Shown in pieces: positions 1-48,019 of a stretch of 48,019 nt of DNA (its first letter is position 1; the number at the start of each line of letters is the position of its first letter). Made by a program: the position numbers and the translations under genes. Below the pieces are notes generated by a model that saw nothing but the letters and a program-made list of their open reading frames with translations, did not search any database and was not told the origin of the DNA. The stretch is from a virus. The DNA lies in IMG/VR virus record IMGVR_UViG_3300049255_000568, positions 1 through 48,019 of that record. One strand, given 5' to 3'.

Positions 1-414
1 CTACTCCTCCGGCGTGATCCCCTTGGCCCGGAGGGCGTCGTCGACTGCCTTCCGAACGGCGTCACGCGTTTCGGGATCGAGCCGCTCGATGGCGTAGTAG
101 AGGTCGCGGGTTCCGGGCGAGACCGGGAGACGCGCGAGATGGCGCAGGCGCTCGGGCAGGAGGCCGGCGGCGATCATCCCCTCCTCCCGGATTTGGGCGA
201 TTTCGCTTTCGCCGGCGTTGTCGGGCGCGAGGCCCTTGGCGAGCAGGCGGATGGCCTCGCGGGACGCCCCCCGCTCGGCCCCTTCCAGGCTCGAGACCAT
301 AGACTGCGAGAGCCCCGAGCGGATCGAGAGCGCCTTCTGGGTCAGAGCCCGCGCCTCGCGGGAGCGGGTGAGCCATTGGGCGAAGGTTGTGTCATCGCGT
401 TTTTTTCTGGGCAT
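1..414 (-). CDS. XRE-family helix-turn-helix regulator
   Basis: The 137-residue protein opens with a Cro/C1-type helix-turn-helix (about residues 11-60): LTRSREARALTQKALS, then SGLSQSMVSSLEGAERG as the recognition segment. The rest is helical and charged with no peptidase or dimerisation domain that I recognise. The ATG is preceded by an AAGG-type ribosome site. It is divergent from the replication genes, as expected for a phage repressor or Cro-like switch, and it is at the window edge. Role as prophage repressor is inference; the fold assignment is firm. A 196-bp palindromic element separates it from the rightward promoter. Confidence 0.8.
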   Translation of the reverse strand: MPRKKRDDTTFAQWLTRSREARALTQKALSIRSGLSQSMVSSLEGAERGASREAIRLLAKGLAPDNAGESEIAQIREEGMIAAGLLPERLRHLARLPVSPGTRDLYYAIERLDPETRDAVRKAVDDALRAKGITPEE

Positions 415-424
415 TGAGACCTTC

Positions 425-620
425 TAGACCCACCCCGCCCTTTCAGGGCACCCCTCCCGCCTCGGGAGGGGGAGGAAAGGTTAGCTTAGCAGCAGCGCTC
501 ACTAGCGCGGCCGTGAAAGTCACCTTAATGCTGGTTACGCCCCGCTGCATGATAAAAGCTCTTCCCCCTCCCGAGGCGGGAGGGGAGGAGCGAGCATAGC
601 GAAGCGGAGGGGTGGGTCTA
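425..620. repeat. Palindromic intergenic element, class A (MITE-like)
   Basis: It has perfect 12-bp terminal inverted repeats (TAGACCCACCCC / GGGGTGGGTCTA), with an inner inverted repeat CCCCTCCCGCCTCGGGAGGG matched near the far end. Related copies lie at 15514-15693, 16576-16658 and 25279-25427. There is no coding capacity; the reading frames across it are incidental. Confidence 0.8.
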
Positions 621-709
621 CCGAAAATAGAACTCCATTGTGACAGATGAATCGCCGGGCGCGCACCGGCGAAGGGTAGCGATTTGAAAAGAATCTTCAC
701 CAATGGTGA

Positions 710-739
710 TTGACAAAACCTGCCAGGCTGAGTTATAAT
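710..739 (+). promoter_or_regulatory. Consensus sigma70 promoter for the replication genes
   Basis: TTGACA (710-715), 18-nt spacer, TATAAT (734-739). Both hexamers are perfect. The expected start of transcription is near 746, about 49 nt before the ATG at 795. Confidence 0.85.
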
Positions 740-745
740 GTTTGT

Positions 746-792
746 AAGGTAGACATCGAACATATGTTTGATTATACCACAAAAGGTAGACA
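746..792 (+). promoter_or_regulatory. Operator-like leader: palindrome and 10-bp direct repeat
   Basis: AAGGTAGACA occurs at 746-755 and again at 783-792. Between them AACATATGTT (759-768) is a perfect palindrome. The same core, extended to AAACATATGTTT, recurs at 12137-12148 beside another promoter. The location just downstream of the transcription start suits a repressor site; the XRE protein at 1-414 is the obvious but unproven ligand. Confidence 0.45.
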
Positions 793-794
793 CT

Positions 795-1508
795 ATGTGG
801 GTGAAGCTGGACGACGAAGTTTTTGAGCATCCCAAGATGATCGCGATCGGAATCCAGGGACGGGCGCTGTGGCTCGCCGGACTCTGCTACGCCAACAAGC
901 AGACCACCGACGGCTTTATCCCCGAATACATGCTGCGCGAACTGGCGAGTAAGGCCGGCGTCACCGATCTGAAGGGGACGGTGGCGAAGCTGACCACGAC
1001 CTACAAGGGGAACCGGAGTCCTGTCTGGCACCCGTCAGAGGACGGCTACCAGATCCACGACTACGCCGAGTACCAGTTCACGGCGGATAGGATCGCGGAC
1101 ATGAACGCCAAGCGGCATGAGGCGGCGAAGGTCGCGGCCAATGCGCGTTGGCATGCGCCGGCGGATGCGGATAAGAAGCGTGACCGGATGCGTCAACGCA
1201 TGCGCCAAGGCATAGTTGATGGCATGCCAGAGGGCATGCGTGATGGGATGCGTTCAGAATGCCCCGTTCCCGAATCCCGTACCCCTAAAAAGAATCTCCC
1301 CCGTAACGCCGGAGGCGTTACGGCCCCCCAGGGGGCGTTGCCTGCGGCGCATGGTGATTTAGAAGAGAGAGCGGACCCGTTTGAGGCCCTCACCCCCGAC
1401 CCCTCTCCCGATGGGAGAGGGGTGTTGAAGGATTACGTGGTCGATGACGACTGGTATGAGGAGCACCTAACCCCCAGAACCAGACCGCCGGTTGAAACCG
1501 ACGGCTAA
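795..1508 (+). CDS. Phage replication-initiation-like protein (N-terminal domain MWVKLDDEVFEHPK)
   Basis: The N-terminal ~115 residues (MWVKLDDEVFEHPKM, LWLAGLCYANKQTTDGFIP) resemble the winged-helix-like N-terminal region of phage replication proteins encoded beside DnaB helicases. I chose ATG 795, which follows AAGGT at proper spacing, over an upstream TTG at 768. The C-terminal third is low-complexity (repeats of RM/GM) and includes peptides made by palindromic repeats: LTPDPSPDGRG and a final RPPVETDG. The C-terminus therefore probably arose from repeat insertion. It lies upstream of dnaB and may act as its loader or initiator; function is inferred from position and N-terminal similarity. 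Confidence 0.6.
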   Translation: MWVKLDDEVFEHPKMIAIGIQGRALWLAGLCYANKQTTDGFIPEYMLRELASKAGVTDLKGTVAKLTTTYKGNRSPVWHPSEDGYQIHDYAEYQFTADRIADMNAKRHEAAKVAANARWHAPADADKKRDRMRQRMRQGIVDGMPEGMRDGMRSECPVPESRTPKKNLPRNAGGVTAPQGALPAAHGDLEERADPFEALTPDPSPDGRGVLKDYVVDDDWYEEHLTPRTRPPVETDG

Positions 1509-1734
1509 AAGTGCACGATGTCCCTCCGGGACAAACCTAACCCCCCGTCCCCCTTCCCTACTCACTCCGTTTAGGGAAGGGGGAGCCAACCATAGAGGCT
1601 CATTCCAAGATTACGGCGGGTTTCTATGATACCAAGGCATAGTTGCCATTCTGAGAAAAGGCGAATAGCTCCTGAAATGAGCTTTGTATAGTTGGCTCCC
1701 CCTTCCCGGGCCGGGAAGGGGGACGGGGGTTAGG
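1483..1734. repeat. Palindromic elements, class D then class B
   Basis: Class D (GACCGCCGGTTGAAACCGAC, then GATGTCCCTCCGGGACA) overlaps the end of the preceding gene. Class B (1536-1734) has long terminal inverted repeats, CCTAACCCCCCGTCCCCC against GGGGGACGGGGGTTAGG, and an inner pair around GGGGGAGCCAAC / GTTGGCTCCCCC. The right end stops two bases before the dnaB GTG and gives it the only Shine-Dalgarno-like purine run. Confidence 0.75.
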
Positions 1735-1736
1735 CA

Positions 1737-3125
1737 GTGACCGAAGACACGACAAGCGATGTGAAGAGCGAGCAGACACTGCTCGGGATGCTCTTTTTGG
1801 AGCCAACCGCGATGGGCGAAGCGTTGTCGCTTGGCCTGCTGCCCGAGCACTTCGACCGGATGGCGCACGCGGACATCTTCGGCCTGCTGCGCGCGCTCTA
1901 CGAGGAGGGGAAGCCGGCGGATTTGCCGCTGGTGGCGCAGGAGGCCAGGCAGCGCGGCCTGCTGGAATCGATCGGCGGCGCGGGGTATCTCGCGGGGCTG
2001 TTGGATTCGGTGCCCTCCGCCGCCGGCCTGCCGGGTTATGTCCGCCATCTACAAGCCCTGGCCAGGACTCGGGCGGCGCGGGATGCGGCCAGGCGCACAG
2101 CCGAGTTCGCCGAGCGGGCCCAGGACGCCGAAGGGATTCTCGCCTACGCGCAAAACGAGTTCGGGGGTGTGGGCGCGGGGGATTGTCGCAGCGAGGTCAA
2201 GCCGATCGGGTCGATTCTCCGGGACCTGTGCGACGACGCCGAAGAGATGGCCCTCTCCGGGCAGCGTTGGCTTGGGGTCCCGACCGGATTTGGCGCGCTC
2301 GACGCCAAGCTTGGCAACATGCAGCGGGGCGATCTGGTGACTCTAGCGGGCCGTCCGGGGACGGGCAAGACCAGTCTCGGGCTCTTGATCGCAATGAACG
2401 TGGCGCTCGGGCGCGGCCAGGGCGGGACCCCGCAGACGGCATTGGTCTTTTCGCTGGAGATGTCGCAAAGGCAGCTGGGTCTCAGAATCGCGTGCTCGGA
2501 GAGCGGGCTGAACAGCCAGCGGGTGCGTTGCGGCGATCTCGACGAGAACGAGTGGGGGCGGCTGCACAAGACACTGGTGCAGCTCTACGAGATACCGCTG
2601 CTGATCAACGACAATGTCGGGCCGAACATCCTGGAGATCGCGGCGCGGGCTCGTCAGACAAAGGAGCGCGGAGGGCTCGGGCTGGTGGTGGTGGATTATC
2701 TGCAGCTGATCGACGCCGGCGCGGACGCGCAGAACCGGACCCAGGTGATCGACAAGGTCTCGCGGGAACTGAAGCGCATGGCGCTGGCGCTGGATGTGCC
2801 GATTCTCGCGCTCGCGCAGCTTTCGCGGGCGGTGGAGCATCGGGAGAGTAAGCGTCCGGTGCTGAGCGACCTGCGCGAATCGGGCTCGGTGGAGGCGAAC
2901 AGCGACGTCGTGCTGCTCCTTTACCGGGAGGGTTATTATGGGAGGAAGCCCCCACCCCCCAACCCCCTCCCCCGTTTCACAGGAGAGGGGGAGAAAGAGG
3001 ACACGGAGGCGCAGGAGGTGGAGGTGATTGTCGCCAAGCACCGCAACGGGCCGACGGGGACGGTGATGCTGGGGTTTATTCCGGCGTTCACGCGGTTTGT
3101 GTCTCTGGCGAGGAGGAAGGTTTAG
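1737..3125 (+). CDS. dnaB: Replicative DNA helicase, DnaB type
   Basis: ATP-driven 5'-3' fork helicase. The 462 residues show the DnaB N-terminal helical domain (about 10-110) and the RecA-like domain: Walker A GRPGTGKTS (205-213), Walker B VVVDYLQL (317-324), QLSRAVEHRESKRP (361-374), LRESGSVEANSD (379-390), and the KHRNGPTG loop (434-441) that supplies the trans-acting arginine finger in this family. The start is GTG. Between VVLLLYREGYY and EVEVIVAKHRNG a palindromic element adds about 20 residues (GRKPPPPNPLPRFTGEGEKE) in frame; the site is a loop where DnaB proteins vary in length, so activity may survive. It probably replicates the phage genome together with the upstream gene. Confidence 0.93.
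   Translation: MTEDTTSDVKSEQTLLGMLFLEPTAMGEALSLGLLPEHFDRMAHADIFGLLRALYEEGKPADLPLVAQEARQRGLLESIGGAGYLAGLLDSVPSAAGLPGYVRHLQALARTRAARDAARRTAEFAERAQDAEGILAYAQNEFGGVGAGDCRSEVKPIGSILRDLCDDAEEMALSGQRWLGVPTGFGALDAKLGNMQRGDLVTLAGRPGTGKTSLGLLIAMNVALGRGQGGTPQTALVFSLEMSQRQLGLRIACSESGLNSQRVRCGDLDENEWGRLHKTLVQLYEIPLLINDNVGPNILEIAARARQTKERGGLGLVVVDYLQLIDAGADAQNRTQVIDKVSRELKRMALALDVPILALAQLSRAVEHRESKRPVLSDLRESGSVEANSDVVLLLYREGYYGRKPPPPNPLPRFTGEGEKEDTEAQEVEVIVAKHRNGPTGTVMLGFIPAFTRFVSLARRKV
2944..3001. repeat. Palindromic element inserted in frame within dnaB
   Basis: CCCCCACCCCCCAACCCCCT and the following CACAGGAGAGGGGGAG match the left half of the intergenic element at 19847-19957. The reading frame is kept and translates to PPPPNPLPRFTGEGE. 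Confidence 0.75.
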
Positions 3126-3136
3126 AAGGCCCCCAT

Positions 3137-3300
3137 GGATCCACCTGCCCCTGAAGGGGCGTCCTCCCTAAAGGGAGGACTCGGAAACCTAACCCCCCGG
3201 CCCCCTTCCCTCCAGGTAGGGGGAGGAAGAAGCTAGCAGTAGATCGTCATTCCGGTTCCTCCCTTTAGGGAGGATACGGCTTTACCCGGAGGTGGGTCTA
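3137..3300. repeat. Palindromic element, class G with a nested class B fragment
   Basis: Outer arms GATCCACCTGCCCCTGAAGG and GGAGGTGGGTCT flank CCTCCCTAAAGGGAGGA and its mate CCTCCCTTTAGGGAGGA. A CCTAACCCCCCGGCCCCC class B end lies in the middle. A second class G copy lies at 8407-8528. The right arm sits directly before the next gene. Confidence 0.65.
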
Positions 3301-3315
3301 GAAAGGAGAATTGGC

Positions 3316-3624
3316 ATGGTGAACGATGAAAATGTAATTAACCAGATTGAGACCGCCGGCGCGAAGAAGCGGGTCCGGCTGCGGCAGGAGAAGGACCTGA
3401 AGCCCGACGAACGCGCGCGGCTGGCGGCGGCGAGGCGGCAGGTGGGGAAGTACCGTTCGCATTACGAGTGCGTGGTGGATTATTTAAAATACTGCGATCT
3501 TCTGGTGGAGCTGAGAATGAAGCCGCCCGGGTATCTGCCGCCGATCCATAAGGTGCAAAAGGAGACGGGAATCCCCTGCTGGCGGACCACTCAGCGGTGC
3601 ATAGAAAAGGCGCGGGGGAAGTAG
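3316..3624 (+). CDS. Small charged phage protein, unknown function
   Basis: 102 residues from ATG 3316, chosen because AAAGGAGA lies 7 nt upstream; a longer frame from 3292 starts inside the repeat. The protein is basic (KKRVRLRQEKDLKPDERARL near the N-terminus) and has CVVDYLKYCDLLVELR and a C-terminal CWRTTQRCIEKARGK. No family recognised. It lies in the early region after dnaB on the same strand, so a role in DNA metabolism or packaging is possible, but nothing in the sequence proves it. Confidence 0.6.
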   Translation: MVNDENVINQIETAGAKKRVRLRQEKDLKPDERARLAAARRQVGKYRSHYECVVDYLKYCDLLVELRMKPPGYLPPIHKVQKETGIPCWRTTQRCIEKARGK

Positions 3625-3631
3625 ACCAATT

Positions 3632-3751
3632 TAGTCCCCCTCACCCTCTAACTCCCTCTCCCTCGCGGGGGAGAGGGAGAACCCAGCATATCGTAACGCA
3701 CTTCTCCCCTTCTCCCCCGTGAGGGAGAAGGGGTTGGGGGATGAGGGGGCT
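3632..3751. repeat. Palindromic element, class H
   Basis: CCCCCTCACCCTCTAACTCC...CCTCTCCC on the left pairs with GGGAGAAGGGGTTGGGGG and GAGGGGG on the right. It separates two convergent genes, and such a hairpin could stop transcription from both sides. Confidence 0.65.
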
Positions 3752-4254
3752 TACCGCCGGGGCTTCCAGCCACGCTGGCGGCGGCGATGCTGACGGCGCA
3801 GGCGGCGAATGAGGGAGCGGGTCGCGTCCGGGATGTCCAGGCAGAAGGCGATTAAGAGGACCGGGACCGTGATACCCAGCGCGACCAGGAGGTAAAAAAG
3901 ATACATGAAGGCGATCACCGCGCCCAGGTTGTTGAATTGCAGCGCCTTGCGCCAGCGGGCGCGAGAAGGCGGGCGGTCGATTTGCAATCGCCGGACAAAA
4001 AGCCGGGAGCCCGAGACCTGGAGGCAGAGGGTGGCGGCGGTTTGGGTGGAGGAGGGCGAGACGAGGTCCCAGAGCTCGCGGGCGGTGCGCAGGCGCGTGG
4101 CCGCGATGACCCGTTCGGCGCGCGGGAAAAAGACCTTATCGATTGGCCCCCACCCCCAACCCCTCCCCCGCTGACGCAGGAGAGGGGAGTCGGATTTGCG
4201 GCGGCGCGCCTTTTTCCAGGCCCGTGGCCGCTCGGGATGGGCGGGAGTGGGCAA
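3751..4254 (-). CDS. Predicted membrane protein with repeat-derived insertion
   Basis: 167 residues from a TTG that follows CTGGAG at good spacing, 3 nt after the stop of the upstream minus-strand gene, so translational coupling is plausible. A hydrophobic stretch NLGAVIAFMYLFYLLVALG continuing through ITVPVLLIAFCL suggests one long or two short membrane helices, followed by an Arg-rich cytoplasmic tail (RRLRRQHRRRQRGWKPRR). Residues ~20-38 (SDSPLLRQRGRGWGWGP) are encoded by a palindromic element at about 4147-4185, so the original N-terminus may differ. No known family; function unknown. Confidence 0.45.
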   Translation of the reverse strand: MPTPAHPERPRAWKKARRRKSDSPLLRQRGRGWGWGPIDKVFFPRAERVIAATRLRTARELWDLVSPSSTQTAATLCLQVSGSRLFVRRLQIDRPPSRARWRKALQFNNLGAVIAFMYLFYLLVALGITVPVLLIAFCLDIPDATRSLIRRLRRQHRRRQRGWKPRR

Positions 4255-4257
4255 TCG

Positions 4258-4476
4258 CTACTCCAGGAAGTTTTCGGGCTCGCCCGATCCTTCCCCGCCG
4301 GGGAGGAAGCGCTTTAAGGGCGCGAAGAACTCGCGGAGCGTCGGACGGAACTTCGGAACGAGGTAGGCCGGCGCGAGGATGACCGCGATCACGCAGGCGA
4401 GGAAGAGGCCGAAGGCGAGCATGACGTACTCGTAGGGCGGCCTCTTTGGCTTACTCTTGCCGGAATCTTTTTTCAT
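4258..4476 (-). CDS. Small single-pass membrane protein
   Basis: 72 residues: a Lys-rich head MKKDSGKSKPKRPP, then a strong transmembrane helix (YVMLAFGLFLACVIAVILAP) and a short soluble tail. It has no Shine-Dalgarno site. Instead a TATACT hexamer ends 6 nt before the ATG, which points to a leaderless message. It is the first gene of a two-gene minus-strand unit with 3751-4254. Unknown function; size and topology would also fit a membrane-active phage accessory protein. Confidence 0.55.
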   Translation of the reverse strand: MKKDSGKSKPKRPPYEYVMLAFGLFLACVIAVILAPAYLVPKFRPTLREFFAPLKRFLPGGEGSGEPENFLE

Positions 4477-4482
4477 GGGGAT

Positions 4483-4488
4483 AGTATA
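4483..4488 (-). promoter_or_regulatory. -10 element of a leaderless promoter
   Basis: On the minus strand TATACT is followed by 6 nt and then ATG (4476), so transcription should start at or within a base or two of the start codon. The same arrangement precedes the genes starting at 4808, 12896 and 39554. Confidence 0.5.
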
Positions 4489-4610
4489 GCACAGAGGCGC
4501 AGCCCCGCGTTAAACCGCAGGGCTACAATCGAGAACCCCGCTGAAGCGGGCTGCGGGAGGAGAGCCAACTATAGAGCGCTCATTTCCTGAGTACGTCGTT
4601 AGGATTGGGC

Positions 4611-4808
4611 TCAGAAAATGGGAAGCGGCGGGAGATAGGAGGCGGTGGCTCTCATCATCCGAAGAATGGCAGGGCGCCAAGGCGGAACGAGGTGGAAGAA
4701 CGGAACTGCGATCACGACGAGAGTCCAAATGATGAAGATGTAGACCGCCAGGATCGGCATGGCGTAGATTGGTATTTTGAGCCTTCGCGAGGCGGGACCG
4801 ATTTCCAT
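4611..4808 (-). CDS. Small predicted membrane protein
   Basis: 65 residues with one clear transmembrane helix (IYAMPILAVYIFIIWTLVVI, about residues 13-32) and a second weaker hydrophobic part. No ribosome site is visible; TATAAC lies 6 nt upstream of the ATG, as for the neighbouring leaderless gene. Its 3' end runs into a class B-like repeat fragment. No family recognised. The case rests on hydrophobicity and the promoter match. Confidence 0.42.
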   Translation of the reverse strand: MEIGPASRRLKIPIYAMPILAVYIFIIWTLVVIAVPFFHLVPPWRPAILRMMRATASYLPPLPIF

Positions 4809-4814
4809 GAGATT

Positions 4815-4820
4815 GTTATA
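4815..4820 (-). promoter_or_regulatory. -10 element of a leaderless promoter
   Basis: Minus-strand TGTGGTATAAC: a TATAAC hexamer 6 nt before the ATG at 4808. Confidence 0.42.
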
Positions 4821-4839
4821 CCACAGCCGGCGGCGGAGC

Positions 4840-4954
4840 GCCCGACTCCTAAAGGAGTGGGCTAGAAAGAGCGCGAAGCCTGCCTGCGCAGGCTCAGGAG
4901 GCCGCGACGGCGGCCTTTGTGTTCTTCACAGCCCACACGTTTACGTGCCGGGCT
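4840..4954. repeat. Palindromic element, class C
   Basis: Left arm GCCCGACTCCTAAAGGAGTG plus GGCT, right arm AGCCCACACGTTTACGTG plus CCGGGC. Between them are two further palindromes, GCCTGCCTGCGCAGGC and GGCCGCGACGGCGGCC. Other copies: 15000-15116, 18515-18632, 20713-20827, 24632-24746, and half of one at 39650-39691. The arm palindromes differ between copies (ACTCCTAAAGGAGT, ACACCTGAAGGTGT, ACACCTAAAGGTGT) but stay self-complementary, so structure is kept while sequence changes. Confidence 0.8.
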
Positions 4955-4999
4955 GAACGGGGCCGGGGGTGGGTCCAAAGATACACCTCGCAAAACGAC

Positions 5000-5028
5000 T
5001 TGACAGTCTCTCGAAGGGGCTGTATAAT
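5000..5028 (+). promoter_or_regulatory. Perfect-consensus sigma70 promoter
   Basis: TTGACA (5000-5005), 17-nt spacer, TATAAT (5023-5028). It faces a region with no credible protein gene, which makes a non-coding transcript the likely product. Confidence 0.8.
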
Positions 5029-5034
5029 GACCGT

Positions 5035-5180
5035 GGCGCAATTCGAGATTTTCACCTGGAATATATTGTCCAGGGAAGACGCCTAACAGCCGCCGGCGGC
5101 GCTGGTTTGCTATTTTCATACCTTGGCGGAGGGTTCGCCCTCCCTATTTCTTCTGTCCAGGGTTACCGGCGGCCTTTTTT
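5035..5180 (+). ncRNA. Candidate small RNA 1, from a consensus promoter to a hairpin with T-run
   Basis: Downstream of the promoter at 5000-5028 come a hairpin CCTGGA...TCCAGG (about 5056-5074), then GCCGCCGG (5089-5096) that can pair with CCGGCGGC (5165-5172), enclosing GGAGGGTTCGCCCTCC, a stem capped by a stable TTCG loop. The closing stem is followed directly by CTTTTTT, so it could act as an intrinsic terminator. TGTCCAGGG occurs twice (5067-5075, 5154-5162). No tRNA, tmRNA or known ncRNA signature was recognised. About 145 nt; ends are inferred. Confidence 0.4.
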
Positions 5181-5246
5181 GCGACTCTTTTTTCCCCTCT
5201 TTCTTCACAAACCTCTCCATTTGTCAATCGGCGTTGGCCAAGGGAC

Positions 5247-5275
5247 TTGACATCAACCGGCCTATGCAGTAAAAT
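5247..5275 (+). promoter_or_regulatory. Near-consensus sigma70 promoter
   Basis: TTGACA (5247-5252), 17-nt spacer, TAAAAT (5270-5275). It follows candidate small RNA 1 and faces a second hairpin-rich, gene-free stretch. Confidence 0.65.
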
Positions 5276-5281
5276 TAAGTC

Positions 5282-5465
5282 AACAGTTTCTTAGTATAAA
5301 CAAACAGCTGTTCGTGGGCGCAGCGCACCGTTTATTTTCACTCTCCCGACTCTCTCACCCGCGGAAAAGCCAGGCAATGCTCGCCCAAGTTGGGCGTTAG
5401 TGTGTCTGGCTTTTCCGATTCGCGGAGCTTAAAGCGCAGCTCTAAACTCCGTTCCCCCGCACAGC
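5282..5465 (+). ncRNA. Candidate small RNA 2, large hairpin
   Basis: The promoter at 5247-5275 leads into AACAG...CTGTT and GTTT...AAAC pairings, then a long stem: CCGCG + GAAAAGCCAG (5359-5373) pairs with CTGGCTTTTC (5406-5415) and CGCGG (5421-5425), with an inner hairpin CGCCCAA/TTGGGCG (5382-5396). A third stem CGGAG...CTCCG follows. No poly-T terminator is clear, so the 3' end is uncertain. There are no start codons with a ribosome site in the stretch. Identity unknown. Confidence 0.3.
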
Positions 5466-5557
5466 TCCGGCAACCCCTCCCTACCCCGGCCCCCGGCTAA
5501 AACCCGGGGGCTATTTCCTCGAACCCCGCCTACGGCGGGCTAGAGCGGATCATTTGC

Positions 5558-5770
5558 ATGAAGCAAGCGAAGAGAAACCAGCAGCGGTTGGACCGGAGGA
5601 GCCGGCGGATCACGGTAAGCCTGGCCTCGGCGAGGGTTGTGGCGCGCGCGACGGGCCATCGGATTATCGAGGGCAGCGAGGAGTATGTGCCGCTGACCGA
5701 CAGCTCGCTCACTTTCGAAGACTCCGGGACGTGGAACTACGCGCGCGATGTTGGATATGCGAGAAGGTGA
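5558..5770 (+). CDS. Small basic protein, unknown function
   Basis: 70 residues. The N-terminal half is strongly basic (MKQAKRNQQRLDRRSRR) and the C-terminal half is acidic to neutral with SLTFEDSGTWNYARDVGYARR. The ribosome site is weak (GAGCGG about 15 nt upstream). It is the first frame after the candidate RNA island and is convergent with the exported protein at 5774-6148, only 3 nt apart. A nucleic-acid-binding role would fit the charge pattern but is unsupported. Confidence 0.4.
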   Translation: MKQAKRNQQRLDRRSRRITVSLASARVVARATGHRIIEGSEEYVPLTDSSLTFEDSGTWNYARDVGYARR

Positions 5771-5773
5771 CCT

Positions 5774-6148
5774 TTAGGAGCCATTGTATTTGGCGTTGAC
5801 TTCGTTGTATTTGTCGCGCGACGTATCGGTTAGCGTGTAGGGAAACGAGCCGGACTTGCTCTTGGTGACCACGACATGCTGACGAGGCTTCCACAGCGCG
5901 GTGATATAGCCCTGGTGGTCCTGGACGGTCCATTTGGAGCCGTCGGACAGCACGACCTGCTTGCCATCCCGGGTGACCGAGCGGATGTCGCACGCCTTGC
6001 CAACGCCGGGGTAGTTGGATTGCGCGGGATGGAGTGCGGGAAGGCTCGACTGAGCGGACAGAACGTCCGCGCAGGCGATCAATAGAATGAACAGGGCGAC
6101 GGCCATGCGCAGGGCAGCGCCGGCGTTTCTTCTTGCTTCTCTTCTCAT
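5774..6148 (-). CDS. Small exported protein, unknown function
   Basis: 124 residues from ATG 6148, which has a strong AAGGAGG 6 nt upstream; the longer frame runs into a repeat. A Sec signal peptide is clear: Arg-rich start MRREARRNAGAALR, hydrophobic core MAVALFILLIACADVL, and a cleavage-like SAQ. The mature part has KACDIRSVTRDGKQVVLSDG and KWTVQDHQGYITALWKPRQH, a beta-rich pattern. No family recognised. It is convergent with the phage genes and may be a moron or a host gene. Confidence 0.7.
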   Translation of the reverse strand: MRREARRNAGAALRMAVALFILLIACADVLSAQSSLPALHPAQSNYPGVGKACDIRSVTRDGKQVVLSDGSKWTVQDHQGYITALWKPRQHVVVTKSKSGSFPYTLTDTSRDKYNEVNAKYNGS

Positions 6149-6207
6149 CGTTTCCTCCTTGGAGATTGACTGCCTATTCGGTTCCGGGGCCGGAGAATCC
6201 TTGGACC

Positions 6208-6427
6208 TACCTGGCCGCCGGTTAAAACCGACGTAAAACAAGGCACGATGTCCCTCTGGGACACAGACCTAACCCCCGGCCCCCTTCCCTACTCACTGCG
6301 TTAAGGGAAGGGGGAGCCAACTACGTAGGCTCATTTCAGGAACATATCGCTGCAATCTGGAAATGCGCGCTGTATTGTTGGCTCCCCTTCCCATAGTGAA
6401 ACGGGTGGGGAAGGGGCGGGGGTTAGG
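6208..6427. repeat. Palindromic elements, class D then class B
   Basis: Class D (GGCCGCCGGTTAAAACCGAC, GATGTCCCTCTGGGACA) is followed by class B (6268-6427): CCTAACCCCCGGCCCCCTTC to GGGGCGGGGGTTAGG, with inner GGGGGAGCCAAC / GTTGGCTCCCC. The right end plus a few bases (TTAGGGGTAGG) gives the ribosome site of the terminase small-subunit gene. Confidence 0.75.
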
Positions 6428-6438
6428 GGTAGGTTCCC

Positions 6439-6999
6439 ATGCCCAAGTGGACCACGAAACATGAGCGGGCGGCGTTCTTGATCGCCGAGGGGATGCAGAC
6501 CCTGCGCGAGGTCGCCGGCGAGATCGGGACCGGCCTGAGCACGTTGGAGCACTGGAAGCAGGGACGAGTCCGCAAGGCGAACGATTTCCCCGAGTTCCCG
6601 GCGCGGGTGCGAGCGCTCAGAGAAGAGTTTCTGGCCGAGGTGCGCGCGCAGGGGATCGCGGTCACCGAGCACCGGATCAAGCGGGCCAACGACGACTGGC
6701 AGCGGCTGCAATTTATCCGCCGGCAGCGCGCCGAGCGGGCCGACATGCAGCATGTGCCGGGCGGCGCGACGGGCCTCTTAGTGCGTTCGGTGAAGACCAT
6801 CGGGCGCGGCGACTCGTCTCAACTGATCGAAGAGTACGAGATCGATCACGCCCTCCTTACCGAATTGCGCGCGCTGGAAACCCAGGTCGCCAAGGAATTG
6901 GGCGCGATTACCGACCCCGACGGGACCCGCGAGGTGATTGTTCGTTATGTCGATGGAACTCATCCTGCCGGGGCCGCACGCGGCGCAGAGGAAGATTAA
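6439..6999 (+). CDS. Terminase small subunit-like protein
   Basis: 186 residues. The N-terminus has a helix-turn-helix typical of small terminase DNA-recognition domains (HERAAFLIAEGMQTLREVAGEIGTGLSTLEHWKQ, in part), then a long helical segment rich in Arg and Glu suited to oligomerisation, and a C-terminal LLTELRALETQVAKELGAIT. It overlaps the large-subunit gene by about 50 nt, the usual arrangement for a packaging pair. The small subunit would recognise the packaging start on phage DNA and regulate the large subunit. The call rests on HTH plus position. Confidence 0.75.
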   Translation: MPKWTTKHERAAFLIAEGMQTLREVAGEIGTGLSTLEHWKQGRVRKANDFPEFPARVRALREEFLAEVRAQGIAVTEHRIKRANDDWQRLQFIRRQRAERADMQHVPGGATGLLVRSVKTIGRGDSSQLIEEYEIDHALLTELRALETQVAKELGAITDPDGTREVIVRYVDGTHPAGAARGAEED

Positions 7000-8266
7000 G
7001 CGCGAGGCGCGTCGGTTCAATGTGGTCTGCTGCGGCCGGCGCTTCGGCAAGAGCACATTGGGCGAGGATCTGGTGATCGAAACCGCGCTCGCCGGCTACC
7101 CGGCGGCGTGGTTTTCGGATAAGTTCGCGTCGCTGGACAACCCCTGGCGCGATTTGAAACGGATTTTAAGGCCAGTCATTGCCGAAAAGAACGAGACCTT
7201 GCGCCGGATCGATTTGATCACCGGCGGCTCGATCAAGATGTGGTCGCTCGACGACGACCCCGAGTGTTCCCGAGGTCCGAAGTACAAGCGGGTGGTGATC
7301 GACGAAGCCGCCAAATGCGCGAAGCTTTTGCATGCGTGGCGGGAGGCGATCCGCGCGAACCTGGCCGACTACGAAGGCGACGCCTGGTTTCTCAGCACGC
7401 CGCGCGGCCGCAACGATTTCTGGCAGATGTTCCAATACGGGCTGGATGAGACCCGGCCCGAGTGGGCGTGCTGGCAGATGGGGACGTCGGCCAATCCCTT
7501 TATCCCCATCGACGAAATCGACGCCATGCGCCAAGAGATGGGCGCGGTGGTGGCGTCGCAGGAGATCGACGCCCAATTCTTAGAAGTCGGCGGGCGCTTC
7601 TTCGACGAGTGGGATGAGGTGAGGCATACGTCGCTGCCTTTCGCCATCCCCCGCCACTGGCACTTCTTCGGCGGGATCGACTATGGGACCAGGGCGAGTT
7701 CTCCGACCTTCTGCTTCCTGCTGTGCGCGGCGGATGAGGCCGGCAATGTGTACGTGATCGACGAGCTTTATAAAGCCGGCGCGCTGCCGAGTGAGCAGGC
7801 CGACGCCGTGGCGAGTATGATCGCGCGCTACGAGCTCCCTTTGCAGCCGCTGCTGGCTTTCGACTGGGCGAATACGTTCCCGCCCGAAGACCCTGCGGAG
7901 CGGATCGGGGAGTATCCTGTCGAGGCATTTTGGGCCAAGGGGTTGCGCTGTGTGCGCGCGGTGAAGGACCGCGAGGCGGGGTGGACAAGGGTCAAGGAGT
8001 TTCTGCACAAGCCGGCGGCGTTGACGGTGTTTCGCGGACGCTGCCCGAACCTGATCCGCACGCTGCCGCTGATGGTCTACGACGAGCGACTGGGCCACTT
8101 AGAAGATTTGGATACCACGCTTGAGGACCATCCGGTCGATTGCCTGCGATACGCCTTGATGACCCGACCCCGGCCGGCGACCGCGCCCCAGCCGATGATT
8201 TTGGAGCTGCCGGCGGATCACCGTCCGGCGTGGATGCGGAGAAGCCGGGGGTTGGTGCGGTTGTAG
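6947..8266 (+). CDS. Terminase large subunit (packaging ATPase and nuclease)
   Basis: 439 residues from ATG 6947 (GAGGTG lies 10 nt upstream; TTG 6938 and ATG 6953 are alternatives). ATPase motifs: Walker A GRRFGKST (30-37), Walker B RVVIDEAA (115-122), coupling motif STPRGR (150-155). The RNase H-like nuclease starts with GGIDYG (242-247) and has later acidic positions LLAFDW and LEDHPVDCLRYAL. This protein cuts concatemeric DNA and drives it into the prohead through the portal encoded at 12975. All key residues appear intact. Confidence 0.93.
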   Translation: MSMELILPGPHAAQRKIKREARRFNVVCCGRRFGKSTLGEDLVIETALAGYPAAWFSDKFASLDNPWRDLKRILRPVIAEKNETLRRIDLITGGSIKMWSLDDDPECSRGPKYKRVVIDEAAKCAKLLHAWREAIRANLADYEGDAWFLSTPRGRNDFWQMFQYGLDETRPEWACWQMGTSANPFIPIDEIDAMRQEMGAVVASQEIDAQFLEVGGRFFDEWDEVRHTSLPFAIPRHWHFFGGIDYGTRASSPTFCFLLCAADEAGNVYVIDELYKAGALPSEQADAVASMIARYELPLQPLLAFDWANTFPPEDPAERIGEYPVEAFWAKGLRCVRAVKDREAGWTRVKEFLHKPAALTVFRGRCPNLIRTLPLMVYDERLGHLEDLDTTLEDHPVDCLRYALMTRPRPATAPQPMILELPADHRPAWMRRSRGLVRL

Positions 8267-8275
8267 GACTCTGTA

Positions 8276-8528
8276 GACCGCCGGTTGAAACCGACGGCTA
8301 CAAGAGCGCGATGTCCCCATCCGGGGACACAGAGTTTCAAGCCGCAAGCTTGTCATTCTGACCCTTGAGTGGAGCGAAGGGGAAGAATCTCACCCGCGGG
8401 AGACATGGACCCACCTCCGGCTGAAGCCGGTTTCCTCCCTAAAGGGAGGACTAGGAAGTGGGGCGCAACGTTTATATTCCGATTCCTCCCTTTTGGGAGG
8501 ATGCCCCTTCAGAGGCAGGTGGGTCCCA
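8276..8528. repeat. Palindromic elements, class D then class G
   Basis: Class D: GACCGCCGGTTGAAACCGAC and GATGTCCCCATCCGGGGACA. Class G (8407-8528): GACCCACCTCCGGCTGAAGC, CCTCCCTAAAGGGAGGA, CCTCCCTTTTGGGAGGA, then GGCAGGTGGGTCC. The right arm supplies AGGTGGG just before the small gene at 8529. Confidence 0.75.
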
Positions 8529-8669
8529 ATGATTCGATTACTGCTCGATCTGTTGTTTGTGGCGCTCGCGATCGACGCGCTCGGCTGGGCGGCGCTGTAT
8601 TTGGCGTGGCGGAAGGAGCGGAAGGTGGTCGAGACCCTGCGGCGGAAACGGCAGAGGCTGTGGTTGTAG
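8529..8669 (+). CDS. 46-residue membrane peptide
   Basis: A short frame starts at ATG 8529 directly after the class G repeat, whose AGGTGGG end sits 4-5 nt upstream. It reads MIRLLLDLLFVALAIDALGW, then AALYLAWRKERKVVETLRRK and RQRLWL. That is one transmembrane helix followed by a strongly basic cytoplasmic tail. Its position between the terminase and the toxin-like gene would fit an accessory membrane peptide; holin-like or spanin-like roles are conceivable, but there is no specific motif. Confidence 0.45.
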   Translation: MIRLLLDLLFVALAIDALGWAALYLAWRKERKVVETLRRKRQRLWL

Positions 8670-8759
8670 ACGGCCTAACCCCCCGGCCCCCTTCCCTACT
8701 CACTGCGTTAAGGGAAGGGTGAGCCAACCATACGGCGCTCATTTCCGGAATATTCAGGA

Positions 8760-8781
8760 CCCGCAAACCGCGGGCTTTTTT
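8760..8781 (+). terminator. Intrinsic terminator
   Basis: CCCGC-AAACC-GCGGG followed by C and six Ts (8776-8781). A partial class B repeat (8671-8735) lies just upstream. It separates the terminase transcript from the toxin-like gene, which must be expressed separately or by read-through. Confidence 0.65.
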
Positions 8782-8814
8782 GTTGTCTGGCCGAGCATCA
8801 AAGGACGTTCCCAA

Positions 8815-10032
8815 GTGCCCAATGTTGCCTATCCCTCTCCCTTAGTGACCGCCGGCAACGGCCCCAATGCTCGTGGCGCGTCTCGCTATCAAGTGGTGAA
8901 GCACCCGGCGGCGCCCAAGAGACTGCCGTATGCGATCAAGGACAGCGCCACCGGGGGTTTCGTGACCGGCGCCTCGCCCCACTTCCCGCGCGTCTTTCCG
9001 ACCAAGGCCGAGGCGAAAGCGGCTATTCCCCGGCCCGATCCGACCAACGGTTGGGGCGATACCTACGCGAGAACGGTTCACGACCGCAACCTCTATTCCA
9101 ACGAGCTCGCGCGGTTCCGGCAGAAGTATCCCGGCCATGCCGACGATCCCAATCTGGCGGCGCGCATTCGGATGTACGACCAGCGAATCGCGCACATGAA
9201 CTCGGTGAGCCCGTCGGGCTCGCTGCGAGCCAACATTGCGGCAGCGGGCGGAGTTCCGAACAGGCGGCCGCATGGCCCGATCACGAAGGCCGCACCAGAT
9301 CGGTTCTACTCCGGACTGGCGGACGTAGCCGGCGCGGGCGCGAACCTAACCGGAGATGTCGATGATGTGACGTGGGGAGCGCTCGCAAACGCGATCAACG
9401 GCAAATTCCATCCGGCCTGGCCCAAGGCCCAGTTCAACACGGAACCTTATTATGAATATGACAAGCCGGTAGGGTTCCGTGCCAGTGTTCGCGACCTGCC
9501 GCGCGCCCTATCCACTGCGGGGATCGATCTCTACAACCACCCGATCGGTACCCTGCTTGAGCAGCTCCAGTATCTAGACCCGAACATGGCAGGGGCCGGC
9601 GCAGCCGAGGCGTGGGGCGATGTGGAAGCGACTCGTTCGCGTGGTATACTGCCTTCGAGCGCGGCAAAAGGCCCTGTTCAAGAACATGAAGTAACGACTT
9701 ATGGGGATTTTGATGATCGCTCGGTTCCTGGCGATGATATTGAGGGGCACGAGCTTTGGCAGCACGCTAATATAAAGGCCCGAGGATTAGCAACCGAGCG
9801 TCTTTCGACTCCGGCATCACAAAATAATCCCGTCATCGGCCTCAATAGCAGGGTTCATAGGCAGGTCACCGCGGTACAACGAGGGCTGGATGCTGCCAAC
9901 CAAACTCCTACTGAGAACATCAACGCCAACGCAGCGATCCTGCGCAATCTAAGCGCCGCAGACAGAGGCAAAATCGCTAAACTGCACCGTATGGCGATCG
10001 ACCACGCAAAGAGGCATGGATACCACAAATGA
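8815..10032 (+). CDS. Polymorphic-toxin-like effector with HNH/ENDO VII-like C-terminal nuclease candidate
   Basis: 405 residues from GTG 8815 (AAGGA 9 nt upstream; the frame upstream crosses a repeat and a terminator). Residues 24-71 (RYQVVKHPAAPK...TKAEAKAAI) match the module found at about 345-398 of the effector at 41746 and in its orphan cassettes. The C-terminus has TTYGDFDDRSVPGDDIEGHE (about 294-313), LWQHANIKARG, NNPVIGLNSRVHRQV and a His-rich end KHRMAIDHAKRHGYHK-like tail. The spaced D, GHE and late H resemble HNH/ENDO VII-fold toxin domains; this is pattern recognition, not proof. The gene overlaps an immunity-like gene by ATGA. Candidate DNA- or RNA-cleaving toxin. Confidence 0.6.
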   Translation: MPNVAYPSPLVTAGNGPNARGASRYQVVKHPAAPKRLPYAIKDSATGGFVTGASPHFPRVFPTKAEAKAAIPRPDPTNGWGDTYARTVHDRNLYSNELARFRQKYPGHADDPNLAARIRMYDQRIAHMNSVSPSGSLRANIAAAGGVPNRRPHGPITKAAPDRFYSGLADVAGAGANLTGDVDDVTWGALANAINGKFHPAWPKAQFNTEPYYEYDKPVGFRASVRDLPRALSTAGIDLYNHPIGTLLEQLQYLDPNMAGAGAAEAWGDVEATRSRGILPSSAAKGPVQEHEVTTYGDFDDRSVPGDDIEGHELWQHANIKARGLATERLSTPASQNNPVIGLNSRVHRQVTAVQRGLDAANQTPTENINANAAILRNLSAADRGKIAKLHRMAIDHAKRHGYHK

Positions 10033-10463
10033 CCAGCGAAGAGATCACAAACCGACTTCTGGCCATTGCTGATTCGGACCACTTCATGGCCGATGCGTAT
10101 GAGCTTACGGATGCATTGTCAGCGGCACACGGCGGAATCGAGACGGTTGAGCCGATCCTGAGATTCATGGAGGCCAACCCGTCAATCGATTATGGTATGC
10201 CCGGGCCGCTCGTCCACTATATGGAAAAGTTTTATCGTAAGGGCTACGAGCAGAAGCTGGTGGAGTCGGTTGAACGAAATCCCACTTCTCATACGGTTGG
10301 AATGCTAAACCGGCTTATCAATGGCACCAGGGATGCAGCCGTCAAGCGGAAGTATATCGGAGTAATGGAGCGGGCGCGGTTAAATCCGAGGGCCGATGAG
10401 GATACTGTTCGACGGGCTAGCCATTACCTGGAAAGAATTGCCTCGCTTTGGGGCGACTCATGA
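10029..10463 (+). CDS. Immunity-like protein, copy 1 (paralogue of 11571-12005)
   Basis: 144 residues, all-helical in appearance: MTSEEITNRLLAIADSDHF, ALSAAHGGIETVEPILRFME, GMPGPLVHYMEKFYRKGYEQ, HTVGMLNRLINGTRD. Its ATG overlaps the stop of the toxin-like gene (ATGA), which gives strict co-translation, as is usual for toxin-immunity pairs. A close paralogue lies 1.5 kb downstream. I know of no named family with certainty; HEAT-like helical immunity proteins look similar. Likely binds and blocks the toxin domain encoded just before it. Confidence 0.6.
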   Translation: MTSEEITNRLLAIADSDHFMADAYELTDALSAAHGGIETVEPILRFMEANPSIDYGMPGPLVHYMEKFYRKGYEQKLVESVERNPTSHTVGMLNRLINGTRDAAVKRKYIGVMERARLNPRADEDTVRRASHYLERIASLWGDS

Positions 10464-10506
10464 TTTAGACGACGACGATTCCGCCAGCGGCTAATTCGAA
10501 ATAACC

Positions 10507-10995
10507 ATGAGCATGCAAGACTTTGCCAACGCAGTGGCTTTGATGGAGTCTGCCAAAGACTTGATGTATTTCGTCGGCCCGCGCGATCAGTCTCTCATTG
10601 AAGCGGCGGAGAAGGCAATCGGAAGCCGCTTCCCGCCGACCTACCGCGAATTTGTCGCGCGATACGGGGCGGGCAATTTCGGAGCATTCGAGATCGACGG
10701 CGTTATCGATGCTAATTTCTACAACAGTTCTGTTCCAAACGGGATATGGTTAACGCTAAAGCGGCGTCGGTCGGGAGACCTTCCTATCGATCTTCTCGCC
10801 GTTGGCGATGATGGCATGGGAGGCTACTACTGTATCGAACTTCTGGATGGTAAGGAAGGACATGTTATCGTTTGCGAGCCAGGCGCTGCCCCTCCTGATA
10901 AGTTGCCGCGGGAGTTCATTGCGAACGATTTCGGCGAGTTTCTGCTATCAGGAGTGCTCGCGCGTCTCGTAAGCGACGATTCCGCCGGCGAGTAA
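10507..10995 (+). CDS. SUKH (SMI1/KNR4) family immunity-like protein
   Basis: 162 residues. The SUKH hallmark is clear: SLIEAAEKAIGSRFPPTYRE followed by FVARYGAGNFGAFEIDGV, then IDLLAVGDDGMGGYYCIEL with LPREFIANDFGEFL near the end. SUKH proteins are a superfamily widely used as immunity to polymorphic nuclease toxins. It sits 43 nt after the first immunity-like gene on the same strand. Its C-terminal coding sequence (GACGATTCCGCC...) resembles the spacer just upstream of its own ATG, suggesting a lost neighbouring copy. Which toxin it neutralises is unknown. Confidence 0.75.
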   Translation: MSMQDFANAVALMESAKDLMYFVGPRDQSLIEAAEKAIGSRFPPTYREFVARYGAGNFGAFEIDGVIDANFYNSSVPNGIWLTLKRRRSGDLPIDLLAVGDDGMGGYYCIELLDGKEGHVIVCEPGAAPPDKLPREFIANDFGEFLLSGVLARLVSDDSAGE

Positions 10996-11008
10996 GAGGA
11001 TATCGAAC

Positions 11009-11491
11009 ATGACTGCCGACGAGTTCGCGCGCCAGCTTGCCGGATACCTGCACATACCCATCGAGCTAAAGGAAGATAAGGACTTGATCGATGCGAGCGC
11101 AAGAACAGGCAATGCGCTGATTGATTTTGTCCGCGCCTACGATACCTCGAAGATCGAGATCGGCATGATTACATTTCCTCCCTGGCCCCTGAAAACAAAA
11201 CGAGGGTGGCACGTTGGATACGAAGAAGTCGACCCAATCCTGCTTGACAGCGAAACCGGAGAGGTTTGGTTGAAGGAGTACGGAGAAGATCATATTGTCG
11301 GTTACTGCGCAAAGGACAGCGACCGTTTCCTGGAGGCCTTGCTGGCTGTTGTACGGCTAGTAAGCGAAAGTGAGGCCAGAGGGGAGAGCAACAAGGAGTT
11401 TAACAGGCGCGGAGCTGCCCAAACATGTGCCGCAGTTGCGGGCGGGGATCGCTACTATAGCTTTTATCGCTCTGTTTTCGCCGCGAGATGA
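11009..11491 (+). CDS. SUKH-like immunity candidate with aberrant C-terminus
   Basis: 160 residues, ATG with AAGAGGA upstream. The pattern MTADEFARQLAGYLHIPIEL ... VDPILLDSETGEVWLKEYGE ... DSDRFLEALLAVVRL resembles SUKH-group immunity proteins, where a strand with a conserved acidic loop precedes a terminal helix. After residue ~125 the translation becomes atypical (RRGAAQTCAAVAGGDRYYSF) while another frame opens (11370-11570), running to a stop that abuts the next ATG. A frameshift or recombination scar near 11400 is likely. Orphan immunity gene: no toxin gene directly precedes it. Confidence 0.55.
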   Translation: MTADEFARQLAGYLHIPIELKEDKDLIDASARTGNALIDFVRAYDTSKIEIGMITFPPWPLKTKRGWHVGYEEVDPILLDSETGEVWLKEYGEDHIVGYCAKDSDRFLEALLAVVRLVSESEARGESNKEFNRRGAAQTCAAVAGGDRYYSFYRSVFAAR

Positions 11492-11570
11492 GTCGATCCG
11501 TGGCATTATGTGTTGGATCATCTCGTTCCTCGGTAGCCACGGGGGCGCCGGCCAGAGTCATGGGCTATAA

Positions 11571-12005
11571 ATGACCAGCGAAGAGATAACTAACCAACTT
11601 CTGGCCATTGCTGATTCGGACGAGTTCGCTTATCTTTCGGGGGAGATTACGGAAGCATTGTCCGCGGCACACGGCGGGCTCGAGACGGTTGAGCCGATCC
11701 TGAGATTCATGGAGGCGCATCCATCGATCGATTACGGTGTGCCCGGAGCGCTCGTCCACTATGTGGAAAAGTTTTACCATAAGGGCTACGAACAGAAGCT
11801 GGTGGAGTCGGTTGAACGAAGGCCTACTGATCATACACTATGGATGCTGAACCGGCTCATCAACGATGCCAAGGATGCGGGTGTGAGACGGCGATTCGTA
11901 GGGGTAATGAAGCAGGCACGGCTGAATCCCAGAGCCGATGAAGATGCTGTTCGAGAGGCTGACCATTTCTTGGAAAGAATTGCCTCGCTTTGGGGCGACT
12001 CCTGA
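11571..12005 (+). CDS. Immunity-like protein, copy 2 (paralogue of 10029-10463)
   Basis: 144 residues, same length as copy 1 and closely similar throughout (MTSEEITNQLLAIADSDEF, GLETVEPILRFMEAHPSIDY, GYEQKLVESVERRPTDHT, FLERIASLWGDS end). The upstream bases CATGGGCTATAA-ATGACC echo CATGGATACCACAA-ATGACC at the end of the toxin-like gene, so this copy was probably once attached to a toxin that has been lost. It would be an orphan immunity gene protecting against a variant toxin. Confidence 0.6.
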   Translation: MTSEEITNQLLAIADSDEFAYLSGEITEALSAAHGGLETVEPILRFMEAHPSIDYGVPGALVHYVEKFYHKGYEQKLVESVERRPTDHTLWMLNRLINDAKDAGVRRRFVGVMKQARLNPRADEDAVREADHFLERIASLWGDS

Positions 12006-12094
12006 GGAGCCGTTCGCAGGATGGGCCGCTTTTTGATTCGCACCCGCCGGCGCGAGTAGAGGCTGGGGCTTGCACCCCGATGGAGAATGATTTT

Positions 12095-12161
12095 GCAAAC
12101 ATTTGTATACATTTGCAAACATTTGTATACATTTGCAAACATATGTTTACAAATGTATAAT
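12095..12161. promoter_or_regulatory. Tandem 20-bp operator-like repeats with promoter
   Basis: The unit GCAAACATTTGTATACATTT occurs at 12095-12114 and 12115-12134; a third partial unit runs into the palindrome AAACATATGTTT (12137-12148). TTGCAA (12133-12138), 17 nt, TATAAT (12156-12161) forms a plus-strand promoter inside the array, and a second TATAAT lies at 12169-12174. The palindrome core is shared with the leader at 759-768. A repressor-controlled promoter is the simplest reading. Confidence 0.55.
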
Positions 12162-12260
12162 ACAGTGGTATAATAATCCTTGAAATTGGCCCGTCTACCG
12201 AACTGTCCCCGTATGGGTGCGTGCGTTCGGCGTTTTCCGATAGGTAGCGGGCATACTTTT

Positions 12261-12896
12261 TTACATGGGCCAGAAACGCACCGAGTGTTCTCGGTGCTTT
12301 ATTATTTGCCTATACTTCGCCGCATCTTTCTTCTTCGGGTAGTGAGCTCTCGCAACCGCTCCGCAGATCATATCCGCCATTTGCACGAGATTGTTTCCGT
12401 GTGAGTTCGCCGGCTTTATGTCTTTGATATGAAGAGAGCTTTCTCCCCTTTCGTTTATTTTCATCTTCAGATATCTGGCAAGTTCCTTCTGGAAAGGCCT
12501 GTTTCCGCTCTTATCGATTCTGACCTTTGCCTCGTTTAAGAAGGGCTTCGCATTTTCAAAGATCATTCCACACACGTAGTTATACAGCTTTTTCTTGTCT
12601 TTCGTTAGTGTCTCCGAATAGAGCAGAGGCTTGTTGACAACGAAGCCGAGATAGTTGAACGGAAAGCCAGCGACTGCATTTAGGAAGGCTGTCCGGTGCT
12701 CATCGCAAATCCCTGTAAAATGAAACTCATAGGACGCAGGTCGACCCAGCTCCACCCGCAGACGGTTAATGGCCTCGTCGACTTGCTGGGCGATCTCTTC
12801 CGAATCGAAAATCACCAAAGTCACCACAAAATATTCCTGCGATCCTTGGCCGAACTTAAAGCCCGTATCGCCTGATTCGTCAACGAAGACAAGCAC
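12261..12896 (-). CDS. DUF3800 domain protein
   Basis: 211 residues starting with the DUF3800 signature MLVFVDESGDTGFK, then a beta-strand run EYFVVTLVIFDS, YEFHFTGICDEHRTAFL, and late acidic motif NNLVQMADMICGAVARAHY. The family is thought to have an RNase H-like fold, with acidic residues at the start and in the QMADM...A helix, and is frequent in mobile elements; its biochemical role is not settled. The start is GTG 12896 (an in-frame TGA stands directly before it), with TAAAAT 6 nt upstream, so the message is likely leaderless. It is the only minus-strand gene between the toxin region and the portal. Confidence 0.8.
   Translation of the reverse strand: MLVFVDESGDTGFKFGQGSQEYFVVTLVIFDSEEIAQQVDEAINRLRVELGRPASYEFHFTGICDEHRTAFLNAVAGFPFNYLGFVVNKPLLYSETLTKDKKKLYNYVCGMIFENAKPFLNEAKVRIDKSGNRPFQKELARYLKMKINERGESSLHIKDIKPANSHGNNLVQMADMICGAVARAHYPKKKDAAKYRQIIKHREHSVRFWPM
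12278..12303 (+). terminator. Plus-strand terminator-like hairpin inside the 3' end of the DUF3800 gene
   Basis: GCACCGAG-TGTT-CTCGGTGC followed by TTTATTATTT. It would stop a plus-strand transcript started at 12156-12174, giving a short RNA of about 130 nt antisense to the DUF3800 stop region. Confidence 0.4.
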
Positions 12897-12902
12897 TCAC
12901 TC

Positions 12903-12908
12903 ATTTTA
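12903..12908 (-). promoter_or_regulatory. -10 element of a leaderless promoter
   Basis: Minus-strand TAAAAT, 6 nt before the GTG at 12896; same spacing as at 4483-4488 and 4815-4820. Confidence 0.45.
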
Positions 12909-12974
12909 CCCAAGCCGGTATCGTGTTTCGATGGCGGTTTTTTTGTTGCCGGATACATGCCGGCGTGAACCATT

Positions 12975-14999
12975 ATGCTTAAAGATTTGAAAAACAAACT
13001 GAAGCGCGAGAAGAACCATATCCCGCCGTTTAAGAGCGCGCAGGAGGCGGGGATCGACCTCGATCCCACCGCGCCCGACGTCGAACGAGAACGCGAGCGC
13101 TATACGCCCGAGAACGAGCAGAGCGTGGTGAACGATGTTCTGAAGTTCTACAAAGATGCCCAGATGAGCCGGCTCTTCTTGGAAAGAGATTGGCTCATTT
13201 CGCAGGCTTTCCGAGTCGGCCACCAATGGGTGGAATGGAATGTCGGGACGGGGCAGCTCACCACGCTGTACGACCGCGACGACCCCCAGGAGCGATACAG
13301 GCATATCACGGTCAACCTGATCCGCGAGTGCATGCTGCTGGTCGGCGCGGCGGTGACACAGAGCCGTCCGGATGTGAACTTCTCCTCGCTGACTTCGCGC
13401 GATATCGACATGGCCGCGACGCAAGAGGCGCGGGCGATCAACGACCACTGCGACAGAGAGTTCTGCGACGACCTTCAGCTTCGCGCATTGGTCGATCTGG
13501 CGCTCACTTCGACCACCAGCTTCCTCTACCAATACTGGGACCCGAAGAAGGAAGAGGACGTGCCCGTTTTCGATGAGATGGGCAATATCAAGGGCCTGAA
13601 GAAGCTGCCAGTCGGCGGTATCCGGGAAGAGATCGTGCCGGCCTACTACCTCTACCCCGACCCGAAGGCCAAGACCTGGGAGCACTGCCCGCGTGTGTGC
13701 CACGTGAGTATCCGCGATATCAACGAAATGATCGACGAATACGGCGAGATCGCGAAGGGGCTCACGCCGGATACCTACAGCACGCCGGCGGGCTTTATCG
13801 AGAGCCGCCTCGACTGGATCAATAGAGATTTCGGCCAGAGCACGTTCAATACGATCAAGAACGCGGTGACGGTCTATTCCGTTTGGGACAAGCCGAACAA
13901 CCGATTCCCGAAGGGCCGGTATATTGTCGTCGCCAATAACAGAGTTTTGCGCTACGAGGACTGGCCGTACGAGGACAAGACGAAGTTCCCCTTCACGCCG
14001 CTCGGGTTTGAATATATCCCCCATTCGTTGTGGGCGCTGAACAATGTTCTGCACCTGATTCCCCTGCAGATGACCTATAACCGGGTCTACTCGCGGATCA
14101 TGGACCGGCTGCAGAACGACAAGCTGACATTGCTTATCCAGCGCGGAGCCGAAGTGGGTCCCGACGCCTACGAATCCGACCGGCAAAAGGAAGTGATCTA
14201 CTACAACCTGGGCGCGGCGCCGCCGACCTTCCAGCAGCCGCCACCGGTCAATCCCGAATGGTTCTCGATGCTGAACATCATTAAGGCCGACATGCAGGAG
14301 ATGAGCGGGGCAAGAGATGTCTCGCGCGGGATGGTCCCGAATGGTGTCGTGGCGGCGCAGGCGATCGAGATGCTGCAGGTCGCGAATGCGTCGCAACTGA
14401 GTCCGTTCCTTGGCAATATCGAGCGGTTTGTCGAGCAGCGCGCCGAGCGGCGAATCGCGCTTTACGCGCAATTCGCCCGTGGCGTCCCGAGACTGATGGG
14501 CCTTGCCGAAACCGACAACACGCAGCAGGCGCTGGCCAATGTTCAGGCCTTTCGCGCCTTGCGCGGCGGCGGCAAGACACGGGTGATTGTGACTCCCGGC
14601 TCGGCCCGGCCGAAGAGCCCCGAGGCCCAGAACGACCGGATTGTGGAGTGGTTCAAGGAGGGGATGTTCGGCCCGCCGATCGATCCCATGTCCGCTATGG
14701 CGGCCTGGAAGGCGATGGACCACGCGAAAAGCGACGAGGTCGTGGAAGAGCTTTTGCGGATGCGTTTGCAGCTGGTACAGGAGCAGGCCGCGAAGGCCCA
14801 ACAGCAGGCGCATGGCCAGATTCCGCCGGCGGCATTGGAAGCGCAGGCCAAGGCGCAGCAGCACCAGGCGCAGACCCAGCACGAGGCCGAATTGGAAGCG
14901 ATTCGCCACCACCACGAGATGGAGAAGCTCAAGGTGCAGCACGAGATGGATATGGCCAAGCTCGCCGCCGAGCATCTGCATGAGGAGAGGACTTCTTAA
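12975..14999 (+). CDS. Portal protein, P22 type
   Basis: 674 residues, typical for P22-like portals. Visible: an N-terminal charged region, WLISQAFRVGHQWVEWNVGT, RYRHITVNLIRECMLLVGAA, the wing/stem PAYYLYPDPKAKTWEHCPRV and WALNNVLHLIPLQMTYNRVY, RDVSRGMVPNGVVAAQAIEM (a conserved portal motif), and a C-terminal barrel-like coiled coil rich in Gln, His and Glu. It forms the dodecameric ring through which the terminase pumps DNA. The Shine-Dalgarno site is poor. A long antisense frame across the gene is a codon-bias shadow. Confidence 0.9.
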   Translation: MLKDLKNKLKREKNHIPPFKSAQEAGIDLDPTAPDVERERERYTPENEQSVVNDVLKFYKDAQMSRLFLERDWLISQAFRVGHQWVEWNVGTGQLTTLYDRDDPQERYRHITVNLIRECMLLVGAAVTQSRPDVNFSSLTSRDIDMAATQEARAINDHCDREFCDDLQLRALVDLALTSTTSFLYQYWDPKKEEDVPVFDEMGNIKGLKKLPVGGIREEIVPAYYLYPDPKAKTWEHCPRVCHVSIRDINEMIDEYGEIAKGLTPDTYSTPAGFIESRLDWINRDFGQSTFNTIKNAVTVYSVWDKPNNRFPKGRYIVVANNRVLRYEDWPYEDKTKFPFTPLGFEYIPHSLWALNNVLHLIPLQMTYNRVYSRIMDRLQNDKLTLLIQRGAEVGPDAYESDRQKEVIYYNLGAAPPTFQQPPPVNPEWFSMLNIIKADMQEMSGARDVSRGMVPNGVVAAQAIEMLQVANASQLSPFLGNIERFVEQRAERRIALYAQFARGVPRLMGLAETDNTQQALANVQAFRALRGGGKTRVIVTPGSARPKSPEAQNDRIVEWFKEGMFGPPIDPMSAMAAWKAMDHAKSDEVVEELLRMRLQLVQEQAAKAQQQAHGQIPPAALEAQAKAQQHQAQTQHEAELEAIRHHHEMEKLKVQHEMDMAKLAAEHLHEERTS

Positions 15000-15116
15000 G
15001 CCCGACTCCTAAAGGAGTGGGCTATAAAGTGCACAAAGCCTGCCTACGCAGGCTAAGGAGGCCGCGACGGCGGCCTTTGCGTTTTTTATAGCCCCACACG
15101 TTTACGTGTCGGGCAC
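15000..15116. repeat. Palindromic element, class C
   Basis: GCCCGACTCCTAAAGGAGTG to ACACGTTTACGTGTCGGGC with inner GCCTGCCTACGCAGGC and GGCCGCGACGGCGGCC. It begins at the portal stop codon. Confidence 0.8.
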
Positions 15117-15145
15117 AAGCCGGTCACACAGAGAGGAAAATACAA

Positions 15146-15499
15146 ATGAGAACCAGCAAGCCTAAGATCAATAAGCCGAAGGTGCCGGCGAAGATTTCGC
15201 CCTCGGTGCTGCCGAAGGCTCCTTCGAAGTCCGGCGAGCGCACCCGCGTCTACGAGCACAACTGCCACGAGGAGCGCTATGCGCGCGAGCGGGCGAACCA
15301 CGGTCTCGATGAGCGCCGGCGGCTCACCGAGATCGAGTGCGCGAGCCAGCGCGCCCACGAGAAGACCCTGCGCGACCGCGCCTGCAAAGAGCGCGAGGAC
15401 CGCCGGCGTGATGATGAACATCGTTCATTTGAACATCGTTCAGAGAGCGAAGTCGGCCAGGCCGCCGCTCGCAAAGAGCGGCCGGTGTATGGCGAGTAG
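15146..15499 (+). CDS. Small highly charged protein, unknown function
   Basis: 117 residues with AGAGAGG upstream of the ATG. A Lys/Pro-rich head (INKPKVPAKISPSVLPKAPS) is followed by a helix made almost only of Arg, Glu, Asp and His (EERYARERANHGLDERRRLT, KEREDRRRDDEHRSFEHRSE). There are no hydrophobic core positions, so it is likely extended or coiled-coil. Position between portal and scaffold suggests a capsid assembly helper or internal protein. No family recognised. Confidence 0.6.
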   Translation: MRTSKPKINKPKVPAKISPSVLPKAPSKSGERTRVYEHNCHEERYARERANHGLDERRRLTEIECASQRAHEKTLRDRACKEREDRRRDDEHRSFEHRSESEVGQAAARKERPVYGE

Positions 15500-15513
15500 A
15501 GACCACCCTGTTA

Positions 15514-15693
15514 ACCCACCCCCAGGCTTCGCCGTTCCCCTCCCGATACGGGAGGGGGAGGAAAGGTTAGCTGGCCGCTACGCGCGCTAGAGGGCATTGT
15601 GAAAGTCACTTTGACGTGAGTTTCGCTCTGCTCCAAGCTAACAACTCTTCCCCTCCCGAGGCGGGAGGGGTGGCACGCAGTGCCGGGGTGGGT
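15514..15693. repeat. Palindromic element, class A
   Basis: ACCCACCCC...GGGGTGGGT ends; inner CCCCTCCCGATACGGGAGGG and CCCCTCCCGAGGCGGGAGGG arms. The right end is directly followed by AAGGAG, the ribosome site of the next gene. Confidence 0.75.
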
Positions 15694-15711
15694 AAGGAGC
15701 AATCATAAACC

Positions 15712-16578
15712 ATGTTTGAGACGCTAAATGAGGCCGGCGCCCATACCGCCGGCTTGCCGGATGGCTCGTCCCCATCCGTTTTGAACGAAGGGCCGGAAAT
15801 GCCGGACCTTTCGCCGTTTGACTCCGCCGCCGAGCCGGGCCTCGACACCCCGGACTATAGCGTCCCGCGAGCAGCGGGCCAGCTAAACGAGACGCCAGTC
15901 GCTAACGGCGTGGACCCAGATGCGGTCGATTTCGAGGCGGACGACAATCCCGAAGATACTCCCTTCCACAACCATCCGCGTTGGAAGGAGCTGATGGGCC
16001 GCAAGAAGGCCCTGGAAGACCAACTGGCGAATGTCCAGGGCTTCGCCCCCGTGGTGGAGCGCCTGAAAAGCATCGGCATCAACAGCGCCGAAGAGTTCGA
16101 CGCCGCCTATGCCGCCGAAGAGCAGCGCCAGTTCGAAGCCAATTTAGCGCAGGCGTTGAACGCCGGCGTTCGTAATGGAACCATTCCCCCTGCCACAGCC
16201 CAGGCGCAGTTCGAGTCCGCCGTAAAACAGCGGCAGATCGACCAGGCGATGGCCGCGTGGCAGGGGTTCGAGATAAACCAGCAGATTCAGGCCGCCAAGC
16301 AGCGTTTCCCGGAGATGGACGACGAGATGGTGCGCCAGGTGGCGTTCGCCAATTACGGCCGGCCAGGTTTCGATCTGGCTGAGCTGGCGCGCCGCTCCCA
16401 CGAGAGGAATCTTTCGTATCTGGAGCGCCATCTCGCGCAGTATGAGGCCGACCGGGCCCAGACTCCTTCCGCGCCGCTCTCCAACGAGCGAGGTTCGCTG
16501 GCCCCGACCAACGGACGCATGGCCGCGCGCCGTTCCTGGGAAGAGCTGCTCGGCCTGACAAAATTCGTGAAGACGTAG
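15712..16578 (+). CDS. Scaffold-like protein
   Basis: 288 residues located directly before the capsid gene. The N-terminal ~85 residues are acidic and disordered (DPDAVDFEADDNPEDTPFHN), then helices rich in Gln, Ala and Glu (WKELMGRKKALEDQLANVQG, EEQRQFEANLAQALNAGVRN), and a basic Ser/Arg tail ending KFVKT. An acidic, Gln/Ala-helical protein between portal and coat is the standard scaffold signature, and the basic C-terminal end would bind the coat. Assigned by composition and position. The stop codon TAG is the first three bases of a class A repeat. Confidence 0.7.
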   Translation: MFETLNEAGAHTAGLPDGSSPSVLNEGPEMPDLSPFDSAAEPGLDTPDYSVPRAAGQLNETPVANGVDPDAVDFEADDNPEDTPFHNHPRWKELMGRKKALEDQLANVQGFAPVVERLKSIGINSAEEFDAAYAAEEQRQFEANLAQALNAGVRNGTIPPATAQAQFESAVKQRQIDQAMAAWQGFEINQQIQAAKQRFPEMDDEMVRQVAFANYGRPGFDLAELARRSHERNLSYLERHLAQYEADRAQTPSAPLSNERGSLAPTNGRMAARRSWEELLGLTKFVKT

Positions 16579-16658
16579 ACCCACCCCCAGGCTTCGCCGT
16601 TCCCCCTCCCGAGGCGGGAGGGGTGGCATGAGCGAAGCGAAATGGCAGGGTGAGTCTA
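16576..16658. repeat. Palindromic element, class A (short)
   Basis: TAGACCCACCC to GGGTGAGTCTA, inner CCCCTCCCGAGGCGGGAGGG. The left TAG is the stop codon of the scaffold-like gene. Confidence 0.7.
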
Positions 16659-16672
16659 AGAGGTAACACAAA

Positions 16673-17821
16673 ATGGCAATAGACCCCAATGCGCTGACAC
16701 TCTCCGAGTGGGCGCACCTATCCAACGATCCCCTTGTGCTCAAGATCACCGAATCACTGCACAAGACGCTGAACATCCTTCAGGATATCCCGCTTGTCAC
16801 CGATGAAACCCTGAACATGGTCGGAATGCGCTATGTCGATACGCTTCCCGGTGTGAACTGGGGGCAGATCAACAAGGCGCCGACCGTGGTGAAGGGCAAG
16901 CCCACTCCCTATGAGGAGCAAGCGTTCCTGATCCGCAACCAGTTCCAGGTCGATAAGCGCCTGGTGAACAACAAGAACAATATCCAATCGCCGGTGCAGA
17001 CCGAGATCGACATGTTCATGGAGGCGCTCACCTACGAGCTGAACTTCCGGTTCATCCTGAACGATCCGACAAACCAGAACGACCTCACCAACGGCCTCGC
17101 GCCGGGCACGACCAGCGGATCGACCACGGGCATGGCCCAGTTCGCCGGAAACGGCGACGCCTGGGTGGGCCTTGCGACCCGCATGAACAATCCGGCGCAG
17201 TACGGAATCCCCTCTGAGATGCTGATCAACGGAACCAGCATCGGCACCGGTCTCGACCTGACCGCGGCGACCTTGGGCTCTACCACCGCGGGTGTCCCGC
17301 AGGCGGCATCGAACCTCTTTATCGAGAGCGTCCAGCAGATGCTCGACACCATGAACGCCCCCGAGGGCGATGGGGTCGTTTTCTACTGCAACGACCTTCT
17401 GAAGCGGCGCTGGGAGCGGGCGGTCCGCACCTCGGGCGCGGGCGGCGGCTTCGACATCACACGGGATGCGTTCGACCGGCCCGTAGCGACCTACAAGAAC
17501 GCCAAGATCCGCGACGTGGGCCGTCTTGCTCCGCTCGCCGGCGCGAACCAGTCGCTGAGGGTGATCTCGCCCTTCGAGCTGCCGACGGGCGCGCCGAGCT
17601 TCTCCGGCCAGACCAACGCGAACTACACCAGCCTTTATGCGGTGCGCTACGGCGACGGCTACTTCAAGGGCTGGCAGACCAATCCCTTGAAGCCCGACAA
17701 CCTGGGAGTCGACCCCACCAACGGCGTCATGATCAACATTGTCGTCGATTGGGGCGCCGGCCTCTGGCAGCAGCACAACCGCTCGGTTTGCCGCTTGTTC
17801 GGCATTAAGATCAGCCCGTAG
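16673..17821 (+). CDS. Major capsid protein
   Basis: 382 residues, AGAGGTAA ribosome site. Features of HK97-fold coats of this type: N-terminal helix (ALTLSEWAHLSNDPLVLKIT), the spine-helix region TEIDMFMEALTYELNFRFIL, a P-domain segment VVFYCNDLLKRRWERAVRTS, and the A-domain end MINIVVDWGAGLWQQHNRSV. It lies after the scaffold-like gene and before adaptor genes. It should form the icosahedral shell. The assignment combines layout with overall similarity to bacteriophage coat families such as GP7-like; no single catalytic motif exists to confirm it. Confidence 0.85.
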   Translation: MAIDPNALTLSEWAHLSNDPLVLKITESLHKTLNILQDIPLVTDETLNMVGMRYVDTLPGVNWGQINKAPTVVKGKPTPYEEQAFLIRNQFQVDKRLVNNKNNIQSPVQTEIDMFMEALTYELNFRFILNDPTNQNDLTNGLAPGTTSGSTTGMAQFAGNGDAWVGLATRMNNPAQYGIPSEMLINGTSIGTGLDLTAATLGSTTAGVPQAASNLFIESVQQMLDTMNAPEGDGVVFYCNDLLKRRWERAVRTSGAGGGFDITRDAFDRPVATYKNAKIRDVGRLAPLAGANQSLRVISPFELPTGAPSFSGQTNANYTSLYAVRYGDGYFKGWQTNPLKPDNLGVDPTNGVMINIVVDWGAGLWQQHNRSVCRLFGIKISP

Positions 17822-17826
17822 TTTAA

Positions 17827-17974
17827 TGGCCCCCATCCCCTAGCCCCGGCCCCGGATTGAAATCCGGGTCTGGCACTTCGAAGGCCGCCTGCGCGGACTA
17901 GGAATCAACCCACGGAGGTGGGTTTCGTAGCGCCAGCCCCCGGGTTTTAACCCCGGGGCCTAAGCCGGGGTGGG
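17827..17974. repeat. Palindromic elements, class E and mixed
   Basis: GCCCCGGCCCCGGATTGAAA / TCCGGG, GGCCGCCTGCGCGG, ACCCACGGAGGTGGGT and CCCCGGGTTTTAACCCCGGG hairpins end in GGGGTGGGTCC just before the next gene's AAAGGAA ribosome site. Confidence 0.65.
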
Positions 17975-17995
17975 TCCCCGAAAGGAACAAATATC

Positions 17996-18499
17996 ATGGC
18001 AAGTGATGCCCTTTTGACACTGATTCCACACAACACGGCCTCTTCGACCAGCCCGCCAGTCTCAGCGGGCTCGGGTAACGAGGTGACCTTTAGCTCGCTC
18101 ACGGCGCCGACGGCGCTCGGGGTCGGGCCCAATCCCGCGACAGGGATCAACACCGCGAACTTCATCGACCTGAAGACCATTCAGGGCACCCGCAAGCACA
18201 ACCCGCTGGTGGCGTATATCCTCTACGATACCGCCTCGACATCGTCGGGAACGGGAACGGCGCTCTTTACGATCGATCATGCCGATGACAGCACGACAAC
18301 GCCCGGCACGCCGGGCACCTGGCAGGTGCTGCATGCGTCTGACCAGGGACCAATCAACCTCACCACCACGGCCGCCACCGGCCAGGCGTGGATCACGATC
18401 GGCCGATCCAAGCGTTATATCCGGCTGAACGTGTTTCTGGCTGGCACTGGCGGGACAATCAATGTCAGCAAGGCCGATATCCGCATAGCCGAGCCGTAG
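17996..18499 (+). CDS. Structural (head decoration-like) protein
   Basis: 167 residues, very rich in Thr, Ser, Gly and Ala, with alternating beta-strand patterns: LTLIPHNTASSTSPPVSAGS, NFIDLKTIQGTRKHNPLVAY, AWITIGRSKRYIRLNVFLAG. Directly downstream of the coat protein and AAAGGAA-led. Composition and location fit a head decoration or spike protein with a jelly-roll or Ig-like fold. No family recognised. Confidence 0.6.
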   Translation: MASDALLTLIPHNTASSTSPPVSAGSGNEVTFSSLTAPTALGVGPNPATGINTANFIDLKTIQGTRKHNPLVAYILYDTASTSSGTGTALFTIDHADDSTTTPGTPGTWQVLHASDQGPINLTTTAATGQAWITIGRSKRYIRLNVFLAGTGGTINVSKADIRIAEP

Positions 18500-18514
18500 G
18501 ATGCTCTCACGGAT

Positions 18515-18632
18515 GCCCGACTCCTAAAGGAGTGGGCTAGAAGTGCGTGAAGGCCGCCTGCGCGGCCTGATTCTTTAGGCGGCGGTGGCCGCCTTCGTGC
18601 TCTTTATAGCCCGCGCCTTTAGGCGCTGGGGC
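18515..18632. repeat. Palindromic element, class C
   Basis: GCCCGACTCCTAAAGGAGTG; inner GGCCGCCTGCGCGGCC; right arm AGCCCGCGCCTTTAGGCGC. The two arms no longer pair with each other as whole arms, but each keeps its own small palindrome. Confidence 0.7.
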
Positions 18633-18646
18633 AATGGGCCATTCCC

Positions 18647-18892
18647 ATGATCCCGAAACCTGTCCAACCGACACCAACGAAACCAGCCCAGAAGCCGGCG
18701 ATGGGGCCTCCGCCTGGAACGCTGCGGGAGAAGCGTGATGCTGCGGCTTCCCAGCTCAGGCAGACTCCGGAGCCGTTTCGCGGGCGTCCCTTTAGCCCGG
18801 TCGTCTCGATAAAGCCGATGAGCCGGGCCGACGAAAAACCCGGCATTAAGAGCGAGCGTCCCGACGGACGCAAGGGAAAGAGTTCAAGATGA
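18647..18892 (+). CDS. Small proline-rich protein
   Basis: 81 residues: MIPKPVQPTPTKPAQKPAMG, PPPGTLREKRDAAASQLRQT, then a basic tail ending GRKGKSSR. Probably disordered. Its stop overlaps the start of the next gene (ATGA at 18889-18892), strong evidence that it is translated and coupled to the adaptor gene. Function unknown. Confidence 0.6.
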   Translation: MIPKPVQPTPTKPAQKPAMGPPPGTLREKRDAAASQLRQTPEPFRGRPFSPVVSIKPMSRADEKPGIKSERPDGRKGKSSR

Positions 18893-19839
18893 CACGAGGC
18901 GAGATCAAGCAGTTCGCCAAGGCGCTTTTAGGGGAAGACAACGACGCGCCCGGCATCGACCCCCAGCTTCTCGACCGCCAGGTGGACCAGGCGACCAACG
19001 AGATCTGCCGCGCGACCGGCTGCTACTATCTGTCTTACCCGGTGAACCTGGTCAACGGCCAGCAGAAGTATTCCGCGCCGCCCTTGTATGAGATACGGGC
19101 CGTTTACGCCACCCTCTCGAACGGCAAAAACCAGCTTCTCGTTCCTTACACCGCGAAACAGTTGGACGATCTCTGCCCGCTGTGGCGCTGGGACCCGAAC
19201 ACTAACCAGCCCACCGCCGGCGACCCGGTCTGCTACATCCCGAACGGCCTGAACACTGTTTCGCTCTACCCTGTGCCCAACTATAGCCTGGGGTCGGGCG
19301 CGAGCGCGACGGCCACGCTCGGCACGGGAGGCGCGGCGGGCCAGGTCACGGGCTTTACGGGGCTTGTGGGCGGGTCCGGGTACGCGACACCGCCGACCGT
19401 TGCGATCACCGACGCCGAAGGAACGGGCGCGGCGGCGCACGCGGTGCTCACCGCCGGCGTGGTGACTTCGATTGTTGTCGATAACCCGGGCTCGGGCTAT
19501 GTATCGCCAACGGTGACCATTACCGCCTACGGGCTGACGTTCGAGGGGTTGGCCGTTCCCAAAGACGCCCAGCAAAGCCTCTGGCCGCTCGATACCCACC
19601 CATGCCCCCTCCCCGCGCGCGGCCACGAGGCCGTGGGCTATCGCCTGGCAAGTCTTCGCTGCCTGCAGCGCTTCGCCCAGGAGAAGGACCAGTCGCTCTT
19701 GATGCTCCGCCAGCAGTTCGAAACGGAGTACCGGGTTCTGAAGGGCTACGTGGAGAGCGAGGCGGCGAAGTTCACCGAAGCGACGCGCTACCGGGCGCAT
19801 GTCGGCAACCAGATGCACGTGCCCTATTATCCGTATTAG
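18889..19839 (+). CDS. Head-tail adaptor-like protein with GGSGY beta-repeat insertion
   Basis: 316 residues. N- and C-terminal parts (QLLDRQVDQATNEICRATGC, QLLVPYTAKQLDDLCPLWRW, AVGYRLASLRCLQRFAQEKD, LMLRQQFETEYRVLKGYVES) look like the helical head-completion adaptor of podoviruses that binds under the portal. Between them about 75 residues (GSGASATATLGTGG to SPTVTITA) form a beta repeat, GGSGYATPPTVAITDAEGTG / NPGSGYVSPTVTIT, also present in the tail protein at 20839. A short palindromic-element peptide (THPCPLPARGHE) follows. Translationally coupled to the upstream small gene. Adaptor role is inferred from position and shape. Confidence 0.6.
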   Translation: MTRGEIKQFAKALLGEDNDAPGIDPQLLDRQVDQATNEICRATGCYYLSYPVNLVNGQQKYSAPPLYEIRAVYATLSNGKNQLLVPYTAKQLDDLCPLWRWDPNTNQPTAGDPVCYIPNGLNTVSLYPVPNYSLGSGASATATLGTGGAAGQVTGFTGLVGGSGYATPPTVAITDAEGTGAAAHAVLTAGVVTSIVVDNPGSGYVSPTVTITAYGLTFEGLAVPKDAQQSLWPLDTHPCPLPARGHEAVGYRLASLRCLQRFAQEKDQSLLMLRQQFETEYRVLKGYVESEAAKFTEATRYRAHVGNQMHVPYYPY

Positions 19840-19846
19840 TGGAGAA

Positions 19847-19957
19847 GCCCCCACCCCCTAACCCCCTCCCCCGTTGACACAGGAGAGGGGGAATAGGATA
19901 TGTGCTTTTCTTTCTCCCCTCTCCTGCGGAGCGGGGGAGGGGCTAGGGGGTGGGGGC
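19847..19957. repeat. Palindromic element, class H-like
   Basis: GCCCCCACCCCCTAACCCCC opposes GGGGCTAGGGGGTGGGGGC, with inner CTCCCCCGTTGACACAGGAG and its mate CTCCTGCGGAGCGGGGGAGG. Its left half is the sequence found inside dnaB (2944-3001). Confidence 0.75.
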
Positions 19958-19970
19958 CAATAAAACCACC

Positions 19971-20705
19971 ATGCCATCACCACAACTTAGCGACTTGCAA
20001 AACTCGGTGCTTACACTTCTCCATGAGGCGCAGAACAGCCCCGTGGCGGAGCTCGACCCAAGCCCCGGCGGAACGGCGGCCATCACCACCGACCAGCAGA
20101 TCACGCTCTTTTTGAACGAGGGCTGCGCCGACCTTGCCCGCACGGCGATTCCCGTGCCGGGAACGGCTTCGTTGGCCGCGCAAACGGCGCAGATGTATGC
20201 CTACAGCGCGTTCACGACTCTCGACAGCGGCAAGCTCTGGTATGCCCGCTCGGTATCGTTCAATGGCTTCGCGCTTATCCCGATCTCCCGAGCCGCATTG
20301 GAGCGCTGGTTCCCCACCTGGCAGACCGACCCTACGGGAAGCCCGCTCTACTGGTTTAGAAACGGGGTCGAGGGCTTTGGAATCTATCCCCAGCCTTCTT
20401 CCAGCGGAACCCTGGCTGCCGCTGGCTTCGAGATTCCCGTGCCTCTGGCCAGCCCGACCGATACGCTCATGGCCTGGCTGCCGGACCATTTAACCAAGCT
20501 GCCGGTCTGGTATGCCGCCGCTCAGGTGGCCCTGCAAAACGATGAGGACATGAGCCTGCGCCAGCGGGCCGTGATCTGGAGCGGGGCTTATCAGGAAGGG
20601 GTCGCGGAGCTGCAGAAGCAGTGCTGGCAGAGCGATCCCGCGCTTGCCCGCGCGCTTTGGAGTACGCCGGCGACTCCTCAGATGCAGCCGCTTCCGCAGG
20701 GGTAG
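19971..20705 (+). CDS. Head-tail connector/adaptor-like protein
   Basis: 244 residues from ATG 19971; a GTG at 19950 within the repeat is an alternative start. Helical N-terminus (PQLSDLQNSVLTLLHEAQNS), AITTDQQITLFLNEGCADLA, then a beta-rich middle (GKLWYARSVSFNGFALIPIS, ALERWFPTWQTDP, YWFRNGVEGFGIYPQPSSSG) and C-terminal helices (LPVWYAAAQVALQNDEDMSL). This pattern and the location between adaptor and tail nozzle fit a podovirus head-closure or tubular protein. No specific family named. Confidence 0.6.
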   Translation: MPSPQLSDLQNSVLTLLHEAQNSPVAELDPSPGGTAAITTDQQITLFLNEGCADLARTAIPVPGTASLAAQTAQMYAYSAFTTLDSGKLWYARSVSFNGFALIPISRAALERWFPTWQTDPTGSPLYWFRNGVEGFGIYPQPSSSGTLAAAGFEIPVPLASPTDTLMAWLPDHLTKLPVWYAAAQVALQNDEDMSLRQRAVIWSGAYQEGVAELQKQCWQSDPALARALWSTPATPQMQPLPQG

Positions 20706-20712
20706 GAAGTAA

Positions 20713-20827
20713 GCCCGACACCTGAAGGTGTGGGCTATAAAATGCACAAAGCCTGCCTGCGCAGGCTAGGTTGAGGCCGCGTCGGCGGCCTTCGCGCTCT
20801 CAATAGCCCGCGCGTTCACGCGCCGGG
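20713..20827. repeat. Palindromic element, class C
   Basis: GCCCGACACCTGAAGGTGTG plus GGCT, inner GCCTGCCTGCGCAGGC and GGCCGCGTCGGCGGCC, right arm AGCCCGCGCGTTCACGCGCC. Confidence 0.8.
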
Positions 20828-20838
20828 GAAGACCACCT

Positions 20839-23800
20839 ATGCCGATACCCAAACCAGCCATTCTACGCGGACAGCAGCCCATGCAGGACCTGGAAGAGTT
20901 TTACCAGGACCGGATATGGCTTGGGCTAGATAAATACCGCCCTCCGCAGGACCTCGATCCGGGCTTTGTCACGCAGGCCGACAACCTCTACAATGTGGGC
21001 GGCGAGCTGATGATCCGCCCCGGAAAGCAGGCCCAGCTCTCTTCCGCCATGGGCGCGCCGGTCTATGTGATCGGAACCTTTCTGGATAGCGAAGGCACAG
21101 GCGCGGCGGCGACCGCCACGGTTTCGATGGGCGCGATCACCGGCTTTTCGGTCAGCCCCGGCGGAAGCGGCTATAACAGCCCGCCGGCGGTGATTATCAC
21201 CGACAGCACGGGAACGGGAGCAACAGCCACGGCCACGGTTTCGGGCGGCGCGGTGACGGGCATCACGCCCGGTCACGGCGGTATGAACTACGCATCGCCC
21301 ACCATCAGCTTTGGACCGCCACCCGTGTGGATCCTTTTTGTCTGTAACGGCAAGCTGTACAAGATACAGAACGGCACCAGCACGCCCACCGAGATCAAAG
21401 ACAATAGCGGCCATAGCCTTTCCCTGAACGGCCCCGGAGTCCAGATGGCGCGCTACGGCGAGTTTGGGTACCTAATCGACGGCACCGCGACCGGCCCCCT
21501 TTACCAGATCGATTTGACCCAGGCGACGGCCGTGACGGCGCTGAATGCGCCCGGAAGCGCGCCGATCGCAAGTCTCGCGAACGCGAACGTGTTGCTCAGC
21601 TTTGACCCGAAATCCGCCGCCTACGACGCCCCGCCGGCTTACGACCCGTTGGGGACGTATCCCACGCAGAACGCCTTCCCGACCTCTTACAAGGCAGTGA
21701 GCGGCCACGTGTGGGCGGCAACCGCCGGCTGGACCCCTACCAACCTGCCGGTGTTCGGATCGGCGGCGGGGGTGACATCGGGCTCGATCCAGGGCAGCAT
21801 GCGCAGCCTCCTGCTGCCCGCGCCGGCCTTTTACGACAACTATAACGGCATCGCGCTGGAGTGGGTGAGCTTCTACGACCCGAGCAGCAATCTGGAGTCG
21901 CCGTCGATCACCAATATCCAGCACGGCGATGGCAGCGGCGAGTATGCGTCGCAGTTTCTGGTTTCGTTCTACTATTACCAGTGCAATATCAACGCCGCAG
22001 TGAATGTTACCTGCAAGGCCACAAACACGGCGGGCACGTTCCAGAAGACCTACACGGTGCACCCTCAGAGCGGCACGCCGAACAATATCGTGGCGTTTCC
22101 CGCCATTTCGCTCCTTTTCGACTTCTCGGAATTGGCAAGTGTGGCGGACCCGATCACCTCATGGAAGGTCGTTTTCCAGGGCGCGCCGACCACGAATGCG
22201 GCGCTCGCCAACCTGCAGGGCATGATGATCGCCTTTGTTACCGGCGGCCCGATCTGGGGCGTGCTCGGCGGCGCGGGAAGCGGCAACTACGACAGCGGCT
22301 CGTGGTTCACCACGCGCACCAAGCTGCAAAACAACGCCAGCATCGGCTGGATCGCCGACAGCCAGGCCGAGCAGACAAACGCGCTCCCGCCGGCATCGTT
22401 CAATAACTTCACCAAGGACGCCCGCCTGACCGTCAGCTTCGGCAGCGGGGCATCGTTCACGCCCACGGTCAGCGGCGGCGCGGTCACGGGAATCGACCCG
22501 GGCCATCCGTTCACAGGCGGCTCAGGCTATTTGCAGGGCACAGTGATTAACTTTACGGGCGGGGGAGGATCGGGCGCAAGCGCGTTAGCCGCGGTGAACT
22601 CGTCGGGTGTGATCACGGGCATCCAGGCCGGAACACTGGTGGGCGGGATCGGGTATACGTCGGCTCCCACGCCTATCTTCGGGCAGCCGCTCTCCGATAT
22701 CGAGTATGTGAGTGTCCCTTTGAAAGGCTTTATCGAGAGCGGGACCCTGCAGTTCAACTTCCCGAGCGACTCTATCGAGCTGCGCCTTTTGCCGGCGGGC
22801 TCGGGACAAAACTATGTGCCGGTGAGCATGACCCTCGACCCGAGCGGGAATTTCGCCACGGCGGACCTGACCTCGCTTTTGCCGGCGGATGTGGCCTGCG
22901 TGGCTTCGGCGCAGATCCACTTTATCGACAACCCGGTCGTTTCGGCGACAGCGTTCAATTTCAATGTCGGCCAGCTCACCATCGCCGGCAACCTTTCGGT
23001 GGGCTTTGCGCCTTACAACTGGATCTACACCGAGGTGGACAGCAACGGCGACACCACGCTCGCGCGGATTATCGAAAGCGACCCGACCCCTTATTCGAAC
23101 ACGCTCGCCCCGACCGGCCAAACGGCCACCGCGCAACTGGCCCTGCCGACCGGCCCGATTAACGGGTCGAGCGATAAGTTCTTCCTCTACCGGTCGGGGG
23201 GAACGTTCTCCGACGGCCTCATGCGGCTTGTCACGGCGGCCTCGTGGTCCGAAGTCTTCAACATGGCCGCCCAGCCTAAGACCCCGCCGCCGACGGGTCA
23301 ACCTCCGGGCGGCGATACCCCGCCGGGCGTGCAGTTGACTCCCTATAACAAGTTTGTCTCGTGGGGCCAGGTCACCCCGCAGAATACCAACCAGAAGATC
23401 TTCGTGGACAACACGCCGGATGCGAACCTGGTGGGCAACCCGGTGCTCGTTCCCGGCAAGCAACCCGCTCCCAAAGGCGCGACCGCGATCGCCCGCTTTC
23501 AGAACCGGCTCTGGCTCGCCGTTCCGAACGGCGTAATCTCTTCCTGGCTCCTTTCCACCGGAGACGGCCTCGGCCTCTATTTCAACCCGACTGTCGATCC
23601 CACCGACCCGAACGCCTCCCTCAAGGGCAGCGGCTTCATCCCGGTCGGCCAGGGCGATAACGATGCCGTGGTCTCGCTCAAGGCGCTGGGCACGGTGTTG
23701 ACCGTTTGGAAGGGCCTCTCCTGCTATTACATCGATGGCTACGACCCCACCAACTTCGGCTGCAACGAGTACCAGGCGATTCAGGATCAGGGCCTGGTCG

Positions 23801-24615
23801 CGCCCAAGGGGATCGTGGTCGCCGACAACGTGATCTATCTCCTGCAGCAGGATGGTGTTTACACGTTCGACGGTTCCCAGCTCAACAAGATCTCGGACCC
23901 CATCTCGCCATATTTGACGCCGGTTTTGAACGAGAACGGCGGCGTGATCGCCGCGCCGGCCTATGCGAACTGTGCCTGTGTATTCCATGGCGGACGGCTC
24001 TTTGTCTTCGCGCCGGATGTCAACGGCTCCCTGAACTCCGTGGCGCACGTTTGGGATACGCGCTTCCCCGGCTGGGTGGGCCGCTGGACCGGAATGAATG
24101 TCACGAGTGGAGTTTCGATTGGCAACAACACCGACGGCCCCGACCTCTGGCTTGGGGGTCTCGACGGCCAGCTTTACCGTATGACCGGCAATGGGGACAC
24201 AGCGACGTTCAACGGCACGGTATCTCCGGTTTCGTTCACGCTGGCGACCCGCGCCTTCGGACGGCCCCCGAGCGGCCTGACCATCTGGATGCAGGGGCGC
24301 TACAACCTGCCGCTGGGCGTGGAGGACCGCGCCTGGGAGCCCTTCTTTCGCAAGTTCCGGGTGACCAGGCTGTGGCTGGAAGTGGATACGGGGTCCGGCT
24401 CGCCGCTCAGCCTGACCGCCGGCGCTCAGTACGGCGACCAGTCTACGGCGGTGACCTACCCGCTGACAATCACCGGCCACCAGCGTGTCTCGCTGCGCAC
24501 GAAGCCGGACCGGGGCGGTTTGGGCGTGACGGTATCGCTCACCGGTTCGACATCGACGAGCTTGAAAGTCATCGCCGCCGGCGCGACCATTAGCCGCGGC
24601 GCGAAGGTTGGGTAG
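20839..24615 (+). CDS. Large tail protein (nozzle/stabilisation type) with beta-propeller
   Basis: 1258 residues. The N-terminus (FVTQADNLYNVGGELMIRPG) is the usual opening of podovirus tail-nozzle or DNA-stabilisation proteins. The C-terminal third shows propeller blades: TAIARFQNRLWLAVPNGVIS, GLVAPKGIVVADNVIYLLQQ, DGVYTFDGSQLNKISDPISP, ACVFHGGRLFVFAPDVNGSL, VAHVWDTRFPGWVGRW. Two GGSGY beta-repeat modules are inserted (about residues 88-155 and 540-620: GGSGYNSPPAVIITDSTGTG, GGSGYLQGTVINFTGGGGSG). It should plug the portal and carry fibres. The long reverse-strand frames across it are shadows. Confidence 0.75.
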   Translation: MPIPKPAILRGQQPMQDLEEFYQDRIWLGLDKYRPPQDLDPGFVTQADNLYNVGGELMIRPGKQAQLSSAMGAPVYVIGTFLDSEGTGAAATATVSMGAITGFSVSPGGSGYNSPPAVIITDSTGTGATATATVSGGAVTGITPGHGGMNYASPTISFGPPPVWILFVCNGKLYKIQNGTSTPTEIKDNSGHSLSLNGPGVQMARYGEFGYLIDGTATGPLYQIDLTQATAVTALNAPGSAPIASLANANVLLSFDPKSAAYDAPPAYDPLGTYPTQNAFPTSYKAVSGHVWAATAGWTPTNLPVFGSAAGVTSGSIQGSMRSLLLPAPAFYDNYNGIALEWVSFYDPSSNLESPSITNIQHGDGSGEYASQFLVSFYYYQCNINAAVNVTCKATNTAGTFQKTYTVHPQSGTPNNIVAFPAISLLFDFSELASVADPITSWKVVFQGAPTTNAALANLQGMMIAFVTGGPIWGVLGGAGSGNYDSGSWFTTRTKLQNNASIGWIADSQAEQTNALPPASFNNFTKDARLTVSFGSGASFTPTVSGGAVTGIDPGHPFTGGSGYLQGTVINFTGGGGSGASALAAVNSSGVITGIQAGTLVGGIGYTSAPTPIFGQPLSDIEYVSVPLKGFIESGTLQFNFPSDSIELRLLPAGSGQNYVPVSMTLDPSGNFATADLTSLLPADVACVASAQIHFIDNPVVSATAFNFNVGQLTIAGNLSVGFAPYNWIYTEVDSNGDTTLARIIESDPTPYSNTLAPTGQTATAQLALPTGPINGSSDKFFLYRSGGTFSDGLMRLVTAASWSEVFNMAAQPKTPPPTGQPPGGDTPPGVQLTPYNKFVSWGQVTPQNTNQKIFVDNTPDANLVGNPVLVPGKQPAPKGATAIARFQNRLWLAVPNGVISSWLLSTGDGLGLYFNPTVDPTDPNASLKGSGFIPVGQGDNDAVVSLKALGTVLTVWKGLSCYYIDGYDPTNFGCNEYQAIQDQGLVAPKGIVVADNVIYLLQQDGVYTFDGSQLNKISDPISPYLTPVLNENGGVIAAPAYANCACVFHGGRLFVFAPDVNGSLNSVAHVWDTRFPGWVGRWTGMNVTSGVSIGNNTDGPDLWLGGLDGQLYRMTGNGDTATFNGTVSPVSFTLATRAFGRPPSGLTIWMQGRYNLPLGVEDRAWEPFFRKFRVTRLWLEVDTGSGSPLSLTAGAQYGDQSTAVTYPLTITGHQRVSLRTKPDRGGLGVTVSLTGSTSTSLKVIAAGATISRGAKVG

Positions 24616-24631
24616 ACCCTCACCCCAATAT

Positions 24632-24746
24632 GCCCAACACCTAAAGGTGTGGGCTTTACAAAACACGAAGGCCGCCTGCGCGGCCTCATCCGAGCCTGCG
24701 AAGGCAGGCTTTGCGCACTTAATAGCCCACACCTTTAGGTGTCGGG
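24632..24746. repeat. Palindromic element, class C
   Basis: GCCCAACACCTAAAGGTGTG plus GGCT; inner GGCCGCCTGCGCGGCC and GCCTGCGAAGGCAGGC; right arm AGCCCACACCTTTAGGTGTC plus GGG. Confidence 0.8.
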
Positions 24747-24768
24747 TTACTTCCTGCCGAGTAATCCC

Positions 24769-25272
24769 ATGCCACGACCACCCTTCACACGATTTCCCAA
24801 GGATAGGCCGCTGCCGGCGAGCCAGCGCGGCGAGCTGACCAAGGCGTTCAATTCGAGAATGTCCGGCACAGGCACCGGGACGGCCAGCGGAGGAATCCGC
24901 GAGCAAACGGTCGTTATTCAGCAGTCCGGAAGCGGGATCACGGGCGCGGGGATCACTACGCTCGCCGGCGACGTCACCGGGGGCCCGACCTCGAATACGG
25001 TCTCGAGGATACAGGGCAACGCGATCGCGCCGCAAACGATCGCCGCAGGCCAGACCTATGTGCTGGTCGGCGGGGTCCTCGTCCCTTCGAATCTCGCGGG
25101 CGACGTCGCCGGATCGCTCGTGGCGAACACTGTTCAGGGAATACAGGGCGTGGGGGTGGCGAGTGTCCAGCCGCTCGACCAGCAGGAGCTTGTTTACAGC
25201 GCGTCCGCAAACGCCTACGCCCCCGGTGTCAACCCCGGCGCCGCCCTGTATCTCTGGACGAATTGCAGTTAG
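24769..25272 (+). CDS. Tail-fibre-like protein with GDVTG motif
   Basis: 167 residues from ATG 24769. After a basic Pro-rich start it has two copies of a fibre motif: LAGDVTGGPTSNTVSRIQGN and LAGDVAGSLVANTVQGIQGV. The same motif occurs in the fibre-like gene at 29941 (LAGDVTGIVSANTVGKIQGQ). Such repeats form beta-structured shaft or trimerisation segments in tail fibres. The C-terminus SASANAYAPGVNPGAALYLW is a short cap. It may attach to the tail protein encoded just upstream. Confidence 0.65.
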   Translation: MPRPPFTRFPKDRPLPASQRGELTKAFNSRMSGTGTGTASGGIREQTVVIQQSGSGITGAGITTLAGDVTGGPTSNTVSRIQGNAIAPQTIAAGQTYVLVGGVLVPSNLAGDVAGSLVANTVQGIQGVGVASVQPLDQQELVYSASANAYAPGVNPGAALYLWTNCS

Positions 25273-25278
25273 ACCCAA

Positions 25279-25427
25279 TAGACCCACCCCGGCGTATCGC
25301 TCCGCTCACGCCACCCCTCCCGCCTCGGGAGGGGGAAGAGATCACGGCATTACGCTGACAATTCTTTCCCCTCCCGAGACGGGAGGGGTGGCCCGATTAA
25401 CCCGTTAATCGAGGCCGGGGTGGGTCT
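25279..25427. repeat. Palindromic element, class A
   Basis: TAGACCCACCCC to GGGGTGGGTCT with inner CCCCTCCCGCCTCGGGAGGG and CCCCTCCCGAGACGGGAGGG arms. A compensatory G-to-A change is seen in the second arm. A second TAGACCC overlaps the stop codon of the upstream gene. Confidence 0.8.
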
Positions 25428-25445
25428 CCACAGGAGAAGATTTTT

Positions 25446-25802
25446 ATGGCAGCACAGGTTTCCATTACCCTTACCGAAACAGGCACCAACATGCCGGAAA
25501 ATACGACATCCGCCGGGCCGGTCACCGATACCGTGACCAACGCCGTGATCAGCGCGGGCCAAACACAGCTCGCCACCACTTACACCGCCATCGCGGTGCC
25601 TACCGGCGCAACCCAGCTTGAGCTCTTTCAGTCTTCGGGGGCGAGCATTAATATCACGCTCGCCGCGGTCAACACCGACACCGGCCTGAACATGGGCACC
25701 CTCTGGACCTGGGCAAAGGTGCCGGTTCTGGGCGGCACGGTATCGAATATCTATTTGAAGGCCGCGAGCGGGACGCCCACAGTGACCTGGAAGTTCCGCT
25801 AG
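25446..25802 (+). CDS. Small beta-rich structural protein
   Basis: 118 residues with ACAGGAGAAGA upstream of the ATG. Thr/Ala/Val-rich strands: AAQVSITLTETGTNMPENTT, AVPTGATQLELFQSSGASIN, YLKAASGTPTVTWKFR. No Cys, no charged clusters. It lies among tail genes and is likely a virion protein, either tail decoration or chaperone. No family recognised. Confidence 0.55.
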   Translation: MAAQVSITLTETGTNMPENTTSAGPVTDTVTNAVISAGQTQLATTYTAIAVPTGATQLELFQSSGASINITLAAVNTDTGLNMGTLWTWAKVPVLGGTVSNIYLKAASGTPTVTWKFR

Positions 25803-25816
25803 AAAACAAGGCACGC

Positions 25817-26194
25817 ATGGCAACCACCCCTCAATTCACCGCCACTCCGCGGATCGCGACTGTGCGGATGGCGCTCGCGAACACGTCGCGCGACGGCACC
25901 GGGATCCTCTACACGCTGGACGTGGGCCGCGCCAACGGCACCCTGGTCTCCTGGATCTGCTTCCAGGCCCTGGGGCCGACCAACCCTGGGATTCTACGGG
26001 CGTTTCTGGACGGGCAGCTCTTTCAGGAGATCGCCACTCTGGGCGCGCAGCCGAGCGGATCGGCCATCGCGGAAGCGCACGCGCTGGTTTTACCGCCGGC
26101 GCAGGAGCTGATCTTGGGCGAAGGCCAGGTGCTGCAGGTTTCGACCAACAACCCGGAAAGCTGGAACGTGATCGGCTTCATGGGGGATTTCTAG
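25817..26194 (+). CDS. Small structural protein
   Basis: 125 residues, 14 nt after the previous gene with AAGGCA before the ATG. Contains GILYTLDVGRANGTLVSWIC, LRAFLDGQLFQEIATLGAQP and LVLPPAQELILGEGQVLQVS, a single compact beta-sandwich-like pattern. Likely a virion component co-expressed with 25446-25802. No family recognised. Confidence 0.55.
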   Translation: MATTPQFTATPRIATVRMALANTSRDGTGILYTLDVGRANGTLVSWICFQALGPTNPGILRAFLDGQLFQEIATLGAQPSGSAIAEAHALVLPPAQELILGEGQVLQVSTNNPESWNVIGFMGDF

Positions 26195-26207
26195 GGGAAT
26201 CTGAACG

Positions 26208-27500
26208 ATGATAAATCCAAGCAGAGATTCGATCACTCTCGGCCCTTCCGCGCAAAGCTTGTCTTTACCAGCGCGTCAGTTGCTCCTGGCGCAATACGCC
26301 ACGAAAGCCCAGTCCGGGCAACTTTATCACGACCCGCAATGGGCCGCATGGGGAGCCGAGATGCGCCGGCGTGGAATGATTGCCCATGCCTCACTTGGCA
26401 GGCCGGGCGTGAGGCCGTCGCCGACTTTCGATGACCTGATGTTTCCCAAAGCAACACCTCTCGTGACGCCCTACCAGGCCCAGATGAAAGATTTGGTCTA
26501 TCGCGTTCCCCAGGACGGCATGCGGGACTGGAGGCATCGGTACATGCAGCTTACCGATTATAAGACACAGAGAGCAGCCCACGGCCGGGCGATAAATCGG
26601 CACATGCCGTCGAGCGTCTTGCAGCGATTAAAGCCGTTGCCCTATCCAAAGACGAGCTATCCATTAAATCCGGCAGCGATTGAAAATGCGAAAAATAACG
26701 TTCTACCAAATCATGGCAAACGCCCGCTAACGCCGAAGGAAAAGGCATATATCGCAGCTTTGCAGTACAATCTTACGCATCCTGACCCGCAGGGAACGCG
26801 ACCATTCCTACACCTCGATCCGAACCTCGGCGTGGTCCACGGACATGATCTACTCGGGGGCTCAAAAAACTTTTTCGCAGGATGGGGAGACACTCTAACA
26901 GACGGAGCTACCAAGTATGCGCGTAAATACTTGGGACAACTGCTTGCCGGCGGAGACGCGAATACGGAAGTTGACTACCATTCGCTGGGCTATCACGGAG
27001 GCGAAGCCGTTGGCACCGCGCAGCAGATGCTTATGGGCGGCGCCGGTGGCCTGAAGGTGGCGGGAAAGGTGGCTGAGAAAGAACTCGCGGAAAAAGAGGT
27101 TTGGAGGGAGCTTCGAAGCCTTGCCAAGAAGCTGAAGCTGCCTGAACCTATAAGAAAGGATATCCCAGAGTTCTCGCATTTTATCCCCAAAAAAACGTTA
27201 AAGCGAATCGGGGAGCATATTTCCGACCCCCGTCTAAAGAGATGGTTCCAAAAGACATTCGGGGACTCGAACTGGAACGGGCGATACGTATCGCCAGTGC
27301 GACACTACATGCATGACGCTGATCGCTACCTATTAGGAACCGGAAAGCGCCTTAAGCCGGGGGTTGAACGAATTCCCATCAATAAGCTACCAATAGGTAT
27401 TCAACAAATCGACAGAACGCCTACTGTTTACCGAGGAGTAGCAGCTGGCGCGGCTAACGGGATTGGACATCATTTTGGCGGCCGCGAGCATCGAAAATAA
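26208..27500 (+). CDS. Modular effector: shared N-terminal module plus unknown toxin-like C-terminus
   Basis: 430 residues. Residues 10-79 (TLGPSAQSLSLPARQLLLAQ ... KAQSGQLYHDPQWAAWGAEM, RRRGMI, PTFDDLMF) match residues 10-79 of the lytic-transglycosylase gene at 36849 in the same register, and more weakly residues 10-60 of the effector at 41746. The middle has a Gly/Ala hydrophobic helix (GTAQQMLMGGAGGLKVAGKV). The C-terminal domain (FSHFIPKKTLKRIGEHISDP, YMHDADRYLL, GIQQIDRTPTVYRGVAAGAA, FGGREHRK) matches no toxin family I know. The last 46 codons are repeated as an orphan at 28691-28831, and a SUKH-like gene follows: toxin-immunity logic. Confidence 0.6.
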   Translation: MINPSRDSITLGPSAQSLSLPARQLLLAQYATKAQSGQLYHDPQWAAWGAEMRRRGMIAHASLGRPGVRPSPTFDDLMFPKATPLVTPYQAQMKDLVYRVPQDGMRDWRHRYMQLTDYKTQRAAHGRAINRHMPSSVLQRLKPLPYPKTSYPLNPAAIENAKNNVLPNHGKRPLTPKEKAYIAALQYNLTHPDPQGTRPFLHLDPNLGVVHGHDLLGGSKNFFAGWGDTLTDGATKYARKYLGQLLAGGDANTEVDYHSLGYHGGEAVGTAQQMLMGGAGGLKVAGKVAEKELAEKEVWRELRSLAKKLKLPEPIRKDIPEFSHFIPKKTLKRIGEHISDPRLKRWFQKTFGDSNWNGRYVSPVRHYMHDADRYLLGTGKRLKPGVERIPINKLPIGIQQIDRTPTVYRGVAAGAANGIGHHFGGREHRK

Positions 27501-27602
27501 CAAGCAGGCGTTATTAACACGTCCGAAACGGTTCGGGCTTCCAGGTGTTAAAATCATACCCGGCAGATGGAACGTTTGTTCTTAACAATACGCTATCTTG
27601 AG

Positions 27603-27616
27603 TCACTATGTAGTGA
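27603..27616 (+). promoter_or_regulatory. Palindrome before immunity gene 1
   Basis: TCACTATGTAGTGA, 7 nt before the AGGAGG ribosome site. The duplicated cassette keeps it as TCACTATATAGTGA (28934-28947): the centre changed, the palindrome did not. It may be an operator or an RNA hairpin that affects translation. Confidence 0.4.
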
Positions 27617-27636
27617 AAACTCAGGAGGATAGCGTC

Positions 27637-28533
27637 ATGTTTGGCTCTTTGAAACGGCTGCTCTATGGGGCCACAGCGGGGTTTAGGCCTTATGAAAGCC
27701 AGTGCCTCGAATGGTTCGCGGAGCGGTTGCCCGAGGACGCTCGAAGAATCCTCGCGGCACAGATCGAGTCGTTCGACTTCATTCATCGCTCTGACCATGA
27801 TTGGTGTGTGGAACCTGACCAGTCCGGCAAAAAGCCGCTACCTCTCTTCCCTAATCGGGGGACCGAGCTCTGTGCAGCGCGACTCGATCTTCTCGACAGC
27901 GCCGGCGCTCCCGTAAAGTGCGACTTCATCTTCCACGAGGGAGAACTTTTGCGTATCATCTTCGGCGCTCCTCCGAAGAAAAAGTTATCATCCGATGGGT
28001 TTTCGCTCTTACAGGCTGAGGTTTACGAAGACCTGATGCAGCCCGATGCTCGGGAACGCAAACCGCCCGTGGTTGAGGTGATGCTTCCTGAGCCCCTTAG
28101 GGGCCTCGACGTGACCGACTTGGCGGCTCCGGCAAAAGAAGCGGACATTGCCAAGATCATGCGAAGACTTGGGCCCACGCTTCCTCAGGACTATGTCGAT
28201 CTCCTCAGAATCACCGATGGGTTCACTCTTGAGGAATGGAAAGTCCACGGCCTTCGCACCTGGACAAGAACCCACTCGCAAGATGGAGTTTTCACCTACC
28301 TGGCGGAAGGCTATAGCGTGCATGATGGCGACCCTCAAGGCCTGATCATTCGTCAAGGCGACGCCGAGCCCAAGGTATACCTACGCGACGAAATCGACGA
28401 CCTTGAGCCCACGGAAATGGGCAGCTCGTTTATCGATGCGCTCTTGCAGGTCGCAATCGAGGAGGCCAAAGACGAGCCGGACGACCCTTCGGACGACGAT
28501 ACTGATTCTTGGCCACCTGCCCCGAAAGTGTAA
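27637..28533 (+). CDS. SUKH-like immunity protein 1
   Basis: 298 residues from ATG 27637, which has AGGAGG 8 nt upstream; a TTG 39 nt earlier is less likely. The N-terminal half (MFGSLKRLLYGATAGFRPYE, CLEWFAERLP) is family-specific. The C-terminal half has the SUKH pattern IAKIMRRLGPTLPQDYVDLL + RITDGF, then a strand region PKVYLRDEIDDLEPTEMGSS and an acidic tail (EPDDPSDDDTDSWPPAPKV). The acidic tail could mimic nucleic acid. It follows the toxin-like gene at 26208-27500 by 136 nt. Its paralogue at 28968 has nearly the same flanks but a much more divergent sequence. Confidence 0.65.
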   Translation: MFGSLKRLLYGATAGFRPYESQCLEWFAERLPEDARRILAAQIESFDFIHRSDHDWCVEPDQSGKKPLPLFPNRGTELCAARLDLLDSAGAPVKCDFIFHEGELLRIIFGAPPKKKLSSDGFSLLQAEVYEDLMQPDARERKPPVVEVMLPEPLRGLDVTDLAAPAKEADIAKIMRRLGPTLPQDYVDLLRITDGFTLEEWKVHGLRTWTRTHSQDGVFTYLAEGYSVHDGDPQGLIIRQGDAEPKVYLRDEIDDLEPTEMGSSFIDALLQVAIEEAKDEPDDPSDDDTDSWPPAPKV

Positions 28534-28544
28534 TAAGGCGTAAA

Positions 28545-28605
28545 CAGTCCCAGTCCGCGAAGGCGGACTTCGTAGCATCAGCTACGGGTTTTAATTCGTG
28601 GAAAC
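28545..28605. repeat. Palindromic element, class E
   Basis: AGTCCGCGAAGGCGGACT followed by CGTAGCATCAGCTACGGG and TTTTAATTCG. Similar arrays lie at 17880-17970 and 39568-39625. Confidence 0.6.
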
Positions 28606-28630
28606 CCTCCCGCCCCTCACCCGAATTCTC

Positions 28631-28687
28631 ATGGAACAAGGACTCCTTGGCTGGCCGAAGGGCCGCGCGAAAGGCTCGCAGCCGTAG
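28631..28687 (+). pseudogene. Duplicated 5' fragment of the tail-fibre gene at 29941
   Basis: ATGGAACAAGGACTCCTTGG and the following bases repeat the start of the gene at 29941; both read MEQGLLGWPKGRAKG. Here the frame ends after 18 codons (SQP then TAG). The fragment marks the junction of a tandem duplication: the fibre gene's start was copied together with the preceding toxin-tail and immunity cassette. Confidence 0.8.
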
Positions 28688-28690
28688 CTC

Positions 28691-28831
28691 GGAGTTGAAC
28701 CAATTAACGTCAAAAGGTTACCAGTAGGCATCCAACAAATCGACAGAACACCCACTGTCTATCGGGGAGCGGCAGGAGGCTTGGGGGTCGGTGTTGGACA
28801 TAACTTTGGAGGCCGCGAGCATCGAAAATAA
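28691..28831 (+). pseudogene. Orphan toxin C-terminal fragment
   Basis: 46 codons without a start: GVEPINVKRLPVGIQQIDRT, PTVYRGAAGGLGVGVGHNFG, GREHRK and stop. It matches the last 46 residues of the effector at 26208-27500 (GVERIPINKLPIGIQQIDRT ... FGGREHRK). It is followed by the second SUKH-like gene. This is the classic orphan toxin-tip/immunity arrangement; alternatively it is the decaying edge of a tandem duplication. Both can be true. Confidence 0.8.
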
Positions 28832-28967
28832 CAAGCAGGCGTTCTTAACACGTCCGAAACGGTTCGGGCTTCCGGGTGTTAAAATCATACCTGACAGATG
28901 GAACGTTTGTTCTTAACAATACGCTGTCTTGAGTCACTATATAGTGAAAACTCAGGAGGATAGCGGC

Positions 28968-29858
28968 ATGTTTGGCTCATTGAAAGCGCTGTTTTACGGA
29001 GGAACGAAGGGGTTCCGGCCTCACGAAAAGCGATGTCTTGCCTGGTTCGCAGAGCAACTGCCTGAGGAGGGCCGAAAGACTCTGCAGGCCCAGACCGAGA
29101 TAATCGATGTGATCCAGCGGGGGATGCGCGATCAAGAAGTCGCCTGTTTCTTTCCCAAGCAAGTGCGAGGTAATGCTCAGTTTCCGAACCAGGGATTCGA
29201 GCTTCCCACGGCCAGAGTCGCCTTGCGAGCTGCCGGTCAGCCGCCAATCCTCTGTGAAATCTTTTTTCATGGCGGCCTTATTCACCAATTGCAGTACAGC
29301 TCGCCCCCAAAGCTATGGCGCGACACCGAGTTCTCGTTGGAACGGATCGAGCTCTTTGCCGACCTGATGAAGCCGGATACGCGCGAACGCAACCCCCCGA
29401 TTGCGACCGTATCGCTACCCGCAAAGCTCCAGGAAGGTAACGCTAAGGATTTCGCGGCCCCGGCGCCCGAAAGCGAAATCGACATACTGGTCCGCCGTCT
29501 TGGTCCGGCGCTGCCGCAGGATTATGTCGATCTCCTAAGAATCACCGACGGCTTCGAGTTTGAGCTCTGGACAGTCAACGGTCTTCGCACATCAACGAGA
29601 ACTGTTGATGATGTCGGAACCTGCACTTGGCTGGCAGAAGGCGAATCACTGGATACCTCGCCAAAAAGCCTAGTCATTCTTCACAAAGACACCTTGCCTA
29701 AGGTCTACATGCGTGACGAAGCCAGCCATGATTTCACCGAAATGGGCAGCTCGTTTATCGACGCTCTCCTGAACGTTGCAATCGAGAAGACCAAAGACGA
29801 ACCCGACGAATCCCCCGAAGAAGATACCGATTCCTGGCCTCCTGCCCCGAAAGCGTAA
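28968..29858 (+). CDS. SUKH-like immunity protein 2 (duplicate)
   Basis: 296 residues from ATG 28968 (AGGAGG upstream as in copy 1). Same architecture: MFGSLKALFYGGTKGFRPHE start, RRLGPALPQDYVDLLRITDG core, EMGSSFIDALLNVAIEKTKD, acidic tail EEDTDSWPPAPKA. The middle (residues ~45-130) is strongly diverged from copy 1 although the ~170 bp before the start codon are nearly identical between copies. That contrast suggests diversifying selection or gene-internal replacement after duplication. Probably immunity to a variant of the upstream toxin. Confidence 0.65.
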   Translation: MFGSLKALFYGGTKGFRPHEKRCLAWFAEQLPEEGRKTLQAQTEIIDVIQRGMRDQEVACFFPKQVRGNAQFPNQGFELPTARVALRAAGQPPILCEIFFHGGLIHQLQYSSPPKLWRDTEFSLERIELFADLMKPDTRERNPPIATVSLPAKLQEGNAKDFAAPAPESEIDILVRRLGPALPQDYVDLLRITDGFEFELWTVNGLRTSTRTVDDVGTCTWLAEGESLDTSPKSLVILHKDTLPKVYMRDEASHDFTEMGSSFIDALLNVAIEKTKDEPDESPEEDTDSWPPAPKA

Positions 29859-29892
29859 CAGGACATAACCGGTCGAAACCTCCCTCACGCCC

Positions 29893-29935
29893 TTATGGAC
29901 CTACCACCGGCTTTAGCCGGAGGTGGGTCCTACAA
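29893..29935. repeat. Palindromic element fragment, class G
   Basis: GGACCTACCACCGGCTTTAG and CCGGAGGTGGGTCCTA form one short hairpin directly before the fibre gene at 29941. Confidence 0.6.
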
Positions 29936-29940
29936 TCATC

Positions 29941-30978
29941 ATGGAACAAGGATTGCTTGGCTGGCCGAAAGGCCGCGCGAAAGGCCTGCAGGCGCAGGTG
30001 GATTCGTTCCCGGTAACGGGCGTTGGTCCGTACACGCTCACCAATGTCCCCGACGGCGCGCTGATGCTCGTCTTCTTCGACGGCATCCTGCAGCCGCCGG
30101 CGAACTATTTGGTGAACACCACCGCGCGCCAATTCGCCCTCCCCGCCGGCGTAGTCCCCGCCGAGATACAGACGCTCACACTGGTCTATACAACGTCGAG
30201 CCAGGTCGCCGTCACCGGCGCGGTGAACAGTGTAAACTTCACGCTGGCCGGCGATGTGACCGGTATTGTGAGCGCGAACACGGTCGGCAAGATTCAGGGC
30301 CAAGCCGTATCGGTTGGCACGCCGCCGGCCGCGCCTTTGACCTACACCAGCCAGGGCAGCTACGCCTGGGGCGCGCCCGACCGGACATTCACCACCCAGA
30401 GCTACACGCTGGGCACGTCTGTGGCGAATGTGAATGTGTACGACACGTCGCCCTTCAAAGCCGGCCAGATCGTGCTCTTTGTCAATGGCTCCAACTTCTT
30501 CTCGGCCACACTGAACAGTGTTGCTTCAGGCAGCTTGAACTTTTCGTGGAACCAGAACGACGGCGCGACATCGAGCACGGTCTTTGGGGTTGGGACATTG
30601 ATCCGCCTGCCACGGCTCTTCGTGGTGAAGATTGGGCCGTTTTCTCCGCCCACGGCTGGGGCCGACACGGAGGAGATTCCCTTCCCGAAGTATCTGGGCC
30701 AGTCGGTGAACTATGTGGGCATCTCCCAGTCGCTGCGCTGCCAGACCGCGCCGACCGCCGGCACGACCCAGGGCAACGGCCAGATTTCGACCGGAACGGG
30801 GGCGTTCTCGTCGGCGCAGAGCTGTTCTTCGATCAGCGTTACGACGGCCTCGGAGAGCCTGGACCAGAGCTTAAATGGCGGCGGAGCGGTTGCGAGCGGG
30901 AACAAGCTGCGGTGGAACTGGAGCAGCGTGGGCACCGGGCCCAACAATGTGGAAATCGAGATGGTTTGGGGGTTTTAG
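29941..30978 (+). CDS. Tail-fibre-like protein
   Basis: 345 residues from ATG 29941, the start shared with the fragment at 28631; an ATG 18 nt earlier lies in the repeat. N-terminal MEQGLLGWPKGRAKGLQAQV, then TGVGPYTLTNVPDGALMLVF, FDGILQPPANYLVN (an attachment-like beta domain seen in phage fibre proteins), the shaft motif LAGDVTGIVSANTVGKIQGQ, and a Ser/Thr/Gly-rich beta C-terminus ending NNVEIEMVWGF. It is likely an accessory fibre. Its stop codon touches the GTG of the next gene. Confidence 0.6.
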   Translation: MEQGLLGWPKGRAKGLQAQVDSFPVTGVGPYTLTNVPDGALMLVFFDGILQPPANYLVNTTARQFALPAGVVPAEIQTLTLVYTTSSQVAVTGAVNSVNFTLAGDVTGIVSANTVGKIQGQAVSVGTPPAAPLTYTSQGSYAWGAPDRTFTTQSYTLGTSVANVNVYDTSPFKAGQIVLFVNGSNFFSATLNSVASGSLNFSWNQNDGATSSTVFGVGTLIRLPRLFVVKIGPFSPPTAGADTEEIPFPKYLGQSVNYVGISQSLRCQTAPTAGTTQGNGQISTGTGAFSSAQSCSSISVTTASESLDQSLNGGGAVASGNKLRWNWSSVGTGPNNVEIEMVWGF

Positions 30979-31620
30979 GTGGCCATAACGCTTGCATCGC
31001 ATGGGGGCGGGTTTGTCAATTCCGGGAACCCGTCGCCCACGGTCACGATCCCAGTCACCTGCTCTGCCGGCGACGTAATCTACCTATTGACATCGTCGTC
31101 AACGATCACACTCACCGGAGAAACGTTCTCGCTGGTGACAAGCGGATTCCCCCTCTACCGGTGCGTCGCCGCGAGCGCCCATTCCGGGAGCAGCCTGGTG
31201 GTGACCGGCGGAGCCTTCGCGCCGCTTTCGGCGATCATGCAGGCCTGGACCGGCGTCGATAACACGCATAACACCTTCGGCTCCATCGGCTCTTCCATGG
31301 GGACCACAGCCAGCGCGAGTGTCACCACCGCCGTCGCCAACTCGCTTGTCGCGCTCTTTGTCGATTGCCCGAATTCGAGCGTTACCATTGCCGCCGGCTC
31401 GGGATATACCATTTCAGACGTGGACGGCCCCTCCAGCTGGACCTACGGGGGCGAGTACGCGAACAGCACAACGGCTTCGTCGGGGACAGTGGTGACTCCG
31501 ACGGCCACTTTAGGCAGCAGCGTTGTTTGGTCTGCGCTTGCGATCTCGCTTGCGCCCTCTTCGGGCGGGGGCGGCTCTTCGGGCCGCCGGCGGTCCAGCG
31601 CGTGTATCATTCTGCCGTGA
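30979..31620 (+). CDS. Tail-associated beta-rich protein
   Basis: 213 residues; GTG start immediately after the upstream TAG, so it is translationally coupled. Pattern: AITLASHGGGFVNSGNPSPT, VTCSAGDVIYLLTSSSTITL, LIMQAWTGVDNTHNTFGSIG-like strands, SLVALFVDCPNSSVTIAAGS, and SSVVWSALAISLAP near the end. This fits a receptor-binding or fibre-tip domain made of a single beta-sandwich. The Gly/Ser/Arg-rich final segment is likely disordered. Confidence 0.55.
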   Translation: MAITLASHGGGFVNSGNPSPTVTIPVTCSAGDVIYLLTSSSTITLTGETFSLVTSGFPLYRCVAASAHSGSSLVVTGGAFAPLSAIMQAWTGVDNTHNTFGSIGSSMGTTASASVTTAVANSLVALFVDCPNSSVTIAAGSGYTISDVDGPSSWTYGGEYANSTTASSGTVVTPTATLGSSVVWSALAISLAPSSGGGGSSGRRRSSACIILP

Positions 31621-31640
31621 TCTGCCCGACAGGAATCTCT

Positions 31641-33146
31641 ATGAAAACCCTTCGACTCACGTTCTTTGCGCTGCTCTTTTTCACGCCGCTCGCCGCCTGG
31701 GGCCAGCAAACCATCAACGGATCCATCATCCGCAGCGGTACCACGCCGCTGACCGCGCTGGCTTCCTCCGGCGCGACCGCGAACCAGATCCTCCAGTGGA
31801 GCGGCTCAGCCTGGTCTCCCGCCACACTCGCCGCCGGCAACGGCCTGACCCTCACCTTCGCCGGCGGAACGTTCACGCTTTCTCTGACTACTCCTGTCAG
31901 CGTCGCGAATGGCGGCACGGGCCAATCCAGCTTCACCGACGGCCAGCTTTTGATCGGGGACAGCTCCACAAACGGCCTCGACAAGGCCACTCTCACCGCC
32001 GGCTCGGGGATCACGGTGACGAACGGCCACGGGAGCATCACCATCGCATCGACTGGCGGCGGGGGCAGCACGACCGTGACTTCTGGAGTTGGCGCCGGCG
32101 CTCCCTATTCACTCACGCAGTCGTACGCCGATACAGGGGTCACGCTCACGTTGAGCAATTCGAACACGGTCCGCCTGGAGGGCCTGGCGGAGTGGAACGA
32201 TCTCGGCGCGAATGCGAGCGACGACCTCCGCTTCCTCCTCTACGACGCCACCCAGGGCTACTACGTGCCGTGGAGCGAAACGCGGATTCTCTCGCCGTCC
32301 GGCTTTGAAGGAGGGACCACCGGCAATCAGCGTGGGCAGGTGATGATGTCGGCGATCTTCACGCCGGGCGGCTCGGCGGATGTGATCCATATCTATGCGA
32401 CGAATGCGTCGGGCTCGCGGGGAACGGTGACGCCCTGGCGGAGCAGCATTACGGCGGAGCAGGTGAGCGGGTCGAGCAGCCAGACTCAGGATAGCAACAG
32501 CCTACCGTTCACAACGGGGCTTGTCTCGCATTACGACGCCTCGACATTGGGCCTGGCCAACGGCGCGAATGTGACCACCTGGAGCGATTCCGGCAGCGCA
32601 GGGTTGACTCTAAGTGCGGGAACTACACCCGCCACCTACGCCGCTAAAGGTTGGAATGGATTGGGCGTAGTCTCCTGGTCGTCTAGCGGGTCAGCCATGG
32701 CTTCGAGCGGTGTATCAACAACAAGCACGTCCTTCGACATATTTGTTGTTTGCAATATTCCAGCGGTGACATCAAAAACGATCTTCCTTAATGCAAACAA
32801 CAGCGGCTTTACTGGCTATGGGATCGAATCCGGAACGTCAGCGGACGAGTTTACATGCAACATCGGAGCAACTAATAACATCATTACGTCGGCGTCACTA
32901 GCTCCTTTGAACGGTTGGTACTTGGTTGAATTGCAGAGAACCTCAGGAGGAACAACAACCCTTTACGTCGATGGCCTATCACAAGGAACGTCAACAAATA
33001 CCCCAACTACACCAACAGGCAATTTGCAAGTTGGAGCAAATAATTCAGCGATGCAGATCGGTGAGATTTTGCTATATAGTTCGGCTCTTAACTCCACAAA
33101 TCAAGCAAATGTACAAAACTACCTGATGAGTAAATGGGAGCTATAA
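31641..33146 (+). CDS. Fibre-like protein with signal peptide and LamG-like C-terminus
   Basis: 501 residues from ATG 31641 (AGGAA upstream). It opens with a textbook Sec signal peptide (MKTLRLTFFALLFFTPLAAW, then GQQ), yet continues with tail-fibre motifs: VANGGTGQSSFTDGQLLIGD, TLTAGSGITVTNGHGSITIA. The C-terminal ~215 residues (FTTGLVSHYDASTLGLANGA, VTTWSDSGSAGL, IFVVCNIPAVTSKTIFLNAN, YLVELQRTSGGTTTLYVDGL, IGEILLYSSALN) look like a concanavalin/LamG carbohydrate-binding domain. Base composition falls towards AT over that domain, suggesting separate acquisition. Either a secreted adhesin or a fibre gene with an acquired leader. Confidence 0.65.
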   Translation: MKTLRLTFFALLFFTPLAAWGQQTINGSIIRSGTTPLTALASSGATANQILQWSGSAWSPATLAAGNGLTLTFAGGTFTLSLTTPVSVANGGTGQSSFTDGQLLIGDSSTNGLDKATLTAGSGITVTNGHGSITIASTGGGGSTTVTSGVGAGAPYSLTQSYADTGVTLTLSNSNTVRLEGLAEWNDLGANASDDLRFLLYDATQGYYVPWSETRILSPSGFEGGTTGNQRGQVMMSAIFTPGGSADVIHIYATNASGSRGTVTPWRSSITAEQVSGSSSQTQDSNSLPFTTGLVSHYDASTLGLANGANVTTWSDSGSAGLTLSAGTTPATYAAKGWNGLGVVSWSSSGSAMASSGVSTTSTSFDIFVVCNIPAVTSKTIFLNANNSGFTGYGIESGTSADEFTCNIGATNNIITSASLAPLNGWYLVELQRTSGGTTTLYVDGLSQGTSTNTPTTPTGNLQVGANNSAMQIGEILLYSSALNSTNQANVQNYLMSKWEL

Positions 33147-33172
33147 TTGTCTTCAGGAGTCCGCCACTGCTT

Positions 33173-34177
33173 TTAGGTTGGCGTGGAATCTGCATCACTA
33201 CCGCGGCCCTGCAATCGTGAAAAACCTTTGCGAACACTAGTAACAAGTCGATGACCCCGGCTATTTAGAATATCGTGCAGATACTGTAGCTCTGCGGAAG
33301 CCAGATCGAGTTTATTTTGTACGTCAGCAAAATCGCGCTTTATTCTCCAAGCTGATCCTAATGCAGAGGTCACCGCGTGCAGGAGTTCGAATGTTCCTTC
33401 CGCCTCTTTAATTGCAGTACTCAGGGTGGCTTGATCGCCCACGACAATAGCACGATAAAGGTTCTTAGTGATTGTGAGAACGTCGCTGCTCTCCAGTAAA
33501 TCTTGCTCAGATGGATTGTGGTGTGTTAGGCCTTTGCTGACATAAGACCCGATCGACGCACGAACGCCGGGATCATCAATGCCGACGCCTGTTCCAACAT
33601 ATTTGTAGATGCGCTCCGCTTCTTCATACGGGTCGCGCATAACATCCTCGTAAAAGGCAACGATACGATCTGTCCCCTCAGTGTCCGCTAGAGCCCGAAG
33701 TGTATAAACATGCCACAGCACGGATACCTGAGGAAAGGTCATTAGATCGCGCTTCGCCATTGATGCGGCAACAGCCAGGGGATTACGAATACAGAGGACG
33801 TATTTAGGCTCTTCTATAAGGCTCTGCCAAAAAGGAAGCAAGACTGATATGCGCGGATCCTTAATTGCCCAGAGAGGCGACCCACCAAACGTTTGAGATA
33901 GAAACGCCTTAGCATGTTCAGAAACCGCACGCACATCGTCGCGTTCTACCCAACCAGGAGGCCTGAGTGGAGGATCGTAGGAGGATCCGCCCAATATTTC
34001 GAGCAACTTCTCATTGAACGCGATAACCGATTTGCTCTCCCAAAAGCCGCTTAGGTTGCCAGAATCAGCCGGCAAAAGATCGCTTTGGTCTCCTAGATCG
34101 GCGCCGGCTATATTGAGCAATCTCGTGATAAGCGAGGTGCCGCTACGATGCATGCCTACAACCATCATGGCATTCAT
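33173..34177 (-). CDS. Sulfotransferase family protein
   Basis: 334 residues. PAPS-dependent sulfotransferase signature: the 5'-phosphosulfate loop VVGMHRSGTSLITRLL (residues 6-21), SGFWESKSVIAFNEKLL, IKDPRISVLLPFW, and the 3'-phosphate motif LCIRNPLAVAASMAKRD. It would transfer sulfate from PAPS to a glycan or other hydroxyl acceptor. AGGAAG precedes the ATG. It is convergent with the fibre gene and divergent from a glycosyltransferase. Lower GC and codon use unlike the neighbouring structural genes suggest lateral acquisition with the two glycosyltransferases. Confidence 0.85.
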   Translation of the reverse strand: MNAMMVVGMHRSGTSLITRLLNIAGADLGDQSDLLPADSGNLSGFWESKSVIAFNEKLLEILGGSSYDPPLRPPGWVERDDVRAVSEHAKAFLSQTFGGSPLWAIKDPRISVLLPFWQSLIEEPKYVLCIRNPLAVAASMAKRDLMTFPQVSVLWHVYTLRALADTEGTDRIVAFYEDVMRDPYEEAERIYKYVGTGVGIDDPGVRASIGSYVSKGLTHHNPSEQDLLESSDVLTITKNLYRAIVVGDQATLSTAIKEAEGTFELLHAVTSALGSAWRIKRDFADVQNKLDLASAELQYLHDILNSRGHRLVTSVRKGFSRLQGRGSDADSTPT

Positions 34178-34245
34178 GATTGCGTTTCTTCCTTAGGGAC
34201 AATCCCCTAGAATCGGAGGCTGGTTTTGGCTATCCGGGAGGGTGC

Positions 34246-34251
34246 TATAAT
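34246..34251 (+). promoter_or_regulatory. Extended -10 promoter
   Basis: TGCTATAAT with the hexamer TATAAT 20 nt before the glycosyltransferase ATG at 34272. No good -35 is seen, and the TG dinucleotide would compensate. Confidence 0.45.
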
Positions 34252-34271
34252 AAACGATTAAGAGCTGGCTT

Positions 34272-35465
34272 ATGAAATTCGTATCGATCATTATACCTGC
34301 CTACAATGCCGAGCGTTATCTAGCCCAAACTGTATGCAGCGTAATCGATCAGTCCTTCACGAATTGGGAACTGATCATCGTAAACGACGGATCTGCCGAC
34401 TCGACGTTGCAGGTAGCGCGACATTTTTCGGAAAAGGATGGTCGTGTCCGAGTCATTACTCAGGAGAACCGCGGACTAGCGAAGGCTCGTAACCGTGGTT
34501 TTTCTGAGTCGAGTGACAAGAGCTCCCATTTCTTATTTCTAGATGCGGACGACGTACTCGAAGCGAACACACTGGAACGACTCCTCTCAGGATTTCAACT
34601 TCAAGAGAAGCCCGCCTTCGTATTTGGGCGGGTCGTTCTGATCGATAGCAACGATACAGAGATCGCGCCGGAGAATCTACCGAAAACCTTCCAGGGACGC
34701 TGGGATTTGAGGAACGGCAACCATGTTTCCGTTCCGCTCGATAATCCGATTACTTTTGACATGCTTATGGCGAGCAATCCCATATGGACCGCAGGCAGCG
34801 CGCTTATCTCACGTGCATCGATCGAGGCAGTCGGGTTATTCGATCCCCTGCCCAAAGGCGTGGAGGACTGGGACCTGTGGATCAGAATGTCGCTATACGG
34901 CCCGATCCGCTATCTCGACGAACGGGTGCTCAAGTATCGCTACCATCCCGACAGTATGTCGAGGAATGAGACTCTGATGGACGTTGGCCGTATGATCATG
35001 TACCGGTTGCGTCTAGGAGATGCGAAACTGACCGATCAGCAGCGGCTCAGGGCACTGGAATGCATTGACTTCGTGTATCAAAGCGATTACCCTATCCCCA
35101 TTGTGCTCAACGGGCAGAGGTTGCTTGAGGAAGTTATACGCCGCGCCCGAATCGCTTCGATAATCCCGAAAGCCGATCTCTCAGCTCGAGAGTGCGGACT
35201 AAGGGATATCTCGGTTCTTCGCGCGCTCGAATACAACGGCGAACTTACGGAAAAGCTGCTGGCATTCGAGGACGCAGGGGAATGCGTCGTGTTTACTTCC
35301 ATCGAGATGCAAAAGCTACGGAAAGGCCTGAAGCGTCTGATTAACGAGGAAGTCCATCTTCGTTCCAAGCAGGCGGCGAACCATATGGCGATAGGAAAAC
35401 CGAGTCTCGCTGTGAGGGATTGGTATCATGCGTTGCGAGGACGCGCGCGAGCCGCGCGTCTCTAA
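34272..35465 (+). CDS. Family 2 glycosyltransferase
   Basis: 397 residues with a GT-A fold domain: SIIIPAYNAERYLAQTVCSV (5-24), IIVNDGSADST (35-45), ENRGLAKARNRG (65-76), metal-binding DADD (91-94), and the acceptor-base region GVEDWDLWIRMSLYGPIRYL. The C-terminal ~170 residues are helical and not assigned. It would transfer a sugar from a nucleotide-sugar donor to a glycan or protein. No membrane helices, so cytoplasmic. Paired head-to-head with the sulfotransferase. Confidence 0.85.
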   Translation: MKFVSIIIPAYNAERYLAQTVCSVIDQSFTNWELIIVNDGSADSTLQVARHFSEKDGRVRVITQENRGLAKARNRGFSESSDKSSHFLFLDADDVLEANTLERLLSGFQLQEKPAFVFGRVVLIDSNDTEIAPENLPKTFQGRWDLRNGNHVSVPLDNPITFDMLMASNPIWTAGSALISRASIEAVGLFDPLPKGVEDWDLWIRMSLYGPIRYLDERVLKYRYHPDSMSRNETLMDVGRMIMYRLRLGDAKLTDQQRLRALECIDFVYQSDYPIPIVLNGQRLLEEVIRRARIASIIPKADLSARECGLRDISVLRALEYNGELTEKLLAFEDAGECVVFTSIEMQKLRKGLKRLINEEVHLRSKQAANHMAIGKPSLAVRDWYHALRGRARAARL

Positions 35466-35540
35466 ACCCCTTACGCAGCCTTCTCCGCCGGCGAAGGTCT
35501 AAGCCACATGGACCTAGCTGGGCCTTGAGGCCGCCCGCCT

Positions 35541-36536
35541 TTATCGTTTCCCTGGCGACGGTTTCCATTGGATGTTTTCGCGTCTCGTGAAGCTTGGCAA
35601 AACCGCTTTTACGAGTCCGGTTACGCCGGTGATTCTCGCAATTAACTTCGCCGACCTTACCGTATTGCGGACAGCGCGGGACCCAAATCTGCGCATTCTC
35701 GCTCCTATCGACCGGCTCGCGTTCCCGATCTGGTAGGCGCCGGAGAAGTCCCGAACCAGTTCATAACCCTGTTCCTGAAGCCGTTCCTGGAAGCCCTCCA
35801 ACCCGACCCAGCTCTTCGAGGCATAGTTCTGCGCGTAGTACTCCGGGCGGCTCTTCATTTCCTCGATCTGGTGGCCCCAGTTGACAACCACGTACTTATC
35901 GTTCCATGCCATCTGATAACCCAGAGCCTTGACGCCTGTGGAAAAACCGAAGTCATCCGGAAACAAACACTTTTCGCTGTAGAGGTTTCCCCACCTGAGC
36001 CCCAGGTCCCAGATCTCGCGTCGGATGATACTGCTCGCACCGACATTGATGTCGGCCAGGAAGATCGTCTTTCCCTCAAGCTCTAAAGGAGTGACCGGCT
36101 TGTTCGCCCAGATCTCGCCTTTGGCGATCTGCGGGGCAAACACCGAAAGCTGCCCCAGCTGGGAAAAGGTGTGGAATTTGTCGATCAGGCACGTATCCCA
36201 ACCCGGCAGATATTCCAGGTCATTTTCACTGATATGGAGATATCGGCCCGTCGCCTTTTCCAGCCCCAGGTTGAGCGCGAAGCCGCCGACATTCTTGTCC
36301 AGCAATATCGCCTTGACTTCCGGGTGGTCGCGACGGATATTTTCGATGACCGCTCGGGAGTCGTCGGTTGAGCCGTTGTCTACCACAAACAGCTCATAGG
36401 GCACGCTCACGGTCGCAAGGTACGATCTTAACGTTTTGGCGAGAAGGTCCGCCCGGTTCCAATTGAGCACGACCGTGCTAATCACAACCGGCTGACACCC
36501 TTTTGCCTCGCTTGGGTCTCTGGCAACCTCGCCCAT
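35541..36536 (-). CDS. Family 2 glycosyltransferase with variant metal site
   Basis: 331 residues. GT-A motifs: VISTVVLNWNRADLLAKTLR (18-37), ELFVVDNGSTDDSR (48-61), KNVGGFALNLGLEKATGRYL (81-100). Where the canonical DxD is expected the sequence is SENDLEY (103-109), so the metal site keeps N-D rather than D-x-D. The C-terminal end is basic (RRFGSRAVRNTVRSAKLIAR), possibly membrane-associated. GGGAGAG lies before the ATG. With the sulfotransferase and the other transferase it could build a sulfated glycan on a virion or cell-surface target. Confidence 0.82.
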   Translation of the reverse strand: MGEVARDPSEAKGCQPVVISTVVLNWNRADLLAKTLRSYLATVSVPYELFVVDNGSTDDSRAVIENIRRDHPEVKAILLDKNVGGFALNLGLEKATGRYLHISENDLEYLPGWDTCLIDKFHTFSQLGQLSVFAPQIAKGEIWANKPVTPLELEGKTIFLADINVGASSIIRREIWDLGLRWGNLYSEKCLFPDDFGFSTGVKALGYQMAWNDKYVVVNWGHQIEEMKSRPEYYAQNYASKSWVGLEGFQERLQEQGYELVRDFSGAYQIGNASRSIGARMRRFGSRAVRNTVRSAKLIARITGVTGLVKAVLPSFTRRENIQWKPSPGKR

Positions 36537-36814
36537 ATCCGCTCTCCCAGCGTTTCACGTTTTCGAAATCATAGCAAACGTCCTATGATCCCGCGGCTGC
36601 CGGGGGCGAAGCGCAAAACAGCCTATTGCCGGCACGGGGAAGTTGTCGTTTGTCCGGGCAATCTTTACCCCATAAAAAATCTAAAGAAACCGGGCAAACA
36701 CACCTAAAAAATCGTTCGACGCCAAAGCCCGGATCGGAAGGGTTTACGCGAGCAAAAAGGAAATTCGCCGGCTGAGAGAGGAGCGGTCTTCTTAGAACAA
36801 TATTGAAACAAAAG

Positions 36815-36838
36815 GCGCTCTGGAAAGAGCGCTTTTTT
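36815..36838 (+). terminator. Intrinsic terminator upstream of the transglycosylase effector
   Basis: GCGCTCT-GGAA-AGAGCGC followed by six Ts (36833-36838). The ATG of the next gene lies only 11 nt later, as also seen for the toxin-like gene at 8815 (terminator 34 nt upstream). The preceding 36537-36814 holds no gene that I can support. Confidence 0.75.
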
Positions 36839-36848
36839 GGTGAATACC

Positions 36849-37856
36849 ATGCAACCAATCAAAACAAACCCCATCGGCCTCGGCCCACGCGCCGCCGGCC
36901 TTTCCTACCCCGCCCAGCAGCTGTTGCTCGGTCAATACATAGACAAAGCTCAGAGCGGCTCGCTCTACAACGACCCACAGTGGGCTCAATGGGGAGCACA
37001 GATGCGCCAGCGCGGAATGATCCACCATCCGGCCTTAGGAACGCCCGCCATGCGGCCAGGGCCAACCATTGACGACCTCATCTTCCGGTATCCGCCCGGT
37101 GCGAACCCAAGTAGCTACAGGCCTCCCGTGAACGATCTCATCTACCACGTCCCGCCCGGCGGCATGCCCAATCCAGTGGCGACACGTGTGCCCTACGCGT
37201 ACATCAAGCGGTCCAATGTACCCGCAATGAAGTTCAGGACATCAGGAATTACGCCAATGCTGGGCACAACGACATCAAGGCTGGCTTCATCGAACCGGAC
37301 GAACCCGCCGATCAACCCGCCGTTACAGAAACTCAACGCGTTGCCGATGCCTGCGCCGCTCAAACTAGACCCTACCGCTATAGAAATGAATAAGGAGGTT
37401 CCAAAAACAAAATGGCGGATGCCGTTGATTCCCATCGTAAAGAAGTACGCCAAGCTTTATAACGTTCCTGAGTTCGAGATTTGGCGAATCATTGGTCTGG
37501 AAAGTAATGGAAATCCCAATGAACATTCGCCCACAGGGGCTGTCGGCGTGATGCAGCTTGAACCAGGCACGGCAAAGGAGCAAGGTATTACAAACTTATG
37601 GGACCGGGATCAAAATGTGAAGGGAGGAGCAAGCTATTACGCTCATTTGCTAAAGCAATTTGGTGGAAACCAACGTATAGCGATGGCGGCTTATAACGCC
37701 GGGCCAGGTGCTGTATACAGGTACGGAGGCGTCCCCCCATTCCATGAAACACAAAAGTATGTCAAAGGAGTCCCAGGCTCCTATAAGTTGACTCCGGCGG
37801 AAATCGCAAGCCATCAAGCGTTACTGCATCCCCACAATTCGCGCCGGCGACGGTAA
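36849..37856 (+). CDS. Modular effector with lytic transglycosylase (SLT) domain
   Basis: 335 residues from ATG 36849 (GTG 36840 possible). Residues 10-79 are the shared N-terminal module (GLGPRAAGLSYPAQQLLLGQ ... KAQSGSLYNDPQWAQWGAQM, RQRGMI, PTIDDLIF), nearly identical to 26208. A Pro-rich linker follows. The C-terminal ~130 residues are a Slt-type domain: WRIIGLESNGNPNEHSPTGA with catalytic Glu in GLESNG, VGVMQLEPGTAKEQGI, and MAAYNAGPGAVYRYGG. It cleaves peptidoglycan glycan strands, and in a virion could aid genome entry. A candidate exported immunity-like lipoprotein follows. Confidence 0.82.
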   Translation: MQPIKTNPIGLGPRAAGLSYPAQQLLLGQYIDKAQSGSLYNDPQWAQWGAQMRQRGMIHHPALGTPAMRPGPTIDDLIFRYPPGANPSSYRPPVNDLIYHVPPGGMPNPVATRVPYAYIKRSNVPAMKFRTSGITPMLGTTTSRLASSNRTNPPINPPLQKLNALPMPAPLKLDPTAIEMNKEVPKTKWRMPLIPIVKKYAKLYNVPEFEIWRIIGLESNGNPNEHSPTGAVGVMQLEPGTAKEQGITNLWDRDQNVKGGASYYAHLLKQFGGNQRIAMAAYNAGPGAVYRYGGVPPFHETQKYVKGVPGSYKLTPAEIASHQALLHPHNSRRRR

Positions 37857-37968
37857 GACATCTCGAGAAAAATATATCGGCGGGCCTGGACATCGGCAGG
37901 AAACGTGTCCCCTGCTATCGAACATATGGTCGCAGATGCGACCATCGTTCGTGAGGAGGCGTGGAAAA

Positions 37969-38598
37969 GTGGCAACTTATTCATCGTATCTCGTTAGGAC
38001 CTTCCGATGCCGACGGATCGTTTTCGTCGGCGCTATGATTGTGGCATTGGGTACCGGTGCAGCCTGTTCGAGTCGGGCTGCGATCCGAGTCGAAAAGCCG
38101 CGAGAGGTGTTCCTTCATGGCGACAACGCTGTACGGATACGGATGCTTGTTTCCTCTACCACGGGTGGCGGCGACGAGACAACGCTTGATATCGTATCGC
38201 CTGGCGATATCGAGCTTTCGATGTATTCGAATGCCGAGTATTTTGTGAACCAGGCGCACACTCTCGTCGCTTTTACCACCAAGCAACGTAACTCGGGCCT
38301 AATCTATTTCCGGGTCTATCTGATTGCCCAGGGCAGCGGGGGCCAGGTGCTGGTAATACGGAACCTTAACCAACGCGTCGCGAAGCTGTGCGCAAAGGAA
38401 CACAACGATCAGTTTGACGAAAGCTCTGCGACCGTCGACAAGATCGTGGGAAACACGGTGTACATGTCAACGGTATCGAACGATGACAGCTATTCGATGT
38501 GCCATGTCGCGGTCCACGTTTCCTCTGACGGGGAGCTTTCCCTGCTGAGCTACGAGGTGAAAAAGGAACCAAGGTTCTCAGAATCAAAAGTAAAGTAA
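37969..38598 (+). CDS. Exported or lipoprotein-like protein, candidate periplasmic immunity factor
   Basis: 209 residues from GTG 37969, 9 nt after AGGAGG; an ATG at 37936 has no such site. The N-terminus has basic residues, a hydrophobic core (RIVFVGAMIVALGTGAACSS) and a Cys that could be a lipid-attachment site, although GAAC is not a canonical lipobox. The rest is beta-rich (EVFLHGDNAVRIRMLVSSTT, QAHTLVAFTTKQRNSGLIYF, VGNTVYMSTVSNDDSYSMCH). It follows the peptidoglycan-cleaving effector, and such toxins need a periplasmic antidote; that is inference from position. Confidence 0.55.
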   Translation: MATYSSYLVRTFRCRRIVFVGAMIVALGTGAACSSRAAIRVEKPREVFLHGDNAVRIRMLVSSTTGGGDETTLDIVSPGDIELSMYSNAEYFVNQAHTLVAFTTKQRNSGLIYFRVYLIAQGSGGQVLVIRNLNQRVAKLCAKEHNDQFDESSATVDKIVGNTVYMSTVSNDDSYSMCHVAVHVSSDGELSLLSYEVKKEPRFSESKVK

Positions 38599-38756
38599 GC
38601 GCAAGCCTTCCGCCTCCTCAGCCTCTCCCACGCTCGTCCGCTGAGTGGCCCGCCGCGCCAAGCGCGAGGTCCTCTGCCGGCTGAGGCGGTATGTGTCTGC
38701 GCATATCAAATTGGCGTGTAAACCAGGAAATTTACATTGGGGATAAAAAGTCGAGC

Positions 38757-39173
38757 ATGTCTGAAGATAGATCGCTTACACCCAATCGAGAGTCCTGGCC
38801 TCCCACCCCAAAAACGGCTGTCAGCCCTCACACAGCCCAGAAACGAAGTTTCTTGCAAAGGTTCGTTGGCACGAACGCGGCAAGCGTCTTAATAGCGCTT
38901 CCGTGCGCACTTCTCATTGGTCCTGGTTTACCCATTGGTCTGGGCAGTTTCGATCTAAATAGTCCCTATACGGGGTATGTCGAGCGTATGCTGCTCCCCC
39001 ATCCATATATCCATTACTTCTGGATTCCCGGCTTGATCGAACTTGGCATAGCGGGATTTGTGTTCAGAAAATACAAGGCGGCGGCTATCGTCTTCGCGTT
39101 TGGATCAACCGTCTCATCGTATACGGTCACGTTATTTATTCTCTTGTGTGCGGCAATTCCGCAGGGGCGATAA
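38757..39173 (+). CDS. Membrane protein, unknown function
   Basis: 138 residues from ATG 38757. A soluble Ser/Pro-rich N-terminus (MSEDRSLTPNRESWPPTPKT) precedes three predicted membrane helices: SVLIALPCALLIGPGLPIGL, YFWIPGLIELGIAGFVF, and AAAIVFAFGSTVSSYTVTLF through ILLCAAIP. GGGGAT about 13 nt upstream is a marginal ribosome site. No family recognised. It lies in the accessory block after the transglycosylase effector and may also relate to resistance or exclusion. Confidence 0.5.
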   Translation: MSEDRSLTPNRESWPPTPKTAVSPHTAQKRSFLQRFVGTNAASVLIALPCALLIGPGLPIGLGSFDLNSPYTGYVERMLLPHPYIHYFWIPGLIELGIAGFVFRKYKAAAIVFAFGSTVSSYTVTLFILLCAAIPQGR

Positions 39174-39221
39174 CTGCAACAATGCCAAGCGCGAGGTCCT
39201 CGGGCGGCTGAGTAGATAGCC

Positions 39222-39554
39222 TTAACCTCTCTTTCGCAGCTGTTCGATTTCCCGCCGCAGCTTCCTTATCCCAACTTCGCGCCAGCCGGCGTAGAGAAGG
39301 TACCCGAGGCCAAGAACCAGCCCGACGACAAAGCTGGCGAAGAAGAGGTCCGGCGCCGCCATGCTTCCGATTGACCTAGTGGCAAAACAGAGAGCCGTGA
39401 GCGCAACTTCTACGATGACGAAACCGAGGTACTCGCGACGCTGCCGCCGGCACAGCGCGAAATAGATCACGCTGAGCTTCTGTATCGCCGCTTCTCTCTC
39501 TTCTTTACGCGATGGCTCCGCCGGCGATGGCGGCCATGCAGACTGATCGGCCAT
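39222..39554 (-). CDS. Two-helix membrane protein
   Basis: 110 residues: charged N-terminus, LGFVIVEVALTALCFATRSI and DLFFASFVVGLVLGLGYLLY as membrane helices, and a C-terminal Arg/Glu helix IRKLRREIEQLRKRG suited to a coiled coil. TATAAT ends 7 nt before the ATG with no ribosome site, so the message is probably leaderless. It is convergent with the membrane protein at 38757. Unknown function. Confidence 0.6.
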   Translation of the reverse strand: MADQSAWPPSPAEPSRKEEREAAIQKLSVIYFALCRRQRREYLGFVIVEVALTALCFATRSIGSMAAPDLFFASFVVGLVLGLGYLLYAGWREVGIRKLRREIEQLRKRG

Positions 39555-39561
39555 AACATCG

Positions 39562-39567
39562 ATTATA
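39562..39567 (-). promoter_or_regulatory. -10 element of a leaderless promoter
   Basis: Minus-strand TTGGTATAAT, hexamer 7 nt before the ATG at 39554. Confidence 0.5.
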
Positions 39568-39700
39568 CCAACCCGCGAAGGCGGGTTTTGTTGCGTCAGC
39601 CCTCGGAGGTAATCCGAGGGCTTTTTCTATCCCATCTTAAGGCCGCCTGCGCGGCCTTCGCGTTCTTTATAGCCCACGCCTTGAGGCGTCGGGCAAAAAG
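39568..39700. repeat. Palindromic elements, class E and half of class C
   Basis: AACCCGCGAAGGCGGGTT and GCCCTCGG-AGGTAAT-CCGAGGGC followed by TTTTTC (39622-39627), which also works as an intrinsic terminator; then GGCCGCCTGCGCGGCC and AGCCCACGCCTTGAGGCGTC plus GGG. Confidence 0.65.
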
Positions 39701-39712
39701 GAGTAACAAACC

Positions 39713-40639
39713 ATGGCGGGAATTCCCTCTTGGCTCTCTCTCGTCCCCACCGGCCTCAGCGTCCTCAGCGGACTCTTTGGCGGAAAGGGCCGCAGCCCCC
39801 AGAACCCGTTTATGTCCCAGATCGAAGGCGCGCTCGATAGCGCCGGCAATCAGGCGAATAACCTCTCGTTTCTGGGCAACCAGGCCAGCAACGCCTACAA
39901 CCAGTTCAGCCCGCAGGCCAACGCCGCGATCGAAAACTACGCGCGCTACCTGCAGCAGAACCCGTACACGTCCGCCTATTCCACAGCGCTCCTGAACCAG
40001 GCCACCAACGGCACCACGGCCGCCTACCAGCAGGCCAAGGCGCAGCTCCAGGCCGAACTCGCTGCACGCGGCATGAGCGGCAGCGGGCTGGCGGCGGGTA
40101 GCCTGGGCGCAATCGACGCCTCCCAGGCCGCCACAATGGCCAACGCGCAAAACAACATCGCCATGCAGGGCATCAACCAGTACGGCCAGAACCAGGCCAC
40201 GCTCGCCAACCTCCTCTCCGGCGCAGCCAACAACGCCTACGGGCAGGCATCGACCAACTACGGCGACGCCGCCAATCTCTACAACACCATCGCCCAGCAG
40301 TACGGCCAGCTTGGCAACCAGCAGGAGCAGTACAACATGGACTACCAGAACGAGCAGGACCAGGCGCTCGCTGGCCTGGGCTCGGGCCTCAGCTCCAGCC
40401 TCGCCGGCTATTTCGGCCAGCAGCAGCAGAACAATCAGTTCAACCAGTTAATGGGCTTGTACAAGAATAATCCGCTCGGGGGCTTACCTCCATACTACCC
40501 GGGCGGTTTTGGTTATCCTAGTCCTTTCGGCTATGGGTATGGAGGCTACGGATTCGGAGGTATCGGAGGCGGCGTTCCTCCCACGCCAGTGAGTCCGAAC
40601 CCATCGATATTTCCTCCTTCCGAGCTTCAAAACTCGTAG
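39713..40639 (+). CDS. Candidate internal virion (ejection) protein, Gln/Asn/Ala-rich
   Basis: 308 residues, AAGGAGTAA ribosome site. After a short hydrophobic head (IPSWLSLVPTGLSVLSGLFG) the protein is built of Gln/Asn/Ala/Tyr-rich helices (NNLSFLGNQASNAYNQFSPQ, AAYQQAKAQLQAELAARGMS, GQLGNQQEQYNMDYQNEQDQ) and ends in a Gly/Tyr/Pro-rich segment (FGYGYGGYGFGGIGGG). Such composition is common in podovirus DNA-injection and pilot proteins. It starts the final structural-like block. No family recognised. Confidence 0.6.
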   Translation: MAGIPSWLSLVPTGLSVLSGLFGGKGRSPQNPFMSQIEGALDSAGNQANNLSFLGNQASNAYNQFSPQANAAIENYARYLQQNPYTSAYSTALLNQATNGTTAAYQQAKAQLQAELAARGMSGSGLAAGSLGAIDASQAATMANAQNNIAMQGINQYGQNQATLANLLSGAANNAYGQASTNYGDAANLYNTIAQQYGQLGNQQEQYNMDYQNEQDQALAGLGSGLSSSLAGYFGQQQQNNQFNQLMGLYKNNPLGGLPPYYPGGFGYPSPFGYGYGGYGFGGIGGGVPPTPVSPNPSIFPPSELQNS

Positions 40640-40663
40640 TTAAGTTCCCGATAGGAGACAACT

Positions 40664-41368
40664 ATGGCAAACTTAGGATTCTTGAACTTCTTGAGCGGCG
40701 CGACGCAAGGGTACGCCGGCGCTCAGCAGCAACAGCAGCAGATGCGCGCCGACCAGCGCCAGCAGTATCTGCAAATGCTCCAGCAGCAGCAGCAAGCCAT
40801 GCTGCAGCACGCCTGGGACCAACAGCAGGCGCTTCAACAGCATCTGTGGGAGGATCAAGCGAGACAGGCGGATGAAGCGTTTCAGGTTCGGTTAAAAGGG
40901 ACTCCGGAGGGTCCAGCCTCTAAAGGCGGCAGCTCGCCGGCCAACACCCCGCACATGTCCCAATACGACATCTATGATTTGTTCGCCCAGCAGCCTCAAG
41001 AGAAACAGCGATGGTACGTGCGAAACTTCAATACAAAGTATCACACCAACTTTCCTTTGCCGGGCGAAGTGCGTAATGGCATCCACGTTGGCTTCTACGA
41101 CACAACGCCCTATGACGTCCTTAACAAAGTGGTCGATTCACCCTCCGGCTTCGCGCCAGCTTATCCTAACCCTTCTTCGGGCTTCGCGCCGGCGTATCCT
41201 CAGACAGGAATGCCGCCCCATTTCGCCATCGAATATCCGCCTGCGATGCCGTATGGGCCGAGCAATCCCACGGGATACGGGTCGGATCCCGTGGACCGCC
41301 TGACCGACATGCTCAACCCATACCGCGCGATGCCCTTCGCCGATCTCGTGACGGGAGGATATCACTAA
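40664..41368 (+). CDS. Gln-rich candidate virion protein
   Basis: 234 residues, AGGAGA ribosome site. The N-terminal third is a glutamine-rich coiled coil (GAQQQQQQMRADQRQQYLQM, LQQQQQAMLQHAWDQQQALQ) with few hydrophobics. The rest has MSQYDIYDLFAQQPQEKQRW and a tandem repeat SGFAPAYPNPS / SGFAPAYPQTG. TAATG overlap with the next gene shows translational coupling. Likely an internal virion protein partnered with the preceding gene. Confidence 0.6.
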   Translation: MANLGFLNFLSGATQGYAGAQQQQQQMRADQRQQYLQMLQQQQQAMLQHAWDQQQALQQHLWEDQARQADEAFQVRLKGTPEGPASKGGSSPANTPHMSQYDIYDLFAQQPQEKQRWYVRNFNTKYHTNFPLPGEVRNGIHVGFYDTTPYDVLNKVVDSPSGFAPAYPNPSSGFAPAYPQTGMPPHFAIEYPPAMPYGPSNPTGYGSDPVDRLTDMLNPYRAMPFADLVTGGYH

Positions 41369-41712
41369 TGGCACGAACACTTACCCCTGCCCAACAGGCC
41401 GATATCCTGGCGCGGCACGCGGAAATGGAGCGCCGGGGCTACTTCACGCCCGGCGCGGACCACGGCCTGACCCCTTTGCAGTTGCGCGAGGCCTTTGCCT
41501 GGCGAGACCGCATGCGCGAGCGCGGCCACCTGCCCACCCCACCCGAAGATTTGGCTCAACGCGAGCCGACGGTTCCCATGCCAAAACGGCGCAGGAGCCG
41601 GCCCGGCTTCGAGAACCTGGGCCGATTGAGCCAGGCCGATAGAGAACGCGCCTTAGAGCAGTTCCTGGCCGCGGGCGCGCGCCACGACCGCCTCCGGCCC
41701 CGTCCCCGTTAA
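41368..41712 (+). CDS. Short effector-scaffold protein without payload
   Basis: 114 residues, start overlapping the previous stop (TAATG). N-terminus LTPAQQADILARHAEMERRG with FAWRDRMRERGHLP resembles a shortened version of the effector N-terminal module. The C-terminus RPGFENLGRLSQADRERALE + QFL parallels the ending TPGLENLYGLTLEQRRRLLE + RFW of the effector at 41746. It may be a payload-free relative or adaptor that binds the same virion partner. This link is based on visual alignment only. Confidence 0.5.
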   Translation: MARTLTPAQQADILARHAEMERRGYFTPGADHGLTPLQLREAFAWRDRMRERGHLPTPPEDLAQREPTVPMPKRRRSRPGFENLGRLSQADRERALEQFLAAGARHDRLRPRPR

Positions 41713-41745
41713 GCTCTCGTTTCCGCTTCCCCAAGGAAAGTCCCG

Positions 41746-44142
41746 ATGTCCAACCCAACCGTACCTCTGGTTCGGCTCAGTCCCTACGCCAAAGCCACTC
41801 TGCCGCTCGCTATACAGCAGCACATGCTGAAGACCTATCTTCAGTGGTATGGCAGCGGGCAGCTTCGCTCCGACCCGCATAAGGCCAGGCTCGCCCACGA
41901 TGCCCGGCAACAGGGATATATCATCGACCACACACAGGGAGGGCTCTATCTTCACAAGGCGCTCATCGCCCCGCCGCCCAAACCCTTTGTTCAAAAGCCC
42001 GTTCCCCAACCTAGCCTCAAGGACTACATAAGGCGGGCCGGACGTGGCATGCTTCAGGCGGGGCAGGACTATCTCACCGGCGTCGGCCAGCAGTCCACCG
42101 CATTTCCCATCGCGCAGGCGCACGGGGCAGCTTCTCTCCTCAGCAAGGCGGCCGCGGGGATCGACCGCATGCGCCATCATCCGGGAGCCGCCGGCCAATG
42201 GGACGCCTACGCCAAGCGCCAGCGGGCCCAAATGGTCGGAGCGCTCTACGGGCCACGCCACGACAAGAGCGCCATCGCGCGCACACTCGGCTCGGTCCCG
42301 GCCGATCTCGCCGATATCGCGAACGGCCTCTTCATCCAAGCGCCGGCCCAAGCCCAACAGGAGAAGATGAAGGCCCTGGCCGGACTCTATAACCTCTACG
42401 CCGCCGGCGGATCGGCGCTGGTGGGCCACAAGCAAGCGGCACGGGGCCATCTGCGGGCAGTCGGCGCGATCGGGTCGCAGATATACAATGACGAGTTGAC
42501 CTCCTCCGGCTTGAACCCCGCCCAGCCGAGCATCCTCACCGATTCCGCCACCGGCCTGGGCTTCTACGCCGGCGGCAACCCGAACAACATGGGTGGCCAG
42601 TACGGCGGCCATATCGGGCGCAATGTCGGGCAGTTCACCACCGAGCACCCGGTGCAGCAGGCGATGAACGTGCTCAGCGTGGTCGAGCCGGCGGCAAGGA
42701 TCGTCCCCTTCGCACGCGCCGGCCTCGCCCGTTTAGGAGGCCGCCTTGCCGAAGGAACGGCAGCCGAAGCGGGTATCACCGCTCGCCATGAAGTACTTGT
42801 CAACCCAAACGCGCCCAAGGGAAAGCCCTACGGTGTCTGGGACCACCAGGCTCCTGGGACGAAGAAGGGCGACTGGGTTCGGACCAAGCAGGGCTTTGCC
42901 AAGGTCTACAGCACCAAGGCGGAAGCCAAGGAGGCTATGCTCAAAGAGCCAACTCCCGCGCAGACTGGTATAATCTCTTCAAGAAACGGAGTAGCAGAAA
43001 ATGAAAACCGGCAAACCAGATTTGGATCGTATCAGGCAGATGAGCGAGCAAGAGTTGCTGGACTTCGTGGCAACGCAGCGGCCGATAAACGTCACCCGGG
43101 CGGAGGATCCTTTGATGCCAGAGGATATGTGCCAGGGCCATATGGCGATATTGAGAGTGTTGGAAGCCTTCGAGCGAGGAGGACGCCTCGCGGCGGAGAA
43201 GCAGGCAGAACGGGAGCTTTCCCGAAGCTCCGGCAAGACAAAGTAGATTCTCAGATCGACGCTTCGCGCGGAACGCCGGTTGGAATTATCAACAGCCATG
43301 CGCTGGAATTGATGCGGCGCTGGCTTCCCGGCGTAGATGGTGAAATTCATGGATTGACATTATCTCCCGCGCATGCTCAGGCTATCATCGAGCTATTGCA
43401 TAAGAGATCAGAAGCTGTTTTCAGTCTGGGCTATTATGACGAGGCCGAGTCATTTGACAAACTGGCACATGACATACGGCACGTTGTCAACCATGCCACC
43501 GGTCGAGGCATCGCATTTGTAAGCGACAAGGCCCCAGATATCGGACGCACAATCGATCACGAGCTTGTGCATGCGGGTCAACATAAATATGGAATCAGTA
43601 TTGCACCAGATGACAGGCTGTTCCCGAACTTGATGCGCAATCGTTTTTACCGGAATGCCCACAATTGGTTGACTGACCGCAATCCCATCTATACCAATAG
43701 AGGCCCTGCAGAAGTACCGGCAGCCTTGGTCAATCATTGGGAAGAGATGGGTCTTACCAAGCGCCAAGCTGTGAGCTTGCTTGCCGACTACTTGGCAGAT
43801 ATCGAGCAATTCCACCCAAATGCATCAGTCGATATATTGGGGCATCTGACTGGGCATTTCTCGCCTAATTCAATACCAATCCGGGTAAAACCCAGGCTGA
43901 TACCCCCTGAAGTTCCACGGCCTGGCGGACCGGATAAGTTGAGTACAATGGAAGCAGCCCCTAAACGATTGGGGGCTTTTTCTTTATCTTCAGGTAAGCC
44001 GACCTCGCAAGCCTTTTTACCGCCCGGTTTCGTACCGGCGATGGTCATGCAAACTCCCGGCCTCGAAAACCTCTACGGCTTAACCCTCGAACAGCGCCGA
44101 CGGCTCCTCGAACGGTTCTGGCGTAGCAACCGCTTAGGATAG
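41746..44142 (+). CDS. Large modular effector with HExxH metallopeptidase-like payload
   Basis: 798 residues; AAGGAAAG before the ATG. Residues 10-60 are a diverged copy of the shared N-terminal module (AIQQHMLKTYLQWYGSGQLR). A helical Ala-rich region follows (to ~295), then a segment encoded by a 302-bp repeat (residues ~297-397) ending KVYSTKAEAKEA, the module also seen at 8815. Residues ~400-500 read through a nested gene in another frame and look low-complexity. The payload has TIDHELVHAGQHKYG (zinc motif HELVH, 605-609) and AEVPAALVNHWEEM, as in phage polyvalent-protein metallopeptidases. The end GLENLYGLTLEQRRRLLERF recurs in the orphan cassette. Confidence 0.7.
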   Translation: MSNPTVPLVRLSPYAKATLPLAIQQHMLKTYLQWYGSGQLRSDPHKARLAHDARQQGYIIDHTQGGLYLHKALIAPPPKPFVQKPVPQPSLKDYIRRAGRGMLQAGQDYLTGVGQQSTAFPIAQAHGAASLLSKAAAGIDRMRHHPGAAGQWDAYAKRQRAQMVGALYGPRHDKSAIARTLGSVPADLADIANGLFIQAPAQAQQEKMKALAGLYNLYAAGGSALVGHKQAARGHLRAVGAIGSQIYNDELTSSGLNPAQPSILTDSATGLGFYAGGNPNNMGGQYGGHIGRNVGQFTTEHPVQQAMNVLSVVEPAARIVPFARAGLARLGGRLAEGTAAEAGITARHEVLVNPNAPKGKPYGVWDHQAPGTKKGDWVRTKQGFAKVYSTKAEAKEAMLKEPTPAQTGIISSRNGVAENENRQTRFGSYQADERARVAGLRGNAAADKRHPGGGSFDARGYVPGPYGDIESVGSLRARRTPRGGEAGRTGAFPKLRQDKVDSQIDASRGTPVGIINSHALELMRRWLPGVDGEIHGLTLSPAHAQAIIELLHKRSEAVFSLGYYDEAESFDKLAHDIRHVVNHATGRGIAFVSDKAPDIGRTIDHELVHAGQHKYGISIAPDDRLFPNLMRNRFYRNAHNWLTDRNPIYTNRGPAEVPAALVNHWEEMGLTKRQAVSLLADYLADIEQFHPNASVDILGHLTGHFSPNSIPIRVKPRLIPPEVPRPGGPDKLSTMEAAPKRLGAFSLSSGKPTSQAFLPPGFVPAMVMQTPGLENLYGLTLEQRRRLLERFWRSNRLG
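42634..42935 (+). repeat. 302-bp direct repeat, copy 1 (within the full-length effector gene)
   Basis: It begins TTCACCACCGAGCACCCGGT and ends GGAAGCCAAGGAGGC. Nearly identical copies of exactly the same length lie at 44160-44461 and 46559-46860, in the same orientation. It encodes EHPVQQAMNVLSVVEPAARI to STKAEAKEA. Confidence 0.9.
42969..42974 (+). promoter_or_regulatory. Extended -10 promoter inside the effector gene
   Basis: TGGTATAAT, 26 nt before the nested ATG at 43001. Nested genes in the other two cassettes have GGTATAAT at 44493-44498 and 46892-46897 (hexamer positions). Confidence 0.5.
43001..43246 (+). CDS. Nested small acidic protein in another frame
   Basis: 81 residues, +1-type frame relative to the long effector frame. 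AACGGAG precedes the ATG and an extended -10 lies 26 nt upstream. MKTGKPDLDRIRQMSEQELL, FVATQRPINVTRAEDPLMPE, HMAILRVLEAFERGGRLAAE show normal amphipathic helices, while the long frame here is low-complexity (RGNAAADKRHPGGGSFDARG). So this frame is likely the real or older coding sequence. It resembles the nested proteins at 44539 and 46938 in size, position and the LSxxExxxxxATxxxx-like region. Possible immunity or regulatory protein. Confidence 0.55.
   Translation: MKTGKPDLDRIRQMSEQELLDFVATQRPINVTRAEDPLMPEDMCQGHMAILRVLEAFERGGRLAAEKQAERELSRSSGKTK
43956..43981 (+). terminator. Terminator-like hairpin inside the effector gene
   Basis: AGCCCC-TAAACGATTG-GGGGCT followed by TTTTTCTTT, between the HELVH payload and the conserved C-terminal tail. 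In frame it encodes APKRLGAFSLSS. It may be the original end of an inserted payload cassette. Confidence 0.45.
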
Positions 44143-44159
44143 GCGATTATCTCCTCCGG

Positions 44160-44461
44160 TTCACCACGGAGCACCCGGTGCAGCAGGCGATGAATGCGCT
44201 CAGCGTGGTCGAGCCGGCGGCAAGGATCGTCCCCTTCGCACGCGCCGGCCTCGCCCGTTTAGGAGGCCGCCTTGCCGAAGGAACGGCAGCCGAAGCGGGT
44301 ATCACCGCTCGCCATGAGGTGCTTGTCAACCCGAATGCGCCCAAGGGAAAGCCCTACGGAGTTTGGGATCATCAAGCGCCAGGAACCAAGAGCGGCGACT
44401 GGGTTCGGACCAAGCAGGGCTTTGCCAAGGTCTACAGCACAAAGGCGGAAGCCAAGGAGGC
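44160..44461 (+). repeat. 302-bp direct repeat, copy 2 (start of orphan cassette 1)
   Basis: Nearly identical to 42634-42935. It is preceded by GATAGGCGATTATCTCCTCC, which also precedes copy 3. Homology with copy 3 continues beyond the 302 bp through the nested promoter and first codons, to about 44586. Confidence 0.9.
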
Positions 44462-46541
44462 CATACCGGGCCAGGTAACGTCCACCACGAGGTATAATAT
44501 TGCGAACACACGATCCCCTTTTGAGGAGGCTCCCAACCATGCCAACCAACCACAACAATTCGCACAACCAAGGCCGGGTACGCCACTTCTCAGAAGTCTC
44601 AATGGACGAGATCAAAACCCTCTCGCCGAAAGAGCAGGAGCAGATTTTAGCGACGGGAGACGAAGTGGAGAGCCACAAACGTCTGCCGCCAGAGGCTCGA
44701 CTAATGTATCTTCACCTGGCCGAAGCGCTCAGGCCTTGGGCCGAGGAGGCCATCCGGGAGGGAGGGGTCAGGCCTTGCACTCCGGAGGAGGCCGAATTCG
44801 CGAGGATTTGTATGGTGCTGGAGGCGGAAGAGGACCCCGAGTTCCGGGAGTGGCTGATCCGGATGGACAAGTTTTACGAGGACCTCGGCCAATAACGGAA
44901 GCCCCGGCATCGCCTGCTCAAACAACGCCGTTTGTATCGCCTGTCGCCAACAAGGCTCAATTCCGAGCCGCGCTCAAGCAACATTTCGCTTATAACGACC
45001 GAATAGCCAATGCCGTGAGCGAAATCACCGATGCGCTTGCGCAAACAGCCTCCAAGCGTTACCCGCGCAAATATCCCACGCCTGAGAGCTGGTACCGGAC
45101 GCATATCGAAGGAGTGACAACGGGTGGAGAGCCGATTGGCTCTCTTAAGCAGCTTGCGCCATATACACCTAAGGTCGGCGACCTGGTGCATATGCCTACG
45201 CTATCGGCTACACCTATTCGTGTCGTACGCATCACCCCAGCAGGTGAATTTGTCCTGGACGTTAACGGTCGCCCAGAGCTGTTTTCGAGTGCCATGTTTC
45301 AACGGCTTGTGGTACATCCTGGAGAGCCGTTTGCAAACGCGGACCAATTCGCAGCGGACCGCCTGGTAGCAATGTGGCATGACGCCCAAAATGTCTCGTC
45401 GTTCCCGCAAAGGGAAACGGCTCAGCGCTTTCCAATCGGAACTGTCTCGCCGATAGCGGCAGCAAAGATTAAGGCGGAAATTGGGGAGGACGTGTCCGGG
45501 CTTCAGCATACGATCCGGCTAGATGTTCTTCGACACACATTTAACGAGCACGGCAATGCGGCAACGGAGATCGCAAGAGGCAATCTTCCATTAACCGATT
45601 CGGAGATTGCACGTATTCCCGATGTACTTGCAAACCCCGATTCGGTTATAAAGGTGGCAGACTCATCTACCGGCCTTAAGCGTTTCGCTCTCGTGAAGGC
45701 CTACCCGGATCATGTGGTTTACGTTGAGGAGATCGGAAACAGGAAAAATGGCTTGGTGGCTGTCAGCGTGCGAGTCATGCCGGCAAAGTGGAATCCCAGT
45801 ACATTGTTTCAAACGGTAGGACTGTTCCCGGCGAACGATGGACTTGCGATCCCCCGCTCTGACGCCCGAAGCAATCCGGGTCTCGGTCCTACCAACGATA
45901 TTATGACAGGTCGAGGGGAAACGTTCAAGAGTGCGAATCCGCATCAAGCAGGGACAGCGCCGAGGTATCCGTCCGATGCCGACGCCTTCGAAGCGCCTCC
46001 CCAGACTGTACGTCTAACACGGGATACTTTACGCGCCGCCCCGGTTGAAAGTATACCTTACAAGGGGGCCATGTCATTCCACCCACAGACTGGCCGGGCC
46101 ATCATCCATGCTCTGCAAAACCCCGATGCTTCCACAGCTCTACACGAAATCGGCCATGTTCTCGTCCATACCCTCGAAGATAGCGATCTTGAAGCCGTCG
46201 AGCGGTGGAACGGCGGAAAGCTGAGCCAGTGGTCTATCGCTCAGCACGAGCGCTTCGCCAGAGCCTGGGAGCGTTACCTGAGAATGGGACAAGCTCCTAC
46301 CTACGCCTTGCAGAGCGCCTTCACCGTCATGAAGGAGGCCTTGCGCCAGATTTACCTGCGCATTAAGGGCAGCCCCATCGATGTTCCAATCAACAAGGAG
46401 CTCCGGGCTGTGTTCGATCGATCGCTGGGAAAGGATGTTTCCGTGCGACTGCCCAGCGGCTTGGAAAACCTCTACGGCCTCACCCTCGAACAACGACGCC
46501 GGCTACTCGAAAAGTTCTGGGCTAGCAACCGCTTCGGATAG
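44178..46541 (+). CDS. Orphan effector cassette: PBECR-like nuclease plus HExxH domain
   Basis: 787-codon frame whose apparent GTG start is inside the repeat and has no ribosome site; it lacks the N-terminal module. After the repeat-encoded segment it reads low-complexity across a nested gene (to ~residue 240). Then come AQFRAALKQHFAYNDRIANA and a PBECR-type (phage Barnase-EndoU-ColicinE5/D-RelE) nuclease pattern: RLDVLRHTFNEHGNAATEIA, LPLTDSEIARIPDVLANPDS, GLKRFALVKAYPDHVVYVEE (about 446-548). A metallopeptidase-like region follows with HEIGH (656-660) and RFARAWERYLRMGQAPTYAL. It ends GLENLYGLTLEQRRRLLEKF. Likely a silent cassette that could replace the payload of the upstream effector. Confidence 0.6.
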   Translation: MQQAMNALSVVEPAARIVPFARAGLARLGGRLAEGTAAEAGITARHEVLVNPNAPKGKPYGVWDHQAPGTKSGDWVRTKQGFAKVYSTKAEAKEAIPGQVTSTTRYNIANTRSPFEEAPNHANQPQQFAQPRPGTPLLRSLNGRDQNPLAERAGADFSDGRRSGEPQTSAARGSTNVSSPGRSAQALGRGGHPGGRGQALHSGGGRIREDLYGAGGGRGPRVPGVADPDGQVLRGPRPITEAPASPAQTTPFVSPVANKAQFRAALKQHFAYNDRIANAVSEITDALAQTASKRYPRKYPTPESWYRTHIEGVTTGGEPIGSLKQLAPYTPKVGDLVHMPTLSATPIRVVRITPAGEFVLDVNGRPELFSSAMFQRLVVHPGEPFANADQFAADRLVAMWHDAQNVSSFPQRETAQRFPIGTVSPIAAAKIKAEIGEDVSGLQHTIRLDVLRHTFNEHGNAATEIARGNLPLTDSEIARIPDVLANPDSVIKVADSSTGLKRFALVKAYPDHVVYVEEIGNRKNGLVAVSVRVMPAKWNPSTLFQTVGLFPANDGLAIPRSDARSNPGLGPTNDIMTGRGETFKSANPHQAGTAPRYPSDADAFEAPPQTVRLTRDTLRAAPVESIPYKGAMSFHPQTGRAIIHALQNPDASTALHEIGHVLVHTLEDSDLEAVERWNGGKLSQWSIAQHERFARAWERYLRMGQAPTYALQSAFTVMKEALRQIYLRIKGSPIDVPINKELRAVFDRSLGKDVSVRLPSGLENLYGLTLEQRRRLLEKFWASNRFG
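44493..44498 (+). promoter_or_regulatory. -10 element for nested gene 2
   Basis: GGTATAATATT, 40 nt before the ATG at 44539; conserved in cassette 3. Confidence 0.45.
44539..44895 (+). CDS. Nested small acidic protein 2
   Basis: 118 residues from ATG 44539, preceded by TTTTGAGGAGGCTCCCAACC, an excellent ribosome site. MPTNHNNSHNQGRVRHFSEV, DEIKTLSPKEQEQILATGDE, YLHLAEALRPWAEEAIREGG, EAEEDPEFREWLIRMDKFYE. The codon pattern and amphipathic helices are far better than those of the long overlapping frame. It shares its first 16 residues and much else with the protein at 46938. Likely a real gene and possibly the immunity or chaperone partner of the cassette. Confidence 0.7.
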   Translation: MPTNHNNSHNQGRVRHFSEVSMDEIKTLSPKEQEQILATGDEVESHKRLPPEARLMYLHLAEALRPWAEEAIREGGVRPCTPEEAEFARICMVLEAEEDPEFREWLIRMDKFYEDLGQ

Positions 46542-46558
46542 GCGATTATCTCCTCCGG

Positions 46559-46860
46559 TTCACCACCGAGCACCCGGTGCAGCGGGCGATGAATGCGCTC
46601 AGCGTGGTCGAGCCGGCGGCAAGGATCGTCCCCTTCGCACGCACCGGCCTCGCCCGTTTCGGCGGCCGCCTTGCCGAAGGAATGGCAGCCGAAGCGGGTA
46701 TCACCGCTCGCCATGAAGTACTTGTCAACCCAAACGCGCCCAAGGGAAAGCCCTACGGTGTCTGGGACCACCAGGCTCCTGGGACGAAGAAGGGCGATTG
46801 GGTTCGGACCAAGCAGGGCTTTGCCAAGGTCTACAGCACCAAGGCAGAAGCCAAGGAGGC
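46559..46860 (+). repeat. 302-bp direct repeat, copy 3 (start of orphan cassette 2)
   Basis: Same length and orientation as copies 1 and 2, with a few substitutions (GCAGCGGGCGATG, CGTTTCGGCGGC). Confidence 0.9.
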
Positions 46861-46891
46861 CATACCGGGCCAGGTAGCGTCCGCCACGAGG

Positions 46892-46897
46892 TATAAT
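46892..46897 (+). promoter_or_regulatory. -10 element for nested gene 3
   Basis: GGTATAATATT, 40 nt before the ATG at 46938, as in cassette 1. Confidence 0.45.
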
Positions 46898-46937
46898 ATT
46901 GCGAACACACGATCCCCTTTTGAGGAGGCTCCCAACC

Positions 46938-47285
46938 ATGCCAACCAACCACAACAATTCGCACAACCAAGGCCGGGTACGCCACTGGAAAGAGGTCCCG
47001 CCGGTCGAGTTCGAGGCTCTGTCCCCGCAGGAGCAAGCAGAGATTTTGGCAACCGCGGATATCTTGGAAAGTCACAAGAGCCTGCCGCTGGCGGATCAAC
47101 ACGCCTTCCTGCATCTGGGAGAGGCACTCAAAGATTGGGGCAAGGCAGCCAGCAAGGACCCGCGAGTGCGGGGTCGGACCTGGGAAGAAGTCCGAGCAGA
47201 TATGGAGCTGGAAGCGGAGGCGGACCCCGAGTTTCGGGAGTGGCTCATAATGATGAACCAGGATACTCAGGACGAACCCCGATAA
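46938..47285 (+). CDS. Small acidic protein 3, paralogue of nested protein 2
   Basis: 115 residues from ATG 46938 with GAGGAGG 10 nt upstream. MPTNHNNSHNQGRVRHWKEV, EFEALSPQEQAEILATADIL, HAFLHLGEALKDWGKAASKD, AEADPEFREWLIMMNQDTQD. Conserved with 44539 at LSPxEQxxILAT, HLxEALxxW and EADPEFREWLI. Here no payload follows, yet this gene stays intact, which is what an orphan immunity gene would do. No database family recognised. Confidence 0.7.
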   Translation: MPTNHNNSHNQGRVRHWKEVPPVEFEALSPQEQAEILATADILESHKSLPLADQHAFLHLGEALKDWGKAASKDPRVRGRTWEEVRADMELEAEADPEFREWLIMMNQDTQDEPR

Positions 47286-47419
47286 CTCAAGCTCAAGCAT
47301 CCAACCTGCGCATCGGGTAGGCGATGCGGCCTGGGAGCGCTTGACAACTCCCGCCCTGCAGGAGAAGCGACCGACCTTAGGGAATCCGCTCCTAACTCTT
47401 TAAGTAGGAGGCTCTCCTT

Positions 47420-48019
47420 ATGAATAAACAAGGGATGGGATTGTGGATCGTCGTCATCGCTTTATTGATCCTCGATATCGGCGTGCACTGCGTCCGTGCC
47501 CAGGACGACTCCTCCAAGGTCGTCAAGACACAGGACTTGCAGATCGTCGATTCGAGCGGAACCGTCGTCGGCGACTTCAGTGCCGATAAGGGCTCCAACC
47601 CAATGCTCACCTTATATAATGAAAACGGCGACGGGCTTGTGGGGCTCCAAGCCGACGAAGATGGCGAAAGGCTCCTCTTAGGCAAAGAAGGCGGCCCCGG
47701 GAGCGCATTCTTCAGAGTCGACAAAGATGGCACCGGTTATGTCGTGTTCCTCGATAAGAAGAAAACCCCCCGGGCCGCGCTCCGGTACAGCGCGGATGAC
47801 GATTCAAGCTCCCTGGCTCTGGTGAACAAAGACGCGAATGCGGGAGTCATCGCCATTTCGGACAAGAATGGGAATTCGGTAAATGCCTGTGACTCCGCGG
47901 GCGTTGTCCGGGCAGGCGTCGTAACGAAGGATGACAAACCGAGCTTCGACCTGTACGACAAGGATGCGAAAGTCGCATGGGAACAAAATAGCGATGGTAA
48001 TAACGATCCCAGTAGGTAA
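47420..48019 (+). CDS. Exported beta-repeat protein
   Basis: 199 residues, AGGAGG ribosome site. Signal peptide MNKQGMGLWIVVIALLILDI with cleavage near VRAQD. The mature part is a run of short repeats of the type DSSGTVVGDFSADKGSNPML, NENGDGLVGLQADEDGERLL, KDGTGYVVFLDKKKTPRAAL, NKNGNSVNACDSAGVVRAGV, with D-x-G turns about every 20-25 residues, consistent with a beta-solenoid or stacked-hairpin fold. Function unknown; similar repeat proteins occur as secreted or surface proteins of environmental bacteria. It may mark the return to host genes or be a moron. Confidence 0.7.
   Translation: MNKQGMGLWIVVIALLILDIGVHCVRAQDDSSKVVKTQDLQIVDSSGTVVGDFSADKGSNPMLTLYNENGDGLVGLQADEDGERLLLGKEGGPGSAFFRVDKDGTGYVVFLDKKKTPRAALRYSADDDSSSLALVNKDANAGVIAISDKNGNSVNACDSAGVVRAGVVTKDDKPSFDLYDKDAKVAWEQNSDGNNDPSR

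Follow-up and report, generated by a model that had tools for sequence, protein, structure and literature searches.

Phage lambda makes a terminated late leader from its promoter pR', the lambda 6S RNA. The Q protein of lambdoid phages attaches to the late promoter and enables polymerase to pass the terminator (PMC6266700), and -10-like pause elements are present in the initial transcribed region of late promoters (PMC4604602). Prophages also make noncoding RNAs (ncRNAs) in lysogeny, nine candidates of which were described in the Salmonella prophage BTP1 (PMC7067206; for further comparison within the prophage ncRNA literature, see PMC12197685). Another group of phage ncRNAs, the RNA anti-CRISPRs (Racrs), mimic CRISPR repeats (PMC10651486).

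Against this background we analyzed a gene-free island of about 490 bases (approximately positions 4974-5465) in a virus record of 48,019 bases, the whole of which is referred to as the window. The gene content of the window is that of a tailed phage of the temperate type. Gene annotation placed the island between the DnaB-like helicase and the terminase genes (Table 1), as an earlier note on this DNA had correctly stated. REP-like palindromic repeats flank the island on both sides and recur across the window, where several families of them crowd intergenic spaces (e.g., 4840-4955, 15000-15115, 20710-20830, and 24629-24749). The coding frames of the helicase and the RepO-like protein seemingly carry inserted peptides that resemble those derived from the REP-like repeats. 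The island itself has no second copy in the window and thus is not a REP copy. We read it, at slightly better than an even chance, as two tandem small-RNA transcription units, P1 driving RNA1 and P2 driving RNA2, both of them noncoding.

Table 1. Positions of the island features and of neighboring and reference features in the window.
Feature	Position	Strand	Remarks
HTH regulator	1-414	-	
RepO-like protein	768-1508		
DnaB-like helicase	1737-3125		
ORF, small protein after helicase	3292-3624		no family match
P1, predicted sigma70-type promoter	5000-5028	+	TTGACA-17-TATAAT; consensus match, 12/12
RNA1, predicted ncRNA	5035-5180	+	146 nt; predicted start 7 nt after the -10 hexamer
RNA1 predicted intrinsic terminator	5166-5180	+	3' arm CCGGCGGC, C, T6; 5' arm at 5089-5096
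P2, predicted sigma70-type promoter	5247-5275	+	TTGACA-17-TAAAAT; consensus match, 11/12
RNA2, predicted ncRNA	5282-5418	+	predicted start 7 nt after the -10 hexamer; 3' end uncertain
56-nt hairpin, structured domain of RNA2	5362-5417	+	-37.1 kcal/mol
ORF, 70 aa	5558-5770		downstream of P2, which points at it
Gene converging on island	5774-6148	-	AAGGAGG Shine-Dalgarno
Terminase genes	6439-8266		
DUF3800-IX RNA (RF02968)	12188-12257	+	Rfam, 40 bits vs. cut-off of 36.8
Portal	12975-14999		
Capsid	16673-17821		
Endolysin-like protein	36837-37856		

The island is singled out by its promoters, its terminator and its missing coding signal, and not by its folding alone. Both strands of the window were scanned for sites with at least 11 of the 12 consensus promoter bases and a spacing of 16-18, and four sites were detected (710, 5000, 5247, and 12146), all on the plus strand, compared to a mean of 0.135 and a maximum of 2 in dinucleotide shuffles of the window. 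These counts bear out the claim in the earlier note that such perfect promoters are rare in the window, and its two promoters were recovered with first hexamers at 5000 and 5247, 247 bp apart on one strand and each with a 17-nt spacer. A same-strand pair within 300 bp did not occur in any of 200 window shuffles, nor did two promoters in any of 2000 shuffles of the island. The site at 710 is upstream of the replication operon and that at 12146 is upstream of an RNA matched by Rfam as DUF3800-IX; both precede recognizable units, and the island pair can usefully be checked against these two sites. P1 and P2 are far beyond chance, as is the RNA1 terminator, and each predicted unit has its own promoter, judged by consensus matches far above those of shuffled sequence.

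RNA1 is the firmest part of the finding and is strongly supported: a promoter, a fold and a terminator of a rare type all line up. The first nucleotides of the predicted RNA pair (GGCG with CGCC) in a helix that opens the molecule, and a CCUGG/CCAGG hairpin and a TTCG-capped stem (5128-5143) are also formed. The closing 8-bp GC stem, GCCGCCGG/CCGGCGGC, leads into C and a run of six T (5175-5180). Apart from the opening helix, these structures had been read from the letters beforehand, together with a stem-loop in RNA2, then put at 60 nt and here spanning 56 nt, and all of them were present. None of 200 shuffles folded as well as RNA1 (z = -3.4). A strict search of both strands of the window for eight perfect stem pairs followed by at least five T returned two sites, one of which is the RNA1 terminator, compared to 0.14 in shuffles. 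A separate terminator scan did not return the RNA1 site because it was limited to loops of 3-8 nt. Located after P1, the terminator defines an RNA of 146 nt. A 17-codon GTG frame (5033-5086), which starts 2 nt before the predicted +1 and has no Shine-Dalgarno, was rejected as a chance frame.

A strong promoter, a short leader and an intrinsic terminator right behind it, all upstream of late genes, are also what a late control region like lambda pR' would contain, and P1 with RNA1 has this arrangement between the replication and terminase genes, albeit with an opposite-strand gene (5774-6148) intervening before the terminase. Under such control, a strong constitutive promoter would produce a short terminated leader (RNA1, perhaps also RNA2), and a phage antiterminator would allow readthrough into the terminase and structural genes. 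The plus strand from 6101 to the terminase start (6101-6460) contained no other promoter-like site with at least 8 of the 12 consensus bases, which fits such control and also indicates that P1 and P2 are not just a sample of many. Late promoters of another type would escape a consensus scan. The ORF behind the helicase (3292-3624) could be the seat of a late regulator, but it had no PHROG, Pfam or meaningful NCBIfam match, its single-sequence structure model was of low confidence (pLDDT of 57), and no antiterminator was recognized. A second promoter past the terminator is also foreign to the lambda layout. We regard late-gene control of this kind as unlikely, but it is the main alternative.

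No frame of the island looks coding. Frame-specific hexamer scores, with twelve confident genes as the training set, reached 0.11 for the best island frame vs. 0.32-0.66 for five genes outside the training set, which is consistent with the earlier observation that no frame has a ribosome site. Folding on its own is only moderately unusual for the island. Across this REP-rich phage, 4.9% of 150-nt windows have a z below -3, and many of these coincide with REP palindromes; folding alone is weaker evidence because strong folding, tied to the REP-like palindromes, is found phage-wide. Commonplace folding and the palindromes that bound the island would be consistent with degraded intergenic filler, that is, REP-bounded remains without a functional RNA, or with elements that work at the DNA level, such as a recombination or packaging site. 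However, chance would hardly produce a pair of consensus promoters together with a terminator in register, and the island, with no other copy in the window, is not itself a REP copy; we consider this explanation very unlikely.

As the second of the two tandem units, RNA2 would begin at about 5282 with a weakly structured 5' part, followed by a C/U-rich linker and the 56-nt hairpin. The folding z was -4.2 for RNA2 (5282-5418) and -6.6 for the hairpin on the minus strand. Near the base of the hairpin, AAAA is paired with TTTT, so on either strand the structure could pass for a weak terminator. It is possibly a bidirectional terminator that also serves the convergent gene (5774-6148, minus strand), and the 3' end of RNA2 is uncertain for this reason. 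The earlier interpretation, strong promoters driving structured noncoding transcripts, is partly supported. It is the best reading and has strong support for RNA1, with its own strict terminator; the hairpin of RNA2 has only four T and forms no convincing U-tract terminator.

A weak terminator would also suit a different role for RNA2, as the structured 5' leader of the 70-aa ORF (5558-5770) toward which P2 is oriented, with the hairpin as an attenuator or stabilizer and RNA1 as the sole small-RNA gene. The ORF is a possible product downstream of RNA2 and its frame scores a marginal 0.24 in the coding test, but in real genes several shadow frames that are not coding come close to this value (that of the SUKH gene, 0.20). 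There is no clear Shine-Dalgarno ahead of 5558, REP-like palindromes lie between RNA2 and the ORF, and the ORF has no family match. A leader function for RNA2 is, in our judgment, quite unlikely.

RNA1 and RNA2 were also compared as possible duplicates of each other, which was rejected with a local alignment score at the level of shuffles. The motif ATTTTCA is found at 5048, 5112, and 5334, three copies inside the two predicted RNAs that make up half of the plus-strand copies in the window; by a post hoc count, three copies occurred in one of 5000 island shuffles.

Searches of Rfam with the island gave nothing above noise (best score of 15.6 bits vs. a threshold of 100). No family reached the gathering threshold, in agreement with the impression in the earlier note that the RNAs resembled no recognizable family. 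The CRISPR repeat families in Rfam did not match the island either. The island had no match when phage and plasmid DNA was searched, and exact pieces of the RNA2 hairpin arms had no match in IMG/VR. TerL relatives were about 40% identical over the C-terminal half only and belong to longer, otherwise different terminases, which made them useless as covariation material; the loci of these distant relatives have nothing in common with the island. Single-sequence scans with the portal, helicase and capsid proteins, which depend on short stretches of exact peptide identity and overlook diverged relatives, found no relatives, nor did scans of genomes for a TerL profile or a REP pattern. Because the lineage has hardly been sampled, the missing matches do not argue for functional novelty. 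Predicted base pairing of the RNAs with 43 phage start regions was no better than that of shuffles and revealed no target.

Four copies of the short element GAGCCAAC-N7/8-GCTCATTTC are present in the window (1674-1698, 4562-4586, 6314-6337, and 8721-8745), with none expected. A search for kindred phages based on this repeat gave three IMG/VR matches, which look like chance.

If the island holds two tandem units, the housekeeping RNA polymerase of the host would transcribe both. P1 would give rise to RNA1, ending at its own intrinsic terminator, and P2 to an RNA2 of about 130-140 nt, or slightly more, with its end at or close to the 56-nt hairpin, which may also stop the convergent gene from the opposite side. 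The near-consensus promoters suggest constitutive synthesis, which would include the lysogen, as for accessory (moron) loci, and the products may be abundant. The RNAs could act by base pairing with host or phage messages or by binding protein. A bolder proposal, that one or both RNAs are abundant and, through mimicry or titration, target some host machine, be it a defence complex, RNA polymerase or an RNA chaperone, and that they form a new structured RNA class from a barely sampled phage lineage, is a long shot. Most likely, the finding is of an ordinary kind, phage small RNAs in an unexplored phage. If transcribed, they would be two orphan small RNAs of a phage whose proteins are almost without close relatives. 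Lysogeny control, superinfection exclusion and anti-defence are known roles of accessory RNAs in phages, which makes an abundant pair worth testing. What the analysis provides is a well-supported prediction of transcription units; it establishes no new mechanism.

Several other features of the window were observed. Upstream of the DUF3800-IX RNA are the promoter at 12146 and an alternating 10-bp repeat array (12092-12151), and a DUF3800 gene (12261-12896, minus strand) converges on the RNA; the DUF3800 protein also matches PDC-M04A, a candidate anti-phage defence model. In several minus-strand genes, a -10-like hexamer (e.g., TATACT) is followed by the start codon after no more than about 5-8 nt, in the manner of leaderless messages (4476-4490, 4808-4820, 12896-12908, and 39554-39570). 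Other genes encode a SUKH-family protein of the immunity-protein type (10507-10995) and a protein of 787 aa that includes a PBECR3 nuclease-like domain (44178-46541). One sulfotransferase-like and two family-2 glycosyltransferase genes (33173-36536) are possible accessory genes for surface modification.

The island RNAs share features with several known systems. As with Racrs, the prediction is of short phage ncRNAs located just 3' of a strong promoter (PMC10651486), but Racrs mimic CRISPR repeats, and the island matched no CRISPR repeat family in Rfam. As in the lambda pR' leader, which also lies between replication and late genes, a strong sigma70 promoter is followed by a short predicted RNA that runs to an intrinsic terminator. 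The island differs from pR' in having two promoters rather than one, an opposite-strand gene before the terminase, and no recognized Q-like protein. The DUF3800-IX RNA (RF02968) of the same phage is likewise small and folded, with a good promoter ahead of it and a T-run behind, but the island differs from it in sequence and fold, does not match its model, and has no adjoining DUF3800 gene. RNA-seq measurements exist for the BTP1 ncRNAs, one of which has a known role in superinfection exclusion, whereas the island RNAs are predicted and, unlike those of BTP1, are not antisense to a gene. Nonetheless, the island RNAs resemble the BTP1 ncRNAs in being noncoding, in having their own promoters, and in residing inside a temperate phage (PMC7067206).
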